A stretch of 64,000 nt of DNA, taken from assembly GCA_963854835.1 (NCBI GenBank), contig OY978525.1:72122628-72186627 (forward strand), written 5' to 3'. Below the pieces are notes generated by a model. It saw nothing but the letters and a program-made list of their open reading frames with translations. It was not told the origin of the DNA and ran no database searches. The first letter of the stretch is position 1. The number at the start of each line of letters is the position of its first letter. Shown in pieces: positions 1 through 64,000 of this stretch. The translations under genes and the position numbers were made by a program. The DNA is from Megamerina dolium (taxonomy: Eukaryota; Arthropoda; Insecta; Diptera; Megamerinidae).

Positions 1-184
1 TTCGGTGATTTTGCCAGGTTGTAATATACATTGTTTTAACAGAAAAAAAAACAGCTGCTCGCAAAAAAATAATTTTGTACATAAGAGTGAAAAGTGAATT
101 TGGAGAAAATATTTTAAAGTAATGGATATTAGCTACGATTGTTTTTTTTTTGTGATGACAGTCAGCGTAGTTATTATGATCTGC

Positions 185-690
185 TGCGCATAAGGAGAAA
201 AATTAGAGATGCGTCCAATCCGTTGGATCTACCATGCACAAAGTAAGGAAATAATATAACATCTTGTTTTAATTTAATTTAATTTTATACAATTTGAAAA
301 GGTTTGTTACCTATTTTCAGTTAAACAAAGAAGCATTCTGTTATTTGCTTGAAGAAAGAAGATAATTTTAGGATATATGTGCGTGGTACGGCTATTCCAC
401 CAATGTTCAAATAATGTACTGCTCTGAGATTTTTTTTTGCTTTGCTTTGCTGAAGGAAGCTACCAAATATGTAGCGGCAACGATATCAACATCGAACTGG
501 CGCAACCAACTATATCTATGGTTTTGAAGAAAATACTGGATATTTTTGAACAACATGTGTGTAGAAATTGAAGAAAAGCAAAAATGACCGAGGCTGAAAA
601 AATGCCTCAAAAGTTCAATTTTACTCAAAAACTGGTTTTCCTGGTTTCTTGGGCTACATAGTGGAACACATGATCGTATTATTGCACTTA
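185..690 (+). pseudogene. PIF/Harbinger transposase relic (HARBI1-like, N-terminal half)
   Basis: Read over several frames, the plus strand gives pieces of a Harbinger transposase: RRKIRDASNPLDLPC near 195-237, LNKEAFCYLLEE near 321-356, then a run with SGNDINIELAQPTISMVL and KILDIFEQHVCRN near 450-570. Between the first two blocks, 243-320 begins GTAAGG and ends TTTTCAG, so it is probably a 78-bp intron. The DDE nuclease core after the 'MTEAEK' stretch decays at about 600-690, and I find no GxIDGTHI-type motif. A functional protein of this family would cut and paste the element through a catalytic Asp-Asp-Glu triad. Frameshifts and the missing core make this copy dead. The element's left end may lie outside the window. 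Confidence 0.7.
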
Positions 691-849
691 AAAAGATTTG
701 CAGGATCTTTACTTAAATCTTAAAGGGTACTATAGTTTAAACGTTATGATTGTATTATATTATTATATATTTTAGGGATTAGCCGAATTACTTATTAATT
801 ATTAATCACTTATTGGGTAATCACTTATTGGCTAATTATTTGTTTGGTT

Positions 850-1330
850 GCAGAATTCTTGTACTTCCTTCCTCATAATAACATCACGCGCTATTTCAAG
901 CATGTCTTTGTGGGGTATGTTCCACATTTCGAGTGTGGGCATCCTCCTGCAGATCCTTGTCTAGCCAAAGCGTCAGCAGCTTCATTCTGTTCTATACCAA
1001 TGTGTCCCTTCACCCACATAAGAGTAATCGCACTACTACGAGCACACCTGTTAAGTTTCTGAGCTCATTCGAGTGCCAACTTAGAAGACATCGTAGGTTG
1101 TTGCAGTCGCCTGACCATCGTCTGGTTATCGAGTGCTAGCAAAATTTTACTACCTTGCACCTTTCCATCCAGTACATGGTCTAGCGCATGCATTAAGCCA
1201 AGCATTTCTGCTTGATAGACCGATGCGTATCTTGCCAATCTCAACTCTTTAGAGAAGATTCCAGCACCCGCCCTGCCATCAATCAATGAACCATCTGTGA
1301 AAATACTGATGTCATTTTTTTCAACGTGTT
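850..1330 (-). pseudogene. RNase H domain of LOA-type element
   Basis: Minus-strand translation shows an RNase H fold: FTDGS upstream (first Asp), YQAEMLGLMHALDH (Glu), LALDNQTMV (second Asp) and, after a frameshift near 1060, VKGHIGIEQNEAADALARQG (late His/Asp region). All catalytic positions can be seen, but they lie in two frames. RNase H would remove the RNA template during target-primed reverse transcription. Its position downstream of the RT is typical of I, LOA and R1-like clades. The poor state of the frame argues against activity. Confidence 0.75.
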
Positions 1331-2490
1331 CTGTGTGACTTTTCAGTCATCTTTAGCCTACCCATTCCTTCCATTGGCATTTGCGCCTTCTTTACAATGC
1401 TATATAACAGTGACAGGATGCTCCTGTGCCGTATGATTGTCTTCGGACGTAATGCTGTTAATGCCGCCGACTTCATAATATGCAAGTCCAACGGCAGCAG
1501 TCCTAGAAAGACTTCCAATGCTTCTACTGGTTTCGTCCAGACAGCTCCGGTAATCCCAATACAAGCCATTCTTTGCATCCTATCTGACTTGCTTTTCATG
1601 GTCTTTTGGGTGACCTTAGGCCACCAGATCACAGCAGCAAACGCTATTACAGGTCTTACCATCGTTGTGTAGATCCAGTTCGCTGCTCTAGGAGTAATTC
1701 CCCACATGAGACCGAACAATCTCTTACACTGATGCAATACCCGCTTGCTTTCTGGATCTTGTCATCGACGTGACTATTTCAAGCCAAATTGTTATCCAGG
1801 ATGACACCTAGATACTTTACTTCCTTGGAACCGTTGATGTTCGATCCAAAAAGCCTAAGGGGTCTATTGTTAGCCCAGTCCTCCTTATAGTAAAGATTAC
1901 TGTTTCCGACTTACTAGCATTTACAGAGAGACCTTGTTCCGTGCACCATTCTTCAACCATTTTGAGTGCATCTCTCATGGTATCATAATTAGTGTCCAGG
2001 AACTTACCGCTCACAGTTACCGCTATGTCATCTGCATACCCGACGGTGTATATGCCCTTTGAGTCCAAAAGCTGTAGTAGGGAATCGATCGTGATGTTAG
2101 AAAGGATGGGTGATAGTACGCCCCCCTGTGGACACCCTTTGGCTACTCTACCTCTGAGTCTATAACTCCCATTTTGAAAGTTTATTGCCCTTTTCCTCAA
2201 CGTTCTGTCCACCCACCTTATAATGGTTGGGCTGACTTCACGAGTAGCAAAGGCCATCCTTAGCTTATCGAAACCAATCTTATCGTAGGCATCTTCTATA
2301 TCCATAAAAGAAGACATAGATATCCCTCCACAAGATAGTTCTCTCTCCGCTATACGAACGAGTTCGTGCAAGGCCGTTTCTGTGGATTTGCCAGCTCTGT
2401 ATGCGTGCTGACACCTGCTCAGTGGTTTTGTCAGAAGCGTTGCCCTTTCCATGTAGTCCGCCAGTACTCCCTCCATACATTTAAGGAGAA
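1321..2490 (-). pseudogene. Non-LTR reverse transcriptase (LOA/I-group), broken
   Basis: From about 2480 down to 1820 the minus strand encodes fingers and palm: QHAYRAGKSTETALHE, FMDIEDAYDKI (first catalytic Asp of the AFD-type motif), KGCPQGGVLSPIL and the catalytic box YADDIAVTVSG. A frameshift near 1800 leads into the thumb/connection piece at 1321-1737, with PVIAFAAVIWWPK and RMQRMACIGITGA, a pattern typical of RT C-termini just before RNase H. Upstream sequence (endonuclease and RT fingers) is lost near 2490. This copy cannot be translated through, and it interrupts nothing else I recognise. Confidence 0.85.
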
Positions 2491-2791
2491 AGGAGGTGTA
2501 GTGGTACCATATCATCGCATATGCATACCATTGTGCATAGCAATATACTGTACTGTACAACAATACATTACGTACATACAAATATGCTTGCATCAACTAC
2601 ACATATGTATATCATTATGTACATGCATGTTCATACATACATATCTATTTTTGTTTCACTTTTGTTTACATTTCGCTTTTCTTGAAATGCACATGCGCAT
2701 GATATACTGATATTTTCGATCACTTGCATTGATATAGAATATCATTATATTGTGTTTACACAATTATGAATTATTGTGTCGCCACTCTAAG
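2491..2791. other. AT-rich intervening DNA, no gene seen
   Basis: Rich in CATAC/TACAT-like short runs. I see no coding similarity or clear repeat boundary here apart from the LTR that starts at 2792. Confidence 0.4.
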
Positions 2792-3081
2792 TGTTATGTT
2801 TGTATGACCAAGTAACCCAAATCTAAGCATTGGTTTTTGCTGCAAACTAGGTGTTGATTGATCTAGGTCAGCATATGGAAATGAATGGGAATATTGGAAA
2901 GTCCATATTGCCCATATTTGAAAATAAAGATCAGAATTAAACTAACACTAATACGTTGTGGTTTATTCTCACGATATATCAAGCTTGTAGTGGCAACACA
3001 CGAGCTGTCAACTGATGGAGCGATGCAACCGCTTTGACTAACGCCAGGACTGTGAAATTAGTTAATCTTTTTACCATTACA
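2792..3081 (+). repeat. LTR (probable solo LTR), TGTTATG...ATTACA
   Basis: Starts TGTTATG and ends CCATTACA. It shares long stretches with the solo LTR at 27265-27551, including an AATAAAGA-type signal, the segment ATATCAAGCTTG, GGCAACACACGAGCTG and a CGCTTTGAC block. No matching target duplication is visible here. The likely source is a gypsy-type LTR retrotransposon. It lies between the ORF1-like and RT regions of a LOA-type element. Confidence 0.55.
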
Positions 3082-4254
3082 CACACTTCACACAGGCGTT
3101 CTGGCGATGCCTGAAAATGATGTCGCTGGCCACAGCATTGCCATGAGCCACAATCACCATCTTCCTCTTTACCGAAAAGACAGTTAGGCTGTCACATTTG
3201 AGCTTTGCACCCTCCCACAAACCGGTTAGGTGCTCCACCATCTTGCACACCCATTGCTTAGATTGCTGATATTTGCACCTTAGTACAAACAATCCGCTCT
3301 CCACCCATGCTCTGCCGACAAATCCAATGTCATTGACATCGTCTTCAAGGGACTCCATGACATTCAATAAAGATACCTTGAAGGTAGTCAGATGAGTATC
3401 CTCCAATCGCACCTTTAGTGACACGTCCATGACTCCCATAATGAGGTCGGCTTCCGTTACTTGAGCGTTAGTCTTCCTCGCCCTGGTAGGCTCGCCCTTT
3501 TCCTACTCAGCCCGAAGTTTAGGCGCTCTGCCAATACCGCTCGGACAAGGTGCCGCATGTGAGGCCTATGTGTTCTCTGGGTTAACAATCTTTTCAGATT
3601 GTCCACCCCGCTCATCACTCCTCGATGACGGATTTCCCTGCCCTGTCGTTTCCAGAGCTACCGGTGTTAGGCTTGAGCTTCCAACCTCGTTTGGAGCGAA
3701 CGACAACCTTTATAACTGGCCGCCTGTCTCCCCGAGCATTTGCCCTTTTCTGTGTCTGCGTGGAAGAATTATAAATCTTAAGGTCGTCCATCCTTCCCAA
3801 CATCCACCTCAACTGGCCCTTCTGTCGTCTACGGATGAGGCTCCTCAGGCGTTGAACTTGGTTCCAGAGCTATCGTCCCTGAACCTTGAACGTTCCACTC
3901 GATGTTTTCCGCTGCCTCCAAACCGTCTTCCCTGCCGACCTGGTGACACCGTCCTCTACGTTCGACACCTTCGCAGCCGCCGTTTTAGCCCTTTCGAACC
4001 GTTCCGTCTGCTACGACAGATGCTTCCACTGGTTTTGGGCTGGCTAAAAGCTCGGCTTCTTTAGAAGCCTCATTTTTCGTCACCCCCTCCGCTACTTTTC
4101 CCGCCGTGGCTATCAGCACTACTTCGAATGAGGCAGTGCTCTCCGCCATTGTAGGAATTTCGCTTTGAGTTCGAGAGGTGGGAATGAGAGGTGCAACTAA
4201 CAGCTCGGCCTCTGGTGAAGCTTTATTGTCCACCGTTCCACCCTTGCAACCCAC
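3077..4254 (-). pseudogene. ORF1-like protein with DUF4780-like domain
   Basis: The minus strand carries an open segment (3439-3077) containing VGRAWVESGLFVLRCKYQQS, KQWVCKMVEHLTGLWEGAKL and DSLTVFSV, plus a Ser/Thr/Ala/Glu-rich open stretch (4254-3985). The W-E-G-A pattern and length resemble the DUF4780-type ORF1 domain also present in the LOA element at 41245-41466. ORF1 proteins of non-LTR elements bind element RNA. The frame is broken between the two segments (3440-3984). The domain call is by eye and moderate. Confidence 0.45.
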
Positions 4255-4583
4255 GTATTTTCAGATCTAGCACCGGCTTTTTAGTAACAATTAATTTTAT
4301 TCCAACGAGTTGCGAAGAAGTAAAGGTCCGCCTGCGCAGGCTACTTATTACGGAAGTCGCCAGATATCCGTAAGCTCACGTTCGCGTCTTGGCTATTTGA
4401 AAAAGGGGTCCCCAACCAGTCTGATTTTCGGCACGGATCGCATAACACCTTAATCCAGCCTCTTACTTCCGACCCTCCAACTTACCCTTATCTTAGCTAG
4501 ATACCGCCTGACATCGTACAAGCTAAACTGTGGTATCTATTTCCAGTCGGCACCCTCGAGGCGGGTTCAGTGGAGGATTTTGC

Positions 4584-4924
4584 CGACCCGTTATGATTGT
4601 AAGTAAAATATAAAAAAGTATGGTTTTCCATATTTGTTGTCACATTTTTGGTCCAATATCCTGGAGCAAATCATAATTCATTAATTTTGAACCTAAGCCA
4701 TTTGAAGTTGCATTTGCAGCGAGACACGCAGGATAATTTGTGGATCTTGGGTAAGTTTTATATACACGGATGTAGACGTTTTACAAAGTACATTTTGTTG
4801 TCTTCTACACCAAAAAGGCCACACAAATTGAAACGCTTGTTGCGCGTTACATAACATTAGTTAGCATTTCAAGGTGGAGTTTCCATAAGAAGCGCCTTAT
4901 GCGGAAAGCGAATCCATAAATATA
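4584..4924. other. Unassigned spacer
   Basis: Between the apparent 5' end of the LOA-type element and the left inverted repeat of the Harbinger element. No gene or repeat recognised. Confidence 0.3.
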
Positions 4925-4999
4925 CAGCCCGATTCTAAACAGAAATTTCGTGGGAATTTTTTATCTTTTCCCTTCTCTCATATTCTCTACTGCTTTATG

Positions 5000-5315
5000 G
5001 ATTTTAGGTGTGGGCCGACCAAAAATAATATGTCCGCCAAAAAGCAGCGCAAAATTTTAAATCACAAAAAGGCTCTGGTGGAGGGCCAAACACCCAGTAA
5101 AAATGTTCATCCTTTGAACAGGCGATTTATGACCTCATCGGCATAAAGGAGTCTATCGAAGGAGTAACTGCTAGCGTATTTGGACTAAAAACTGCAATAA
5201 ACCTAAGACTCGAAGCTCCAACGCAAATTCAGGATGTGTCAATGATTATGCTAAACGACGATACTCAAATGCCTATAAACCATTCGTCCATTTCGTTTGA
5301 AACCTTCGAATAAGC
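5000..5315 (+). pseudogene. Possible second Harbinger ORF
   Basis: Plus strand, divergent to the transposase. A short run reads FEQAIYDLIGIKESIEGV then SVFGLKTAINLRLEAP before a stop near 5312. Harbinger elements usually carry a second Myb/SANT-like DNA-binding protein that helps import the transposase. The C-terminal part of such proteins is poorly conserved, so this is inferred from position and orientation. Confidence 0.35.
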
Positions 5316-5644
5316 CGCAACCAGGAAACCATCGGATAAAAATTACAAAAGGTATTCTCCTTCCGATGCCATTGCAGATGAAATTAATATCCAACGAGAT
5401 ATAGGTGAGACTTTTACTTCTGCGGTTCTAAGGCTTCAAAAGTAAATGAATTGACTGAACACTATTTTTATCTTTTTCGTACTGTAAGCATTGTAAGCAT
5501 TGGAATGTGATATTTTTATTTAAATAAAAGAGCTAAATTTGTAAAATCTTAATTCATTTTAATTTTTAATAATAGGGTTTTTTGCATTTAAATTATTTAC
5601 AGATTATTTCCAATATTATTTATATTTCTTTGCGCTGTGTTCAA

Positions 5645-6634
5645 TTACTGCGCAGAGGTTAATGATGTTACTTCACTCACTTCAATGGCTTCTTGTGGTG
5701 TCGATACAAATTCACCAGAATCAATGCAAAAATTGTGTACACCACAACACACATTAACGATTCTTGCAGCTTTTTCTGGTGAATAATGCAATTCCCTTGT
5801 TCTTTCAGCACCCCATTTGTACGTTCTATAATATTTCGGCATTTGGTATGAATTTCATTGAATTTCATCGATACCGACCCCTCTTCTGGAACCCTATGCG
5901 GAGTTAAGACCCATGACTCTAAAGGATATCCAGCATCTCATATTGACGTAGTTTGTTAACGTTCAGATTTTTAACATTTGAATTAATAATTAAAGCTTTT
6001 ACCTAAAATCCAGTAATTCGTTGAACCACTTAAATAAGCTTGCTCGAAATGAGATCGCAAAATACTAACATTCCAAATGAAAGAATCGTGGAAGGCTCCA
6101 GGATGTGATACATCAACATATCTAATTCTCTGGTCATGATCACGTAGCAGGAAAATTTGTTAACAAAGAATACTATTGATATCTTACCAGCATTACATTT
6201 AAACTGAAGTTTCTTTTTCTATTATAGTAAAGGTGTTTATTTTCAGTAGGAGTAATAATGTTAACATGCGTTCCATCAATGCAGCTAAATACGCCGGGTA
6301 TGCCGTGCTTCATATAGAAAGCAAGGGCTATTTTACGTTTTTCCTCTTCCGTCGAAGCAATTTTTATCCACTTCGGGTACAAATGTTTTTCAAATACGTC
6401 CAACACTTCCGAAAGTACTTTGCTGAATGTGGCTTGAGCCGGAGACACACCAGAATCTTTGCCTATTCCCGCTTGGTAAGCGCCTTCAGCAAAAAATTGT
6501 AAAAATGCACTCAACTTCACCAACGGAGAAATGGCAAATTGTTTTTTTTTTTTTGCTAGCGGAATATTGGACATCAAAATATCCAATAAATACTGGAATG
6601 CGGGTTTATTCACCCTAAAGTATTTCTCAAACAT
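5645..6634 (-). pseudogene. PIF/Harbinger transposase (DDE_Tnp_4)
   Basis: An N-terminal open segment of 153 codons (6634-6173) has KLSAFLQFFAEGAYQAGIG, then GVFSCIDGTHVNI, the first catalytic Asp motif. After a GTAAG donor-like end near 6178, the reading resumes with DHDQRIRYVDVSHPGA and HDSFIWNVSILRSHFEQ. A 66-bp interval at 5937-6002 starts GT and ends AG and is probably an intron. Then come DAGYPLESWVLTP (second Asp) and HTKCRNIIERTNGVLKE (catalytic Glu). All three acidic residues are recognisable. Frames shift near 5840 (two overlapping C-terminal readings), so the copy looks damaged, though recently. Length is near the 350-400 residues normal for the family if spliced. Confidence 0.85.
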
Positions 6635-7236
6635 GGAGATAAATGCGGTGATTACGAAAGTAAATGTAAATATTAATTTGTGCTTACAAAGTTTGAGGCA
6701 GCTCCAGAGGGTTTGCGCAATTCGCAGGTTCCTCCTAAAGAGTCTTTGTGGAGCATTACTCTACTCCTCTTCTTCTGCGGTTAATCTAAATGTAATACTA
6801 TTAATTTTTTTAGTTTTTTCTCTAAAATTAATTGAATTTGACTTAAATTTTCAGCCTTATCCTTCATTTGCAAATCACTTTGAAATGTCAAAAAGCGACA
6901 GAAAAGCTGATTTTCGAAATTTGAAATTCTTCCCCTTATTTTTGTTCTCCCGCGGAATTAAGATTGCCAGATTTTGTTATCGAGAAAAAATATTCCGCGA
7001 GAAATGAATTCGCGGGAATATTTAGAATCGGGCTGATGATAAATGATAATGTAAAAGCAGAGGTGAACTCAGAAGTTGCAAGAAGGAATATCATTAAGCG
7101 TACACTAAACTAAAAATATGTATTTAATCATTTATTTTCATGTATTTTCCTGCAAAATATTTATTTATTTCAGTATTAAAGCAACAAAATCACTTCTTGT
7201 GTTACTTATTCTAAAAAAACAAAGTATTAAAAAATT

Positions 7237-8460
7237 TCTTCTTATGTGGCCATAACAACCGATGATCGATTTAGGCCGAACATATAATGCGGCGCCAGTC
7301 TTCTCTGTTTTTCGCTTGCTGGCGCCAATTGGATATTCCAAGCGAATCCAGGTTACCCAACACTTGGTCCTTCCAACGAAGATTTGGTCTTCCTCTTCTG
7401 CATCGTCCTCCAGCGGGTGCCGAATAAAATACCCTCCTCGCTAGAGCGTCTTCTTCCATTCGCTCGACATGACTTAGACAGCGCAGCCGCTGGATTTTGA
7501 TTCGCCTAACTATGTCAATGTCAGCGTACAGCACATACAGCTCATCGTTGTATCTCATTCGATACTCGCCATCAACACAAATAGGTTCAAGAATCCTGCG
7601 CAGAACTTTTCTCTTGAAAACTCGGAGCATCCTCTCATCCGTGGTGGAAATTGTCCAGGCTTCTGGACAATTTCCACCACGGACAGGAATAATGAGGGAC
7701 TTGTAGAGTGTGATTTTCAGCCATCGAGAGAGAGCTCGACCACTCAATTGCTTACTCATCCCAAAGTAACACATGTTAGCAAGAGTTATCCTACGCATGA
7801 TCCCCAGGTTGACGTCAATACAGTTGTTGTCAACAGTGACGTGTTGTACAAGACGCCGGGACTCTTTGTTTGTAGACACTAGGTACTTAGTCTTGCCCTC
7901 GTTCACCGTAAGATCCATTCGACGTGTATCTCGTTCCAACTCTGAGGATGCTGCACTGTCTCCTCGCTTGTTCATGCCGATTATATCAATATCGTCGGCA
8001 TACGCTAACAGCATGATTGTTGTGTAAGATAGTGCCGTAAATCTGCGGCTCGTATAATTTTCTCCATAATAAGGTTAAAGAAGTCACACGATAACGAATC
8101 ACCTTGTCAGAAACCTCGTTCGGTATTAAACGGAGGGGAGAAGTCCTTCCCAATTTTCACTGCGTCTAATCAGGTTGTTGAGCATGGGCTTCAACCTTTC
8201 ACACAATACGCTCGATGGGACCTTGTATACGATGCTCAGGAGACTTATTCCACGGTAGTTGGCGCAAATTGTGGGGTCTCCTTTTTATGTACGGGACAGA
8301 AAACACTGAGCCTCCAATCATCAGGCATGCTTCCATCTGACCATATTCTGCCTCTGAGCTGGTGCATGCAGGCGAGCAGCTCATCGCTTCCGGTCTTAAA
8401 CATCTCGGCCATCTGAACATGATGCTTTGTTATTCTTCAGCCTCATTATGGCTGTTTTAA
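7237..8460 (-). pseudogene. RTE-type retrotransposon, 3' fragment (RT palm to 3' end)
   Basis: The minus strand from 8014 to 7271 encodes LLAYADDIDIIGMN, NEGKTKYLVSTNKESRRL, RIKIQRLRCLSHVERMEE and GGRCRRGRPNLRWKDQVL, collinear with the better copy at 23.2-24.3 kb. Upstream (8460-8020) the same match continues in other frames. The 3' end GGCCACATAAG matches the full-length copy, although its TAAG-repeat tail is gone. Odd feature: a perfect 18-bp fold-back at 7641-7680 replaces the normal codons after AEAWTIST. The copy is 5'-truncated at about 8460, where it abuts a Tc1/mariner relic. Confidence 0.85.
7641..7680. repeat. Perfect 18-bp hairpin inside RTE copy
   Basis: GTGGTGGAAATTGTCCAG (7641-7658), loop GCTT, CTGGACAATTTCCACCAC (7663-7680). 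The full-length RTE at 23.9 kb has only the first arm followed by normal sequence, so the second arm is an inverted local copy. Confidence 0.9.
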
Positions 8461-8464
8461 CCTC

Positions 8465-9352
8465 GTCATGTTAAACGTGAAATTATCTGCTCACCGGAGT
8501 GTTCTCACAATAAATCCATTGATTGATGCGATGTGTGGGAAGTGGCGCCGTCTTGTTGAAACCAAATGTCGCCGAGATCACGAGCTTCAATTTCAGGCAT
8601 CAAATAGTCGAAGAAATATGGACCGATGATTCCACCGGCCCACAAACTACATCAAACCGTTGTTTTTTCTGGATGAAGTGGCAGCTGTTGAATCTCTTCA
8701 GGTTGCTCTTCGTCCCAAATGCGGCAATTTTGCTTGTTTACATACCCATTGAGCCAGAAATGGGCCTCATCGCTGAACAAAATTTGGATCGAAAACGTCG
8801 GATCTTCTTGGAACTTTTCAAGAGCCCATAGAGTAAAGCGATGTCGCTTGGGAAGGTCGGGCGGCTTCAGTTCATGCACAAGCTGTATTTTGTACGCTTT
8901 CAATTTAACATCTCGACGTAAAATGCGCCAAGTCGTTCCATACGTCAGTTCGAGATGCTGCGAACGGCGCCGAATCGATTCTCCACGGTCTTCGTGTACT
9001 CTCAGCTACGGCCGCTATATTTGTTTCACTGCAGCTGGACGTGGTCTATTCGGTCGAATATTATCCAATAATGAATGCTGGGTCTCAAGATGGGTGATGG
9101 TCTTGCGAATAGTACGCTCAGTAGGCCGATTATGTTGACCATAAGTTGAGTGAAGTGCATGGAATACATTCCTCACAGAACGTGAATTTTCGTAATAAAG
9201 TTGAACGATTTGTAAACGTTGTTCAGGAGTAAGTCTTTCATGATGAAATGCCAAACAATACTAAACAAAAATACAATGACAGCATGGCACGACTCACACG
9301 TGGTCTGTCAAAAAAAGGCTATTGAAAAAAAAATGTCTACTTGGATCACCCA
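8465..9352 (-). pseudogene. Tc1/mariner-superfamily transposase relic
   Basis: N-terminus at 9254-9015: a helix-turn-helix beginning MAFHHERLTPEQRLQIVQLY, with RPTERTIRKTI. Next, 8903-8652 holds FTLWALEKFQEDPTFSIQ followed by ILFSDEAHFWLNGYV (first catalytic Asp of the DDE/D core) and VNKQNCRIWDEEQPEEI. Around 8595-8530 another frame reads IWFQQDGATSHTSHQSMDLL (second Asp), then a stop. The third acidic residue is lost where the RTE fragment begins near 8460. The N-terminal type resembles the DUF4817-like domain seen in many insect genomes. The outer end at about 9330-9352, GGGTGATCCAAGTAGACA on the minus strand, is probably its terminal repeat. Confidence 0.8.
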
Positions 9353-9439
9353 ATATTTAAAAAAAAGTCCATATTTGTCTCACAAATAAATAAAAAAAAA
9401 AAATAAATATTATAAGCCTAACTATGTAGTTCTATGGAC

Positions 9440-10217
9440 TACCAATTTTCATTTTCAGTTTGGCAATTTTTAGTCTTTCCGTTTCTTCATTTAACTTACG
9501 CAACTCACTTTGGTCTTCTGCCTTGCGCTTTTTTATAAGCGTAAGCGTGACCACTTGGTATAATTTGTCGCGTCATCTGCACAAGTTGTGTCACGCTTTC
9601 CTCCAACGGAGTTAAAGAAACTTCCTGTAACAGACCGCCCCCTATAGCTAAAATTTTATGTCTGTTATTAGCCATCGGGGAAAGCCAGCCGAATGGTGGC
9701 TTTCCCCTATCTATGTCTGGATTGTCCTCCATCAATTGGACCGATTTAGCAAATTGGCTTTGAGTAGTTATTTTTATGTTTCTAAAAATTATTTGTATTA
9801 TAAAAATATGCATATTATGATATTAGATTTTCTTAACTCACGTTTTTTCCATTTTCAATTCTTTAAATTAAATTAGCTCTACTTGACACTTCTCGCAAGT
9901 GAACTGAAGAAAAGTCGCCAACGATAATACCAATCAAATATTACAAAGCAACGGAAAAATCAGCAGTTCGTTTTAGTTGCCATCTGTAATACTAATTTTA
10001 ATTGATTTGCCATCTATAATATGAATTTGTCAGAGGCAACCAAACTGAGTATAGTTGCCAACCGTACTAGATGCATAAGATTAACCTATGCTGCCTCCAG
10101 CTGCCTGTTTTTGCACTCCAGTACATCTTTTCTTGCTCGGGTTTGAAAATTTAAAGTCCATTTACTTAAACTTAGTTTAAACCTAGTTTAAACTTGTTCT
10201 GAAAAACTGGCCCTTAC
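9440..10217 (-). pseudogene. Harbinger-type Myb/SANT protein relic and right terminal end
   Basis: The minus strand at 9813-9505 contains QFAKSVQLMEDNPDIDRGKP and EESVTQLVQMTRQII, the pattern of the Zeste/Myb-like accessory protein of Harbinger elements (a conserved '...ENPDIARG...' helix and a C-terminal Leu/Gln-rich stretch). The region ends near 10217 with sequence whose complement is AAGGGCCAGTTTTTCAGAAC followed by AAACTAGGTTTAAACTAAG, a composition common at Harbinger-like ends. No left partner end was found, because the Tc1/mariner relic abuts it. No transposase is present, so this is a decayed or non-autonomous copy. Confidence 0.5.
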
Positions 10218-10244
10218 TGGCAGTGGTGTTCTCTTTAGTTAATT

Positions 10245-10350
10245 CATTATGCTTTGTTCATGTTCAGCCGTTAATGCGAATTTAGCAATTTCGAAATTGT
10301 ATTTCTCGAAGGGTGTTCATGTTGCCGCATTTATATACGATTGTAATCTT
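10245..10350 (+). repeat. Unclassified dispersed repeat, copy A
   Basis: About 105 bp shared with 30595-30697, including TTAGCAATTT(C/T)GAAATTG, GTGTTCATG and TATACGATTGTAATC. No coding sense seen; source family unknown. Confidence 0.5.
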
Positions 10351-10504
10351 ATGCATGTTTTTTGTTATTATGGACCATCGTTTCCAGCGGAACCAACAGA
10401 AAATGCGTTTTCTGAAATTTATATTATTTACGGTGAAATTAAATGTGTATGGCTTATAATTATATGACAATTGATCAAATAACTATATCTATGCGGAAAA
10501 TTAG

Positions 10505-10865
10505 TGTGGGTGCCGTAGCTCAGTGGTTAGTGTGTTGGCCTTCTGATCTGTAGGTCGTGGTTCAATCCCCGGCTGAAGCATAACAAATTTAAGATCGAAA
10601 AGATTTTTCTTTCGAACGGTACCCACCTGTCGGCAAGCAATTGGCAATTCTTCCGACAGTAACAATTTGCCATGAAAAAGTTTCTAAAAGAACTCTGTGA
10701 CAAAGCTCAGAAAAAGTGATACTGCAAGAGTTCTGCCGTTCGGAACCGGCTAAAATAAGTAGGTCCCTCAAATACTGTCCAAAATTTAACAACACACCAA
10801 CAATGGAGAAGAAGCTCGGCCAAACAGCCCTTTGGGGCTTTAAGTGCCACATATTTATTTTTTTT
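10505..10865 (+). mobile_element. tRNA-derived SINE, copy 1, with target duplication
   Basis: The 5' head GGGTGCCGTAGCTCAGTGG carries a pol III box A (TAGCTCAGTGG), and GTGGTTCAATCC is box B. A tRNA-unrelated body of about 270 bp and an AT-rich tail after CTTTAAGTGCCACAT follow. It is flanked by ATGCGGAAAATTAG (10491-10504) and ATGCGGGAAATTAG (10866-10879), a 14-bp target duplication with one mismatch, which fixes both ends. Five related copies lie in the window. SINEs are mobilised by a LINE in trans. Confidence 0.92.
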
Positions 10866-10879
10866 ATGCGGGAAATTAG

Positions 10880-11278
10880 CAAAAGGCGTGCCATATTGTT
10901 ATTGAGTTATTGTCTGGAGTGTTTATTGATAAAGTTACATCTATCACTCCTATTTTTAAGAGTAGTAATAAAAACATTGTATCAATTTATAGACCAATTT
11001 CCAAACATTCGTCTGCATCTAAACTTTTTTAATGTATTGTCAAAGATAAAATGTACTTTGCGATTAAAGAATTAATTTGTCCCAATCAGCATGGGTTTGT
11101 ATCTGGGTGTTCTACTGTTACTAACTTAACTGATTGAGCAAGGTTGCAGTGTAGATGCGATCCACACCGAATATTCGAAGGCTTTTGATAAGGTCTGTCA
11201 TATTGCTCTCTTATTAAATTGTGAAACGAATATATTCAACATATGTATCTCAGATGGTTAAAATCCTATCTATATAAT
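10880..11278 (+). pseudogene. CR1-like reverse transcriptase fragment
   Basis: The plus strand, over two or three frames, gives DKVTSITPIFKS, VSIYRPISKHSSASKLF, LICPNQHGFVSGCSTVTNL and EYSKAFDKVCH, the fingers and first-Asp region of a CR1/Jockey-like RT. It is truncated at 11278 by a BEL LTR and split from anything upstream by SINE copy 1. Only about 130 residues' worth is left. Confidence 0.7.
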
Positions 11279-11567
11279 TGTTCAGCGTAAAACGAGTGAA
11301 TGCCGGTGGGTCGCACAATCTGGTGGCACACTTGTCGGTGGGTAACGTTGTTGGTATTCTAATATCAATTATTATCACTTTTTCAATTTATCAAAAATAA
11401 AGAATAACATAAACAAAAGCAGCGAAAGGAGAAAAGTAAAAAGAAATGATCGGAAAAGCGAGTGAGAGAAAAGGAGGTAGAGTGAAAAATATCGGGACGA
11501 AATGAATTACATTAGGGTTGCAAACTTTATGTGTGCAGTGCGCGACACACGTATGCTGGCGTAGACA
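11279..11567 (-). repeat. BEL LTR A (diverged relative of the 447-bp LTR)
   Basis: On the minus strand it runs from TGTCTACGCCAGC (11567) to ...CGCTGAACA (11279). It shares with the complete LTRs at 54356 and 60229 the start, the CAGTGCGCGACACA block (plus-strand view), GAATGCCGGTGGG and the GAGAGAAA-rich centre. It is shorter (289 bp). It lies directly next to LTR B with only about 5 bp between them. Confidence 0.7.
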
Positions 11568-11572
11568 CTCCG

Positions 11573-12060
11573 CCAGCGGGGAACGAGTGACTGGCTTGTA
11601 CGATTTGGTGGGACACTTTAATTTAATACTTTACTTGTAATGTATTAAATTAAATGGTTTTTCGTTGATCTTTTGCCGTTCTAATTTATAATTTATTATT
11701 TTAAATTCATTATTTACAAAATCCACTTTAAAAAAATCTCTATTTGCGAATTAAATTCGGGAGGGGAGAAAATACGCGCACTAAGAAAATCAACAACACA
11801 AACAAGAAGAGGAGAAAAACACATGAAGTGAGGGATAGAGAGAGCGGAAAATAGAAAAAATAAACATGTGGAGTGAGAGCAAGAGATCGGAGAAATGGAA
11901 AAGAGAAACATACGGATTGAGAGAGAGAGTGTGGAGAAAGAAAAAAACAGTACTGGGATAATTATACAAATGGGAAGAGTTAGCAGCACCGGTGATGCCA
12001 GATTACCAATCAACCCATTCCCTCATTTTAGGGGGAAAAACACACAAGTAAGCGCAGACG
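11573..12060 (-). repeat. BEL LTR B, 3' LTR of BEL no. 1
   Basis: Starts on the plus-strand side with CAGCGGGGAACGAGTG and ends near GCAGACGTTCCG, where the BEL polypurine-tract-side sequence (TTCCGACCGCCTGCAGGAAT, then AAAAGAGACGGAACCTCC) begins, just as at 54803 and 42725. The centre is diverged and AT-rich. This is taken as the downstream LTR of the minus-strand BEL at 12.1-19.1 kb. Confidence 0.6.
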
Positions 12061-12995
12061 TTCCGACCGCCTGCAGGAATATTCCAAAAGAGACGGAACC
12101 TCCAGGCCAGACGAAGAGAATACTAGAAAAAAAGACGGAATTAGATTAAAAAAGAGAACGATTCAACAATACTTATAACTAGAGAAAATAATTTGATACT
12201 TAAAGCTACAATTTAAAGAACGTATAGTTAGGGAAATTGATTAAAATCTTAAAATTACACTTTAGAGAAACTTATAACTAGGGAAATTAATTCAGGTTTT
12301 TTAAAATACAATTCAGAAAAATCTTATAATTAGAGAAAATTATATTAAAAGTACTGGGTAACGAAATCATGACTTAGGCATAGGAAATATTTTAAATATA
12401 GAATATATTAAAGAGTAAGGTGATTTTAAAATAAATGATTATGGCCGAAAATAATGCATCCTTTCAATACCGCGCGTACATCGAGATAAAGTGAGTGGGT
12501 GGAGCCGCAACCATTGATGGCGGGTTAAACAAAAGACGGGATTGTGCGGTATACATCGGCATTGGTCGATGTGTTGTTGGACGTGTTGTGTTGTTTTGGA
12601 TGTTTCGTTTTCCTTTCCCCTCGTCCATGTAGTAACGTGTGATGTTTTTTGTGCAACGCTGACGTCGTACCGAACTTGTGCATTGGCTGACCACGTGAGT
12701 GTGTGTCAGATAATTAACACAAAATTTGTGTTGAATGACGATACCGTTGAAGGACATGACCTTAGTGGATAGTTCTTTTGGCACACATCGCATCCGCGGC
12801 ATTGCTTCTGTCGCTTGCTTGGTTGATTCCAGAGTTGTATGTATAGGACTACAACGGCCCGAAGTTCTTGTTCGTGAAGATATTTGAATTATAACAGTAA
12901 CATTTTTGTTACTGTTCTAGTTTATAAAAAAAAGAGTGATCCACATCAATAGGAGTTACCTAGGGAGAGGGTAAGGGAAGCTCTACTAGCTTTAC
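12061..12995 (-). other. 3' non-coding region of BEL no. 1
   Basis: Between the 3' LTR and the integrase C-terminus. The first 60 bp match the 3' leader of the complete BEL (AAAAGAGACGGAACCTCC). The rest has no reading frame I recognise. A small inverted repeat AACAGTAACA...TGTTACTGTT sits near 12893-12917. Confidence 0.5.
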
Positions 12996-13430
12996 TTATA
13001 GTCCTAGTAGCAGTACGGACATCAGCCACTCTAACAGTCCCAAGTAGGGGCCCAAGTAGGTTTTGTTGACTCGACCAAGTTTCCATTCATTTGGGTGTAA
13101 CTGCTCGTTGCGTATGACTACTAAGTCTCCCAGGCAATTATCCTTATCCGGATACTTCCACTTAGTGCGTTTATGCAATTCTTTGAGATTCTGTTCCTTC
13201 CACCGTAGGCAGAAGGATTGGTATATTGCTTTAAGCCGTTGCCACCTGTTAAATGCACTTAATGAGTGGCTTGAGATATCAGCTTCAGCGGAAGCCAATA
13301 TCGGCGATCCTATCAAAAAGTGACCAGGTGTTAGCGAAGATGTCTGACGGGTTGTCAAACATGGGGCTTTAAGTTCTTGAGGTAAGGCATGTGGGGGAAG
13401 CTTTTTTAGATGAGCTTTAAAACTTTTCAC
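12996..13430 (-). pseudogene. BEL/Pao integrase C-terminal domain (DUF5641-like)
   Basis: The minus strand reads LTTRQTSSLTPGHFLIGSPI, FNRWQRLKAIYQSFCLRWKE, YLKELHKRTKW-like and DNCLGDLVVIRNEQLHPNEW with KLGRV, the typical tail of BEL/Pao integrases: a 'LTPGHFLIG' motif, then a small beta-barrel with GDLV and P..W.LGRV. It would help bind viral-type DNA ends or the target. The frame is open over 144 codons, then runs into unrelated sequence. Upstream it connects to the catalytic core at 13485-13796 after a frameshift or stop near 13440-13480. Confidence 0.85.
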
Positions 13431-13484
13431 GCCCGCTTCTCACATATCACCCATATGTGGAGCTCCAGCAGGAATGAATCGCGA

Positions 13485-13935
13485 TTAGAAATTTTGATGG
13501 CTCTGAAACGCCTCTAGGCTATCATGTACATGGCGCAAAAATTTGTCATGCTCAGCTCGTAGAGCACGAGATGCACCAACAAAAGATGTCCCATTATCAG
13601 AGTAAATGATTGCTGGACATCCACGTTGAGAGAAAAATCGCGAAAATGCTGCGAGAAACGTGGACGTGGTCATATCCCTTGCGACCTCTAAGTGTATTGC
13701 CTTCGTTGCAAAGCATACGAATATGAACATACCCCTTAGTGATGCGCATGCTCGGCCGATATATGCCTTAATGTCAAAAGGGCCGGCGAAATCCACACCG
13801 GTCGTAGAAAAACACCTTGGAGGGTTGTGCGTTCCGGAGGAAGCGCAGCCATTATTGTTGTATACTGATTCCGTTTTTCAAGAACACAGGTTTTGCATTT
13901 GTGAATGGTAGTCCTCACTAAGTTCTTCAGCTTAG
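13485..13935 (-). pseudogene. BEL/Pao integrase zinc-binding and catalytic core
   Basis: The minus strand at 13918-13736 has IHKCKTCVLEKRN, part of the HHCC zinc finger, with LPPERTT. A frame change leads into MDFAGPFDIK (first catalytic Asp), FIFVCFATKAIHLEVARDMT, IIYSDNGTSFVGASRAL (second Asp) and then decay. The catalytic Glu segment is shortened. The frame is broken at about 13796. The integrase inserts the LTR DNA copy; here it is dead. Confidence 0.85.
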
Positions 13936-14004
13936 GGACCCAAATTTCATGCGAACTAAACGTAGAAGCAGTTGATTACCACCATGCATAGAGATAAAAT
14001 CAAC

Positions 14005-14072
14005 AGTTTTTGAGTGAATGCCGGTGGATCGCACAATCAGGTGCGGTATTTTAATGTCAGTTATGATCACCT
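14005..14072 (-). repeat. LTR fragment replacing pol in BEL no. 1
   Basis: GAGTGAATGCCGGTGGATCG...CAATCAGGTGCGGTATT then TCAGTTATGATCACC matches the 3' end of LTR A (11294-11385). It sits exactly between integrase and protease sequence, where RT and RNase H (more than 2 kb) should be. Confidence 0.6.
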
Positions 14073-14300
14073 TCTGCCAACCGTAAACCAGAGAATTTTT
14101 TACGAAAGTTGACAGATATCGGGTGTGATGGGAGTTTTCCGGTAAATTTCTCTAATGCGAAAATATCTCCAATCGGAGATCCGATCACCAATGAACACCT
14201 TTTCGTCGTAAGCGTTCCGACAGCACGGGCTGTAAATTTGTGTTGTGATGACGCATGCTGGCTATATCCATCGCTTTATGATTGTTCTTTGTAGTGACTA
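14073..14300 (-). pseudogene. BEL aspartic protease fragment
   Basis: Nucleotide-level match to 49430-49730 of the BEL ORF: the plus strand here contains CCGTAAACCAGAGA, GGTGTGATGGGA and CGGAGATCCGATCACCAATG. This corresponds to the protease core downstream of the active site. Short internal deletions break the frame. No active-site DSG is seen. Confidence 0.7.
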
Positions 14301-14309
14301 CTTGGAGCT

Positions 14310-14845
14310 GAGATGCGAATTACTGGCGAGGTCGTTTAGATGATCCTCTAGCGGGAATCGGTGCAGGCGGTGACTGGACGGTGACTGTCCAAGGTGTTCT
14401 CCAGTCTGTGAAGAAGGGAATGTGATGTCTTTTCCTGCAAGATGAGCAAATGAAGACACTCTTGCAACTACTGTAGTCATGGGAATTGGCGAAGCAATTG
14501 GTGCACAGACTGTTCTTCGTGACTACATTATCACGCTCACCCACCGATAACTTCAAAAAGTCGGGGAAGTGGCGAATAGGGTGTATCTTCCGGCACAATG
14601 GCCACTCACGACCTTAAACGGTGGTGTGATATGTGCTTACTTTTCGGGAGTTCGTTGGACGACTGTTGGGTTTTTTGGGAGTGTCGAATCGACTAGGTTG
14701 GTGATTAAGTGGCTGGTTGAATGACCGAAAACCACCTCGGATATCTGAGACGGATTCGAGCGTCTGATACCGCTCAGTCAGAAAAGCGTCGAAATCACTC
14801 CACTTAGGAATCTCACACAATGTAATATCTGGAAGCTTTGTGGAA
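14310..14845 (-). pseudogene. BEL gag C-terminal part with zinc knuckles
   Basis: The minus strand has EIPKWSDFDAFLTERYQTLE (gag linker) at 14820-14614. After a frameshift, 14598-14320 holds HPIRHFPDFLKLSVGERDNV, LCTNCFANSHDYSSCKSVFI and CSSCRKRHH, a pair of CCHC-like zinc knuckles. It is collinear with residues about 315-470 of the intact ORF at 48651-51299. It ends at the mariner insertion point near 14848. Confidence 0.85.
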
Positions 14846-14849
14846 CATA

Positions 14850-15487
14850 CCAGGTGTATAAGCTTAAATCCGCTGTTTGCTCGTAGATGGCGTTAGTGAG
14901 CATATTGAGCTATCATCGACTGTGCATCCTTTTTTTTATGAGTTCGACATCTGTTTACATCAATTAGTAAACATCATCAGTGATTTCATACAACAAACAA
15001 CATACATTTGTATAATCATGTCATCATTCGTATAATCATATCTAGTTTCGTGCCAGAAAAAGTGAAATTGCGCCGTACTTTGGGTGAAAACAGGCCTGGT
15101 TATGATCAAAGACATGAGAAGATGATTTTTCTCCACACAACGCTCCATCGCACACGTCAAAATTGGTCCAAAACTACTTAATCACACTTAATTGGGAGGT
15201 GCTACCCGCTTATTCACCAGACCTGGCCCCTTCTGACTATCACCTGTTTTCGTCGATGGGTCACGCGCTCGCCGAACAGCACTTCGATTCGTATGAAGAC
15301 GTCGGAAAATGGCTTGACGAGTGGTTTTCCTCGAAAAATGAGGAATTCTTTCGGCATGGTATACACAAATTACCCGAAAGATTGGAAAAATGTATAGCTA
15401 GTGAGGGCAAATACTTTGAATAAATTAATTTTTGGCTTTCTATAAAAAAAAGTGCTTTTTTTTACCGATTTAAGCTTGTACATCTGG
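14850..15487 (+). mobile_element. Internally deleted mariner nested in BEL gag
   Basis: Terminal inverted repeats CCAGGTGTATAAGCTTAAAT (from 14850) and, on the right, ATTTAAGCTTGTACATCTGG (to 15487). TA dinucleotides flank both sides (14848-14849, 15488-15489), the mariner target duplication. BEL gag sequence stops on one side and resumes on the other. At 638 bp it is half the usual 1.3 kb: 5' untranslated sequence joins directly to the C-terminal third of the transposase. Confidence 0.92.
15060..15423 (+). pseudogene. Mariner transposase, C-terminal part
   Basis: KLRRTLGENRPG, then LLPAYSPDLAPSDYHLFSSM-like sequence carrying the third catalytic Asp (YSPDLAPSDYH), EQHFDSYEDVGKWLDEW, and a complete C-terminus ending GKYFE before TAA at 15421. 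The HDN-type second Asp region is damaged ('LHTTLHRTRQNW'). The N-terminal DNA-binding half is deleted. Same family as the mariner at 45.2-46.2 kb. Confidence 0.85.
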
Positions 15488-15489
15488 TA

Positions 15490-15840
15490 AATATTCAAAA
15501 ATTACGTCCCACTGGTATGTGACAACGTCCAAGAGCTTTAAATTGGTAATGCAATCATTTATGGTGCGCCGTAAGCTCTTCAGATTGGGACCAGTTTCGT
15601 TAGTTACCGGCTGAAAAGTGCTTTTAATTGAATATTTACAAGAATCCTCTTGTTATCGTACCGCTCTTCAAGATTGTACCAAGGAAGCGCGAAGCCATTA
15701 TTAGTCAAGGGAGTCGACTTAATGATGCTATGAGCCTCTCCACAGGTTTTTTGGAGTAAGTAGTACAATTTCTCCGAAACTCGCCTAAGATACATAATCC
15801 CCGTAAAAGCGTGATGTATCACATGGCGGCAATTGAATAT
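15490..15840 (-). pseudogene. BEL gag middle part
   Basis: The minus strand reads LYYLLQKTCGEAHSIIKSTP, LTNNGFALPWYNLEERYDNK and RILVNIQLKALFS, then continues at nucleotide level as TGPNLK..L.RTI-like sequence toward the mariner insertion. This is DUF1759-like gag, matching residues about 195-290 of the 882-residue ORF. It is interrupted at 15840 by the Jockey element and resumes at 18060. Confidence 0.88.
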
Positions 15841-16009
15841 GGGGATATTTTATTTCTTATTATTTTTTTCAAATACTAAGAATTTTTTTAATCTTTCTAC
15901 TATTCGGAGAAACTCACAATAAGTATTCAAATCTTACAAACAAACTTAAAATTATGTGATATTCCCTATGTTCCATCACAATTTGTTGAGTCGCTAGTCG
16001 CTAGTCGCT

Positions 16010-17990
16010 ATTCAATGTATCTTTTCTTTTTAATCGTCGATGGCTTGTGCTCAGCAACAATTGCCTATCCAGAGGATTCGGATGGTTGTGTAATTTTTGA
16101 ATATAGCTTCTTCAGAAATTGGATTGTATTTGGTGCAATTTTTCGATATTTGAGGGAGATGCGGTGCCCCATAACTGAATACCATAAGTACAGATTGGCT
16201 TCAGAATTGCTTTATATAATAGCACTTTGTATTTGAGATGTTGTTCGAGGTCACCCTTCTGTCGAGGTGAATACCCAAGTACTTTGTTGAGTAACATTCT
16301 GGAACTAATTGGCTATTTATTTCAAGTTGCGGACATGTATATAGCCTTAGTGTGAAGGTTACATGTACGCTCTTTGATTCATCGATTTTTATACGCCATT
16401 TTTCTAGCCAGATTTAGAGAGAATCAATATGAGTCTACAGGAGTTTCGTAGCTTCCATGGGGTTAGAGCGAGAGCACAATATTGGCGTATCATCAGCAAA
16501 GGTGGATATGAATGTATAGTTGTTGTTGGGCATAACTGAAGTATATAAGAGATACAGTACAGTTGTGATGAACGAGAAATTTTCTTTTCGTGAGATAGCT
16601 ACTAAGCAATGAGGCGACATTTGCAGGCAGTAATAGTTTGAGTTTGTAAATAAGGCCATCGTGCCATATTTTATCGAAAGCTTGGGTGATATCAAGAAAG
16701 GTAGCTGAGCAATACTTTTTTCTTCAAAATAAATAAATATGTGGCACTTAAAGCCCCGAAGGGCTCTTTGGGCGAGCTTCTCTTCCATTACTGTTGTGCG
16801 TGTTAAATTTTGGACAGTATTAGAAGGGACCTACTTATTTTAGCCGGTTCCGAACGGCAGAACCCTTGTGACATTACTTTTTCTGACCTTTGTCACAGAG
16901 TTCTTTTAAAAGCCTTTTCATGGCAAGTTGTTACTGTCGGAAGAATTGCCAATTGCTTGCCGACTGGTGGGTACCATTCGAAAGAAAAAACTTTTGGATA
17001 TTAAATTTGTTATGCATCAGCCGGGGATTGAACCACGACCTACAGATCAGAAGACCAACACACTAACCACTGAGCTACGGCACCCATTACTATGCGATAA
17101 ACTTGCTCTATTATGCCGTGCTGTTTTCTAAATCCAAACTGATGTTGGGGAATCAGTTGGTTGAGATTAATAAATGGAGTTATATACATGACAAGAAGCT
17201 TTTCGAATACTTTAGAGAGTAGAGGCAGGAGGCTGATAGGTTTGTACGATGCAACTTTTGTAGGGTCTTTTCCTGGTTTTGCTATCATAATAATGTTTGA
17301 AGTTTTCCAGCATTTGGGATAGTGTTTAATACGAAGGATAGCATTGAAAATTACTGAAGCTGGAGGTAACTCTTTTATCATTTTACCGGTAATTTTATCT
17401 GGACCAGGTGATTTTTTTTGGGTTTAAATCTTTGTAAATTGCCCTTTTTTCAATTTTGAGCGATATTGAGTAAGGTTGAGAAGTTAATTTTGGTAATGAG
17501 GACCGTGAAGACGGTGGATTGGGTGTAAATACACTTTTAAAGTGGTTTACAAAATCCAAACCCTTCTCTTAGTTGCTTCTAGCCCAATTACCGACACTAA
17601 AACGGATGGGGGAATTAGTGAGAATTGGCCGATTTGTGTTTTTGGCTGGTTTCCACAAAGAGTAGTCTTACGCTTCACCAGGAGTTAATTTGGCTATGTG
17701 GTCTTCCAACTCTTTGATGTTGTTATTTGTTAGGGCTTGCTTTAGTTTTCGAGTGCAGTGCTGTAGTTGTGTTTTCAGATTCGGTGATCTGAATTCTTGC
17801 CATTGCCTTCCAAGTTTTCTTTTCTGTCTTACTAGCAATTCGTCGGCTGATGTGTATGGGTTATAGTTTGATTGCTTGCATACCCTTGTGCAGGTGGCTG
17901 AGCTGAGAGCTAATGAGAGCAGCTGGTTGAATTTTTCGAGTGCTGAGTCTACATCGTGTCCATGTCTTAATACAGTACTGAGAGGAAGAC
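16010..17990 (-). pseudogene. Jockey reverse transcriptase, interrupted by SINE
   Basis: Minus-strand motifs in order: SPGPDKI near 17410; MIKELPPASVIFNAILRIKH; PGKDPTKVASYKPISLLPLL, then SKVFEKLL; QHQFGFRKQHGI (17381-17090). Then a SINE, then the palm with TFLDI-like sequence (other frame), FSFITTVLYLLYT, STFADDTPILCSRS (catalytic FADD) and YKAILKPICTYGIQLWGTAS (thumb, near 16200). Stops and frameshifts are present besides the SINE. The motif spelling is that of the Jockey clade. Confidence 0.9.
16727..17085 (-). mobile_element. tRNA-derived SINE, copy 2, inside Jockey RT
   Basis: Reverse orientation. The head GGGTGCCGTAGCTCAGTGG reads on the minus strand from 17085, and the tail lies at 16727-16745 (AAATAAATAAATATGTGGCA in plus view). 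It splits the Jockey RT between the QHQFGFRKQHG motif and the FLDI-type motif. No clean target duplication seen. Confidence 0.9.
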
Positions 17991-18059
17991 GGTAATTTGT
18001 AATTAATTAGATTGGTTGAATTTCAACCAGTCTATTTTCTTTCTAACGGAATTGTCTTG

Positions 18060-18440
18060 GGAAAAGGGGGAAATGAATATTAATTATTTACTCTCTCAAG
18101 GGGTGGATTTGGAATTACCGGAGGAGAGGAAACTGCGAGGGGAGCCACTTTGGAACTCAACTCGTGAAGATGAGCGTTATTTGCAGAGAGGCACCGGACA
18201 TAAGAGGTTAGGCACTCTTTATATGCCTCTATAACTTGACGAACGTTAACATCTTCAGCTACTTCTTCTGTTATGAGAGAGTGATATGCCGTTTTAGAAT
18301 CATTCCATAGGGATTGGAATTCTTTTTTCTGTGCTTCCAAGATAAATTTTGTATGATCTTACGGGTTGATGATATGGAAATAACCATCACATTCAATAAT
18401 CCTTTCGGCGATAGCCTTGAAACGATTGAGTGCTGGCATT
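18060..18440 (-). pseudogene. BEL gag N-terminal part (BEL no. 1)
   Basis: The minus strand at 18340-18080 gives EAQKKEFQSLWNDSKTAYHS, LITEEVAEDVNVRQVIEAYK and SYVRCLSANNAHLHELSSK. This matches residues 35-150 of the intact BEL ORF (EAQQKQFQSLW, TEEVAED, SYVRCLSAINAHLHELSS). Upstream frames to about 18440 add the extreme N-terminus. It stops near 18060, where the Jockey insertion begins. Confidence 0.88.
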
Positions 18441-19145
18441 TCGAATATTTGGAAGTTCAGATGCGATATAACGCAAGAGATTTAATTAAAATTGGGCTTT
18501 AGTTTGCGTAAATAGTGGCCTTGTTGTCCTGATACAACCTAATATGGCTAATAAATATTTGGGGGCAAATACAGGGGTTCTTTTTTTTTGTCCGCCGTGA
18601 AATTGCAAGAGTTATGGACCACTTTTCTCTCATCGGGAGCGTATACAAAGAATGAATACTTATGAATACGCCACTTAAATATTCGAGTATGTATGTTATA
18701 TGTGTAGTCTCTCTTGAGATATATATTTTCTAATTAGCTCTGATTAGCTCTAATCCAAATGGTATGTGTAATATGGGTGAGATACGATCACGGTATTATT
18801 ATTACACATATACCACTTAACTACACCTCCAATTACGAGAGAAAGGAAGTAAGCGGCAACAAAAACCGAAATAAATCAAACGATAGTATGTTTTGCCGTC
18901 GGCAAAACAATATCAAATGTAGTATGATATAGTATGATATATTGTGTTGTACTTTCTAATAAGTTTCTTTTTTTTTTTTGCAATTCTCGCCTATATGAGA
19001 GAGTGTATATGAAACTCAGCGAGAGATTGGTTGGAGAAAAATAAAATAAAGGAACCAACAATAGTATCGTTTCAACAATTTGTGATATATTTTTTATTGC
19101 TGTGAGGGATGTAGCGGGATATAATAAACAATTTTTGCATAAACA
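18441..19145 (-). other. 5' leader of BEL no. 1
   Basis: Non-coding. A block at 18700-19040 matches 59712-60045 of the complete BEL leader: GTGTAGTCTCTCTTGAGAT, TTTTGCACATATACCA-like, AAGCGG(C/G)AA, the 19-nt palindrome at 18890-18908, and ACTCAGCGAGAGATT. The 5' LTR is missing; CR1 sequence starts near 19150. Confidence 0.7.
18890..18908. repeat. Conserved 19-nt palindrome in BEL leader, copy 1
   Basis: GTTTTGCCGTCGGCAAAAC: 9-bp arms around a single T. The identical 19-mer occurs at 59921-59939 in the other BEL leader, while flanking DNA has many differences. In RNA this could form a stem or a self-pairing (kissing) site near the packaging region; that role is inferred. Confidence 0.85.
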
Positions 19146-19499
19146 ACAATATTAAACCTCGAGGAGTAATTATGCCCTAAATGTGCCTAGTACTAAGGCT
19201 CTTTTGAATTTTAACAGGTTGGATATTGTTGTTTCCATTGATTTTACTTTACCCTAGTGACTTTGCTATATAACGCTTTGAAATTATATTTATTCGTTTA
19301 ACAATTAAATTTTTTTTTTGGTTAAGTCTGTTATTGACTGTTGAAGTTATTCGGTTTTATATAAAATCAAAAATGAAAACTACTGATTTCTCAGTCTATA
19401 AATTTAATTTTACGTTTGAGAGGAAAATGTCCTCTTTCAAAGTTATCGATTCTGCTGACGACTTTGGAAAAATGGTCAATAAAAATTTTTGGGCAGACC

Positions 19500-20330
19500 C
19501 TAAGAATCTAATGGGGCACAGCATAATGGTGTCATACTTTCTGAAACATCTGTTTCTACAAAAAACTAAATGGAACTCCAACGTTCTTATACATTTTGTA
19601 TCAGAATGTTTGGGGCTTAAATTCGAGGCTTTGTGATATATTTCTGAAAAGTTTTGATAGCCCCTTTGATATTCTAATCCAACTATTAATAACGTTGAAA
19701 TATTGTGTAACAAGTTTCAAATGTTTATAAAGGACCGTCCTTCCAAGGTTGGTGGCGGTATTTTCATTGCAATTAAAACTTCAATACCAACAGAAATAAT
19801 TTCTTTTTCTGAAATCGTAAACCAAGAGTTTTTTTGTGTTCGTATTCGTTTTGGAGCAAAATTTTTGTTCATAACATATTCTTACATCCCTTTAAATTCT
19901 GATATTATCCTATACCTGAAACACGCTTCTCGAATCAAGACTGTGTTTAATAAACTAAATGAATATGATTCTATCTGAACTTTCGGTGATTTCAACTTAC
20001 TCCATGTTTGTTGGAAACTTGACGATAGTGATCGATTATTACCATGAACTACTCGTGAGAGTTTCAATATGTTTCCATACTCTTTGTCAGAGCTAGGCTT
20101 AAAACAAATAAATGCCATTTGTAATAAAAATAACAAAATTTTGGATTTGGTTTGTGTTGATGACTCCTCAGAAGTCTCTTTATATCGTTGTGACCACTTT
20201 TCTTTTCCTGAAGACAGCCATCACCCTACTTCGTTCGTATCTATGGAGCATTCCTATACAATCGAATACAAAGCTTGTTTGAATGTGGAATCGTATTGTT
20301 TTAGGAAACTAATTATGACAAATTAAATAA
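19500..20330 (+). pseudogene. CR1 endonuclease region
   Basis: Over several frames: FEILCNKFQ-like sequence, then KDRPSKVGGGIFIAIKTSI (19703 onward, the 'R.GGGV.IA' strand of apurinic-like endonucleases), FITYSYIPLNSDI, TFGDFNLL-like at about 19980 (the GDFN catalytic motif, frame changed) and ILDLVCVDDSSEV with CDHFSFPEDSHHP (20150-20230), which corresponds to the 'SDHxxI' end. It would nick the target DNA. Multiple frameshifts. Confidence 0.75.
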
Positions 20331-20649
20331 ACTATTATCAGAAGTTAGATGGCCCATTTTAAACCCAAATTTAGATGAGTGGGTTTTGAAATTTAATAAT
20401 ATCCTATATGATTTCGAATTATGTATTCCTAAACAGAAGAGCTCTTATAAAGTGGAGGGGCCAGTTTGGTTCACTAGAGAGTTGCAGAATTAAAAAAACC
20501 GTAGAAATAGTGCTTACGGGTCTTTCAAAAGATCTGGCAGTTCAGTTGATTACGCTAGATACACTCTTCTCAGAAGTAAATATCTATCTTTAAATTCAGA
20601 AAAGGTTACATTAATGAACTAAAGGCTGAAATTCATATTAATTCTAAAG

Positions 20650-21167
20650 CATTGTATAACTTTGTGAATATAAAACGTAAAAATGCTGATTTCCCTCCAA
20701 CAATGAAATTGAAGGATTGTATGTCTTGTGATGACCATAATATCTTTTTGCTGACTCTTTTTCGATTACACCCCTACATAACTACTGATAAAGTTCTGTG
20801 CCATCTTAAAACTTTGTCTTACTTAGCTGGACCTGACAAGATTCCCTGTATTCTTAGGTCTTGTGCTGAATTCGTATTTTTACCGTTGACCGCTATTTTC
20901 AATGCTTCACTTCAGCTTGAGTATTTCCCTATTATTTGGAAGGAGTCATTTCTAGTTTCACTCTTTAAGAGTGGTTTCAAATCAGAAAATTCAAATTATC
21001 CAGGTATAGCCAAACTGAATGTTATACCTAAATTGTAAGAAGCTATTATTACTATGGAACTGGCTTTCTCAGTAAACTCCGCAATATCTTTGGGCCAACA
21101 TGGTTTCTTAAAAGGAAAATCCACAGTAACCAATCTGCTTGAATTTTCAACCAGTGTAATTAATGGT
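20650..21167 (+). pseudogene. CR1 reverse transcriptase, 5' half
   Basis: YNFVNIKRKNADFPPTM near 20660, AGPDKIPCILRSCAEF ('GPD.IP' motif), PLTAIFNASLQLEYFPIIWK and VSLFKSGFKSENSNYPGIA (fingers), then SLGQHGFLKGKSTVTNLLEF at 21090-21150 in another frame. The reading stops at the RTE target site. Confidence 0.82.
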
Positions 21168-21422
21168 CACTGGCTGTCATGTAGTTTGATCTGAGCGCTA
21201 TGTGATGATACCTTTATTTGTTAATGAGGGGTAGTCATATAGCTTGCTCTGCTTACTCTGTGATGGCGCTTTCATTATTATTAATGGGGGACCTCCATGT
21301 GGCGACCACCGGGAAACGTCTTCCTGGCACCCGCTGGGAGGCAGCTGAAGTGAGTGGCGAAAATCTCCTCGGTTAGAGGTTGTGCGTTGGGTTTGGGACC
21401 CGCCACATAAAAAACCCCCCCA

Positions 21423-22215
21423 ATGAAAAAAACAAATATGCCTCGGATAAGGACTACCGCTTTTGTTGATGACCCCCGCAAACGAAAAAAGGACCACGAT
21501 TTACGGATATGCACCTGGAATGTCCGATCCCTTTATAGGGAGGGTGCCTCTATCCAGCTGGTTGATGTCCTCGAAAAATACAGAGCTGACATCACCGCTC
21601 TCCAGGAAATGCGATGGACAGGACAGGGCTGCTCCAAAAGAGCGTCCTGTGACATCTACTACAGTTGCCATGCTGAAAGGCACGAATTAGGATGTGGATT
21701 TTTGGTCAGCAAGAGACTACGACATCTTGTCTCACAGTTCACGCCTGTGAACGAACGGCTGGCCACAATCCGCATCAAGGCAAAATTTTTCAACATCAGC
21801 CTTATATGTGCCCACGCTCCGACGGATGAGAAGGACAATGTGACCAAGGAGAGCTTCTTTCAGCGCCTCGAAGAAGCTTATGACCGCTGCCCCGCCACGA
21901 TATCAAAATCGTGCTTGGCGACTTTAATGCCAGGGTGGGCAAGGAAGGTACCTTTGGTCCAACTGTCGGAAAATTCAGCCTCCACCAAAACACCTCCGAT
22001 AACGGAATGAGGCTGATCGACTTCGCCGCAGCACGAAACATGGTAATTGGTGGTACCAGATTCCAGCATCTCGACATCCACAAAGCGACATGGCAAATAA
22101 CAAGAGAAAATAACAAGAGAATAACAAGAGAAGTCCCACACAGAGAAAGCTCGACGTCAGTAAGCTGCGATCACCAGAGACAGCAGATGCATTTTCCACT
22201 CGACTATCGGATCTG
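21423..22215 (+). pseudogene. RTE endonuclease domain
   Basis: The ATG at 21423 opens a frame with ICTWNVRSLYREGASIQLVD, ITALQEMRWTGQG (catalytic Glu), YYSCHAERHELGCGFLVS and ERLATIRIKAKFFNISLICA with HAPT. A frameshift near 21895 moves to the frame with MLGDFNARVGKEG (catalytic Asp/Asn), GMRLIDFAAARNMVIGGTRF and HKATWQ. A short insertion or repeat (AACAAGAGA repeated near 22097-22130) disturbs the end of the domain, so the final SDHR-type motif is not cleanly seen. Homologous to the 'craniofacial development protein 2'-type endonuclease of RTE elements. Confidence 0.88.
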
Positions 22216-22218
22216 CTT

Positions 22219-24267
22219 ATGCAGAACACTACCCCACTTGATGATACATGCGCACGGTGGACACATATATCCCACTCCATGACTACTGCTGCCGAAGAGG
22301 TAATCGGTTACTACCGGCCTCTGAGGAATGAGTGGTATGATCAGGAGTGTCGCGACGCTACCGCAAAGAAAGACGCCGCCTACAGAAAAATCCTCCGTGC
22401 AGGCGCAACGCGAGCTGTTAAGGAGCGGTATAGAGAGAAAAGGAGTGCAGAGAGACGTCTTTTCAGGCGCAAGAAGAGGGAGTTGGAAAGACGTGAGTGT
22501 GAGGAGATAGAGATGTGTACCGACAAGAATGAGACTCGAAAATTCTTTGAAAAGATCAAGCGCCTGAGTGGAGGTTTAAATCCCGGAGCCTCTTCTTGTC
22601 GTGATGGAAATGGGAATCTGGTTACGGATGTCCAGAGTGTACTGAGCCTATGGAGGGAACACTACTCCACGTTACTGAATGGCGATGCTACGAACAATTC
22701 CGCCAGTGGAGGAGATTGCCCGATAACCCCAATTACAGATGATGGTGTTGATGTTCCACCACCCGACTATGACGAGGTTGAAACGGCCATTTTAAGGCTG
22801 AAGAACAACAAAGCTGCAGGTGCTGATGGCCTGCCTGCCGAGTTGTTTAAGACCGGAGGCGATGAGCTGCTCACCCGCATGCACCAGCTCATAAGCAGAA
22901 CATGGTCGGATGAAAGCATGCCTGATGATTGGAGGCTCAGTGTTCTCTGTCCTGTACATAAAAAAGGAGACCACACAATTTGCGCCAACTACCGTGGAAT
23001 AAGTCTCCTGAGCATCGCATACAAGGTTCTATCGAGCGTACTGTGTGAAAGGTTGAAGCCTATGCTCAGCAACCTGATTGGACCTTATCAGTGTGGCTTC
23101 TGACCTGGTAAATCCACCATAGACCAGATTTTCACACTGCGCCAAATCCTGGAGAATACCCAAGAAAAACAGATCGACACACACCACCTATTTGTTGATT
23201 ATAAAGCCGCTTTCGACAGTCCGGTAAGGGATTACCTCTACGCAACAATGTCTGAGTTCGGTATTCCTGCAAAGCTCATTCGACTTTGTAGAATGACACT
23301 GCATAACTCCCGTTGTGCAGTGAAAATTGGGAAGGACCTCTCCGCACCGTTTAATACCGAACGGGGTTTCAGACAAGGTGATTCGTTATCGTGCGACTTC
23401 TTCAATCTTATTGTGGAGAAAATAATACGAGCTGCTGATCTGCGACATAATGGCACTATCTTCAACAAAAGTGTCATGCTGTTAGCGTATGCCGACGATA
23501 TTGACATAATCGGCATGAACACGCGAGCAGTCAGTGCAGCATTCTCGGAGTTGGAAAGAGAGTCGCGTCGGATGGGTCTCACGGTGAACGAGGGCAAGAC
23601 GAAGTATCTAGTGTCAACAAACAAAGAGTCCCGGCGTCTTGGACAGCACGTCACTGTTAACAACTACGCTTTTGAAGTAGTAAGGGACTTTGTCTATCTT
23701 GGAACCAGCATTAGCAGCAGTAATGACGTCAGCTTGGAGATCATGCGTAGGATAACTCTTGCTAACAGGTGTTACTTTGGGCTGAGTAAGCAATTGAAAA
23801 GTCGAGCCCTCTCTCGAAGAACGAAAACTACACTCTACAAGTCTCTCATCATGCCTGTCCTAACATATGGCGCTGAAGCCTGGACAATTTCCACCTCGGA
23901 TGAGCGAATACTTGGAGTTTTCGAGAGAAAAGTCCTACGCAAGATCTTTGGACCTATTTGCGTTGGTGGCAAGTACCGAATAAGGTACAACCATGAGCTG
24001 TACGAGCTGTATGCCGATATTGACATAGTAAACCGCATCAAAATCCAGCGGCTGCGCTGGCTAGGTCATGTCGAGCGAATGGAAGAACACGCTCCAGCTA
24101 AGAAGGTGTTATATTCGGAACCCGCTGGAGGACGACGCAAAAGAGGAAGACCAAACCTCAGGTGGAAAGACCAAGTACTGGAGAACCTGACGGCGCTTGG
24201 AATTTCTAACTGGCGCCAACTAGCGAAGAACAGAGATGGCTGGCGAAGCATGTTATTTTCGGCCTAA
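22219..24267 (+). pseudogene. RTE reverse transcriptase with one nonsense codon
   Basis: Open from 22219 to the TGA at 23101, then open again through to TAA at 24265. Motifs: LKNNKAAGADGLPAELFK, WRLSVLCPVHKKGDHTICAN, YRGISLLSIAYKVLSSVL, PYQCGF[stop]PGKSTIDQIF, FVDYKAAFDS (first Asp), RGFRQGDSLSCDFFNLI, LLAYADDIDIIGMN (catalytic YADD), YLGTSISS, LRWLGHVERMEE and KRGRPNLRWKDQV. The stop replaces the Arg that the fragment at 27945 still has (CGA/AGA to TGA, a CpG-type change). There is no RNase H, as expected for RTE. Confidence 0.93.
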
Positions 24268-24324
24268 ATCGATATTCGGTTGTTATGGCCACATAAGTAA
24301 GTAAGTAAGTAAGTAATTAATGGT

Positions 24325-25410
24325 TTTACTCGTGGTCTCCAAACTGATGAAGTTTATACTGACTTTAGTAAGGTTTTCGACAAAGAAAATCATGACTTAT
24401 TGATAAAAAACTGGATACACTTGATTGGATCTTATTTATCTCACTGTACTCAAGAGGTTCAAAAACGCGTTTTCGAAATATAATCGTTGCTTCTGGTGTT
24501 CCCCAGGGGAGCCATCTGGGGCCGGTTCTTTTCTTACTCTTTATAAACGATCATCCGTCGGCTATTACATATTCAACTGTTTTAATATGTGTAGATGATG
24601 TCAAGCTTTTTATAACTCATTATTCATCTGCTTCCGAAACATGTTTACAGTTAGACTTAATTTCTCTTTCAAACTGGTGCTCTTCAAATCTAATAGTACT
24701 TAGATAAATGTAAGTTCATGATTTTTGATAGAAAAGAATTTTTGTTTGATCAGTTTTCCCTTAATGTCAAACCCTTCATGCGCGATTTCAACTTTATTGG
24801 CATCACCATGGACCCTAAACTTCATTTTAATCTACACATTAATTCTTGTGTTAATAAGGCGAAGAGCATACTTGGTTTCATTAAGAGATGGTCAATATGA
24901 TCAAGGGAGTTTAACGAACAGTGTGTAACTAAAACTCTTTATATTACACTGGTTCGTCTAATTCTGCAGTATGCTTGTGCTGTTTGGAATCCCCAATATA
25001 GGTGTTACATTGACAATTTCGAATCTTTCCAGAAGCAGTTACTATTATTTGTTTTAAGCAGCTTTAATTGGGGTCCTTTAGTTAATCTTCCCCTTTATGA
25101 ACATCGTCTCAATCTGTTAGCCTTGCAAACACTTGAAAGTAGAAGAGTGATGTTAAATGTTTGTGTCGTCTCAAAGCTACTTAATAGTGAAAATGAACCT
25201 ACTTTTTTACTAAATGAGCTGAATATATATGTACCTATTCGTCCTTCAAGAAATTTTAACCCATTAAAGTTAATAATGTGTAAAAATAATTATTCCATAT
25301 TTGATCCTGTAAAAAGCATGTGTAACGACTTTAATAACAACTATGCATATGTTGGTTATCACATTTCTTCTTATGCCTTAAAAACCGCTATTTTATCCTA
25401 TTTGAATTAA
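24325..25410 (+). pseudogene. CR1 reverse transcriptase, 3' half and C-terminus
   Basis: Continues the interrupted RT: VYTDFSKVFDKENHDLLI (first Asp), VPQGSHLGPVLFLLFINDHP, then LICVDDVKLFI, where the usual Y/F-ADD box reads CVDD. After a stop near 24710, IGITMDPKLHFNLHINSCVN, LRLILQYACAVWNP-like sequence and the C-terminal block RPSRNFNPLKLIMCKNNYSI with SMCNDFNNNY follow, ending at TAA 25408. This C-terminal pattern is typical of insect CR1 elements. The altered catalytic box and stops show inactivity. Confidence 0.82.
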
Positions 25411-25529
25411 ATGGTTCGTTATTAGTTTTAGTTTTTAGGTAGTTCTATTTTAGTTCTACTTAGCCTTTTAGTTATATTTTTGTTAGCAACTGTTGATTGT
25501 ACAAATCTGTAGCTGTAATTATAGTATGT

Positions 25530-26480
25530 TTACAGTCACTTGCCACTTCAGCTTCAAGTTCTCAGAACAGCTGGGCTGTTGCTGATCGGTCGACAGTTTC
25601 GTACGTTATGCGGACGTGGTCCTCGGTGGGATAAGTGGGCTCGTTGGGACTCGTCGCAACAGATAAAAATAATAAGTCATCTTGGTTTACAGGTAGCTCT
25701 AATGACATCAATAAGTGAGATTTAATTTTGTTTACTTCGTTTTGTAATTGTCTGGATGTTAGGAACAACGGACATATTTTGCCATGGTGAGTGTCTGTAA
25801 GGACATCCAATATTTAAAACTGCATTCTTTGTAAGTTATTTGCAATCAGTGTGTGTTGAAGAGGTAGTGAAGTGAAACTGCGAAACATTCTAACTTGATA
25901 TATTTCTTCACTATGATTGCGTATGCTGTTGAATATTTCGTTGATTTGTAGATCAATGCTTTCAAACTTCCTCCTTACTGCCGTCTGATCTTGTTTTAGA
26001 ATGGTAATAGCTGAAACCACCACAAAAGCCTATTTTGAGAAAGTTCAGCAAATGTTCTTCGTTTTCTTTAACTTGTGTGATTGTCTCTGATATTTGTTGA
26101 GCTTATTTGGCATCCAATATTCCGAACAGAGAGTGTTCAAAGTTTCCAATCAATTCCACTGCCCCTCTTTGTACAATGTTTTTCAATAACGAATTATCCC
26201 ATTGTAGCTCAGTTTCGTGCGCTCAAAGTGAGTGCTTACAGTTTCACATATGCTCCAATGTTTAATTTTTTGACAGAGTTGGCGCAGTGCTTTTGTACCA
26301 TTTGAAAACGCTGCTAACTCTGATGAAAACTTCTCAGATATTACCAGCTTCCATTCCATTCTGAAATTGCAGTTGTTCCAATTTCTTCGAAATGAATGCC
26401 AAGCTTTGATCCGAATCGTTTATCTTGAATATGCGCTCCTAAATCAATGACAGGATTCGCAGGGTAATCAATGGTGCAAT
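25530..26480 (-). pseudogene. Env-like glycoprotein remnant of an insect LTR retroelement
   Basis: Minus strand, several frames. Near 26150 a basic R-G step is followed by a hydrophobic Gly-rich stretch with SLFGILDA, resembling the cleavage and fusion-peptide region of insect errantivirus env (baculovirus F-like). Downstream are FLKIGFCGGFSY-type sequence, AITILKQDQTAVRRKFESID (25990), EEIYQVRMFRSFTSLPLQHT and DTHHGKICPLFLTSRQLQNE with SHLLMSLELPVNQDDLL (25810-25600), the coiled post-fusion stalk and 'CPLF(L)T..QL..E' signature. No complete frame exists. It lies directly behind BEL-type integrase sequence, so it may belong to an env-bearing BEL element rather than to gypsy. Confidence 0.6.
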
Positions 26481-26920
26481 GCTTTGGTGAATGGATATAC
26501 GTATTTTCTTTGTTGGAATGTTGTCTTTCTCAATATGTTGATTGCTCAATGTAGGTTCCGTTTGCTTAGTTGTGTCTCTAGATAATTTTTCTGGTCTGTG
26601 AATCGGTTTATCTTTTGGTAGGTTGAGATTATGTTTCTTGCGTAATGTTTCAACATTTTGGATTTTGTTTAAAGGAATGATGATAATGAGAGATATCTGA
26701 GGCTGCTTTTCATTCTCGATGTTCTCATCTTCTGTCGCATCAGTCCTAATCTATAAATTGGCCTCCTGCAATTACCATTTGCTGTTTTAAGTCAACTATG
26801 CGTACTATACCATCATCTCCTTTAAATACATTTGTAATTCATCTTAACGGCTACTTGAGTATTGCAGTATTGTTTTCTTTAATGATCACCATGTCACCAA
26901 TGCTGATCGACTTGTTTGTG
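26481..26920 (-). pseudogene. BEL-type integrase C-terminal domain, fragment
   Basis: The minus strand near 26905-26770 reads SIGDMVIIKENNTAILK, with later ITNVFKGDDGIVRIVDLK, the DUF5641 beta-barrel pattern (GD.V.I.E.N..., G.DG.VR.V). It is followed by a linker with LNKIQNVETLRKKHNLNLPK and DKPIHRPEKLS leading to the env-like remnant. It is cut at 26921 by RTE sequence. Confidence 0.6.
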
Positions 26921-26924
26921 TGTC

Positions 26925-28345
26925 GCAAAGAACACACAGAGAAAGCTTGACGTCAGTAAGCTGCGATCACCAGAGGCAGCCAATGGCAGAACACTCCCCA
27001 ACGTACGCACGGCGGACACACATATCCCACTCCATGACTGCTGCTGCCGAAGAGGTAATCGGTTACTATCACGTATGATCAGGAGTGTTGCAACGCTACC
27101 GCAGAAAAGACGCCGCCTACAGAAAAACCCTGCGTGCAGGCGCAACACGAGCTGTTAAGGAACGGTACAAAAGGAGTGCGTAGAGACATCTTTGTAAGCG
27201 CAAGAAGATAGAACAAGACAGACGCGAGTGTGAGGAGATAAAGATATGCTGCGACAGGAATAAGTGTAGTGGAATTCTGGAAAAATTTATTCTGTCTAAA
27301 TAGAGCTGATATTTGAAATAAAGAATTAGAATTGAACTGACACGAATGCATAACAGTCTCCTTTTCTCAAAATATCAAGCTTGTTGTGGTAACACACGAG
27401 TTGGCAACTAATGAAGCCGTGTAATCGCTTTGACGGACTGTAAGGACAGAGACTTAGTTATTGATTAGTCTAATTAGTTAGTCCTATATGAGGCAATCCT
27501 TGCCCAGGACTAACATTTCTCAGCGCCAACTAATCTTTTCATCTATTACATAAGATTCGAAAATTCTTCGAGAAGATCATGCGCCTGAGTGCGGTTTAAA
27601 TCCCGGAGCCTCTTCCTGCCATGACGGAAATGGGATTCTGGTTACGGATGTCCAGAGTGCACTGAGTCTATGGAGGGAACACTACTCCAAGTTGCTGAAT
27701 GGCAGCAGATGCAGATGGCCTGCCTGCAGACATGCCTGCTTACATGCATGTAAACAGAATATGGTCGGACGAAAGCATGCCCGATGATTGGAATCTGTGT
27801 TCTCTGCCCCATACAGAAGAAAAGAGACCCCACAATTTGCGCCAACTACCGTGGCATAAGTCTCCTGAGCATCGCATACAAGGTTCTACCGAGCGTACTG
27901 TGTGAAAGACAACCTGCTTAACACCTTGATTGGGCCTTATCAGTGTGGCTTCAGACCTAGTAAACCCACCATCCACCCGATTTTCACAATTCGCCAAATC
28001 CTGGAGAAGACCCAAGAAAACAGATCGGCACACACCGTCTATTTGTTGATTATAAAGCCGCTTTCGACAGTACGGTAAGGGATTACTTCAATATAATAAT
28101 GTCTGAGTTCAGTATTACTGCGAAGCTCATTCGTCTTTGCAGATGGAGGGACCTTTCTCCGTCGTTTAATACCGAGTGGGTTTTCAGACAAGGTGATTCG
28201 TTATCGTGCGACTTCTTCAATCTTATTATGTAGAAAATAATACGAGTTGCTGATCTACGACATTCTGTTGACGTATGCCGATGATATTGAAAGAGAGACG
28301 CGTAGAATAGGTCTCACGGTGAACGATGGCAAAACGAAGTACATA
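26925..28345 (+). pseudogene. RTE fragment, split by a solo LTR
   Basis: Matches the full-length RTE from 22135 to about 23600: CACACAGAGAAAGCTTGACG, the SISHSMTAAAEEVIGYY coding region, CGCCAACTACCGTGGCATAA, TATCAGTGTGGCTTCAGACC and TTGATTATAAAGCCGCTTTC. It contains deletions (for example, most of the inter-domain DNA after 27690). It ends after AACGATGGCAAAACGAAGTA near 28345. The solo LTR (27265-27551) sits inside it. Confidence 0.85.
27265..27551 (+). repeat. Solo LTR with TAAG target duplication
   Basis: TGTAGTGGAATTC...CTATTACA, 287 bp, flanked by TAAG at 27261-27264 and 27552-27555. Removing it restores continuous RTE sequence (GACAGGAATAAG then ATTCGAAAATTC). The 4-bp duplication suits gypsy-type integrases. 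It is related to the LTR at 2792-3081. Confidence 0.82.
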
Positions 28346-29230
28346 GTACACATGCATGTAAATTATTATTAAAATTATTAAATTGTTGAAATCCAACAAG
28401 TGTAAAAAATAAAGTGCAATAAAATAAAAAGTGAAATTAAATATTGGGCCTTCGAGCCGACAATAGAATCGGCCGGAATAATTATAAAAAAGAAAAGAAA
28501 TATGAGGTGAGAAATAAAAGAGTGAATAAATAAATAAAGCGTTTAAATAAAACGTCGAATTAAAATTAATATTAAAATTAATGTAATGTGGGTATAAACA
28601 AATAACCGAGCGCATATATAATATACTAAAAGCAAAACAGAAGTGGATAGTATATAAACATATAAGAAAGCATAAAACGAAAAAATTTCCAGATTGTTGA
28701 CTTATATATAGGGCAATGTTGTGTATATATACAGATGTGTAAAAATTCAACTAAGAAAAACAAAAACCAAAAAAGTGCATTATACCGGCATAAATAACAA
28801 TATATACAAAACGGCAGACAACAATATAAAAAAAAAAATATGTACATACATAAAGAGTCAGTGTCAGTGAACACATACCATACACACACTGGACATGTAC
28901 ATGTTCTAAATAAGAACAAAAACACAGTACATAAATAAGAAAATCAAACGTGCATTAGTGTGACCCAATTAAATTAGAGAAAAAAAATAAAAATAAAAAT
29001 AATATTGAAAAATATAATTATAATATAATAATAATAAATATAATAATATAATATAATATAATATTGTAATATAATTTCTTTTAATAATAAAATTAACAAA
29101 ACATCAATAAACATAAACAAAAATAAAAAAATGAAAAAAAATAAAAGGAAACAAACATGCATTGGGACAGCAGCAGCATCAACACAAAGACCAGCTGAAC
29201 ACAGATAAGGATATAAAATTTCTGATTTTT
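28346..29230 (+). other. BEL-like LTR end, PBS and AT-rich leader, no gene
   Basis: At 28444-28460, TTGGGCCTTCGAGCCGA resembles the tRNA-Tyr-type primer binding site of the complete BEL (TTGGTCCTTCGAGCC, minus strand at 60214-60228). Sequence before it (28346-28443) would then be an LTR 3' end, and 28461-29230 an untranslated leader. The stretch is strongly A/T-biased, and its long minus-strand open frames are compositional. Inferred; no matching LTR partner found. Confidence 0.4.
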
Positions 29231-29400
29231 TCAAATATATTATATATTCACATATATATTCTCATACATTCTCATATATAAATATTGTACGTTTTTCAAT
29301 TCTCATACCTTTTTGGTTAAAATGTTTAAATTGTACAAAATGTTCTCAATTTTTCATAAAAAATTAAAATAAATAATATAAAGCTTAAACAAGTATAAAT
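29231..29400. other. AT-rich spacer
   Basis: Contains CATATAT-type short runs; no gene seen. Confidence 0.3.
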
Positions 29401-29705
29401 TGTAACGAGTATCGATGATTATTGTGAATAGCACGAAAAAGAGGAAACTCGATTACAATAAAGGAAGATTCTGGAGTGCTGCCACAGAGTATAAATAGGG
29501 CTAGTTGTTGACAAAGGAATTCCATTTCGAAAATGATAGAGGCAATATAACACCATCAAGTTATCGAGGCGACATCACACGATAGCAAGCTGAATTAAAG
29601 AGCGATTGTAAATAGTTGATTAAATAGAGTGGATTAATTAATTATGGTTAGTACAAAATAAGTGCTGCAATTATTATTGGCAGAATCGAGTGATCGAACA
29701 GGCGT
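29401..29705 (+). repeat. Truncated gypsy LTR
   Basis: Starts TGTAACGAGTATCGATGA and aligns to the 3' LTR at 63569-63933, including AGATTCTGGAGTG, GCCACAGAGTATAAATAG (TATA box region) and TGTAAATAGTTGATTAAAT. The last about 45 bp are missing, where RTE sequence begins. Confidence 0.85.
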
Positions 29706-30575
29706 CGCCATTCAGTAATGTAGCGAAGTGTTCCCTCATAGGTTCAGTACACTCTGGTCATCTGTAACCAGATTCCCATTGATGTCACGACAGGAAGAGG
29801 CTCCGGAATTTATAGCTCCACTCAGTTTGATCTTTGCAAAGAATTTTCTATCTTCTTATACTCGGGTCTTTCAGCGGTCATAAACTTCTTGAGGCACTGA
29901 AAGAAACTCGTTGTTTGCATCGTCCTTCTCATACGTCGGAGCGCGGCACATATTAGGCTGATGTTAAAAAATGTTGACTTAATGCGGATTGTTGCCAGCC
30001 GTTCATTCACAGGTGTGAACTGCGAAACAAGATGTCGTAGTCTCTTGGTGACAACAAATCCACATCCGACTTTGTGCCTCTCCGCATGGCAACTGTAATA
30101 TATCTTACAGGATGCTCTTTTAGAGCAGCCCTGCCCCGTCCATCGCATTTCCAGAAGTGCGGTGATGTCAGACTTGTTTTTTCGAGAATATCAACCAACT
30201 GGATAGAGGCACCTTCCCTATAGAGGGACAGTTATTACAGGTGCATATCCGTAAATCGTGGTGCTTATTTCATTTGCGGGTCGTCAAAAAAAGGTGGAGT
30301 CTTTATCCGAGGCACGGTCTTATTTTTTATTGGGTGAAGTTTTTAAGTGGTGGGTCCTAAGCCCAACGCACAACCTCTAACCGAGGAGGTTTTCGCCACT
30401 CACTTCAGCCGCCTCCCAGCGTGTGACAGGAAGACGTTGCTCGGTGGTCACCACGTGGAGGATCCCCATTAAAAAATTAAGGTAACATCACATAGCAAGC
30501 AGATCTAGTTACATGATAGCATCATTATTATAGAGTGAAGGTGCCATTAAATAGCGCGCAGTACAAACTGCATGT
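29706..30575 (-). pseudogene. RTE 5' fragment with internal deletion
   Basis: Minus strand: 5' untranslated region (30575-30290) like 21168-21422, the endonuclease start with RWTGQGCSKRASCKIYYSCH and RHKVGCGFVVTKRLRH (30148-29900), then a jump from the FFQCLKKFMTAE region straight to the start of the RT ORF (KIKLSGAINSGASSC-like, 29840-29760). About 0.6 kb is missing. Several stops. Confidence 0.85.
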
Positions 30576-30594
30576 TGTTGTTGTTGCTATCACC

Positions 30595-30697
30595 TTATGC
30601 TTATGCCGTAATTGCGCACTTAGCAATTTTGAAATTGCATTTCTCTAAGAGTGTTCATGCTGAAACATAAATGCGAATTTTATACGATTGTAATCAT
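30595..30697 (+). repeat. Unclassified dispersed repeat, copy B
   Basis: Partner of 10245-10350 (shared TTAGCAATTTTGAAATTG, GTGTTCATG and TATACGATTGTAATCATA). It abuts a gypsy LTR end at 30700. Confidence 0.5.
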
Positions 30698-30699
30698 AT

Positions 30700-30962
30700 T
30701 GTTACGTTTTTATTTTGTGAACGCTGAATTCTATTCGAATCAACCCTCAAGTCAATAATGATTGCAACACTCATTTTATGTATATATACAACAACAATTT
30801 ATTTAATCAACTCTATTTAATGAATTATTTACAATCACTTTTCAACTTATTTGCGACTTTTAACTTCCTATCGAGTGATGTTGACTCGATCACTTGATGG
30901 TGTTATTTTGCCTTTATCACTATCGTAATTGAATTGATTTATTTGTCAACAAACTAGCCCTA
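30700..30962 (-). repeat. Gypsy LTR, 5' part deleted
   Basis: In plus view it starts TGTTACGTTTTTATTTTGTG, the complement of the LTR 3' end ...AACGTAACA. It matches 63569-63933 up to AACAAACTAGCCCTA and then jumps to sequence that normally precedes the LTR (CCCCTGATATGGTGCAAGTC), so the U3 portion is lost. Confidence 0.8.
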
Positions 30963-30999
30963 TGCTTCCCCCCTGATATGGTGCAAGTCGCTCCAAGTG

Positions 31000-31900
31000 C
31001 ACTACTTTAAACTGTGCTCATTTATTCCAGGCACTTTGAATACAATACTCTACTTTCGTACTTTCTTTCGTTGTGGATTATAAAGCATTACAAGCTCTCG
31101 TTCATGGAAACATTTTGAATTAGCTCTTAAATCATACCGGGCCTTCATCTTGTCGCTTATCATCTGCGATCGCGATTCAACTGATTCATTCAATTGTTCG
31201 CGTTTTTCGTTAGTGTAATTACCTTCGGTTGACCTCGTTGGTGTTGCAACTCCAAATTCTAAATCAGCTGGCAGTCTTAACTTGTTTCCAAAAATTGCCA
31301 TTGTTGGTGTAGTGGAAGTTGTATCAGAGCCTCTGGTATCATATTGTGCGTATCGATATGCCATGAGGAAGTTCGATATATGCACATCCCAGTCCTTTTG
31401 GTATTTATCTACAACCTTTCTCAGATATTCTTCCAAGGTACGGTTAAACCTTTCTACTATGCCTTCAGATTATGGATGTGAAGGTGTTGTATGTGTTTTG
31501 TGTATACCCAACATACGGCACATCTCTTGGAATACAACTGATTCGAAATTTCGACATTGGTCTGAGTGTAACTCCATTGGTATACCAAAACGAGTAATCC
31601 ATTGGTTGACGAATACATCCGCAACTGTACTAGCTTTTTGATTTGAAATGGGGTATACTTCAGGCTATTTACTGAAGTAATCTATAACCACCAGAACATA
31701 GTTGTTCCCTGCGTTGCTTGTTGGAAATGGTTCAGCTATGTCCATAGCAATTCGCTCAGATGTAGCACTCACGGTGTATTGGTGCATTTTACCTCGGCTT
31801 TTCTTCGTGGGACCATTGGCCATTGCACACTGCTCACACTTCCGAATCCAATCAGCGATATGGTCATGACATCCAACCAAATAAAATCATTTCTTCAGTT
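31000..31900 (-). pseudogene. Ty3/gypsy integrase, one in-frame stop
   Basis: Minus strand: IRKCEQCAMANGPTKK (zinc finger, 31850), IAMDIAEPFPTSNAGNNYVL and VVIDYFSK (first Asp), HSDQCRNFE (second Asp, near 31560), LGIHKTHTTPSHP[stop]SEGIVERFNRTLEEYL (catalytic Glu; a CAA/CAG-to-TAA nonsense change near 31470), NFLMAYRYAQYDTRGSDTTS, PADLEFG and ERELVMLYNPQRKK. One stop and a frame change near 31640 break an otherwise good domain. The C-terminus YNPQRKK matches the gypsy at 61-64 kb, so both are one family. Confidence 0.88.
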
Positions 31901-32010
31901 ATCACTTCATTTATTCTTGCTTTGGGTACCATTAGAAGATCATTAGTGATTTTTCCATCTTCACTTTCCCATGCTCGGAACAAACATCCGTCTCGTAAGT
32001 GCAGGCTTTG

Positions 32011-32360
32011 CTAATGCGCCCAGTATGCCTTTGCTATTGGACTCTCATTAGCCATTTCTGTTCCTTGTATTCCATAATCCTTACGAGATCTGGGTCGTTC
32101 CGCTGATGTTCTTACACTCGTTCGGTAGCCCGTGACTCCTATGGTAAGATATTTGTAAGTCGCATGTCGACAATTTGCTCCTTGCTTTCCACACGGGAAC
32201 AATGTTTACAATCCATTTTGCAAGAACGACAAGATAAAGCATCCGCGTTGCGGTGATGTCCTCCTTTACGATGTTCGATTGTAAAGTCATAACTCTGCAG
32301 CCGTTCAATCCAGCCAATTGTCCTTCAGGATTTTTAAATTGTAGTAACCATCTAGCGGTA
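32011..32360 (-). pseudogene. Gypsy RNase H / linker fragment
   Basis: Minus strand, mixed frames: LQSYDFTIEHRKGGHHRNAD (the tail of RNase H, with 'E.R.G..H.NAD'), ALSCRSCKMDCKHC and then integrase-ward sequence. The remainder of RT is missing; AT-rich DNA starts near 32390. Confidence 0.7.
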
Positions 32361-32559
32361 CGTGGTCAGTTCGTAGAATAAATGACTAACCGTATAAGTA
32401 TTTATGGAAATACGTTAAACATCTTTAGAATGTCTAACACGTTTTTTTTTACAATTTTAGGATTTATAACACGTTTTTTGAACATTTTTAAAAATGTTAA
32501 AAATTTTAATATTTTTATAATAATACAATAATAATATAATATAATATTTTTATATTTTT

Positions 32560-32780
32560 TATTTAATATATTAATATGTTTAAAATATTATTTTTGAAAC
32601 ATATTTAAATCTTTTATTTTTTTTTTTTTAATTTTTATAACAAATAATGATAAAAATGTTGGAATAATAATATTCTAGGGGCATGTCGTGTAAAAAGTTC
32701 TTTGTGGATTTGAACCCACAAAATCAGTGCTTGTTAATGGTACTCAACTATTAACCAATTGAGCTAAATATTCACTTCGT
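32560..32780 (-). repeat. Polinton left terminal inverted repeat
   Basis: Complementary to 47018-47205 with about 80-90% match in the tRNA-like part and weaker match outward. The outermost bases are not defined. Confidence 0.65.
32695..32773 (-). tRNA. tRNA-like gene, left Polinton end
   Basis: Minus strand: box A TAGCTCAATTGG, box B GGTTCAAATCC and a T5 run directly after the acceptor-like 3' arm (AGAACTTTTT). About 93% like the copy at 47019-47097. The acceptor stem is weak here (GAATATT against AGAACTT) and box B has one change from consensus. D-, anticodon-like (CATT/AATG around AACAAGC-type loop) and T-arms can be drawn. No standard U33, so it may not be a decoding tRNA. It could be a tRNA relic, a SINE-like head or a viral-type tRNA. 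Confidence 0.6.
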
Positions 32781-33080
32781 GAATGGTTGACAAAGTCAGA
32801 ATAATCTCATATCTTCAACACATTTGAAGTTGTGTACTTTGTTGAAGTAAACAACGTTACTGAATATTAGGCTAAAAATAGATCACCGGTGCGCGATTTA
32901 TGTTATCAACCAATTGCTTCACAGTTATGTTTTTTGCTGATCTAAAAAAAATTATTCAACAATTTACTTAACGGAACCTTACTGACGTTGATTTATATAT
33001 GTAAAAAAAAATTTCGCGTCGGTCGGTGCGAGTATTTATGTTTAAAATAAAAATTTTACTTTATAAAATGTAATACATAA
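32770..33080. other. Polinton subterminal non-coding DNA
   Basis: Contains the hairpin ATTCACTTCGTGAAT at 32770-32784 beside the tRNA-like gene and AACTTCAAAT/ATTTGAAGTT-like short inverted sequence near 32815-32835. No gene seen. Confidence 0.4.
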
Positions 33081-33352
33081 ATAAAATAAAAAATATGTGG
33101 CATAATTATTTTAGCCGGTTCCGAACGGCAGAACTCTTGCGACATCACTTTTTCATAGCTTTGTCACAGAGTTCTTTTAGAAGCTTTTTCATGGCAAATT
33201 GTTACTGTCGGAAAAATTGCCAATTGCTTGCCGACAGGTGGGTACCGTTCGAAAGAAAAAATGTTTTCGATATTAAATTTGTTATGCATCAGCCGACCTA
33301 CGACCTACAGATCAGAAGGCCAACACACTAACCACTGAGCTACAGCACCCAC
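33080..33352 (-). mobile_element. tRNA-derived SINE, copy 3 (internal deletion)
   Basis: Reverse orientation, with head at 33352 and tail at 33080-33095. It is flanked by AATGTAATACATA at 33067-33079 and 33353-33365 (13-bp perfect target duplication). About 80 bp of the 3' body (the CTTTAAGCCCC region) are missing. Inserted in the Polinton end region. Confidence 0.92.
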
Positions 33353-33489
33353 AATGTAATACATATTATAAATATAAAAAATGTCTTTTATTCCATTGAT
33401 TGAAAAAATGTACTCAAACTTTTTTTATATCGTCCATCATTGCTTGCTTTCCTTTATCAATAACAATAAAACTAAATTAATATTTCCAT

Positions 33490-34010
33490 GATTCAATACA
33501 CATACTTTTAAATAAATTAAAATCAATATCACCCCAGTGGTCATCTAAAATATGGTTGGTATTAGTTTTTTCTTGCTTAAATAAAATTATAAAATTAGCA
33601 TTATCTCTAATTAATTGCTTAGGTATTTTGGAATATGTTTGAAACAATTAAAAATAAGAAATATTATTGTGTCTACCATAAGCAAAATAATTGGCAATTT
33701 TATTTTGTGGTTCAGTAGAAATATCATAAAATATTATTACAGTATATGGTTCAATATATTCAGGAGGTGATAAAGATTCAATTGATAAACATTTAATATC
33801 TTTTGGTTTCAAGTCATTGATAGTACAAACTTTATTAAATTGGTTAATAAAGGTTTTCAAGTATTTATATTTTTCTTGATCACATGTTTTTGAACAAATA
33901 ATAATATTGGAATGATTTATCTTTAATAAGATATTTAATAATACATTTATTTATCTTTCCGCAATTACTTGGCCCACAAATAATTTATCTGAAAATATTT
34001 GGAAATAATT
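33490..34010 (-). pseudogene. Polinton DNA-packaging ATPase (FtsK/HerA, A32-like)
   Basis: Minus strand. A Walker A region reads FVGPSNCGKIN near 33985-33950 (usual GPSNCGKT). After frameshifts, 33860-33648 holds NDLKPKDIKCLSIESLSPPE and VIIFYDIST (Walker B, Asp present) then IANYFAYGRHNNIS. In the next frame (33640-33490) come YSKIPKQLIRDNANFIILFK and DDHWGDIDFNLFK, the conserved C-terminus. Such ATPases pump DNA into the capsid. Nearly the whole domain is represented, but at least two frame breaks exist. Confident family call. Confidence 0.8.
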
Positions 34011-34119
34011 CATTCAATCTTTCTATTGGTTTATTAGAATCAAAATTTTTAATATTTAATTAGTTTTTAATAACTAAGACCTTAGTTCGAATATTACTCA
34101 TTTATTATATAAAAATATT

Positions 34120-34290
34120 TTTCCATTTGGAGACGGTTTGATTTTATCAAACATGTCTCTGAAAGAGACCGTGAACGAAGTTCACATATTTCAAAAGGAA
34201 ATGGTTCATAAAGTAAACATGTCTCCTTGGGAGACGGTTCGCGAAGTCAACCATTAGCGAAGTCAAATATTTGATGAAGTCAAACATGCA
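34120..34290. repeat. Array of short hairpins and MGAGAC/GAAGT repeats in Polinton
   Basis: Repeats of the type CATGTCTC...GGGAGACGGTT, GTTCACATATTTC, AAAGGAAATGG and GCGAAGTCAA alternate. Each contains small inverted repeats. The same style occurs at 46280-46345 and 46935-47020. No coding sense. Confidence 0.55.
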
Positions 34291-34299
34291 TTACTTGGT

Positions 34300-34910
34300 T
34301 AGTTAATGAATTATATGAATACGAAACATCACAAATAATTAGACAATGTACAATTGTATTAGCTGGGAATTTTTTCGTCCATTTAAACTCAATTTTAATA
34401 TCAATAGAAGCCTCTTTAATTACTTCATTTTGTTTAGAAGTATCAATGCAAATTATTGGATATTCTTTTAAAAATGTATCATAATTCTTTAAAATCTAGA
34501 AACATGTTTAAATTTTGTGTTATTTGAAATATTTTTATTAATCTCATGTTCAACTTCAATAGAAAATTTAACATGATAACATTATTTCATAAATTTTAAT
34601 AGGAACGTTATGATCATTTAAACAACTATCAATAATTAAACAATTTGAATCATTTGATCTAATTAATTCTAATTTTGATTAATTCTGAAAATAAAATTGT
34701 TTTAATCATCAAAAAATCCCATTAAAATGTATAATGGAATACTAACAGAAAAATGGCCTTTTTTTTATTAAAAACGTTACCTTTATTTACAATTTACCAC
34801 CCCGCATTATTTAATGCAAGATCATAATAAAATGATGCTAATCCTTTAATTGTTGTTGTTAAACCAGGATTTTCTATTTACATTTATTTATTTTCTATTT
34901 ATTTATAACT
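34300..34910 (-). pseudogene. Probable Polinton major capsid protein remnant
   Basis: Minus strand, mixed frames: GLASFYYDLALNNAGW near 34840, then KGHFSVSIPLYILMGFFDD near 34765-34705, followed by SNDSNCLIIDSCLNDHNVP and IKIYEIM (34660-34590), and EFKWTKKFPANTIVHCLII near 34390-34350. The F.V.IPL..LMGFF.D block and its place beside the packaging ATPase resemble the double-jelly-roll capsid protein of Polintons. Short indels in A/T runs break it repeatedly. Moderate call; it could be another virion protein. Confidence 0.42.
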
Positions 34911-35139
34911 TTTTGATTCAATCTCTTTCTCAGTAAAAACTTCAGCAATATATTTCATTATATTTTTAGTCCTCGGATTGTATTCATATTTATCTATTGT
35001 TTCTAACATAAATAATTGTTTCTAACATCGATTGTTTCTAACATAATTTTGGACAATTGTGGAATTTACGCAATCTTCAGATTTATATTATTTGTAGATA
35101 TAAACATAAATAAGAAAATAAAAATTTATTAGGAGAAAA

Positions 35140-35400
35140 CTATACATTTTTTTAGAGGTAAATTACCTATAGATTTGCTTAATCTTGAAATAGATCAAGA
35201 ATTCAAAAATATCAACTCTAATAAAGTAAGAAGTGTTAATGAAGAACACAGAAGTAGCTTTTCAGGATCTCTCATAGATGGGTATAATAATAGTTAATAT
35301 TCTAAAGAAATTAAAAAATTTGAAAAAGAGATAGAAAAACTAAATATTGATTCAAAATTAATCACTGATGAAAATCGTATAGAACATAAGCTTAATTAAT
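35140..35400 (+). pseudogene. Unrecognised Polinton ORF remnant
   Basis: Plus strand reads FFRGKLPIDLLNLEIDQEFK, NINSNKVRSVNEEHRSSFSG and SLIDGYNNS before a stop, then KKFEKEIEKLNIDSKLIT. Charged and helix-prone. I do not recognise the family. Its place between capsid-like and phospholipase-like remnants suggests a structural or DNA-binding Polinton protein. Confidence 0.35.
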
Positions 35401-35479
35401 AATTTACAAAATAAAATATCAAGTTTAAAAAAGTTAAATTTTAAAAGTTAAAATATATTAATTTAATAAGTAGTTAACT

Positions 35480-35845
35480 AGTGGGTGCCGTAGCTCAGTG
35501 GTTAGTGTGTTGGCCTTCTGATCTGTAGGTCGTGGTCCAATTCCCGGCTGATGCATAACATATTTAATATCGAAAAGATTTTTCTTTTGAACGGTACCCA
35601 CCTGTCGGCAAGCAATTGGCAATTCTTCCGACAGTAATAACTTACCATGAAAAAGCTTCTAAAAGAACTCTGTGACAAAGCTCAGAAAAAGTAATGTCAC
35701 AAGGGTTCTGCCGTTCGGAACCGGCTAAAATAAGTAGGTCTCTTCTAATACTGTCCAAAATTTAGCACGCATGACAGTAATGGTAGAGAAGCTCGGCCAA
35801 TGAGCCCTTCGGGGCTTTAAGTTCCAAATATTAATCTTTTTTTTT
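35480..35845 (+). mobile_element. tRNA-derived SINE, copy 4
   Basis: Full-length head to tail. Flanked by TAGTTAACT at 35471-35479 and 35846-35854. Inserted between Polinton gene remnants. Confidence 0.92.
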
Positions 35846-35924
35846 TAGTTAACTTTTTTATTTAAATAAATGGTTCGATATTATGGTAAATAAACAGTTT
35901 TTTAAATCATCTTCGATTTGAATT

Positions 35925-36245
35925 ACATAGTCCTGGTTATTTAGGACCAGGTACTAATATACATTTGAAAGAAGAACAGGGTATTCAACCAATTAATAAA
36001 TTAGATGAAGCTGCTATAGAACACGACATTGTATATTCAAAAAGTAAAAATAATAAAAAAAACATGAAGCTGATGAGATTTTGGAAAATAAAGCATGGTC
36101 AAGAGTTTTAGCCAAAGATGCTTGTTTATCAGAAAAAGTAAATGGTTATTTAGCAACAAATGCAATGAAATTCAAAAGGAAAATGGGAATGGGAATTAAT
36201 AATCAAAATAATATTAATCAAAATGAAATGGAAGGTATATTAAAT
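35925..36245 (+). pseudogene. Polinton protein with parvovirus-VP1u-like phospholipase A2 fold
   Basis: The plus strand has HSPGYLGPGTNIHLKEEQ (Ca-binding YxGPG loop), PINKLDEAAIEHDIVYSKSK (catalytic His-Asp pair in EHDIVY) and, after a +1 shift at the A-run near 36060, HEADEILENKAWSRVLAKD and NGYLATNAMKFKRKMGMGI. This order (YLGPG, D.AA..HD..Y, H.AD..L..KAW.RV.A.D) is that of the virion-associated phospholipase domain, which helps parvoviruses cross endosomal membranes. Similar domains occur in Polinton-like elements. Frameshifted, so non-functional as is. Confidence 0.7.
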
Positions 36246-36534
36246 ATCCAATATTTCTAAATGAAAATCAACAAAAACAAATTTATGATGCAATGAAAAA
36301 TAAAAGAAATATAACTATAAAATTAGAACCAATTCATTTACAAAGAACAAAAGAAAATCTAATGAATGAAACATATTTACCACTAACTGGAAAACAAATT
36401 AAATCCACCAAAAAGAATGGGAACTTTAATACTATTTTTATTTTAAAATTACCCAAATCTTAATTGCAAAGATTTAATAATGAAAAGATTGGTGGGTTTT
36501 TACCAGTATTATTACCACTTATTCCAATGCAATT
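36246..36534 (+). pseudogene. Polinton minor-capsid-like remnant
   Basis: FLNENQQKQIYDAMKNKRN, ITIKLEPIHLQRTKENLMNE, YLPLTGKQIKSTKKNG and, past a stop, EKIGGFLPVLLPLIPMQF. A short basic protein ending in a Gly/Leu/Pro hydrophobic GGFLP-type segment often follows the phospholipase-like gene in Polintons. It is cut at 36535 by a hairpin and gypsy sequence. Confidence 0.45.
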
Positions 36535-36566
36535 CTGTGCAATTCCGTATTGACGGAATTGCACAG
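36535..36566. repeat. Perfect 14-bp hairpin at Polinton-gypsy junction
   Basis: CTGTGCAATTCCGT, loop ATTG, ACGGAATTGCACAG. It lies exactly where Polinton sequence passes into the gypsy gag fragment. Confidence 0.9.
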
Positions 36567-36966
36567 ACCGACCGACGATGCTTATAACTTGGTGCTAAGT
36601 AAGAAATTCGCTAACATAGAAGAATTGTATACACTTCTGCGAAACACATATTTGAAGCCCGTTCGCCTGGAATCGGTCACATACCAAATACAAGAAGCAC
36701 GCCAACTACCTCAGGAAGATATAAGTGTTTTTGCGAGGAGATTAAGTGATTTAACGTCCACGGCGATACAGTGTATTAAGAATATATACGGTGGGATCGG
36801 GGACCAAGCGTTGTTAAAAGAGCTAGAGGAATATGCGAGGACATCTTTTATATCAGGCCTTCAAGACCCATTGTTAAAAACTCATATGCTAGGTAAGACG
36901 GGCACGTTAGAAAAATTAGTAGAGGAGGCCGTAAATACGGGTATTTTGCTGGAAAGAGGACAATGA
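36550..36966 (+). pseudogene. Ty3/gypsy gag, capsid part
   Basis: An open frame of 138 codons: VLSKKFANIEELYTLLRNTY, RQLPQEDISVFARRLSDLT, SFISGLQDPLLKTHMLGK and LEKLVEEAVNTGI, a Retrotrans_gag-like helical capsid. The start codon lies in the junction hairpin and is unlikely to be original; the N-terminus is missing. A stop at 36964 separates it from the zinc-knuckle part by 15 bp, so a single change may have split one gag gene. Confidence 0.75.
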
Positions 36967-36981
36967 CTCCATCAGTTTAAT

Positions 36982-37458
36982 ATGGGAGCACTATATTCAA
37001 ACGACGATCACCAGACTGAGGCCAGTAATACAGTGGCATTTCACCAGAACAGAAATGACAAGATGCCATTCGGAATGAACAAATACCAAAATAATAAGGT
37101 AAGACCCCAAAATAGCCAAAGGAAAGTTCCTACCTGCTCCTTCTGCGACAAAAAAGGGCACTCCAGAGACGACTGTTTTAAGAGAAAAAACATGCCCTAT
37201 TGCATAAAGTGTAAAAAATACGGACATGAGTTCAATTTGTCATGCACACCTTTTAGCAACTACAGGTCACAAGGAAAAGGCAATCAAACATCTGCACCTA
37301 CTAAGGGAGGTCAAGAAAGCAAAGGCCCTAATTGCGCAAATTCGGAGACCAAATGTTTTTTCTGTAAGAAGCCGGGACACAGGATCGCCGACTGTTATAA
37401 ACGCAAAGAATCGGAAAAAACCCAGGGAAATTACGGGGGGGCCAGGTACGGCCAATAA
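36982..37458 (+). pseudogene. Ty3/gypsy gag, nucleocapsid with zinc knuckles
   Basis: Contains CSFCDKKGHSRDDC, CIKCKKYGHEFNLSC and CFFCKKPGHRIADC, three CCHC-type zinc knuckles in a Lys/Arg/Gln/Asn-rich protein. Continuous with the capsid part apart from one stop. The nucleocapsid packages element RNA. Confidence 0.85.
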
Positions 37459-37499
37459 ACTGGGAACCCCAAAATTTTGCTAAAAGTAGGCCAGTTGAA

Positions 37500-38290
37500 A
37501 TGGAAGGTGTCAGTTATGCGTCCATAGAGATTGTTGACACACACTCCAAGTTAGATAGCAAGATGGCGGAAGTTGGTAGTCAAGCGTCCAGGGGGATTGT
37601 TGAACCATATTTTCCATCCAGTAATAACAAACATGGCTACTCTTTGGGAGTCTCTGATGTAGATGATGTGTTCATTGAGTTTCCGTGTGAGGAAGCACAA
37701 AATGGAAAACTCATTTTACTTGTAGATTCTGGGGCAGATACCAGTTTAATAAAGTGATCAGTAATTAATGAATCTGTTAGCAAAAAGCGACATTTAAGGA
37801 AAAATCTTAGTGGTGCATTCGGAGTATTTGTCACCACATTAGGGTTAATAGCAGTCCAACATGAGAGGACGAAATATTTGGTTTTAGAACTACACTTAAT
37901 CTCTGAAGAGAGAGGGATACCTGCTGATGGTATCCTAGGTAGAGACAATTTATGGAACCGATCGGTTATAAATACTATTAAAAAGAAGCTGATTTTCTTC
38001 GGTGAACGAAAACAGCATTTGATGACTTTACCTCTCAAACCGTTGAACGAGGGTAATAGAATACTACACACCAGTGAGATTGTAGTACCTGGGAGAACTG
38101 TACTACAAGGTAGTACAGTAGTACAAGGTAGTACAGTAGTACAGAGGTAGTCCCCATGAAAGTAAATACAAATTTCGAAACAATTATAGCAGAGAAACAG
38201 GAAGTATCTCCTGGAATATATTTAGGGGAGACATTGGGCAGTGTGACGGACAACACAGTTTTTGTCCCAATTCTCAATACGAATATAGAT
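37500..38290 (+). pseudogene. Gypsy aspartic protease and downstream linker
   Basis: LILLVDSGADTSLIK at 37710-37757 carries the active-site DSGA. After a stop, HEFxLELHLISEERGIPADGI-like and ILGRDNLWN (37930-37965) give the flap and GRD/W end. Then RTVLQGSTVVQGSTVVQ comes from an 18-bp tandem repeat (38098-38147), followed by NTNFETIIAEKQEVSPGIYL (38165-38225), typical of the PR-RT linker in gypsy elements. RT is absent; Polinton sequence resumes near 38290. No LTR on either side. Confidence 0.75.
38098..38147. repeat. 18-bp tandem repeat (about 2.7 copies)
   Basis: GTAGTACAAGGTAGTACA-type units in the gypsy PR-RT linker. In frame, adding VVQGST. Confidence 0.8.
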
Positions 38291-38555
38291 TCATATATTG
38301 TAAATAATAAGATTAAAATTAATATAATTAAATTTAATCATTTAGAACACGAAGAATACGACACGGCTGATAAAATAAATAACATTTATTATATAAAGCT
38401 TATAGTGATAAAAAGGCTAATGTTAAATTACTAGAAGAAATAATTCGTCATAATTAGAAGAACAAAATGTAAAAGGTGGTAATGGATTACTTCTTAAAAA
38501 ATCTGGTAATGGTCTACTACTTAAAAAAAATTGATTTTGGATTGATTCCTATTAA
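38291..38555 (+). other. Polinton AT-rich coding remnant
   Basis: A run encoding GGNGLLLKKSGNGLLLKKN near 38476-38532 (two repeats) precedes the protease. Otherwise unrecognised. Confidence 0.35.
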
Positions 38556-38850
38556 ACTATTAAGTAATTATGATTTTTAAAAATATGCTAGAAAATTCAA
38601 TATTCCAAATTTTGGAGGTGTTTTTATGAAATATAGGTTACCAAAAAAGATAAAAGAAATTGAATGTGGAATAATAAATTTAGATAATAATGATGGTAAT
38701 GGTACTCATTGGGTAGCATATACAAATAATAATTATGTTGTATATTATGATTCATTTGCTTTAAATAAAATACCTATATTAGTTGAAAAATATTTTAAAA
38801 CTAATGAATATACAATTATCTTTAATAATAATATTGACCAAGAAATATAA
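38556..38850 (+). pseudogene. Polinton adenain-like cysteine protease, 3'-truncated
   Basis: KYARKFNIPNFGGVFMKYRL leads into LPKKIKEIECGIINLDNNDG, then GTHWVAYTNNNYVVYYDSFA (catalytic His in GTHWVAY, acidic partner in YYDSF) and an EYTIIFNNN end. The Cys-containing NCGH..C segment is lost at 38850, where the LOA element begins. This enzyme family processes capsid proteins in adenoviruses and Polintons. Confident family call, dead copy. Confidence 0.82.
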
Positions 38851-39960
38851 ACACCGGTTCTGCAAGAGCCTCTTGCATGGCAGATCCGCTTCTTGCCAGT
38901 TCGTCGGCTTTTTCGTTTCCATCTATGTTCCGGTGTCCTAAGACCCAGATTAATGAAACGTTGTGCCCTTCGCTGAGTGTATTGAGACTCCTTCTACTTT
39001 GTTCCACTAGGGAGGAGGAAATAAATGCTGAGTTCAAGGCCTGAATTGCAGCTTGGCTGTCCGATAGTATAGCTATGTTGAGCTTGAATCTGAAGGCTCC
39101 GACTACCGCTGCACATGCTAACCTTTGTATACTGCTAAGTTTGTTAATGGTGTAGGCCTTATCCAAAACCTTCCACCAAACAACCGAGCCGTACGATAAA
39201 ATTGGACGTACAGCCGTTTTGTACATCCATAAAGTAAGTTTTGGTTGCAGACCCCATTTCCTTCCAATTACTCTTTTGCAAGTATAGAGGGCAATACAAC
39301 CCTTCTTTACCCGGTTTTCAGTATTCAACCTCCAGCTAAGCTTGGAGTCCAAAATAACCCCCAAGTATTTAGCACTAGAAGAAAGATTTAAGGTTTGATG
39401 GTTGAATTAAGCCAAGTCAAATTTGGGTATTTTGATTCTGTTGGTGAAAAGCATCAGTTCTGTTTTATCCGGCTTCAACCTTAGGCCACACTTGATAGTC
39501 CAAGAGCTGAGCTCGTCTAACGCCCATTGCGTGATCCCACTGATGGTGCCAGGACACAGCCCTGACACAATTAATACCATATCATCGGTATACGCCACCG
39601 CTATGACACCCCTTCTATTCAGTTTTATTAGGATGTTGCTTATTACGCATAGCCAAAGAAGAGGGGAAATCACCCCCCTTGTGGGGTTACCCTTTTGACT
39701 AGCTTTGTTATTGAGATATTACCCATGTTAGCACTTATGACCCTAGCCACTAGCATAGAAATAATCCAATCTGTAACACAGTTGTCCACTCCTATTTCTG
39801 TCAACGCCCGTTTGTTAGATTCTGTGCTAACATTGTTGAATGCACCCTAATGTCCAAGAAGCTAGCCATGGTGTATTGTTTGTGGTCCAGAAATCCCTTA
39901 ATTGTTTGCACTACCTCATGGAGAGCCGTTTCTGTCGACTTCCCCTTTCGGTATGCATAC
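38851..39960 (-). pseudogene. LOA-type RT and RNase H
   Basis: Minus strand: KRVTPQGG near 39695, ISPLLWLCVISNILIKLNRR, VIAVAYTDDMVLIVSG (catalytic box YTDD instead of YADD), LKPDKTELMLFTNR, then GVILDSKLSWRLNTENRVKK and VRPILSYGSVVWW (thumb). RNase H follows in frame: LNIAILSDSQAAIQAL (catalytic Asp) and LIWVLGHRNIDGNEKADELA (late His/Asp). The first RNase H Asp and Glu region is deleted (jump from AAVVGAFR to FKLNIAILSD). Breaks near 39400 and 39700. Confidence 0.85.
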
Positions 39961-40950
39961 TACTCGGTCATACTACTTCTGCTTTCGTATTGATTGCATC
40001 CTGAAAAATGAGTGTTTATGAGTAGTTCTAGGGATTCTTCTGCCGTTTCCGCCCAAGTTCCATCTTGCTTCCTAATCCAAGAAGCACTCGAATGGTCTTT
40101 GGATAGGATACGGTTCAGTCTCGCTGAATCTTTGGTAGATTCAATGGGCGTGCCAGCCCTTCTTTTTGGCGCTCCTAATAGCTTTCTTGTACAGCACCGG
40201 CTTTGTTTGTACAATTGCCAATTTCTAGTGGAGTAGCTGATGTTGTAATCTGCTCTTGCTTTCTTCCTTAGTTCTGAGAGTTCTTGGCTCCACCAAGGGG
40301 GGAAGGTTCTTTTGCTATATTTCAGTGGGCACGACATTTTAAAGGCCTTACCGAAAGCTTTTTCCAATTTTTCGACCCTACTGTTTAGTGACTCAATGGA
40401 TGTTATTCTATGAATGGGAGCCTCTCCTATTTTATTTCTAACTAAATTTTCAAACCACGCCCAGTTAGTTCTATGGGGATTACGGTGTGGCAAGGGTGGG
40501 TCCACCTTAAGATCCAAATCGTAGAGTATCCATCTATGCTCCGAGAAAAAATTTTCGCTGAAGACTCTCCAATTAGAGGTTAGCGATAGTCTGCTAACCT
40601 CTTCAGGCGTCGCAGGTTTTTCGTGTGCCATGTATACTGATGCGACCCGTAGTGTGACGCCGTCAGCTACTAGGTCTGCAACCATTACATCCTTTGAACT
40701 GTCCAATGGGATTAGTAAAATATTTAAGTGTTTTTTTTTTTTTTAGCTATAGTACATGATCTAGGCCTACCTTGGATCCGTTTATAGAGTACATTGTAGA
40801 TTTCCCTGGAAATCCTTTGATCTCGGTGCCCCGCACCCAGGGTTCCTGGACAATGGCTATATCTACGTCTTCCTCTACCAGGAAGATGGCAAGGTTGTCC
40901 GTAGCAGCTCGAGAATGCTGCAAGTTAATTTGGACAACCTTGATGACCAT
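39960..40950 (-). pseudogene. LOA-type endonuclease start and linker, catalytic core deleted (left)
   Basis: KVVQINLQHSRAATDNLAIF then DIAIVQEPWVRGTEIKGFPG (first endonuclease strands with catalytic Glu), a poly-A/T run at 40732-40744 with a frame break, VTLRVASVYMAHEKPATPEE, then LTSNWRVFSENFFSEHRWIL joins directly to the linker. The GDxN and SDH-type catalytic residues expected between SNW and VFS are absent, implying a deletion of roughly 100 codons. The linker has FPPWWSQELSELRKKARADY and SWIRKQDGTWAETAEESLEL, typical of I/LOA elements. Confidence 0.8.
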
Positions 40951-41244
40951 AGTTAGACGTCATTTGTTTCGGTGATGTCATCTAGCTGTACCCTTCCAAC
41001 AGCTCTACGGCCCCATCGGCTATATTCTACTGCTCTCCCTCCGGGTTCGCAGAACGGAATATTTTTTTTTGGCATTCCGCATGGCAAACCAAAGTTTATT
41101 TTCCGCTTTTTCTAGCGGTTCCAGGGTCTCTTCTGTAATGAGCAGAAGGAACGACGAACTATTATTTTTCGAAGCCTCCACTTTGGTGACTGACCAGTCA
41201 GTCATCGGAATAGCGCGATTGTGTACCTGTAGGTATTGATTCAG

Positions 41245-41466
41245 CTAGTTGCCATCAAACTCCATGATTGGTATCCATATACTCGGCCTGGGCCGGCGAG
41301 GTATCTCGCTGGATGGGATGGTCTTGAGCCTCAAGCCTTGGATTCTGGCAACCACGCCGTTAAGGAATGCTAAAGAGTCCTGATCGCCGCATTTGATGAT
41401 CCTATAACCGCGGACAACCTCCGCTGAGTCGAAACGTAGTGGCTCACCCTCTGGGTTTGCCATCAC
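41245..41466 (-). pseudogene. LOA ORF1 C-terminal part (DUF4780-like), left
   Basis: FDSAEVVRGYRIIKCGDQDS, LAFLNGVVARIQGLRLKTIP and IPRRPRPSIWIPIMEF. The pattern (a GYRII..CGD..S start and P.IW.P end) matches DUF4780-like ORF1 domains. Identical peptide on the right arm at 43550-43771. Confidence 0.7.
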
Positions 41467-41821
41467 ATGATCGACGACGATTCGAGACAGACGTGCAAAG
41501 ATTTCGCCCTACTTGTCCAATTTGGAAACCCTAACAAACTGAACTGCTAGATCACTTCTCTAAGCGTGGAGGTGATCACAAAAGTTATCTCACTTTGAGG
41601 AGATTTGTTACATCTGTCATCGATCAATGTTCGTTCCGAGATCTCCAATCAACATTCCACATGCAATACAACATTGGTCATTCCTCCTCAAGGGCTCCTT
41701 TTCACTAGTGTGAACGTTAACCTCCCACTTAAATTTCCCACTTTTCCTGTTGGTGTATCAACGCACATACGTGCATAGGAATTTTAATTACTTTTAAGAT
41801 TAGTATAAGTTATATGTGGTT

Positions 41822-42180
41822 GTGGGTGCCGTAGCTCAGTGGTTAGTGTGTTATTCTGATCTGTAGGTCGTGGGTACAATCCCTGACTGCAGCATAACAA
41901 ATTTCATATCGAAAAGATTTTTCTTTCGAACGGTACCCACCCGTCGGCAAGCAATTGGCAATTCTTCCGACAGTAAAAATTTGCCATGAAAAAACTTCTA
42001 AAAGAACTATGTGACAAAGCTATGAAAAAGTGATGTCGCAAGAGTTCTGCCATTCGGATCCAGCTAAAATAAGTAGGTCTCTCCTAATACTGTCCAAAAT
42101 TTAACACACACACCAGTGATGGAGGACAAGCTCGCCCAAAGAGCCCTTCGGGGCTTTAAGTGCCACACATTTATTTTATT
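41822..42180 (+). mobile_element. tRNA-derived SINE, copy 5 (left arm)
   Basis: Head at 41823, tail at 42172-42180; a short deletion in the head ('GTGTTATTCTGATC', missing GGCCT). Mirror copy at 42841-43193 has the same deletion, so both descend from one insertion. It sits in BEL 3' sequence. Confidence 0.9.
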
Positions 42181-42299
42181 ATTTGTTTATTATACTGTAT
42201 TTTTATTTTAATTTTAATTTATTTCTTCCCACTCCCTTCATATCGGGTTAGGTTCCGTCTCTTTTGCAGTATTCCTGCATGGGGATCGGAATGTCTACG

Positions 42300-42724
42300 G
42301 TAGTTGGATGTACAGCTGTTAGCGACGGTGACTGTCAACACAAAACACTTCTTTTTCACCTTGATATATATATTTAAACAATGTTTAACGCTTAATTCAA
42401 ATTCTTGTTTAAAATTAAATCTATTTAGTATAATTATCGGGAATCGAGATATGGGAAATGGGGTTTTTGTTTTATTTTAAATTTAAACTTAATATTTCTT
42501 TTATAAAGATCGCGTACTGCTTTTACGGAGTTGATAAACAATAAATAAAGGTAATAAAACCAGAAAGTGAAGAGATTAAGTAAAAGAAAAGAGAGTATGG
42601 GAGTAAGAGAGAGAGAGAGAGAGATAGAGAGAATTAGAGCGAAAAATGGCGGGAGAAATTGAACTACACTAGGGAAGCGTACTTTATTCGGGCAGTGCGC
42701 GACACACGTGTTCTGGCGTAGACA
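42300..42724 (-). repeat. BEL LTR at the centre of the inverted repeat
   Basis: Minus strand from TGTCTACGCCAGAACACG (42724) to about 42310. Shares CAGTGCGCGACACACGT, GAGAGTATGGGAGT, TACGGAGTTGAT and GCGTACTGC with the complete BEL LTRs, but is diverged. The adjoining GGGGATCGGAA (minus) is its polypurine tract. Its first 9 bases, TGTCTACG plus one, also end the left arm. Confidence 0.8.
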
Positions 42725-42840
42725 TTCCGATCCCCATGCAGGAATACTGCAAAAGAGACGGAACCTAACCCGATATGAAGGGAGTGGGAAGAAATAAATT
42801 AAAATTAAAATAAAAATACAGTATAATAAACAAATAATAA

Positions 42841-43193
42841 AATAAATGTGTGGCACTTAAAGCCCCGAAGGGCTCTTTGGGCGAGCTTGTCCTCCATCAC
42901 TGGTGTGTGTGTTAAATTTTGGACAGTATTAGGAGAGACCTACTTATTTTAGCTGGATCCGAATGGCAGAACTCTTGCGACATCACTTTTTCATAGCTTT
43001 GTCACATAGTTCTTTTAGAAGCTTTTTCATGGCAAATTTTTACTGTCGGAAGAATTGCCAATTGCTTGCCGACGGGTGGGTACCTTTTGAAAGAAAAATC
43101 TTTTCGATATGAAATTTGTTATGCTGCAGTCAGGGATTGTACCCACGACCTACAGATCAGAATAACACACTAACCACTGAGCTACGGCACCCA
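42841..43193 (-). mobile_element. tRNA-derived SINE, copy 6 (right arm)
   Basis: Mirror image of copy 5. Inserted into the BEL 3' untranslated region: flanking CATATAACTTATACTAATCT is continuous with 47835-47855 in the complete element. Confidence 0.9.
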
Positions 43194-43419
43194 CAACCAC
43201 ATATAACTTATACTAATCTTAAAAGTAATTAAAATTCCTATGCACGTATGTGCGTTGATACACCATCAGGAAAAGTGGGAAATTTAAGTGGGAGGTTAAC
43301 ATTCACACTAGTGAAAAAGAGCCCTTGAGGAGGGATGACCAATGTTGTATTGCATGTGGAATGTTGATTGGAGATCTCGGAACGAACATTGATCGATGAC
43401 AGATGTAACAAATCTCCTC

Positions 43420-45191
43420 AAAGTGAGATAACTTTTGTGATCACCTCCACGCTTAGAGAAGTGATCTAGCAGTTCAGTTTGTTAGGGTTTCCAAATTGGA
43501 CAAGTAGGGCGAAATCTTTGCACGTCTGTCTCGAATCGTCGTCGATCATGTGATGGCAAACCCAGAGGGTGAGCCACTACGTTTCGACTCAGCGGAGGTT
43601 GTCCGCGGTTATAGGATCATCAAATGCGGCGATCAGGACTCTTTAGCATTCCTTAACGGCGTGGTTGCCAGAATCCAAGGCTTGAGGCTCAAGACCATCC
43701 CATCCAGCGAGATACCTCGCCGGCCCAGGCCGAGTATATGGATACCAATCATGGAGTTTGATGGCAACTAGCTGAATCAATACCTACAGGTACACAATCG
43801 CGCTATTCCGATGACTGACTGGTCAGTCACCAAAGTGGAGGCTTCGAAAAATAATAGTTCGTCGTTCCTTCTGCTCATTACAGAAGAGACCCTGGAACCG
43901 CTAGAAAAAGCGGAAAATAAACTTTGGTTTGCCATGCGGAATGCCAAACAAAAAAATGACGTCTAACTATGGTCATCAAGGTTGTCCAAATTAACTTGCA
44001 GCATTCTCGAGCTGCTACGGACAACCTTGCCATCTTCCTGGTAGAGGAAGACGTAGATATAGCCATTGTCCAGGAACCCTGGGTGCGGGGCACCGAGATC
44101 AAAGGATTTCCAGGGAAAAACTACAATGTACTCTATAAACGGATCCAAGGTAGGCCTAGATCATGTACTATAGCTAAAAAAAAAAACACTTAAATATTTT
44201 ACTAATCCCATTGGACAGTTCAAAGGATGTAATGGTTGCAGACCTAGTAGCTGACGGCGTCACACTACGGGTTGCATCAGTATACATGGCACACGAAAAA
44301 CCTGCGACGCCTGAAGAGGTTAGCAGACTAGCGCTAACCTCTAATTGGAGAGTCTTCAGCGAAAATTTTTTCTCGGAGCATAGATGGATACTCTACGATT
44401 TGGATCTTAAGGTGGACCCACCCTTGCCACACCGTAATCAACATAGAACTAACTGGGCGTGGTTTGAAAATTTAGTTAGAAATAAAATAGGAGAGGCTCC
44501 CATTCATAGAATAACATCCATTGAGTCACTAAACAGTAGGGTCGAAAAATTGGAAAAAGCTTTCGGTAAGGCCTTTAAAATGTCGTGCCCACTGAAATAT
44601 AGCAAAAGAACCTTCCCCCCTTGGTGGAGCCAAGAACTCTCAGAACTAAGGAAGAAAGCAAGAGCAGATTACAACATCAGCTACTCCACTAGAAATTGGC
44701 AATTGTACAAACAAAGCCGGTGCTGTACAAGAAAGCTATTAGGAGCGCCAAAAAGAAGGGCTGGCACGCCCATTGAATCTACCAAAGATTCAGCGAGACT
44801 GAACCGTATCCTATCCAAAGACCATTCGAGTGCTTCTTGGATTAGGAAGCAAGATGGAACTTGGGCGGAAACGGCAGAAGAATCCCTAGAACTACTCATA
44901 AACACTCATTTTTCAGGATGCAATCAATACGAAAGCAGAAGTAGTATGACCGAGTAGTATGCATACCGAAAGGGGAAGTCGACAGAAACGGCTCTCCATG
45001 AGGTAGTGCAAACAATTAAGGGATTTCTGGACCACAAACAATACACCATGGCTAGCTTCTTGGACATTAGGGTGCATTCAACAATGTTAGCACAGAATCT
45101 AACAAACGGGCGTTGACAGAAATAGGAGTGGACAACTGTGTTACAGATTGGATTATTTCTATGCTAGTGGCTAGGGTCATAAGTGCTAACA
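43420..45191 (+). pseudogene. LOA-type element, right copy (ORF1 end, endonuclease start, linker)
   Basis: Plus strand mirror of the left copy: ORF1 peptide 43550-43771, endonuclease start 43969-44193, linker 44211-44957 with LTSNWRVFSENFFSEHRWIL (same catalytic deletion), then RT start to 45191, where it is truncated by the mariner. The 97-bp deletion lies just before the endonuclease ATG. Same mutations as the left arm, so duplicated rather than independently inserted. Confidence 0.85.
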
Positions 45192-46180
45192 AGCCATTTT
45201 CTGACGTCTTCATACGAATCGAAGTGTTGTTCGGCGAGCGCGTGACCCATCGACGAAAACAGGGGATAGTCAGAAGGGGCCAGGTCTGGTGAATAAGCGG
45301 GATGAGGTACCACCTCTCAATTGAGTGGTTCCAAGTAGTTTTGGACCACTCGTCAAGCCATTTTCTGACGTCTTCATACGAATCGAAGTGTTGTTCGGCG
45401 AGCGCGTGACCCATCGACGAAAACAGGTGATAGTCAGAAGGGGCCAGGTCTGGTGAATAAGCGGGATGAGGTAGCACCTTCCAATTGAGTGGTTCCAAGT
45501 AGTTTTGGACCAGTTTTGACGTGTGCGATGGGAAGTTGTCGTGGAGAAAAATCACCTTCTCATGTCTTTGTTCATAGCGAGGCCTTTTTTCACCCAAAGT
45601 ACGGCGCAATTTCACTAGTTGTTGGTGGTAGCGGTGAGCATTGACAGTTTCACCAGGTTTCAACAGCCCGTAGTAGATGACACCCTACTGATCCCACCAA
45701 ACGCACAACATCGTCTTGCGTCCATAGCGATTTGGTCTTGGAGAAGAAGTTGCTGGTTGGCCGGGATCGACCCACGATTTTTTTCGTCTAGGATTCTCGA
45801 AGTATATCCACTTTTCATCGCAAGTCACCACAAGATGCAGGTCTAGCATCTTGTCTAGCAAGCAAGCTTTCGCAAGTGTTTTGGCGTCGCTCCATTGTAT
45901 TGAAATGGCTTGTTGAGTAACACCTAGCTGTTCGGTAAGTCGTCCTCATCCAAAGAGCCTGCAAATCATGGTCCTCAACTTTTCTGGGTCTATTTTCACG
46001 CTTCTTGTCACTCAAGTCAAAATGGTCTTCTTTCAACCGACGAAACCAATCTCTTCAAGTGGTTACCGATAGCGCACTGTCTCCACAAGCATTCTATGCG
46101 ACTTAGCAGCAGATGTCTTCAAATTGAAGCAAAAAAGTAGAACTTCCCGCATATGCTATCTTTCTGGCACGAAACTAAAC
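45191..46180 (-). pseudogene. Mariner transposase relic, copy 1
   Basis: Minus strand: FRRLKEDHFDLSDKKRENRP near 46036 (N-terminal DNA-binding half), DLQAL, then KLRRTLGEKRPRYEQRHEKV, IFLHDNFPSHTSKLV (second catalytic Asp in HDN), HPAYSPDLAPSDYHLFSSMG (third Asp), EQHFDSYEDVRKWLDEW. A 164-bp tandem duplication (45191-45354 and 45355-45518) repeats the last block out of frame. Frameshifts near 45800 and 45660. The C-terminus is missing at the LOA junction. Confidence 0.88.
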
Positions 46181-46279
46181 ATGATTATATGAGGAAAAAT
46201 GTATGTTGTTTTATATATATACATTGTTATTTATTTAAATAAATTTTTACATTGTATTTGTTTCGCGAATTATTTTCAA

Positions 46280-46345
46280 AATGAGGTTTCTGAAGGAAAT
46301 ACGTTCACAAAGTAAACCGTCTCCTTCGAAGACATAGAAAAATGA
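46280..46345. repeat. Polinton short-hairpin motif block
   Basis: GTTTCTGAAGGAAAT, ACGTTCACAAAGTAAACCGT and GTCTCCTTCGAAGAC: alternating small inverted repeats like those at 34120-34290 and 46935-47020. Also at 53364-53429. Confidence 0.6.
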
Positions 46346-46379
46346 ACACAGAAGAAATGGGACCAATTACAAAATAATT

Positions 46380-46889
46380 ATAGCAAAAGAATTGCAAAAA
46401 CCAATTAGAAACAAATTTGAAAGGATAAAAATAATTACATAAGTAATAAATGAATTATGGGCAGCTGATTTATTAATTATGACAACTGTTAATGTAAAAA
46501 TTAATAGAAGATATAAATATATGCTTAATGTAATATATAACTTTTTGGAAATTTGCCTTTATAGAGCCTTTAAAAAAAGATGGGAACTGAAACATTTTAA
46601 CAAAATTATTAAAAAAGCTGGTTGTGCACCAAAATTACTTCACACATATTCTGGTAAAGAATTTTTAAATAAATATTTTCAGGAAGTTTTAGATAAACAT
46701 GAGAATAAAATGTATCAATCATTTGGTGAAAAGAAATCAGCAATTGTAGAAAGATTTAATAGAATAATTAATGAAAAATTGAAACTACAAATAAATACAA
46801 CAAATACTAATTGTGTTGATGTAATTGATAAATTATTGTATGAATATAATTTTAAAGACATTCATAGAATAATTGTTATAAGGCCTTGA
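46380..46889 (+). pseudogene. Polinton retroviral-type integrase, copy 1
   Basis: Frame upstream of the ATG at 46479 already codes KELQKPIRNKFERIKII and ELWAADLLIM (first catalytic Asp in W.ADL). The open part gives RRYKYMLNVIYNFLEICLYR, KHFNKIIKKAGCAPKLLHTY, then SGKEFLNKYFQEVLDKHE, and GEKKSAIVERFNRIINEKL (catalytic Glu in VERFNR). The second Asp position reads Tyr (LHTYSGKEF where TD.GKEF is usual). A stop near 46441 separates the D1 part. Beyond 46889 it stops early, lacking the C-terminal chromodomain-like tail. Polinton integrases insert the element DNA. Confidence 0.85.
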
Positions 46890-46934
46890 AGTGAATGAAA
46901 AAAATGAACAAGAAGTTGTTAATAGGTTATGTAA

Positions 46935-47020
46935 TCAAAACCATATTTCCGAAGGAAATGGCTCACAAAGTGTACATATTTCCAAAGAAAATGGTTCACA
47001 AAGTGAACATATTTCCGAAG
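46935..47020. repeat. Hairpin array upstream of the tRNA-like gene
   Basis: Two and a half units of CATATTTCCGAAGGAAATGG plus (T)TCACAAAGTGAA(C). Each unit has two small palindromes: TTTCCGAAGGAAA and GTTCACAAAGTGAAC. The tRNA-like gene starts immediately after. Also at 54019-54104. Confidence 0.75.
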
Positions 47021-47205
47021 TTATTTAGCTCAGTTGGTTAATGGTTGAGTACCATTAACAAGCAATGATTTTGTGGGTTCGAATCCACAAAGAACTTTTT
47101 GCACGACATGCCCCTAGAATATTTATACCCTAACATTTTTATAATTATTTTTCATATTTTGCAAAAAAAAGATGTAAATATGTTTGAATAATATACTAGT
47201 GGCGT
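47018..47205 (+). repeat. Polinton right terminal inverted repeat
   Basis: Complement of the left end (32560-32773). Includes the tRNA-like gene and GCACGACATGCCCCTAGAAT. The outer limit is uncertain; a small TGGCGTG...CACGCCA inverted repeat at 47202-47221 follows. Confidence 0.65.
47019..47097 (+). tRNA. tRNA-like gene, right Polinton end, copy 1
   Basis: Box A TAGCTCAGTTGG (47026-47037) and box B GGTTCGAATCC (47076-47086) both match the pol III consensus. A T-stem of up to 7 bp (TTTGTGG/CCACAAA), a 4-bp CATT/AATG stem around a 7-nt loop AACAAGC, and a partial acceptor pairing (AAGTTAT with AGAACTT, 6 of 7). A T5 run at 47096-47100 would stop pol III. The position-33 base is A, not T, and the D-loop is long, so decoding function is doubtful. 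If read, the loop would give CAA (Leu). Transcription by pol III is plausible. Confidence 0.65.
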
Positions 47206-47271
47206 GTGGCGGCACGCCAATAGATTAATATAAACTACAAATAAAAACTTGGATCAATTGATAAGCGTATT

Positions 47272-47718
47272 TGTTTCAGCGGGGAGCAAGCGGGAATGCC
47301 GGTGGGCTTGCTGCGATGTGGTGCACTTGCCTGAATGTTGTGTTAGGGGTATGCCTGCGTCTATTGATGTGGTTGTGGTAGTGGTTAATATGAAACACAC
47401 TGATATGTCACTTTCTTTTTATTGTTCAACATGCAAGTTGTTTAACACTTTATTAAAAATGATTTAAAATTAAATATATATAGTTATGCACGGGAAGGGA
47501 AAATTCGCTCACTGCTTTAGTACGGAGTTGATCAACAATAATAGCAAAGTAAATAAACAGAAAGTGAATAGCTAAAGTTAAAGAAAAGAGAGTATGGGAG
47601 TGAGAGAAAGATAGAATGAGAACGAAAAATAGCGGGAGGAAAGAGACTTACACTAGGGTTGCTAGCCCATGCAAACTTTTTACGGGCAGTGCGCGACACA
47701 TGTCTTCTGGCGTAGACA
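47272..47718 (-). repeat. BEL 3' LTR (copy 1)
   Basis: 447 bp, TGTCTACGCC...(minus). Identical to 54356-54802 as far as read. Preceded in the element by the polypurine tract AAGGGGGGCGGAA (minus, 47719-47731). Confidence 0.9.
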
Positions 47719-47731
47719 TTCCGCCCCCCTT

Positions 47732-48650
47732 GCAGGGATACTGCAAAAGAGACGGAACCTCCACCCGAGACGAGGGGTTTTGAGGGGAAAAAAATTAAAA
47801 GGAGAAGTTAATAAGAAATCAAAATACAATATTTCATATAACTTATACTAATCTTAAATGTAATTAAAATTATCTCTAAATATTCATATGCGTATATGTT
47901 CGATGATACACCATCAGGAAAATCGGGAAATTGAAGTGGAAGGTTGACGTTCATACGAGTGAAAAGAGCCCTTTAAGAGGGATGACGCATGTTGATTGTT
48001 GAGGATGTTGATTGCAGATCTCGAAGCGAACGTTGATCGATGACAAATTGCAGCGCGGAACGGATGTTGATTGTTGAAGTGTTGATTGTAGAATGTAGAT
48101 CAATGTTGATTGGTGTGTGGATCGGGGTTGGATCACACCAACTCAGGTGAACAGATTCTCAGGGATGGTCGTAGACCAGATCATAGGGTTTGAGAAGTCA
48201 ACGTAGTTGACAAACCTCGAGCTCGTAGAGCACTTGCAGCATTAATAATTCCAGTTTGTGTGGATTGCCAGAATATGTACCGCTCGTGACATTTTTTAAA
48301 CTCAGATAATCTGCATGTCTTGGGTTCATGACTCATCTCATGAATATGTAGCAAATAATGTGAAATTAACACATGGGATTATTCATACGCATATACACTA
48401 TGCCAGTGCATAGTTCCGTTGAAGCTTCGTAGAAGTTCGGGAATTAACTCGGGCAGTTACAGTGAACTGAACAATGTGAGAGTGGGATGCGTATGACGGT
48501 CAGTATCGTTTAGTCTGACAAAACGTTGCTACATAATACGGGTGTGGCATCAGAGGCTTATATGTTGCTCAAGCCACAATCTTCAAATGGCCTTTTACGT
48601 GACAACAATTTTGGGGGGCCAGTATTAGGCGGGATCGAATGCATTGCAAT
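47732..48650 (-). other. BEL 3' untranslated region (copy 1)
   Basis: No gene recognised. Contains GTTGATTG-rich imperfect repeats (48000-48120). About 900 bp separate the ORF stop from the polypurine tract, where RT, RNase H and integrase would normally be. Confidence 0.6.
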
Positions 48651-51299
48651 TCAAGTACAAGTCCTCTCGTTAACTGAACGAGCCTTTTTTGGGGAGTGAT
48701 GCGCAAAACTCGATAATCCGTTGAATATCGCTGTTTGGGAAGTATTACGTCTGGTAAATACTTTTGACGGGAGTTGTCCTCTTCTTGGATGCGACCTGTA
48801 AGATCGATCCTTTGTATCTGGGGGGAGCATTGTATTATGGCGAACTTTCCGCTTTGCTCTCGGGTCATGCCGTGCTCTGTGAAGCAGGGAATTATGTTGC
48901 TTCCCACAAAGACGGCATGAAAACTCACTGTGGCATTTTGCAAGGTTATGCGATGTTGCCAAACAGTTTATGCAAATATTCTGCTGATGCACGAAGAGTA
49001 TTCTCTCTTCAACCGTAAGTTTGGAGAACTCTGTGCATTGTCGTAGGGGGTGCATGCCTCTACATAGTGGGCAGCGTATATTTGTGATCGCAGTATTCAC
49101 CGAAGTAGCAGTTTTCATGGTTGATGGGGTGTTATCGGGACATTTCGGATGTTGTCGATTATTTATTTGTGTCCGATGCGTAGTGTTTCGAGCATCGTGA
49201 GACAAACAGGGGGATTTAATTAAACTTATTCCAATATGGAATGAAGGAACTGCTTTATGTAAATGTGATTTCGTGTAACGACCAGTAATTGTCCATCCAA
49301 AAACGGTGTTTTGTGCCATCAAACTTCCAAGAATATCTTTTTTCACTCCTTCGAGTACTAGTGAGGAGTATATATCAGCTCCTAATATTAAATCCACAGG
49401 GGAACTTCTGTGTAGATTTACATCTGCTAACCGTAAACCAGAGAGCTCTTTACGTAAGTTGGCAGATATCGAATGTGATGGGACTTTTCCCGTAAGTTTC
49501 TCTAATACGAAAGTATCAACTTTCAATGAAAAACTCGGGTCAATCGGAGATCCGATCACCAATGAACACTTTTTCGTTGGATGTGCCGTAACTACCTTAT
49601 TCAGGCCGGTGACTTCAGCTCGAACGTCGCAAACAGGGAGGCGCAACCTGCTACGTAAGCGTTCTGACATGAAGGTCGCTCCGGAGCTTGAGTCGATCAA
49701 GGCACGGGCTTTAAATGTCTTGTTCTGATGTCGGATATAGATCAATGCTGTTCCAAGGAGCACTGTGGAATCTGCTTTTGTTGATTTTGAGATATTCAAA
49801 GCTGTGTTGGGATTCTTAGTAGTCACAGCTCGCAGCTGGGAGGTGAACGACTGACATGATCCTCCACACGATATTGCAGCGGAAGTTGGCACAGGGGTTA
49901 CTTCACGATGACTGCTGTATGAGTTTTCTAGTCTGTGAAGGAGGGAATGATGGCGTTTTCTGCAAAATGAGCACGTGAACAAGCTCTTGCAGTTACTGTA
50001 GTCGTGGGAATTAGCGAGGCAGTTGGTACACAGTTTGTGTTTGTTAACTACGCTGTAGCGTTCATCAACCAATAACTTCAGAAAATCGGGACAATGGCGA
50101 AGAGGATGTGACTTTCGGCACAATGGACAACCGTGATTTACAACTTTAACGTGATACGTGTTAATTCTTCTGGGAGTCGTTGGAGGACTGTTCGATCGCA
50201 TGGGAGGGTCGAACCGACCGGGTTGCCGATTCGATGGCTTGCGGAATTGAATATTCTGTGGTTGGCTGGGTTGCCGGGAACCACTTCTGATATCGGAGAC
50301 CGATTCCAAGGTCTGATACCGCTCTGTTAAAAACGCGTCGAAGTCAGTCCACTTTGGGATTTCGCGCTTATTCTTCAACGACTGTTCCCAAAGACACAGA
50401 GTTGTATCGGGAATCTTTGTGGAACACAAGTATACGATAATTGCATCCCAATGAGAGGCATCAATATTTAACAGCTTCAAGTTTGTGATGCTGTCATTTA
50501 TAGTGCGTTGCAGTCGCTTTAAGTTGGGGCCGGTTTCTCGAGTTACCGGCTGGAGAGTGAAAAGGGATTTCAACTGTAAGTTGACCAGAATTCTCTTATT
50601 TTCATATCTCTCCTCGAGATTGTGCCATGCTAGTGCGAAGCCATCATTAGTCAAGGGAGTAGACTGAATGATGCTATGAGCTTCACCTCGGGTTTTCTGT
50701 AGCAAGTGGTATAATTTTTCCACTGGCGACAGACGGGGGTTATTACGGTATAATGCCGTAAACAAGTCACGAAAACTTGGCAACGATACATAATCGCCTG
50801 AAAAACATGGGGTGTCGCATGGAGGCAGCTGAACAGCGGGAAATGAATGTTCATTATTTATTTTCTCAACGGGTGGATTTGGAATTGCCGGAGAAGAGGA
50901 AACTGCGGGGGATGCCACCTCGAAACTCAGCTCGTGAAGAACAGTCGGAAATGAAGGTTGACGGGGTATGTTTTCAACGAGAGAAGAGGAAATTGCGGGG
51001 GGTACCACTTCGGAACTCAGCTCGTGAAGATGAGCGTTGATTGCAGAGAGGCACCGGACATACGAGGTGTAACATTTTCTATATATCTCTTTAATTTGGC
51101 TAATATCGACATCTTCAGCGACTTCCTCTGTTAGAACATTGTGATATGCTGTTCTGCAATCACTCCACAGGGACTGGAATTGCTTTTGCTGTGCTTCCAA
51201 GACAAATTTTTTATGGTTTTCCGGGTGGATGGCATGAAAATTGCTATCAAAATCAATAATATCTTCCACGGCAGCTCTGAAGAGATCGTAAGCTGACAT
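48651..51299 (-). CDS. BEL/Pao gag-protease polyprotein with second zinc-knuckle module, copy 1
   Basis: An intact 882-codon ORF. Residues 1-150: N-terminal helical gag (SLWSDCRTAYH, SYVRCLSAINAHLHELSS). About 190-350: DUF1759-like capsid core (KLYHLLQKTRGEAHSIIQST, LAWHNLEERYENKRILVNLQ). About 395-470: two zinc knuckles (CPLCRKSHPLRHCPDF, LCTNCLANSHDYSNC, CSFCRKRHHSLLHR). About 510-690: DUF1758-like aspartic protease (KARALIDSSSGATFMSERLR, VDLILGADIYSSLV, TVFGWTITGR). About 730-830: a second zinc-knuckle module (CPLCRGMHPLRQCTEF, ICINCLATSHNLAKC, CRLCGKQHNSLLHR). The protease motif reads DSS instead of DSG. RT, RNase H and integrase are absent, so it would rely on another BEL for replication. 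Confidence 0.9.
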   Translation of the reverse strand: MSAYDLFRAAVEDIIDFDSNFHAIHPENHKKFVLEAQQKQFQSLWSDCRTAYHNVLTEEVAEDVDISQIKEIYRKCYTSYVRCLSAINAHLHELSSEVVPPAISSSLVENIPRQPSFPTVLHELSFEVASPAVSSSPAIPNPPVEKINNEHSFPAVQLPPCDTPCFSGDYVSLPSFRDLFTALYRNNPRLSPVEKLYHLLQKTRGEAHSIIQSTPLTNDGFALAWHNLEERYENKRILVNLQLKSLFTLQPVTRETGPNLKRLQRTINDSITNLKLLNIDASHWDAIIVYLCSTKIPDTTLCLWEQSLKNKREIPKWTDFDAFLTERYQTLESVSDIRSGSRQPSQPQNIQFRKPSNRQPGRFDPPMRSNSPPTTPRRINTYHVKVVNHGCPLCRKSHPLRHCPDFLKLLVDERYSVVNKHKLCTNCLANSHDYSNCKSLFTCSFCRKRHHSLLHRLENSYSSHREVTPVPTSAAISCGGSCQSFTSQLRAVTTKNPNTALNISKSTKADSTVLLGTALIYIRHQNKTFKARALIDSSSGATFMSERLRSRLRLPVCDVRAEVTGLNKVVTAHPTKKCSLVIGSPIDPSFSLKVDTFVLEKLTGKVPSHSISANLRKELSGLRLADVNLHRSSPVDLILGADIYSSLVLEGVKKDILGSLMAQNTVFGWTITGRYTKSHLHKAVPSFHIGISLIKSPCLSHDARNTTHRTQINNRQHPKCPDNTPSTMKTATSVNTAITNIRCPLCRGMHPLRQCTEFSKLTVEERILFVHQQNICINCLATSHNLAKCHSEFSCRLCGKQHNSLLHRARHDPRAKRKVRHNTMLPPDTKDRSYRSHPRRGQLPSKVFTRRNTSQTAIFNGLSSFAHHSPKKARSVNERTCT

Positions 51300-51837
51300 C
51301 CTTTTAGCAATTGTAGAATTCCAGATGTAATACGGGATACAATTTGAAAACGAGAGAGCGAATTACTTGCGAATCTGGAGTTATGTTGCCTGTTCGCACA
51401 ATTTATCAAAAAATGGCAAAAATTTGCCCGGAAAGAGATTAATCCGAAAAACGTAGTCTTCCGTAGCCAAATTGAAGGTTATACTAGTGGGATAACTTAT
51501 GGAAGGTATGACCTTCAGCTTATTTTAAATTCGTATTCGATTCCGCTGAATTCCGGAATTGACGTAGGGAGATGTAATATAAATTAATTCACAGTCAATA
51601 AAATTACTGAATTATAAAGAGCCGGGGTGATATTTACGTATAGAAAACTATTATCCGATGGGTATAAAAACGTTTGGGAACCACTGTATACTACTTTCTT
51701 CAACTTGTACTGTATTATCTTGCACAAAGAACTCAATTATTTGATATTCGTCAACACTGTAGCAACTTAGGGTTGAGAGTGACTCTTTTTCACACTGGGT
51801 ATTTTTCAATAGAAAAGATAGTGTACAATTGTTATTG
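51300..51837 (-). other. BEL leader, truncated by the duplication junction
   Basis: First 538 bp of the BEL leader upstream of gag. Cut at 51837 where copy 2 of the tandem duplication begins. Confidence 0.75.
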
Positions 51838-51841
51838 TTAT

Positions 51842-52275
51842 GGGCTGGCACGCCCATTGAATCTACCAAAGATTCAGCGAGACTGAACCGTATCCTATCC
51901 AAAGACCATTCGAGTGCTTCTTGGATTAGGAAGCAAGTTGGAACTTGGGCGGAAACGGCAGAAGAATCCCTAGAACTACTCATAAACACTCATTTTTCAG
52001 GATGCAATCAATACGAAAGCAGAAGTAGTATGACCGAGTAGTATGCATACCGAAAGGGGAAGTCGACAGAAACGGCTCTCCATGAGGTAGTGCAAACAAT
52101 TAAGGGATTTCTGGACCACAAACAATACACCATGGCTAGCTTCTTGGACATTAGGGTGCATTCAACAATGTTAGCACAGAATCTAACAAACGGGCGTTGA
52201 CAGAAATAGGAGTGGACAACTGTGTTACAGATTGGATTATTTCTATGCTAGTGGCTAGGGTCATAAGTGCTAACA
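51842..52275 (+). pseudogene. LOA linker and RT start, duplicated piece
   Basis: Second copy of 44758-45191 (TPIESTKDSARLNRILSKD, SWIRKQVGTWAETAEESLEL with D-to-V at one residue). No ORF1 or endonuclease because the duplication starts inside the linker. Confidence 0.85.
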
Positions 52276-53264
52276 AGCCATTTTCTGACGTCTTCATACG
52301 AATCGAAGTGTTGTTCGGCGAGCGCGTGACCCATCGACGAAAACAGGGGATAGTCAGAAGGGGCCAGGTCTGGTGAATAAGCGGGATGAGGTACCACCTC
52401 TCAATTGAGTGGTTCCAAGTAGTTTTGGACCACTCGTCAAGCCATTTTCTGACGTCTTCATACGAATCGAAGTGTTGTTCGGCGAGCGCGTGACCCATCG
52501 ACGAAAACAGGTGATAGTCAGAAGGGGCCAGGTCTGGTGAATAAGCGGGATGAGGTAGCACCTTCCAATTGAGTGGTTCCAAGTAGTTTTGGACCAGTTT
52601 TGACGTGTGCGATGGGAAGTTGTCGTGGAGAAAAATCACCTTCTCATGTCTTTGTTCATAGCGAGGCCTTTTTTCACCCAAAGTACGGCGCAATTTCACT
52701 AGTTGTTGGTGGTAGCGGTGAGCATTGACAGTTTCACCAGGTTTCAACAGCCCGTAGTAGATGACACCCTACTGATCCCACCAAACGCACAACATCGTCT
52801 TGCGTCCATAGCGATTTGGTCTTGGAGAAGAAGTTGCTGGTTGGCCGGGATCGACCCACGATTTTTTTCGTCTAGGATTCTCGAAGTATATCCACTTTTC
52901 ATCGCAAGTCACCACAAGATGCAGGTCTAGCATCTTGTCTAGCAAGCAAGCTTTCGCAAGTGTTTTGGCGTCGCTCCATTGTATTGAAATGGCTTGTTGA
53001 GTAACACCTAGCTGTTCGGTAAGTCGTCCTCATCCAAAGAGCCTGCAAATCATGGTCCTCAACTTTTCTGGGTCTATTTTCACGCTTCTTGTCACTCAAG
53101 TCAAAATGGTCTTCTTTCAACCGACGAAACCAATCTCTTCAAGTGGTTACCGATAGCGCACTGTCTCCACAAGCATTCTATGCGACTTAGCAGCAGATGT
53201 CTTCAAATTGAAGCAAAAAAGTAGAACTTCCCGCATATGCTATCTTTCTGGCACGAAACTAAAC
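52275..53264 (-). pseudogene. Mariner transposase relic, copy 2
   Basis: Duplicate of 45191-46180 with the same 164-bp tandem repeat and frameshifts; same residues as far as read. Confidence 0.88.
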
Positions 53265-53463
53265 ATGATTATATGAGGAAAAATGTATGTTGTTTTATAT
53301 ATATACATTGTTATTTATTTAAATAAATTTTTACATTGTATTTGTTTCGCGAATTATTTTCAAAATGAGGTTTCTGAAGGAAATACGTTCACAAAGTAAA
53401 CCGTCTCCTTCGAAGACATAGAAAAATGAACACAGAAGAAATGGGACCAATTACAAAATAATT

Positions 53464-53973
53464 ATAGCAAAAGAATTGCAAAAACCAATTAGAAACAAAT
53501 TTGAAAGGATAAAAATAATTACATAAGTAATAAATGAATTATGGGCAGCTGATTTATTAATTATGACAACTGTTAATGTAAAAATTAATAGAAGATATAA
53601 ATATATGCTTAATGTAATATATAACTTTTTGGAAATTTGCCTTTATAGAGCCTTTAAAAAAAGATGGGAACTGAAACATTTTAACAAAATTATTAAAAAA
53701 GCTGGTTGTGCACCAAAATTACTTCACACATATTCTGGTAAAGAATTTTTAAATAAATATTTTCAGGAAGTTTTAGATAAACATGAGAATAAAATGTATC
53801 AATCATTTGGTGAAAAGAAATCAGCAATTGTAGAAAGATTTAATAGAATAATTAATGAAAAATTGAAACTACAAATAAATACAACAAATACTAATTGTGT
53901 TGATGTAATTGATAAATTATTGTATGAATATAATTTTAAAGACATTCATAGAATAATTGTTATAAGGCCTTGA
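53464..53973 (+). pseudogene. Polinton integrase, copy 2
   Basis: Duplicate of 46380-46889, identical protein including the Tyr at the second catalytic position. Confidence 0.85.
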
Positions 53974-54102
53974 AGTGAATGAAAAAAATGAACAAGAAGT
54001 TGTTAATAGGTTATGTAATCAAAACCATATTTCCGAAGGAAATGGCTCACAAAGTGTACATATTTCCAAAGAAAATGGTTCACAAAGTGAACATATTTCC
54101 GA

Positions 54103-54181
54103 AGTTATTTAGCTCAGTTGGTTAATGGTTGAGTACCATTAACAAGCAATGATTTTGTGGGTTCGAATCCACAAAGAACTT
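54103..54181 (+). tRNA. tRNA-like gene, copy 2
   Basis: Duplicate of 47019-47097 with the same hairpin array before it (54019-54104) and T5 run after it. Identical as read. Confidence 0.65.
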
Positions 54182-54355
54182 TTTGCACGACATGCCCCTA
54201 GAATATTTATACCCTAACATTTTTATAATTATTTTTCATATTTTGCAAAAAAAAGATGTAAATATGTTTGAATAATATACTAGTGGCGTGTGGCGGCACG
54301 CCAATAGATTAATATAAACTACAAATAAAAACTTGGATCAATTGATAAGCGTATT

Positions 54356-54802
54356 TGTTTCAGCGGGGAGCAAGCGGGAATGCCGGTGGGCTTGCTGCGA
54401 TGTGGTGCACTTGCCTGAATGTTGTGTTAGGGGTATGCCTGCGTCTATTGATGTGGTTGTGGTAGTGGTTAATATGAAACACACTGATATGTCACTTTCT
54501 TTTTATTGTTCAACATGCAAGTTGTTTAACACTTTATTAAAAATGATTTAAAATTAAATATATATAGTTATGCACGGGAAGGGAAAATTCGCTCACTGCT
54601 TTAGTACGGAGTTGATCAACAATAATAGCAAAGTAAATAAACAGAAAGTGAATAGCTAAAGTTAAAGAAAAGAGAGTATGGGAGTGAGAGAAAGATAGAA
54701 TGAGAACGAAAAATAGCGGGAGGAAAGAGACTTACACTAGGGTTGCTAGCCCATGCAAACTTTTTACGGGCAGTGCGCGACACATGTCTTCTGGCGTAGA
54801 CA
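54356..54802 (-). repeat. BEL 3' LTR (copy 2)
   Basis: 447 bp, TG...CA ended in minus orientation (TGTCTACGCC to GCTGAAACA). Differs from the 5' LTR at five sites, including the terminal TGTTTC/TGTTGC and CCTGCG/GGCTGCG positions. Confidence 0.93.
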
Positions 54803-54815
54803 TTCCGCCCCCCTT
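54803..54815 (-). promoter_or_regulatory. Polypurine tract of BEL
   Basis: Minus strand AAGGGGGGCGGAA directly before the 3' LTR start TGTCTACG. It primes plus-strand DNA synthesis in LTR elements. Confidence 0.8.
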
Positions 54816-55734
54816 GCAGGGATACTGCAAAAGAGACGGAACCTCCACCCGAGACGAGGGGTTTTGAGGGGAAAAAAATTAAAAGGAGAAGTTAATAAGA
54901 AATCAAAATACAATATTTCATATAACTTCTACTAATCTTAAATGTAATTAAAATTATCTCTAAATATTCATATGCGTATATGTTTGATGATACACCATCA
55001 GGAAAATCGGGAAATTGAAGTGGAAGGTTGACGTTCATACGAGTGAAAAGAGCCCTTTAAGAGGGATGACGCATGTTGATTGTTGAGGATGTTGATTGCA
55101 GATCTCGAAGCGAACGTTGATCGATGACAAATTGCAGCGCGGAACGGATGTTGATTGTTGAAGTGTTGATTGTAGAATGTAGATCAATGTTGATTGGTGT
55201 GTGGATCGGGGTTGGATCACACCAACTCAGGTGAACAGATTCTCAGGGATGGTCGTAGACCAGATCATAGGGTTTGAGAAGTCAACGTAGTTGACAAACC
55301 TCGAGCTCGTAGAGCACTTGCAGCATTAATAATTCCAGTTTGTGTGGATTGCCAGAATATGTACCGCTCGTGACATTTTTTAAACTCAGATAATCTGCAT
55401 GTCTTGGGTTCATGACTCATCTCATGAATATGTAGCAAATAATGTGAAATTAACACATGGGATTATTCATACGCATATACACTATGCCAGTGCATAGTTC
55501 CGTTGAAGCTTCGTAGAAGTTCGGGAATTAACTCGGGCAGTTACAGTGAACTGAACAATGTGAGAGTGGGATGCGTATGATGGTCAGTATCGTTTAGTCT
55601 GACAAAACGTTGCTACATAATACGGGTGTGGCATCAGAGGCTTATATGTTGCTCAAGCCACAATCTTCAAATGGCCTTTTACGTGACAACAATTTTGGGG
55701 GGCCAGTATTAGGCGGGATCGAATGCATTGCAAT
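54816..55734 (-). other. BEL 3' untranslated region (copy 2)
   Basis: Duplicate of 47732-48650; no gene recognised. Confidence 0.6.
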
Positions 55735-58383
55735 TCAAGTACAAGTCCTCTCGTTAACTGAACGAGCCTTTTTTGGGGAGTGATGCGCAAAACTCGATAA
55801 TCCGTTGAATATCGCTGTTTGGGAAGTATTACGTCTGGTAAATACTTTTGACGGGAGTTGTCCTCTTCTTGGATGCGACCTGTAAGATCGATCCTTTGTA
55901 TCTGGGGGGAGCATTGTATTATGGCGAACTTTCCGCTTTGCTCTCGGGTCATGCCGTGCTCTGTGAAGCAGGGAATTATGTTGCTTCCCACAAAGACGGC
56001 ATGAAAACTCACTGTGGCATTTTGCAAGGTTATGCGATGTTGCCAAACAGTTTATGCAAATATTCTGCTGATGCACGAAGAGTATTCTCTCTTCAACCGT
56101 AAGTTTGGAGAACTCTGTGCATTGTCGTAGGGGGTGCATGCCTCTACATAGTGGGCAGCGTATATTTGTGATCGCAGTATTCACCGAAGTAGCAGTTTTC
56201 ATGGTTGATGGGGTGTTATCGGGACATTTCGGATGTTGTCGATTATTTATTTGTGTCCGATGCGTAGTGTTTCGAGCATCGTGAGACAAACAGGGGGATT
56301 TAATTAAACTTATTCCAATATGGAATGAAGGAACTGCTTTATGTAAATGTGATTTCGTGTAACGACCAGTAATTGTCCATCCAAAAACGGTGTTTTGTGC
56401 CATCAAACTTCCAAGAATATCTTTTTTCACTCCTTCGAGTACTAGTGAGGAGTATATATCAGCTCCTAATATTAAATCCACAGGGGAACTTCTGTGTAGA
56501 TTTACATCTGCTAACCGTAAACCAGAGAGCTCTTTACGTAAGTTGGCAGATATCGAATGTGATGGGACTTTTCCCGTAAGTTTCTCTAATACGAAAGTAT
56601 CAACTTTCAATGAAAAACTCGGGTCAATCGGAGATCCGATCACCAATGAACACTTTTTCGTTGGATGTGCCGTAACTACCTTATTCAGGCCGGTGACTTC
56701 AGCTCGAACGTCGCAAACAGGGAGGCGCAACCTGCTACGTAAGCGTTCTGACATGAAGGTCGCTCCGGAGCTTGAGTCGATCAAGGCACGGGCTTTAAAT
56801 GTCTTGTTCTGATGTCGGATATAGATCAATGCTGTTCCAAGGAGCACTGTGGAATCTGCTTTTGTAGATTTTGAGATATTCAAAGCTGTGTTGGGATTCT
56901 TAGTAGTCACAGCTCGCAGCTGGGAGGTGAACGACTGACATGATCCTCCACACGATATTGCAGCGGAAGTTGGCACAGGGGTTACTTCACGATGACTGCT
57001 GTATGAGTTTTCTAGTCTGTGAAGGAGGGAATGATGGCGTTTTCTGCAAAATGAGCACGTGAACAAGCTCTTGCAGTTACTGTAGTCGTGGGAATTAGCG
57101 AGGCAGTTGGTACACAGTTTGTGTTTGTTAACTACGCTGTAGCGTTCATCAACCAATAACTTCAGAAAATCGGGACAATGGCGAAGAGGATGTGACTTTC
57201 GGCACAATGGACAACCGTGATTTACAACTTTAACGTGATACGTGTTAATTCTTCTGGGAGTCGTTGGAGGACTGTTCGATCGCATGGGAGGGTCGAACCG
57301 ACCGGGTTGCCGATTCGATGGCTTGCGGAATTGAATATTCTGTGGTTGGCTGGGTTGCCGGGAACCACTTCTGATATCGGAGACCGATTCCAAGGTCTGA
57401 TACCGCTCTGTTAAAAACGCGTCGAAGTCAGTCCACTTTGGGATTTCGCGCTTATTCTTCAACGACTGTTCCCAAAGACACAGAGTTGTATCGGGAATCT
57501 TTGTGGAACACAAGTATACGATAATTGCATCCCAATGAGAGGCATCAATATTTAACAGCTTCAAGTTTGTGATGCTGTCATTTATAGTGCGTTGCAGTCG
57601 CTTTAAGTTGGGGCCGGTTTCTCGAGTTACCGGCTGGAGAGTGAAAAGGGATTTCAACTGTAAGTTGACCAGAATTCTCTTATTTTCATATCTCTCCTCG
57701 AGATTGTGCCATGCTAGTGCGAAGCCATCATTAGTCAAGGGAGTAGACTGAATGATGCTATGAGCTTCACCTCGGGTTTTCTGTAGCAAGTGGTATAATT
57801 TTTCCACTGGCGACAGACGGGGGTTATTACGGTATAATGCCGTAAACAAGTCACGAAAACTTGGCAACGATACATAATCGCCTGAAAAACATGGGGTGTC
57901 GCATGGAGGCAGCTGAACAGCGGGAAATGAATGTTCATTATTTATTTTCTCAACGGGTGGATTTGGAATTGCCGGAGAAGAGGAAACTGCGGGGGATGCC
58001 ACCTCGAAACTCAGCTCGTGAAGAACAGTCGGAAATGAAGGTTGACGGGGTATGTTTTCAACGAGAGAAGAGGAAATTGCGGGGGGTACCACTTCGGAAC
58101 TCAGCTCGTGAAGATGAGCGTTGATTGCAGAGAGGCACCGGACATACGAGGTGTAACATTTTCTATATATCTCTTTAATTTGGCTAATATCGACATCTTC
58201 AGCGACTTCCTCTGTTAGAACATTGTGATATGCTGTTCTGCAATCACTCCACAGGGACTGGAATTGCTTTTGCTGTGCTTCCAAGACAAATTTTTTATGG
58301 TTTTCCGGGTGGATGGCATGAAAATTGCTATCAAAATCAATAATATCTTCCACGGCAGCTCTGAAGAGATCGTAAGCTGACAT
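55735..58383 (-). CDS. BEL/Pao gag-protease polyprotein, copy 2 (in the complete element)
   Basis: An 882-codon ORF with the same protein as 48651-51299; the one difference noticed in coding DNA (49782/56866) is silent. ATG at 58381-58383. This is the copy with a full leader and 5' LTR, hence the one that could be expressed from the element's own promoter. Gag would form the particle. The protease at residues 510-690 has DSSSGATF where DSGS.ATF is the usual BEL spelling, so self-cleavage is doubtful. The C-terminal zinc-knuckle repeat would add nucleic-acid binding. Long intactness next to 1.1% LTR divergence suggests youth or selection. Confidence 0.9.
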   Translation of the reverse strand: MSAYDLFRAAVEDIIDFDSNFHAIHPENHKKFVLEAQQKQFQSLWSDCRTAYHNVLTEEVAEDVDISQIKEIYRKCYTSYVRCLSAINAHLHELSSEVVPPAISSSLVENIPRQPSFPTVLHELSFEVASPAVSSSPAIPNPPVEKINNEHSFPAVQLPPCDTPCFSGDYVSLPSFRDLFTALYRNNPRLSPVEKLYHLLQKTRGEAHSIIQSTPLTNDGFALAWHNLEERYENKRILVNLQLKSLFTLQPVTRETGPNLKRLQRTINDSITNLKLLNIDASHWDAIIVYLCSTKIPDTTLCLWEQSLKNKREIPKWTDFDAFLTERYQTLESVSDIRSGSRQPSQPQNIQFRKPSNRQPGRFDPPMRSNSPPTTPRRINTYHVKVVNHGCPLCRKSHPLRHCPDFLKLLVDERYSVVNKHKLCTNCLANSHDYSNCKSLFTCSFCRKRHHSLLHRLENSYSSHREVTPVPTSAAISCGGSCQSFTSQLRAVTTKNPNTALNISKSTKADSTVLLGTALIYIRHQNKTFKARALIDSSSGATFMSERLRSRLRLPVCDVRAEVTGLNKVVTAHPTKKCSLVIGSPIDPSFSLKVDTFVLEKLTGKVPSHSISANLRKELSGLRLADVNLHRSSPVDLILGADIYSSLVLEGVKKDILGSLMAQNTVFGWTITGRYTKSHLHKAVPSFHIGISLIKSPCLSHDARNTTHRTQINNRQHPKCPDNTPSTMKTATSVNTAITNIRCPLCRGMHPLRQCTEFSKLTVEERILFVHQQNICINCLATSHNLAKCHSEFSCRLCGKQHNSLLHRARHDPRAKRKVRHNTMLPPDTKDRSYRSHPRRGQLPSKVFTRRNTSQTAIFNGLSSFAHHSPKKARSVNERTCT

Positions 58384-60213
58384 CCTTTTAGCAATTGTAG
58401 AATTCCAGATGTAATACGGGATACAATTTGAAAACGAGAGAGCGAATTACTTGCGAATCTGGAGTTATGTTGCCTGTTCGCACAATTTATCAAAAAATGG
58501 CAAAAATTTGCCCGGAAAGAGATTAATCCGAAAAACGTAGTCTTCCGTAGCCAAATTGAAGGTTATACTAGTGGGATAACTTATGGAAGGTATGACCTTC
58601 AGCTTATTTTAAATTCGTATTCGATTCCGCTGAATTCCGGAATTGACGTAGGGAGATGTAATATAAATTAATTCACAGTCAATAAAATTACTGAATTATA
58701 AAGAGCCGGGGTGATATTTACGTATAGAAAACTATTATCCGATGGGTATAAAAACGTTTGGGAACCACTGTATACTACTTTCTTCAACTTGTACTGTATT
58801 ATCTTGCACAAAGAACTCAATTATTTGATATTCGTCAACACTGTAGCAACTTAGGGTTGAGAGTGACTCTTTTTCACACTGGGTATTTTTCAATAGAAAA
58901 GATAGTGTACAATTGTTATTGCAATTACTTTTCTTTTATAAAAAACAACAGCCAATGCAATTATATTTTGTTGCTATTACATGTATATGCAAAACAAAAA
59001 TTGGGAGATAGAAATTTAGCAACAATATACACTACCGCTATAATTGTGATCAAACGCAGGTATATTAGTCGAGACAAATCAATGCGTTTTATTGTTGCCT
59101 ATGTATGACGAAATACCTTTATTGCTTACTTTTGGGTGTACTTGTTGTTGATGGTTTAGGGATATGCATGAACCACGGTAGGTAGTTGAAATTTAACAAC
59201 AACAAGTAATCGCATGTGCGTTTGTATAATAAGACGGTTGTTTTTGCAAATGCACAAGGCAAAGGTATTGGGAAAAAAATGCAATATGTATGAAATTGTT
59301 ATTGCACTATCAAATATTTTTGAATATTTTAATGTTATTGCCGATATCAATTTTCGTGAGGGAAAAAACAACTTCTATTGGGAAAGTGTAATTGTATTAC
59401 TTATGCTTTGTTCTTCCTTTTACAAAGCAAGAGAATATTGTTGTTATTATTGTCAATAATATTTTTCGTAGAGGGGAATATACGGGGCGATACGACTGAT
59501 ATGATAACACTTGGTGGTTATGTGGTGTTATGTATGAGTAAAATAACCACACAAAATGCAACAACGATATCTCGGAGAGATGCTTTGATGTATCTATATG
59601 ATTTTACTGAGAGATGTGCAAGGGATTAGTAAACAAATTTAATATAGTTATAAAACACCAATATAAACCAAATGGGGGATCATTCAAAGGTGTGCAATGA
59701 TATGTATGTATGAAGTTCGTGTAGTCTCTCTTGAGATCACTTGATATATTTTTTCTTTATCTCTTCTCTTATCAATATGTACTTATGTAAATGGTATGTG
59801 CAATATGTGGGATATGATCTCGGGTATTGTTTTTGCACATATACCAATTAACAACACTTTGAATAATGAGAAGAAGAACATAAGCGGGAAATAAAAACAA
59901 AATAGATCAACCAAAAGTGCGTTTTGCCGTCGGCAAAACAATATCTATGGTATCACAATATATATGGTTTAATTTCTTAATTTTGGAGCTATATGGGAGA
60001 GTTTATTAAGCAAAATGCAATATTTAACTCAGCGAGAGATTCGCTGTAAGTTAGAGGGGAATTAAGCGTGATTTGTTTTCAAGTGTACATACGACGTACT
60101 CATCAACAATGTATCGGGATATGACGGGATATATGTATGTGGGTACATAAAACGCACGGAATGTACGTACCTGGGGTGGCAAGATTTGCTTACCAATCGT
60201 TGCGAGCCTATCC
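58384..60213 (-). other. Long untranslated leader of BEL
   Basis: 1.83 kb between PBS and gag. AT-rich; short open frames do not resemble known proteins. The block 59712-60045 is shared with the leader of BEL no. 1 and holds the 19-nt palindrome. Probably contains packaging/dimerisation signals (inferred). Confidence 0.6.
59921..59939. repeat. Conserved 19-nt palindrome in BEL leader, copy 2
   Basis: GTTTTGCCGTCGGCAAAAC, same as 18890-18908, within a block that otherwise differs at many sites. Confidence 0.85.
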
Positions 60214-60228
60214 GGCTCGAAGGACCAA
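60214..60228 (-). promoter_or_regulatory. BEL primer binding site (tRNA-Tyr type)
   Basis: Minus strand directly after the 5' LTR end (GCAACA): TTGGTCCTTCGAGCC, continuing GGAT. TGGTCCTTCGAGCCGGA is complementary to the 3' end of animal tRNA-Tyr (...TCCGGCTCGAAGGA plus CCA), from knowledge of that tRNA. Confidence 0.8.
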
Positions 60229-60675
60229 TGTTGCAGCGGGGAGCAAGCGGGAATGCCAGTGGGCTTGCTGCGATGTGGTGCACTTGCCTGAATGTTGTGT
60301 TAGGGGTATGGCTGCGTCTATTGATGTGGTTGTGGTAGTGGTTAATATGAAACACACTGATATGTCACTTTCTTTTTATTGTTCAACATGCAAGTTGTTT
60401 AACACTTTATTAAAAATGATTTAAAATTAAATATATATAGTTATGCACGGGAAGGGAAAATTCGCGCACTGCTTTAGTACGGAGTTGATCAACAATAATA
60501 GCAAAGTAAATAAACAGAAAGTGAATAGCTAAAGTTAAAGAAAAGAGAGTATGGGAGTGAGAGAAAGATAGAATGAGAACGAAAAATAGCGGGAGGAAAG
60601 AGACTTACACTAGGGTTGCTAACCCATGCAAACTTTTTACGGGCAGTGCGCGACACATGTCTTCTGGCGTAGACA
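60229..60675 (-). repeat. BEL 5' LTR
   Basis: 447 bp; start TGTCTACGCCAGAAGACATG on the minus strand. It should hold the promoter, although I see no clear TATA box. AAATATATATAGTT near 60425-60440 is AT-rich. Confidence 0.92.
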
Positions 60676-60768
60676 GTATTAGTTTTTTGAACATTCTAAA
60701 AAATAAAATAAATGTGTTAAAATGAAAGCACTGTTTTTGTGTTGGAATTTTTAATCAAAAATATTAAA

Positions 60769-60896
<128 letters not shown>

Positions 60897-61152
60897 TGTG
60901 GGTTGCCAAAATCTTTGCCTTATTGGTAGGCACGCTAGTAGACTAGGGGTACCGCATTAGGTTGATTGTAGAAGCTGTCAAGAGGAAGAAAAGAAAGAAA
61001 GGTTAAGGTTTAACACTCTCGGAATCGACTTTCTTGACAGTATTACCTAAATTTCCAACATAAAATTAACAAAAATTGAATTGAGCCAGTGTTGCCAAAT
61101 GCAAATCAATCAAATCCAGAACGTGATTGCGCAAGCTTCGATATAGTATTAG
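60897..61152. other. Unassigned spacer
   Basis: Contains GCTGTCAAGA...TCTTGACAGT, a loose inverted pair near 60973-61042. No gene recognised. Confidence 0.3.
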
Positions 61153-61278
61153 AGGGCAAACAGCGTTGATTAAATAAATTGTTGCTGTATAAGTGTTGCA
61201 ATTATTATTAACAGAATCCAATTATCGAACGAGGTTAATTCAAATAAAATTAAACGCTCACAAAATAAAAACCTAACA
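61153..61278 (+). repeat. Gypsy 5' LTR, truncated
   Basis: Matches the last about 130 bp of the 3' LTR (AATTATTATTAACAGAATCC, ATTAAACGCTCACAAAATAA). Ends CCTAACA. Confidence 0.88.
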
Positions 61279-61279
61279 A

Positions 61280-61298
61280 TTGATGTCAGAAGTAGGAT
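61280..61298 (+). promoter_or_regulatory. Gypsy primer binding site (tRNA-Leu type)
   Basis: TTGATGTCAGAAGTAGGAT just after the 5' LTR. Close to TGGTGTCAGAAGTGGGAT, the complement of the 3' end of animal tRNA-Leu, with two mismatches. Confidence 0.65.
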
Positions 61299-61299
61299 T

Positions 61300-61787
61300 C
61301 CGTAAAGATTCAGGATTTCACTTCTGACATTGAGCGCTTATGTCATCTTGCGGTCTCTGGTAATTCGAAAGAATTTATCCCGAAAATAAAAATAGAGGCA
61401 TTCATAGATGGTATACGCGACGGAGAGACTAAGCGTGTTATGTCACCAAGGAGTACATATGCGGAAACAATTAGTAGTGCTTTGACGTATGAACCCGTCT
61501 GTTTAATGTGTCGACCAGTGGCACGTGTACGCCAACTAGAGGCAGAAACATCAGATCTGGTTGAAGAAGTATGTCAGGCAGTTAAGTCAGTAGTGCAGCC
61601 CGAAGGAAGAACAACAGTTCGACGCGAAAACAAATTTACTGCTAAGTGCTTTATTTGCGACAAACCAGGACACATGGAGCGTGACTGCCATATACGACGA
61701 AAGCGATCAAGATCGAATTCTCCAGGAAGAAAAAGAAGGAGAATAAGGTGGACATCGATCGCTCCACTAACACAAATCCATCGTTAA
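61300..61787 (+). pseudogene. Gypsy gag fragment with zinc knuckle
   Basis: Open 61440-61787: AETISSALTYEPVCLMCRPV, then CFICDKPGHMERDC (CCHC) and an Arg/Lys-rich tail (RRKRSRSNSPGRKRRRI). Upstream, 61340-61440 reads CHLAVSGNSKEFIPKIKI-like and FIDGIRDGETKRVMSPRSTY, the end of the capsid domain. Most of gag is deleted. Confidence 0.78.
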
Positions 61788-61806
61788 ACCAAATCGAGTC
61801 AGTTCA

Positions 61807-62304
61807 GTGAGGCGTGAACTGACTCCAATAGTAGGTTGCCCTGTCATTCACATTTCACAAATACAGCGTGTGCCAAGCATCTCGACTATTGATGAAAAAT
61901 TGGACAATATGGAGTTCAAGTTAATCCTGGATACTGGTGCATCACATTCTATAATCAAGAGCGATTTGGTAAACAGGTTTGAGCCTTTAATGGGAATAAA
62001 ATTGCGTACAACAACGGGTGAGGATGCACAAATTCTGGGTAAGATAAAGAAACGAGTATCTATTGGAAATTCCACGTGGGAACATGAATTCATTGTGACC
62101 GACATCATCGATGACGTAATAATTGGTGTTGATTTTATGATTGACAACGGATTTACGTTAGATTTAAGTCAAAGGATACTACGCTATGCAAATGTCGAGT
62201 TACCATTGAACATCGGTTACAAGCGGAGTGGAAACATCAAACGAATATCAACGCATGTCAACGCCAAGAGGTTAAAGATGAATGTGGATGATGGGACAGG
62301 GTAG
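61807..62304 (+). pseudogene. Gypsy aspartic protease
   Basis: FKLILDTGASHSIIKSDLVN has the active-site DTGA. TTTGEDAQILGKIKKRVSIG and FIVTDIIDDVIIGVDFMIDN are the flap and the IIGVDF end. The domain itself is open and complete-looking (165 codons) and may have been functional until recently. It follows gag after a stop/frame change at 61787-61806. Confidence 0.85.
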
Positions 62305-62619
62305 TGGTGATGTGGGTAGTGGAAGCAGATAATGAAATACCAAATAAAAACATCATACTTGGTAGGACGCTAGTGGAAATGGCAATGGTACCGGTGCGAA
62401 TATTAAATCCAACTAATCTACAGTTGTGAAGAAAGGAATGGTGATTGGTCATTGCCAGGAAGTTACTGTCGTAGTAGACTGTCAAAAGGGTTCGTAGATA
62501 ATAAGTGGAAGATCAGGAACTGTTAGAGCGGAATTAAAAGCACAGATGGAAGAATGGGCAGGTGTGCTTACCAAAAGAAAAGAAAAGGCTTAACAACTAT
62601 TAGAGAAGTACAAGCAGAA

Positions 62620-63345
62620 AGAAAATGTTTTACAACTATTGGAGAAGTACAGTTCAATCTTTTCTTCAAATGGAAAAACTGAAGGACGAACAACCATCGT
62701 GAAGCATCACATTGACACCGGTGATCCTCGACCAATTCTTCAAGCACCACGACGAGTTCCATTGGCCAAAAAAGATGAAGTCATTAACCTGATTACCGAT
62801 ATGCAGAAACAAGGTGTTATTGAACCATCAGCGGGTCCATGGAGTTCACCAGTTGTGCTGGTGAACTCCATGCTGAAGGATCGAAGTACTCGATTCTGTG
62901 TGGATTACAGAAAGCTAAATGATATCACGAAAAAAGACAGCTATGCACTACAAAGAATTTATGATACTCTGGACACGCTATCTGGTGCGAAGTGGTTTTC
63001 AACTCTTGATGTGCAGAGTGGCTACTGAGAAGTGGAACGTGGTGAGGAGGACAAAGAGAAAACTGCTTTCAGTATTGGCGATGGTCTATGGCAATTTACA
63101 GTGATGCCATTTGGCTTATGCAATGCGCTGGCTACTTTCAAACATTTGATGTAGCATGTACTCAGAGAACTACACTGAAAAACGTGCTTGGTGTACCTTG
63201 ATGACATTATCGTGATGGGAAAAGATTTTAACGACCACCTGGAAAATTTGAAAGAAGTATTTGAGCGTATACAATCAGCAGGGCTAAAACTGAATATGAA
63301 AAAGTGTTCACTCTTCAGGCGAGAAGTTAAATACCTCGTAATGCT
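62620..63345 (+). pseudogene. Gypsy reverse transcriptase, N-terminal half
   Basis: VKHHIDTGDPRPILQAPRRV, PLAKKDEVINLITDMQKQGV, IEPSAGPWSSPVVLVNS, STRFCVDYRKLNDITKKDSY, then AKWFSTLDVQSGY (first Asp) followed by a TGA stop at 63026. Past it, another frame shows TPFGLCNA-like sequence and from 63188 MVYLDDIIVMGKDFNDHLEN (catalytic YLDD), LKLNMKKCSLFRREVKYL. Broken by stops between 63026 and 63188. Confidence 0.88.
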
Positions 63346-63433
63346 TCATAATCCACAACGAAAGAAAAGATTGTCTCCTAAACTACAGACTCATTGGGAA
63401 GGACCATATGAGATTATAGCAAAGATAAAGTAG
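63346..63433 (+). pseudogene. Gypsy integrase C-terminal tail fused to RT
   Basis: After RREVKYL the same frame reads VMLHNPQRKKRLSPKLQTHW then EGPYEIIAKIK, the GPY/F-type end of gypsy integrase. The piece at 31050-31110 has the same NPQRKK. The join is in frame, so roughly 2 kb of pol was deleted cleanly. Confidence 0.88.
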
Positions 63434-63554
63434 TATCGTAGTGTATCGTATTCAACTTGCCTGGAATAAAAGAGCAAAGTTTAAAATAGTGCACTTGGAG
63501 CGACTTGCGCCATATCGGGAGGAAGTATAAAAACTTGTTCGGGACGAACAAGGT

Positions 63555-63568
63555 TAAGAGGAGGGCAG
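63555..63568 (+). promoter_or_regulatory. Gypsy polypurine tract
   Basis: TAAGAGGAGGGCAG immediately before the 3' LTR start TGTAACG. Confidence 0.75.
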
Positions 63569-63929
63569 TGTAACGAGTATCGATGGTTGGTTACTCATCA
63601 CTATTGTGACGAGAAAAAAAGAGATAAATCTCGACTACGACAAATGAAGATTCTGGAGTGTTGCCACAGAGTATAAATAGAGCTTGTTGTTGACAAATGA
63701 AATCATTTGAATACCGAAAATGATCGCACAAACACTGGTACAGTAACAGAGGCGAAAGTTGAAAGTACATTAAACGAGTTATTGTAAATAGTTGATTGTA
63801 AACAGAGTTGATTAAATAAATTGTTGTTGTATATAGTTACAAAATAGGTGTTGCAATTATTATTAACAGAATCCAATGATCGAACAAGGTTAATTCAAAT
63901 AGAATTAAACGCTCACAAAATAATAACGT

Positions 63930-63933
<4 letters not shown>
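63569..63933 (+). repeat. Gypsy 3' LTR, 365 bp
   Basis: TGTAACGAGTATCGATGG to AATAACGTAACA. A TATA-like element (GAGTATAAATAGAG) at about 63670-63683 and an initiator-like region downstream fit an LTR promoter. Related copies: 29401-29705, 30700-30962, 61153-61278. Confidence 0.92.
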
Positions 63934-63985
<52 letters not shown>

Positions 63986-64000
63986 TTATATATATATACA
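63934..64000. repeat. (TA)n microsatellite running off the window
   Basis: TA repeats begin directly after the LTR end. Confidence 0.9.

Follow-up and report, generated by a model that had tools for sequence, protein, structure and literature searches.

A recurrent tRNA-like unit with RNA polymerase III-type boxes within the terminal inverted repeats of a Polinton/Maverick lineage in Megamerina dolium

When a tRNA-like sequence lies at each inverted end of a decayed Polinton/Maverick element, is it a component of that element, and what might it have done there? The question is raised by a 64,000-nt stretch of Megamerina dolium DNA (the window; GCA_963854835.1, contig OY978525.1, 72,122,628-72,186,627, forward strand), for which the initial annotation proposed a Polinton relic with a tRNA-like gene inside each terminal inverted repeat (TIR). 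The inverted ends do each carry an A box, a B box and a T5 run. Both units, as well as a duplicate of the right one, exhibit the layout of an RNA polymerase III (pol III) type 2 gene, in which an A box, a B box and a run of at least four Ts follow in order, and the left and right units are four substitutions apart by reading. The features of the window are:

32415..32690, minus strand: remnant of the left outer TIR, where CGTGTTA-rich repeats accompany the CATGCCCCTAG palindrome; true terminus absent
32691..32780, minus strand: left tRNA-like unit, outward-facing (A box 32766, B box 32715, T5)
32781..33102, minus strand: left inner TIR or subterminal region, by homology to other copies
33103-33353: SINE adjoining the left inner TIR
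33648..33950, minus strand: putative packaging-ATPase-like fragment, so labelled from a P-loop-like stretch and its recurrence; Pfam support absent
34280..34495, minus strand: double jelly-roll (DJR) capsid fragment (Pfam PF21738, 8.8e-12)
35890..36111, plus strand: phospholipase A2-like (PLA2-like) fragment (Pfam PF08398, 4.5e-9)
38581..38850, plus strand: protease-like fragment, the adenain of the initial annotation; no library searched supports the label
46443..46889, plus strand: integrase fragment, C-terminal part missing (homologue P0001; junction with the unit judged by eye)
47017..47101, plus strand: right tRNA-like unit, outward-facing (A box 47026, B box 47077, T5)
47102..47271, plus strand: first segment of the right outer TIR, containing the CATGCCCCTAG palindrome, by homology to other copies
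47272-60675: LTR element with target-site copies GTATT, interrupting the right TIR
54101..54185, plus strand: duplicate of the right unit, from a 7,080-bp tandem duplication
60676..60770, plus strand: right outer TIR, continuation past the LTR element, entering a TA repeat; end placed by eye

In regards to the gene remnants, two hallmarks of a Polinton/Maverick are present as fragments only: the DJR capsid, through PF21738, and the retrovirus-type integrase, through the homologue P0001 (59% identity), which bears PF00665. The integrase fragment's own Pfam match is weak (rve, E 0.091). These two genes and the PLA2-like fragment stand as they were first listed. This is not the case for the adenain-like protease, for which Pfam, PHROGs and PDB sequences gave no adenovirus-type protease match; a 32-aa stretch of this fragment is 91% identical to sequence within the inner flank of a unit-bearing copy (L064). 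The ATPase piece likewise has no family match above cut-off in the profile and sequence libraries searched. By-eye inspection of the window's open reading frames spotted no protein-primed DNA polymerase B. In a related copy (L035) a polB-like reading frame, also recognized by eye, adjoins the outer TIR.

The stretches 32602-32770 and 47022-47190 are 83% complementary when inverted. Homology to other copies spans ~32415 to 47276, rather than the 32560..47215 first assigned to the element, with the left limit placed where homology to other Polinton ends stops in 25-bp bins. The sequence CATGCCCCTAG, which had been offered as the end of the element, is ruled out as such since it sits in an internal TIR palindrome away from the terminus. 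The genuine termini, known from other copies, are AGTAGTATG.../...CATACTACT, and an exact ACATACTACT is found at 11 distinct ends of related copies (13 loci, two repeating one place). The related copies therefore have AGT/ACT-ended TIRs and the window has no such terminus, the terminus pattern being absent across the whole window with up to three mismatches allowed. A candidate 6-bp target-site duplication, with 5 of 6 bases matching, flanks one related copy; a second copy has CTATC at each side, where the flanking sequence is itself a short CTAT repeat. Note that the right end is present twice in the assembled sequence via the tandem duplication listed above. Overall, the window Polinton is a broken, dead copy, both ends of which are without the hairpin stretch that other copies exhibit.

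The same-genome check that the initial annotation proposed revealed many Polinton ends carrying the unit at one TIR position. Specifically, searching 500 Mb of this genome with the right TIR gave 42 matches, 36 of which overlap the unit; the unit is present in 33 of 36 fetched loci, most of which run from inner TIR through the unit to outer TIR in the same way. A sample of 36 places located from the outer TIR sequence alone has the unit, whole or partial, at 28 places and lacks it at 8. A third sample comprises 22 integrase places with at least 49% identity, counting the window once and excluding C1:72906941 (35% identity) although a unit adjoins it. There, a whole or partial same-strand unit lies downstream of the integrase at 14 places (within 2 kb at 10, at 2-7 kb at 4), a TIR without the unit is present at 3, and no TIR was found at 5. 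Among 20 inner 5-kb stretches of other copies, 7 have an ATPase-like gene and 3 an integrase, both reading toward the unit, and 10 have neither; the unit occurs at integrase ends and at ATPase ends alike. It faces outward, ~375-600 bp inside an (AGT)2/(ACT)2 Maverick terminus. A second copy, C1:75262812-75281658, has units at both ends, and C1:66465194-66528857 probably does as well, with its right unit 3.2 kb from its outer TIR. Within one Polinton lineage of this genome the unit recurs as a TIR component at a conserved position. It was not found in the parts read of a second, young Polinton family, the ends of which lie outside those parts, and neither the integrase piece nor its alignment nor two patterns of the unit had a confirmed match in IMG/VR and GTDB contigs.

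These results bear on two readings that the initial annotation had itself raised against its proposal, namely that the units are unrelated SINE insertions or that the window ends come from different elements. Together we give them almost no chance. tRNA-derived SINEs are plentiful here and two integrase ends (L070, L076) bear one, but the best local alignment between the right unit and a local tRNA-SINE copy is limited to the A-box stretch. This, the fixed position in the TIR across copies and the different body rule out a SINE insertion. At both window ends the unit is joined straight onto the CATGCCCCTAG palindrome, an arrangement observed in 0 of 33 other units. A private junction common to both ends indicates that they belong together, which rules out ends of different elements.

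The core of the initial annotation, a unit that recurs in Polinton TIRs, is upheld in altered form. Its limits and its end motif are not upheld, and the unit is not a proper tRNA. ARAGORN at normal settings reports zero tRNAs at the units; with its threshold dropped to 50-70% the right unit is drawn as a tRNA and the left one only with an incomplete anticodon. The Rfam tRNA model gives the right unit 21.1 bits against a cut-off of 29, gives the left unit no match and lists none in 20 other fetched loci. The right unit's 21-bit score is due to its own junction with the preceding bases, which by eye resemble integrase coding sequence joined by a deletion. The 5' acceptor columns of the aligned units vary, and a short form of the unit is without the bases needed to close the D stem. 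Rejection by both programs at their cut-offs, together with the unconserved acceptor stem, rules out a true tRNA gene.

The recurring elements of the unit are its A and B boxes, a T-run and a GC hairpin. The 29 aligned units contain an exact A box in 17 cases, an exact B box in 20, both in 13, and both followed by T4 in 11, with the B box beginning 46 or 51 nt after the A box. The full A+B+T4 arrangement occurs 0 times in the remaining 82,242 bases of those loci, both strands considered, and once elsewhere in the window. This near confinement to the units makes a chance resemblance unlikely. It also counts against the proposal that protein-primed replication or packaging uses the palindromes, hairpins and box-like motifs as structured DNA at the ends, with the tRNA likeness incidental; we regard this as very unlikely, even with palindromes visible by eye in several TIRs and the unit no more than about 600 bp from the termini.

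Of 27 units inspected for a GC hairpin 3' of the B box, 14 have one, a count that includes some mutual near-copies (L022/L023, L027/L034) and compares with a mean of 1.4 and a largest value of 6 in 300 shuffles; the other 13 units are missing a perfect hairpin. The stems have two unrelated sequences, one in 11 units and the other in 3, and in several copies a further T-run lies beyond the hairpin. A hairpin and a T-run directly after the B box would be unnecessary if the boxes bound TFIIIC/TFIIIB as an insulator, tether or boundary of the provirus and yielded no useful RNA. The recurrence of the boxes above any RNA fold of the unit, and a subterminal position in both TIRs that suits a boundary, speak for such a chromatin element, which we nonetheless hold to be improbable. 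RNAalifold gave no support for an RNA fold kept across the entire unit, and the middle hairpin that it proposes shows no clear compensatory changes.

Across 210 pairs of 21 loci, which were selected through their unit match, pairwise identity within the unit, at 83.8%, exceeds the 77.8% of each side; with gaps counted the figures are 78.7% and 57-58%. Other TIR stretches show conservation similar to that of the unit, indicating that the unit is not uniquely constrained. This is what would be seen if a tRNA or tRNA-derived fragment had been captured in the ancestral TIR and copied to both ends as a functionless passenger, as are the unretained acceptor strand, the short form with an unclosed D stem and the TIRs without a unit. 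Set against these are the higher identity of the unit than of its flanks, with the selection of loci just noted, and the presence of two unrelated hairpins at one place, which suggests selection on the arrangement. On balance we consider a passenger somewhat unlikely.

The reading that we favor, at about even chances, is that of an outward-facing, tRNA-derived small-RNA gene of pol III type within the TIRs of one Polinton lineage. The location of the unit at one place in many Polinton ends suggests that the virus once produced a small RNA from its genome ends. In this reading pol III would have transcribed the unit into a short, non-coding RNA some 80-120 nt long, the hairpin would have stabilized or terminated this RNA, and the units at both ends would have stayed alike through copying of the TIRs into each other. 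By analogy with adenovirus VA RNA and the herpesvirus tRNA-like RNAs, its role would most likely be that of a viral small accessory RNA. Counterpoints to a pol III gene are the absence of the unit at the 8 outer-TIR places and 3 integrase ends described above and from the parts read of the young family, the lack of a conserved tRNA fold, the units with no perfect hairpin and the similar conservation of other TIR stretches; moreover, with T5 ahead of the hairpin, pol III would often stop short of it. The exact A+B+T4 arrangement in 11 of 29 units is expected for dead copies and is no proof of past activity. A more specific version, which we put forward tentatively and at less than even chances, is that each TIR encoded a dedicated small RNA transcribed by pol III, giving every genome two copies equalized by TIR copying, as a terminal counterpart of VA RNA and the herpesvirus RNAs. 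If true, the exchange of one 3' hairpin for another, unrelated one would signal a changed RNA target or function.

Non-coding genes in animal Polintons seem little described, and the titles and abstract starts of the open-licence literature yielded no report uniting Polinton, tRNA-like and RNA polymerase III. A TIR-fixed pol III-type unit would serve as a marker with which to find and pair degraded Polinton ends, would justify a small-RNA search in live relatives, and may point to a Polinton-adenovirus link through pol III RNAs.

Among known systems, the local tRNA-derived SINEs have an A-box sequence like that of the unit, whereas their body differs and they have no constant position among the Polintons inspected. 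Adenovirus VA RNA, the product of a virus with protein-primed replication, is a small RNA transcribed by pol III from genes with A and B boxes; the boxes are alike, but the VA genes are internal, outside the inverted terminal repeats, and the Polinton unit is terminal. In the TMERs of MHV-68 the downstream miRNA elements are hairpins, whereas transcription of the unit described here may terminate ahead of its hairpin. Excerpts from PMC4999806 describe the TMERs as tRNA-like RNA genes of a DNA virus with miRNAs downstream; this virus is a herpesvirus and a TIR location is not named in those excerpts, which leaves a functional likeness only. Polinton-like viruses of protists are Polinton relatives that also carry tRNA sequences, which excerpts from PMC12220804 term tRNA genes and attribute chiefly to codon use, with no TIR location named there. 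The present unit differs in that it fails tRNA cut-offs and is TIR-located, at both ends. Finally, the integrase, DJR capsid, PLA2-like fragment and long TIRs are common to this element and the animal-type (adintovirus-like) Polinton/Mavericks. For vertebrate Mavericks, excerpts from PMC8097293 give TIRs of 46-1,447 bp and an (AGT)2//(ACT)2 end motif, which the AGTAGT...ACTACT ends of the related copies match. The term "tRNA" appears nowhere in the main text of that paper, nor in that of a study on DNA viruses of Drosophila that includes three adintoviruses (PMC8363768). A tRNA-like unit within both TIRs sets the element described here apart from these animal-type Polinton/Mavericks.

Comparison with other copies in the same genome (25-bp bins) places the Polinton relic at about 32415 to 47276, and not at 32560-47215 as the initial annotation had it. 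The inverted ends of that annotation are present, and both carry a tRNA-like unit with an A box (TAGCTCARTTGG), a B box (GGTTCRAATCC) and TTTTT, oriented outward at each end. Models of tRNA do not accept these units as tRNA genes. For both window units, ARAGORN (normal settings) and Rfam (own cut-off) give no tRNA, and Rfam has no tRNA hit in 20 further loci up to an E value of 5. The 5' acceptor strand is also variable in the alignment of units, and the right window unit pairs best seemingly because a deletion fused it to the integrase coding sequence. As for the genes, the capsid, phospholipase A2 (PLA2)-like and integrase fragments were borne out, but the ATPase and protease labels found no support in profile searches.

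Features of the window (no strand given unless marked)
2145-2090 (-): the single further match in the window to A box, B box and a T4 run
32602-32770 and 47022-47190: inverted ends, 83% complementary
Within the relic: capsid fragment, PF21738 (Pfam)
Within the relic: PLA2-like fragment, PF08398 (Pfam)
Within the relic: integrase fragment, 59% identical over 99% to P0001, a homologue bearing PF00665
47017 and 54101: right unit, doubled
44758-51837 and 51842-58921: tandem duplication of 7,080 bp, 99.93% identity
47272-60675: LTR retroelement, with LTRs at 47272-47718 and 60229-60675 (98.9% alike) and a GTATT target-site copy on both sides
60676 onward: continuation of the right terminal inverted repeat (TIR)
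36484-38150: frames resembling a CCHC-type zinc knuckle by eye, probably what remains of the gag of a retroelement that entered the relic
39726-42299 and 42717-45191: large inverted arms, about 99% alike, that lie inside the relic and hold LINE-like frames
45067-45945 (-): mariner-type transposase fragments, with PF01359 within 45685-45945
10516, 17063, 33328, 35491, 41832 and 43170: matches to a tRNA-derived SINE head (TAGCTCAGTGGTTAG)

The LTR retroelement is inserted in, and splits, the right TIR. It contains much of the tandem duplication, which spans the integrase, right TIR, LTR and more and either arose very recently or reflects a mistake in the assembly; the right unit is present twice because of this repeat.

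A search of the 500.5-Mb assembly (8 contigs) with the right TIR of the window gave at least 42 matches, 3 of them inside the window, and the remaining 39 are covered by 36 fetched loci. The unit is present in 33 of these, the exceptions being L015, L035 and L041, which have only the outer TIR. Recurrence at one TIR place in several Polintons, which the initial annotation had proposed as a check, is observed at many ends within this genome. There are two end types, as in the window: among 20 inner 5-kb flanks, seven contain an ATPase-like gene and three an integrase, all reading towards the unit, and ten show neither. The gene pieces of different unit-bearing copies are 65-90% alike at the amino-acid level, indicating that several lineages carry the unit and that it does not stem from a single recent burst.

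We also sampled loci independently of the unit. An integrase-first search gave at least 97 matches. Those of at least 49% identity amount to at least 22 places once adjoining pieces are joined and the window is taken as a single place. At ten of the 22 a same-strand unit, whole or partial, follows the integrase downstream within 2 kb, and at four it follows at 2-7 kb, the latter links resting on strand and distance. At three the TIR is present but the unit is not (L070, where a SINE intervenes, L071 and L072), and at five neither was found within the 3.7 kb read. The outer-TIR-first search gave at least 49 matches from the best 40 of 63 candidates, merged to at least 36 TIR places including the window, with one tandem array counted once and one of its three copies read. 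A whole or partial unit occurs at 28 of the 36 (lower bounds); six of the 28 rest on one search, four of the six being partial and one of these, L097, weak (E 6e-4). The unit is absent at L015, L035, L041, L070, L094, L096, L101 and L102, several of which appear cut just inside the outer TIR. At L070, L071, L072 and L102 the C-terminal end of the integrase is followed by the TIR with no unit, possibly a sub-lineage.

Boxes were counted in an alignment of 29 units, taken from 27 loci and the two ends in the window, leaving out six partial or diverged ones. An exact A box occurs in 17, an exact B box in 20, both in 13, and both with a run of at least four T's in 11; the remainder of those loci (82,242 bases, both strands) has no such full set. 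The start of the B box follows the A box by 46 or 51 nt, and there are two unit forms, a long one and another with about 5 nt fewer between the boxes. Of the 27 units outside the window, 14 have a perfect stem of at least 6 bp with at least 3 GC pairs directly after the B box. The mean expectation is 1.4 (maximum 6) from 300 mononucleotide shuffles and 1.9 (maximum 6) from stretches drawn at random from these loci; some stem-bearing units are near-copies of one another. Two unrelated stem sequences occupy this place, in 11 and 3 units. A local tRNA-SINE insertion was considered and rejected, as the right unit, aligned locally to one SINE copy, matches it at best over the A-box stretch alone; the 29 units score a mean of 12.4 against this copy, with a shuffled 99th percentile of 12.0. 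The same SINE is also seen at two integrase ends elsewhere (L070 and L076).

The exact terminus ACATACTACT occurs at eleven distinct ends, and further ends deviate from it by 1-2 bases. It lies outside the unit, at 374-601 bp in the seven copies measurable with the pattern used. The copy at C1:75262812-75281658 retains both termini and carries the unit at each end; CTATC lies directly outside each terminus, although CTAT forms a short repeat in these flanks. Both termini are likewise preserved at C1:66465194-66528857, next to CTTATC and CTTATT, and each has a unit nearby; on the right, 3.2 kb separate the unit from its outer TIR. In a third case, two inverted stretches separated by 35 kb contain the unit and agree at 97.6% over 1,000 bp, with no left terminus observed. 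In the window, the unit at both ends is joined directly to a CATGCCCCTAG palindrome, a junction not seen in the other 33 units displayed. This counters an origin of the two ends from different elements and indicates that both belong to one element; it fits one TIR having been copied into the other before insertion.

The unit is an established feature of these TIRs in its place, orientation and recurrence, and in its presence at both ends of some copies. Our leading reading of its putative function, to which we give roughly an even chance, is a small accessory RNA: pol III would transcribe the unit, the product would be a putative short RNA, and this RNA may serve a viral role. Identity is 83.8% in the unit versus 77.8% in the flanking 78 nt to each side, and with gaps counted 78.7% versus 57-58% (210 pairs from 21 loci chosen by unit match). 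Other TIR stretches are conserved about as much as the unit. A passenger, which we rank second, is a rather unlikely explanation. A TFIIIC-type chromatin element ranks third and seems improbable.

A second, young Polinton family in this genome has an integrase about 35% identical to that of the window, with at least 20 copies retaining a 309-aa open frame (for example C6:42369929 and C3:25104457). Frames downstream of this integrase are putatively capsid-like by eye. The unit is absent from 3.7 kb 3' (six copies) and 4 kb 5' (five copies) of this integrase, internal stretches that stop short of the TIRs.

Scans of IMG/VR and GTDB contigs with the integrase piece, its alignment and two unit patterns gave no confirmed match outside this genome, and our searches of open-licence literature showed no report of a Polinton lineage of this kind whose TIRs hold a fixed unit derived from a tRNA. 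Polinton relatives of protists are known to have tRNA genes (PMC12220804), and viral tRNA-like and pol III RNAs are known as well (PMC4999806). The terminus read at the eleven ends is the (AGT)2//(ACT)2 end given for vertebrate Mavericks (PMC8097293).
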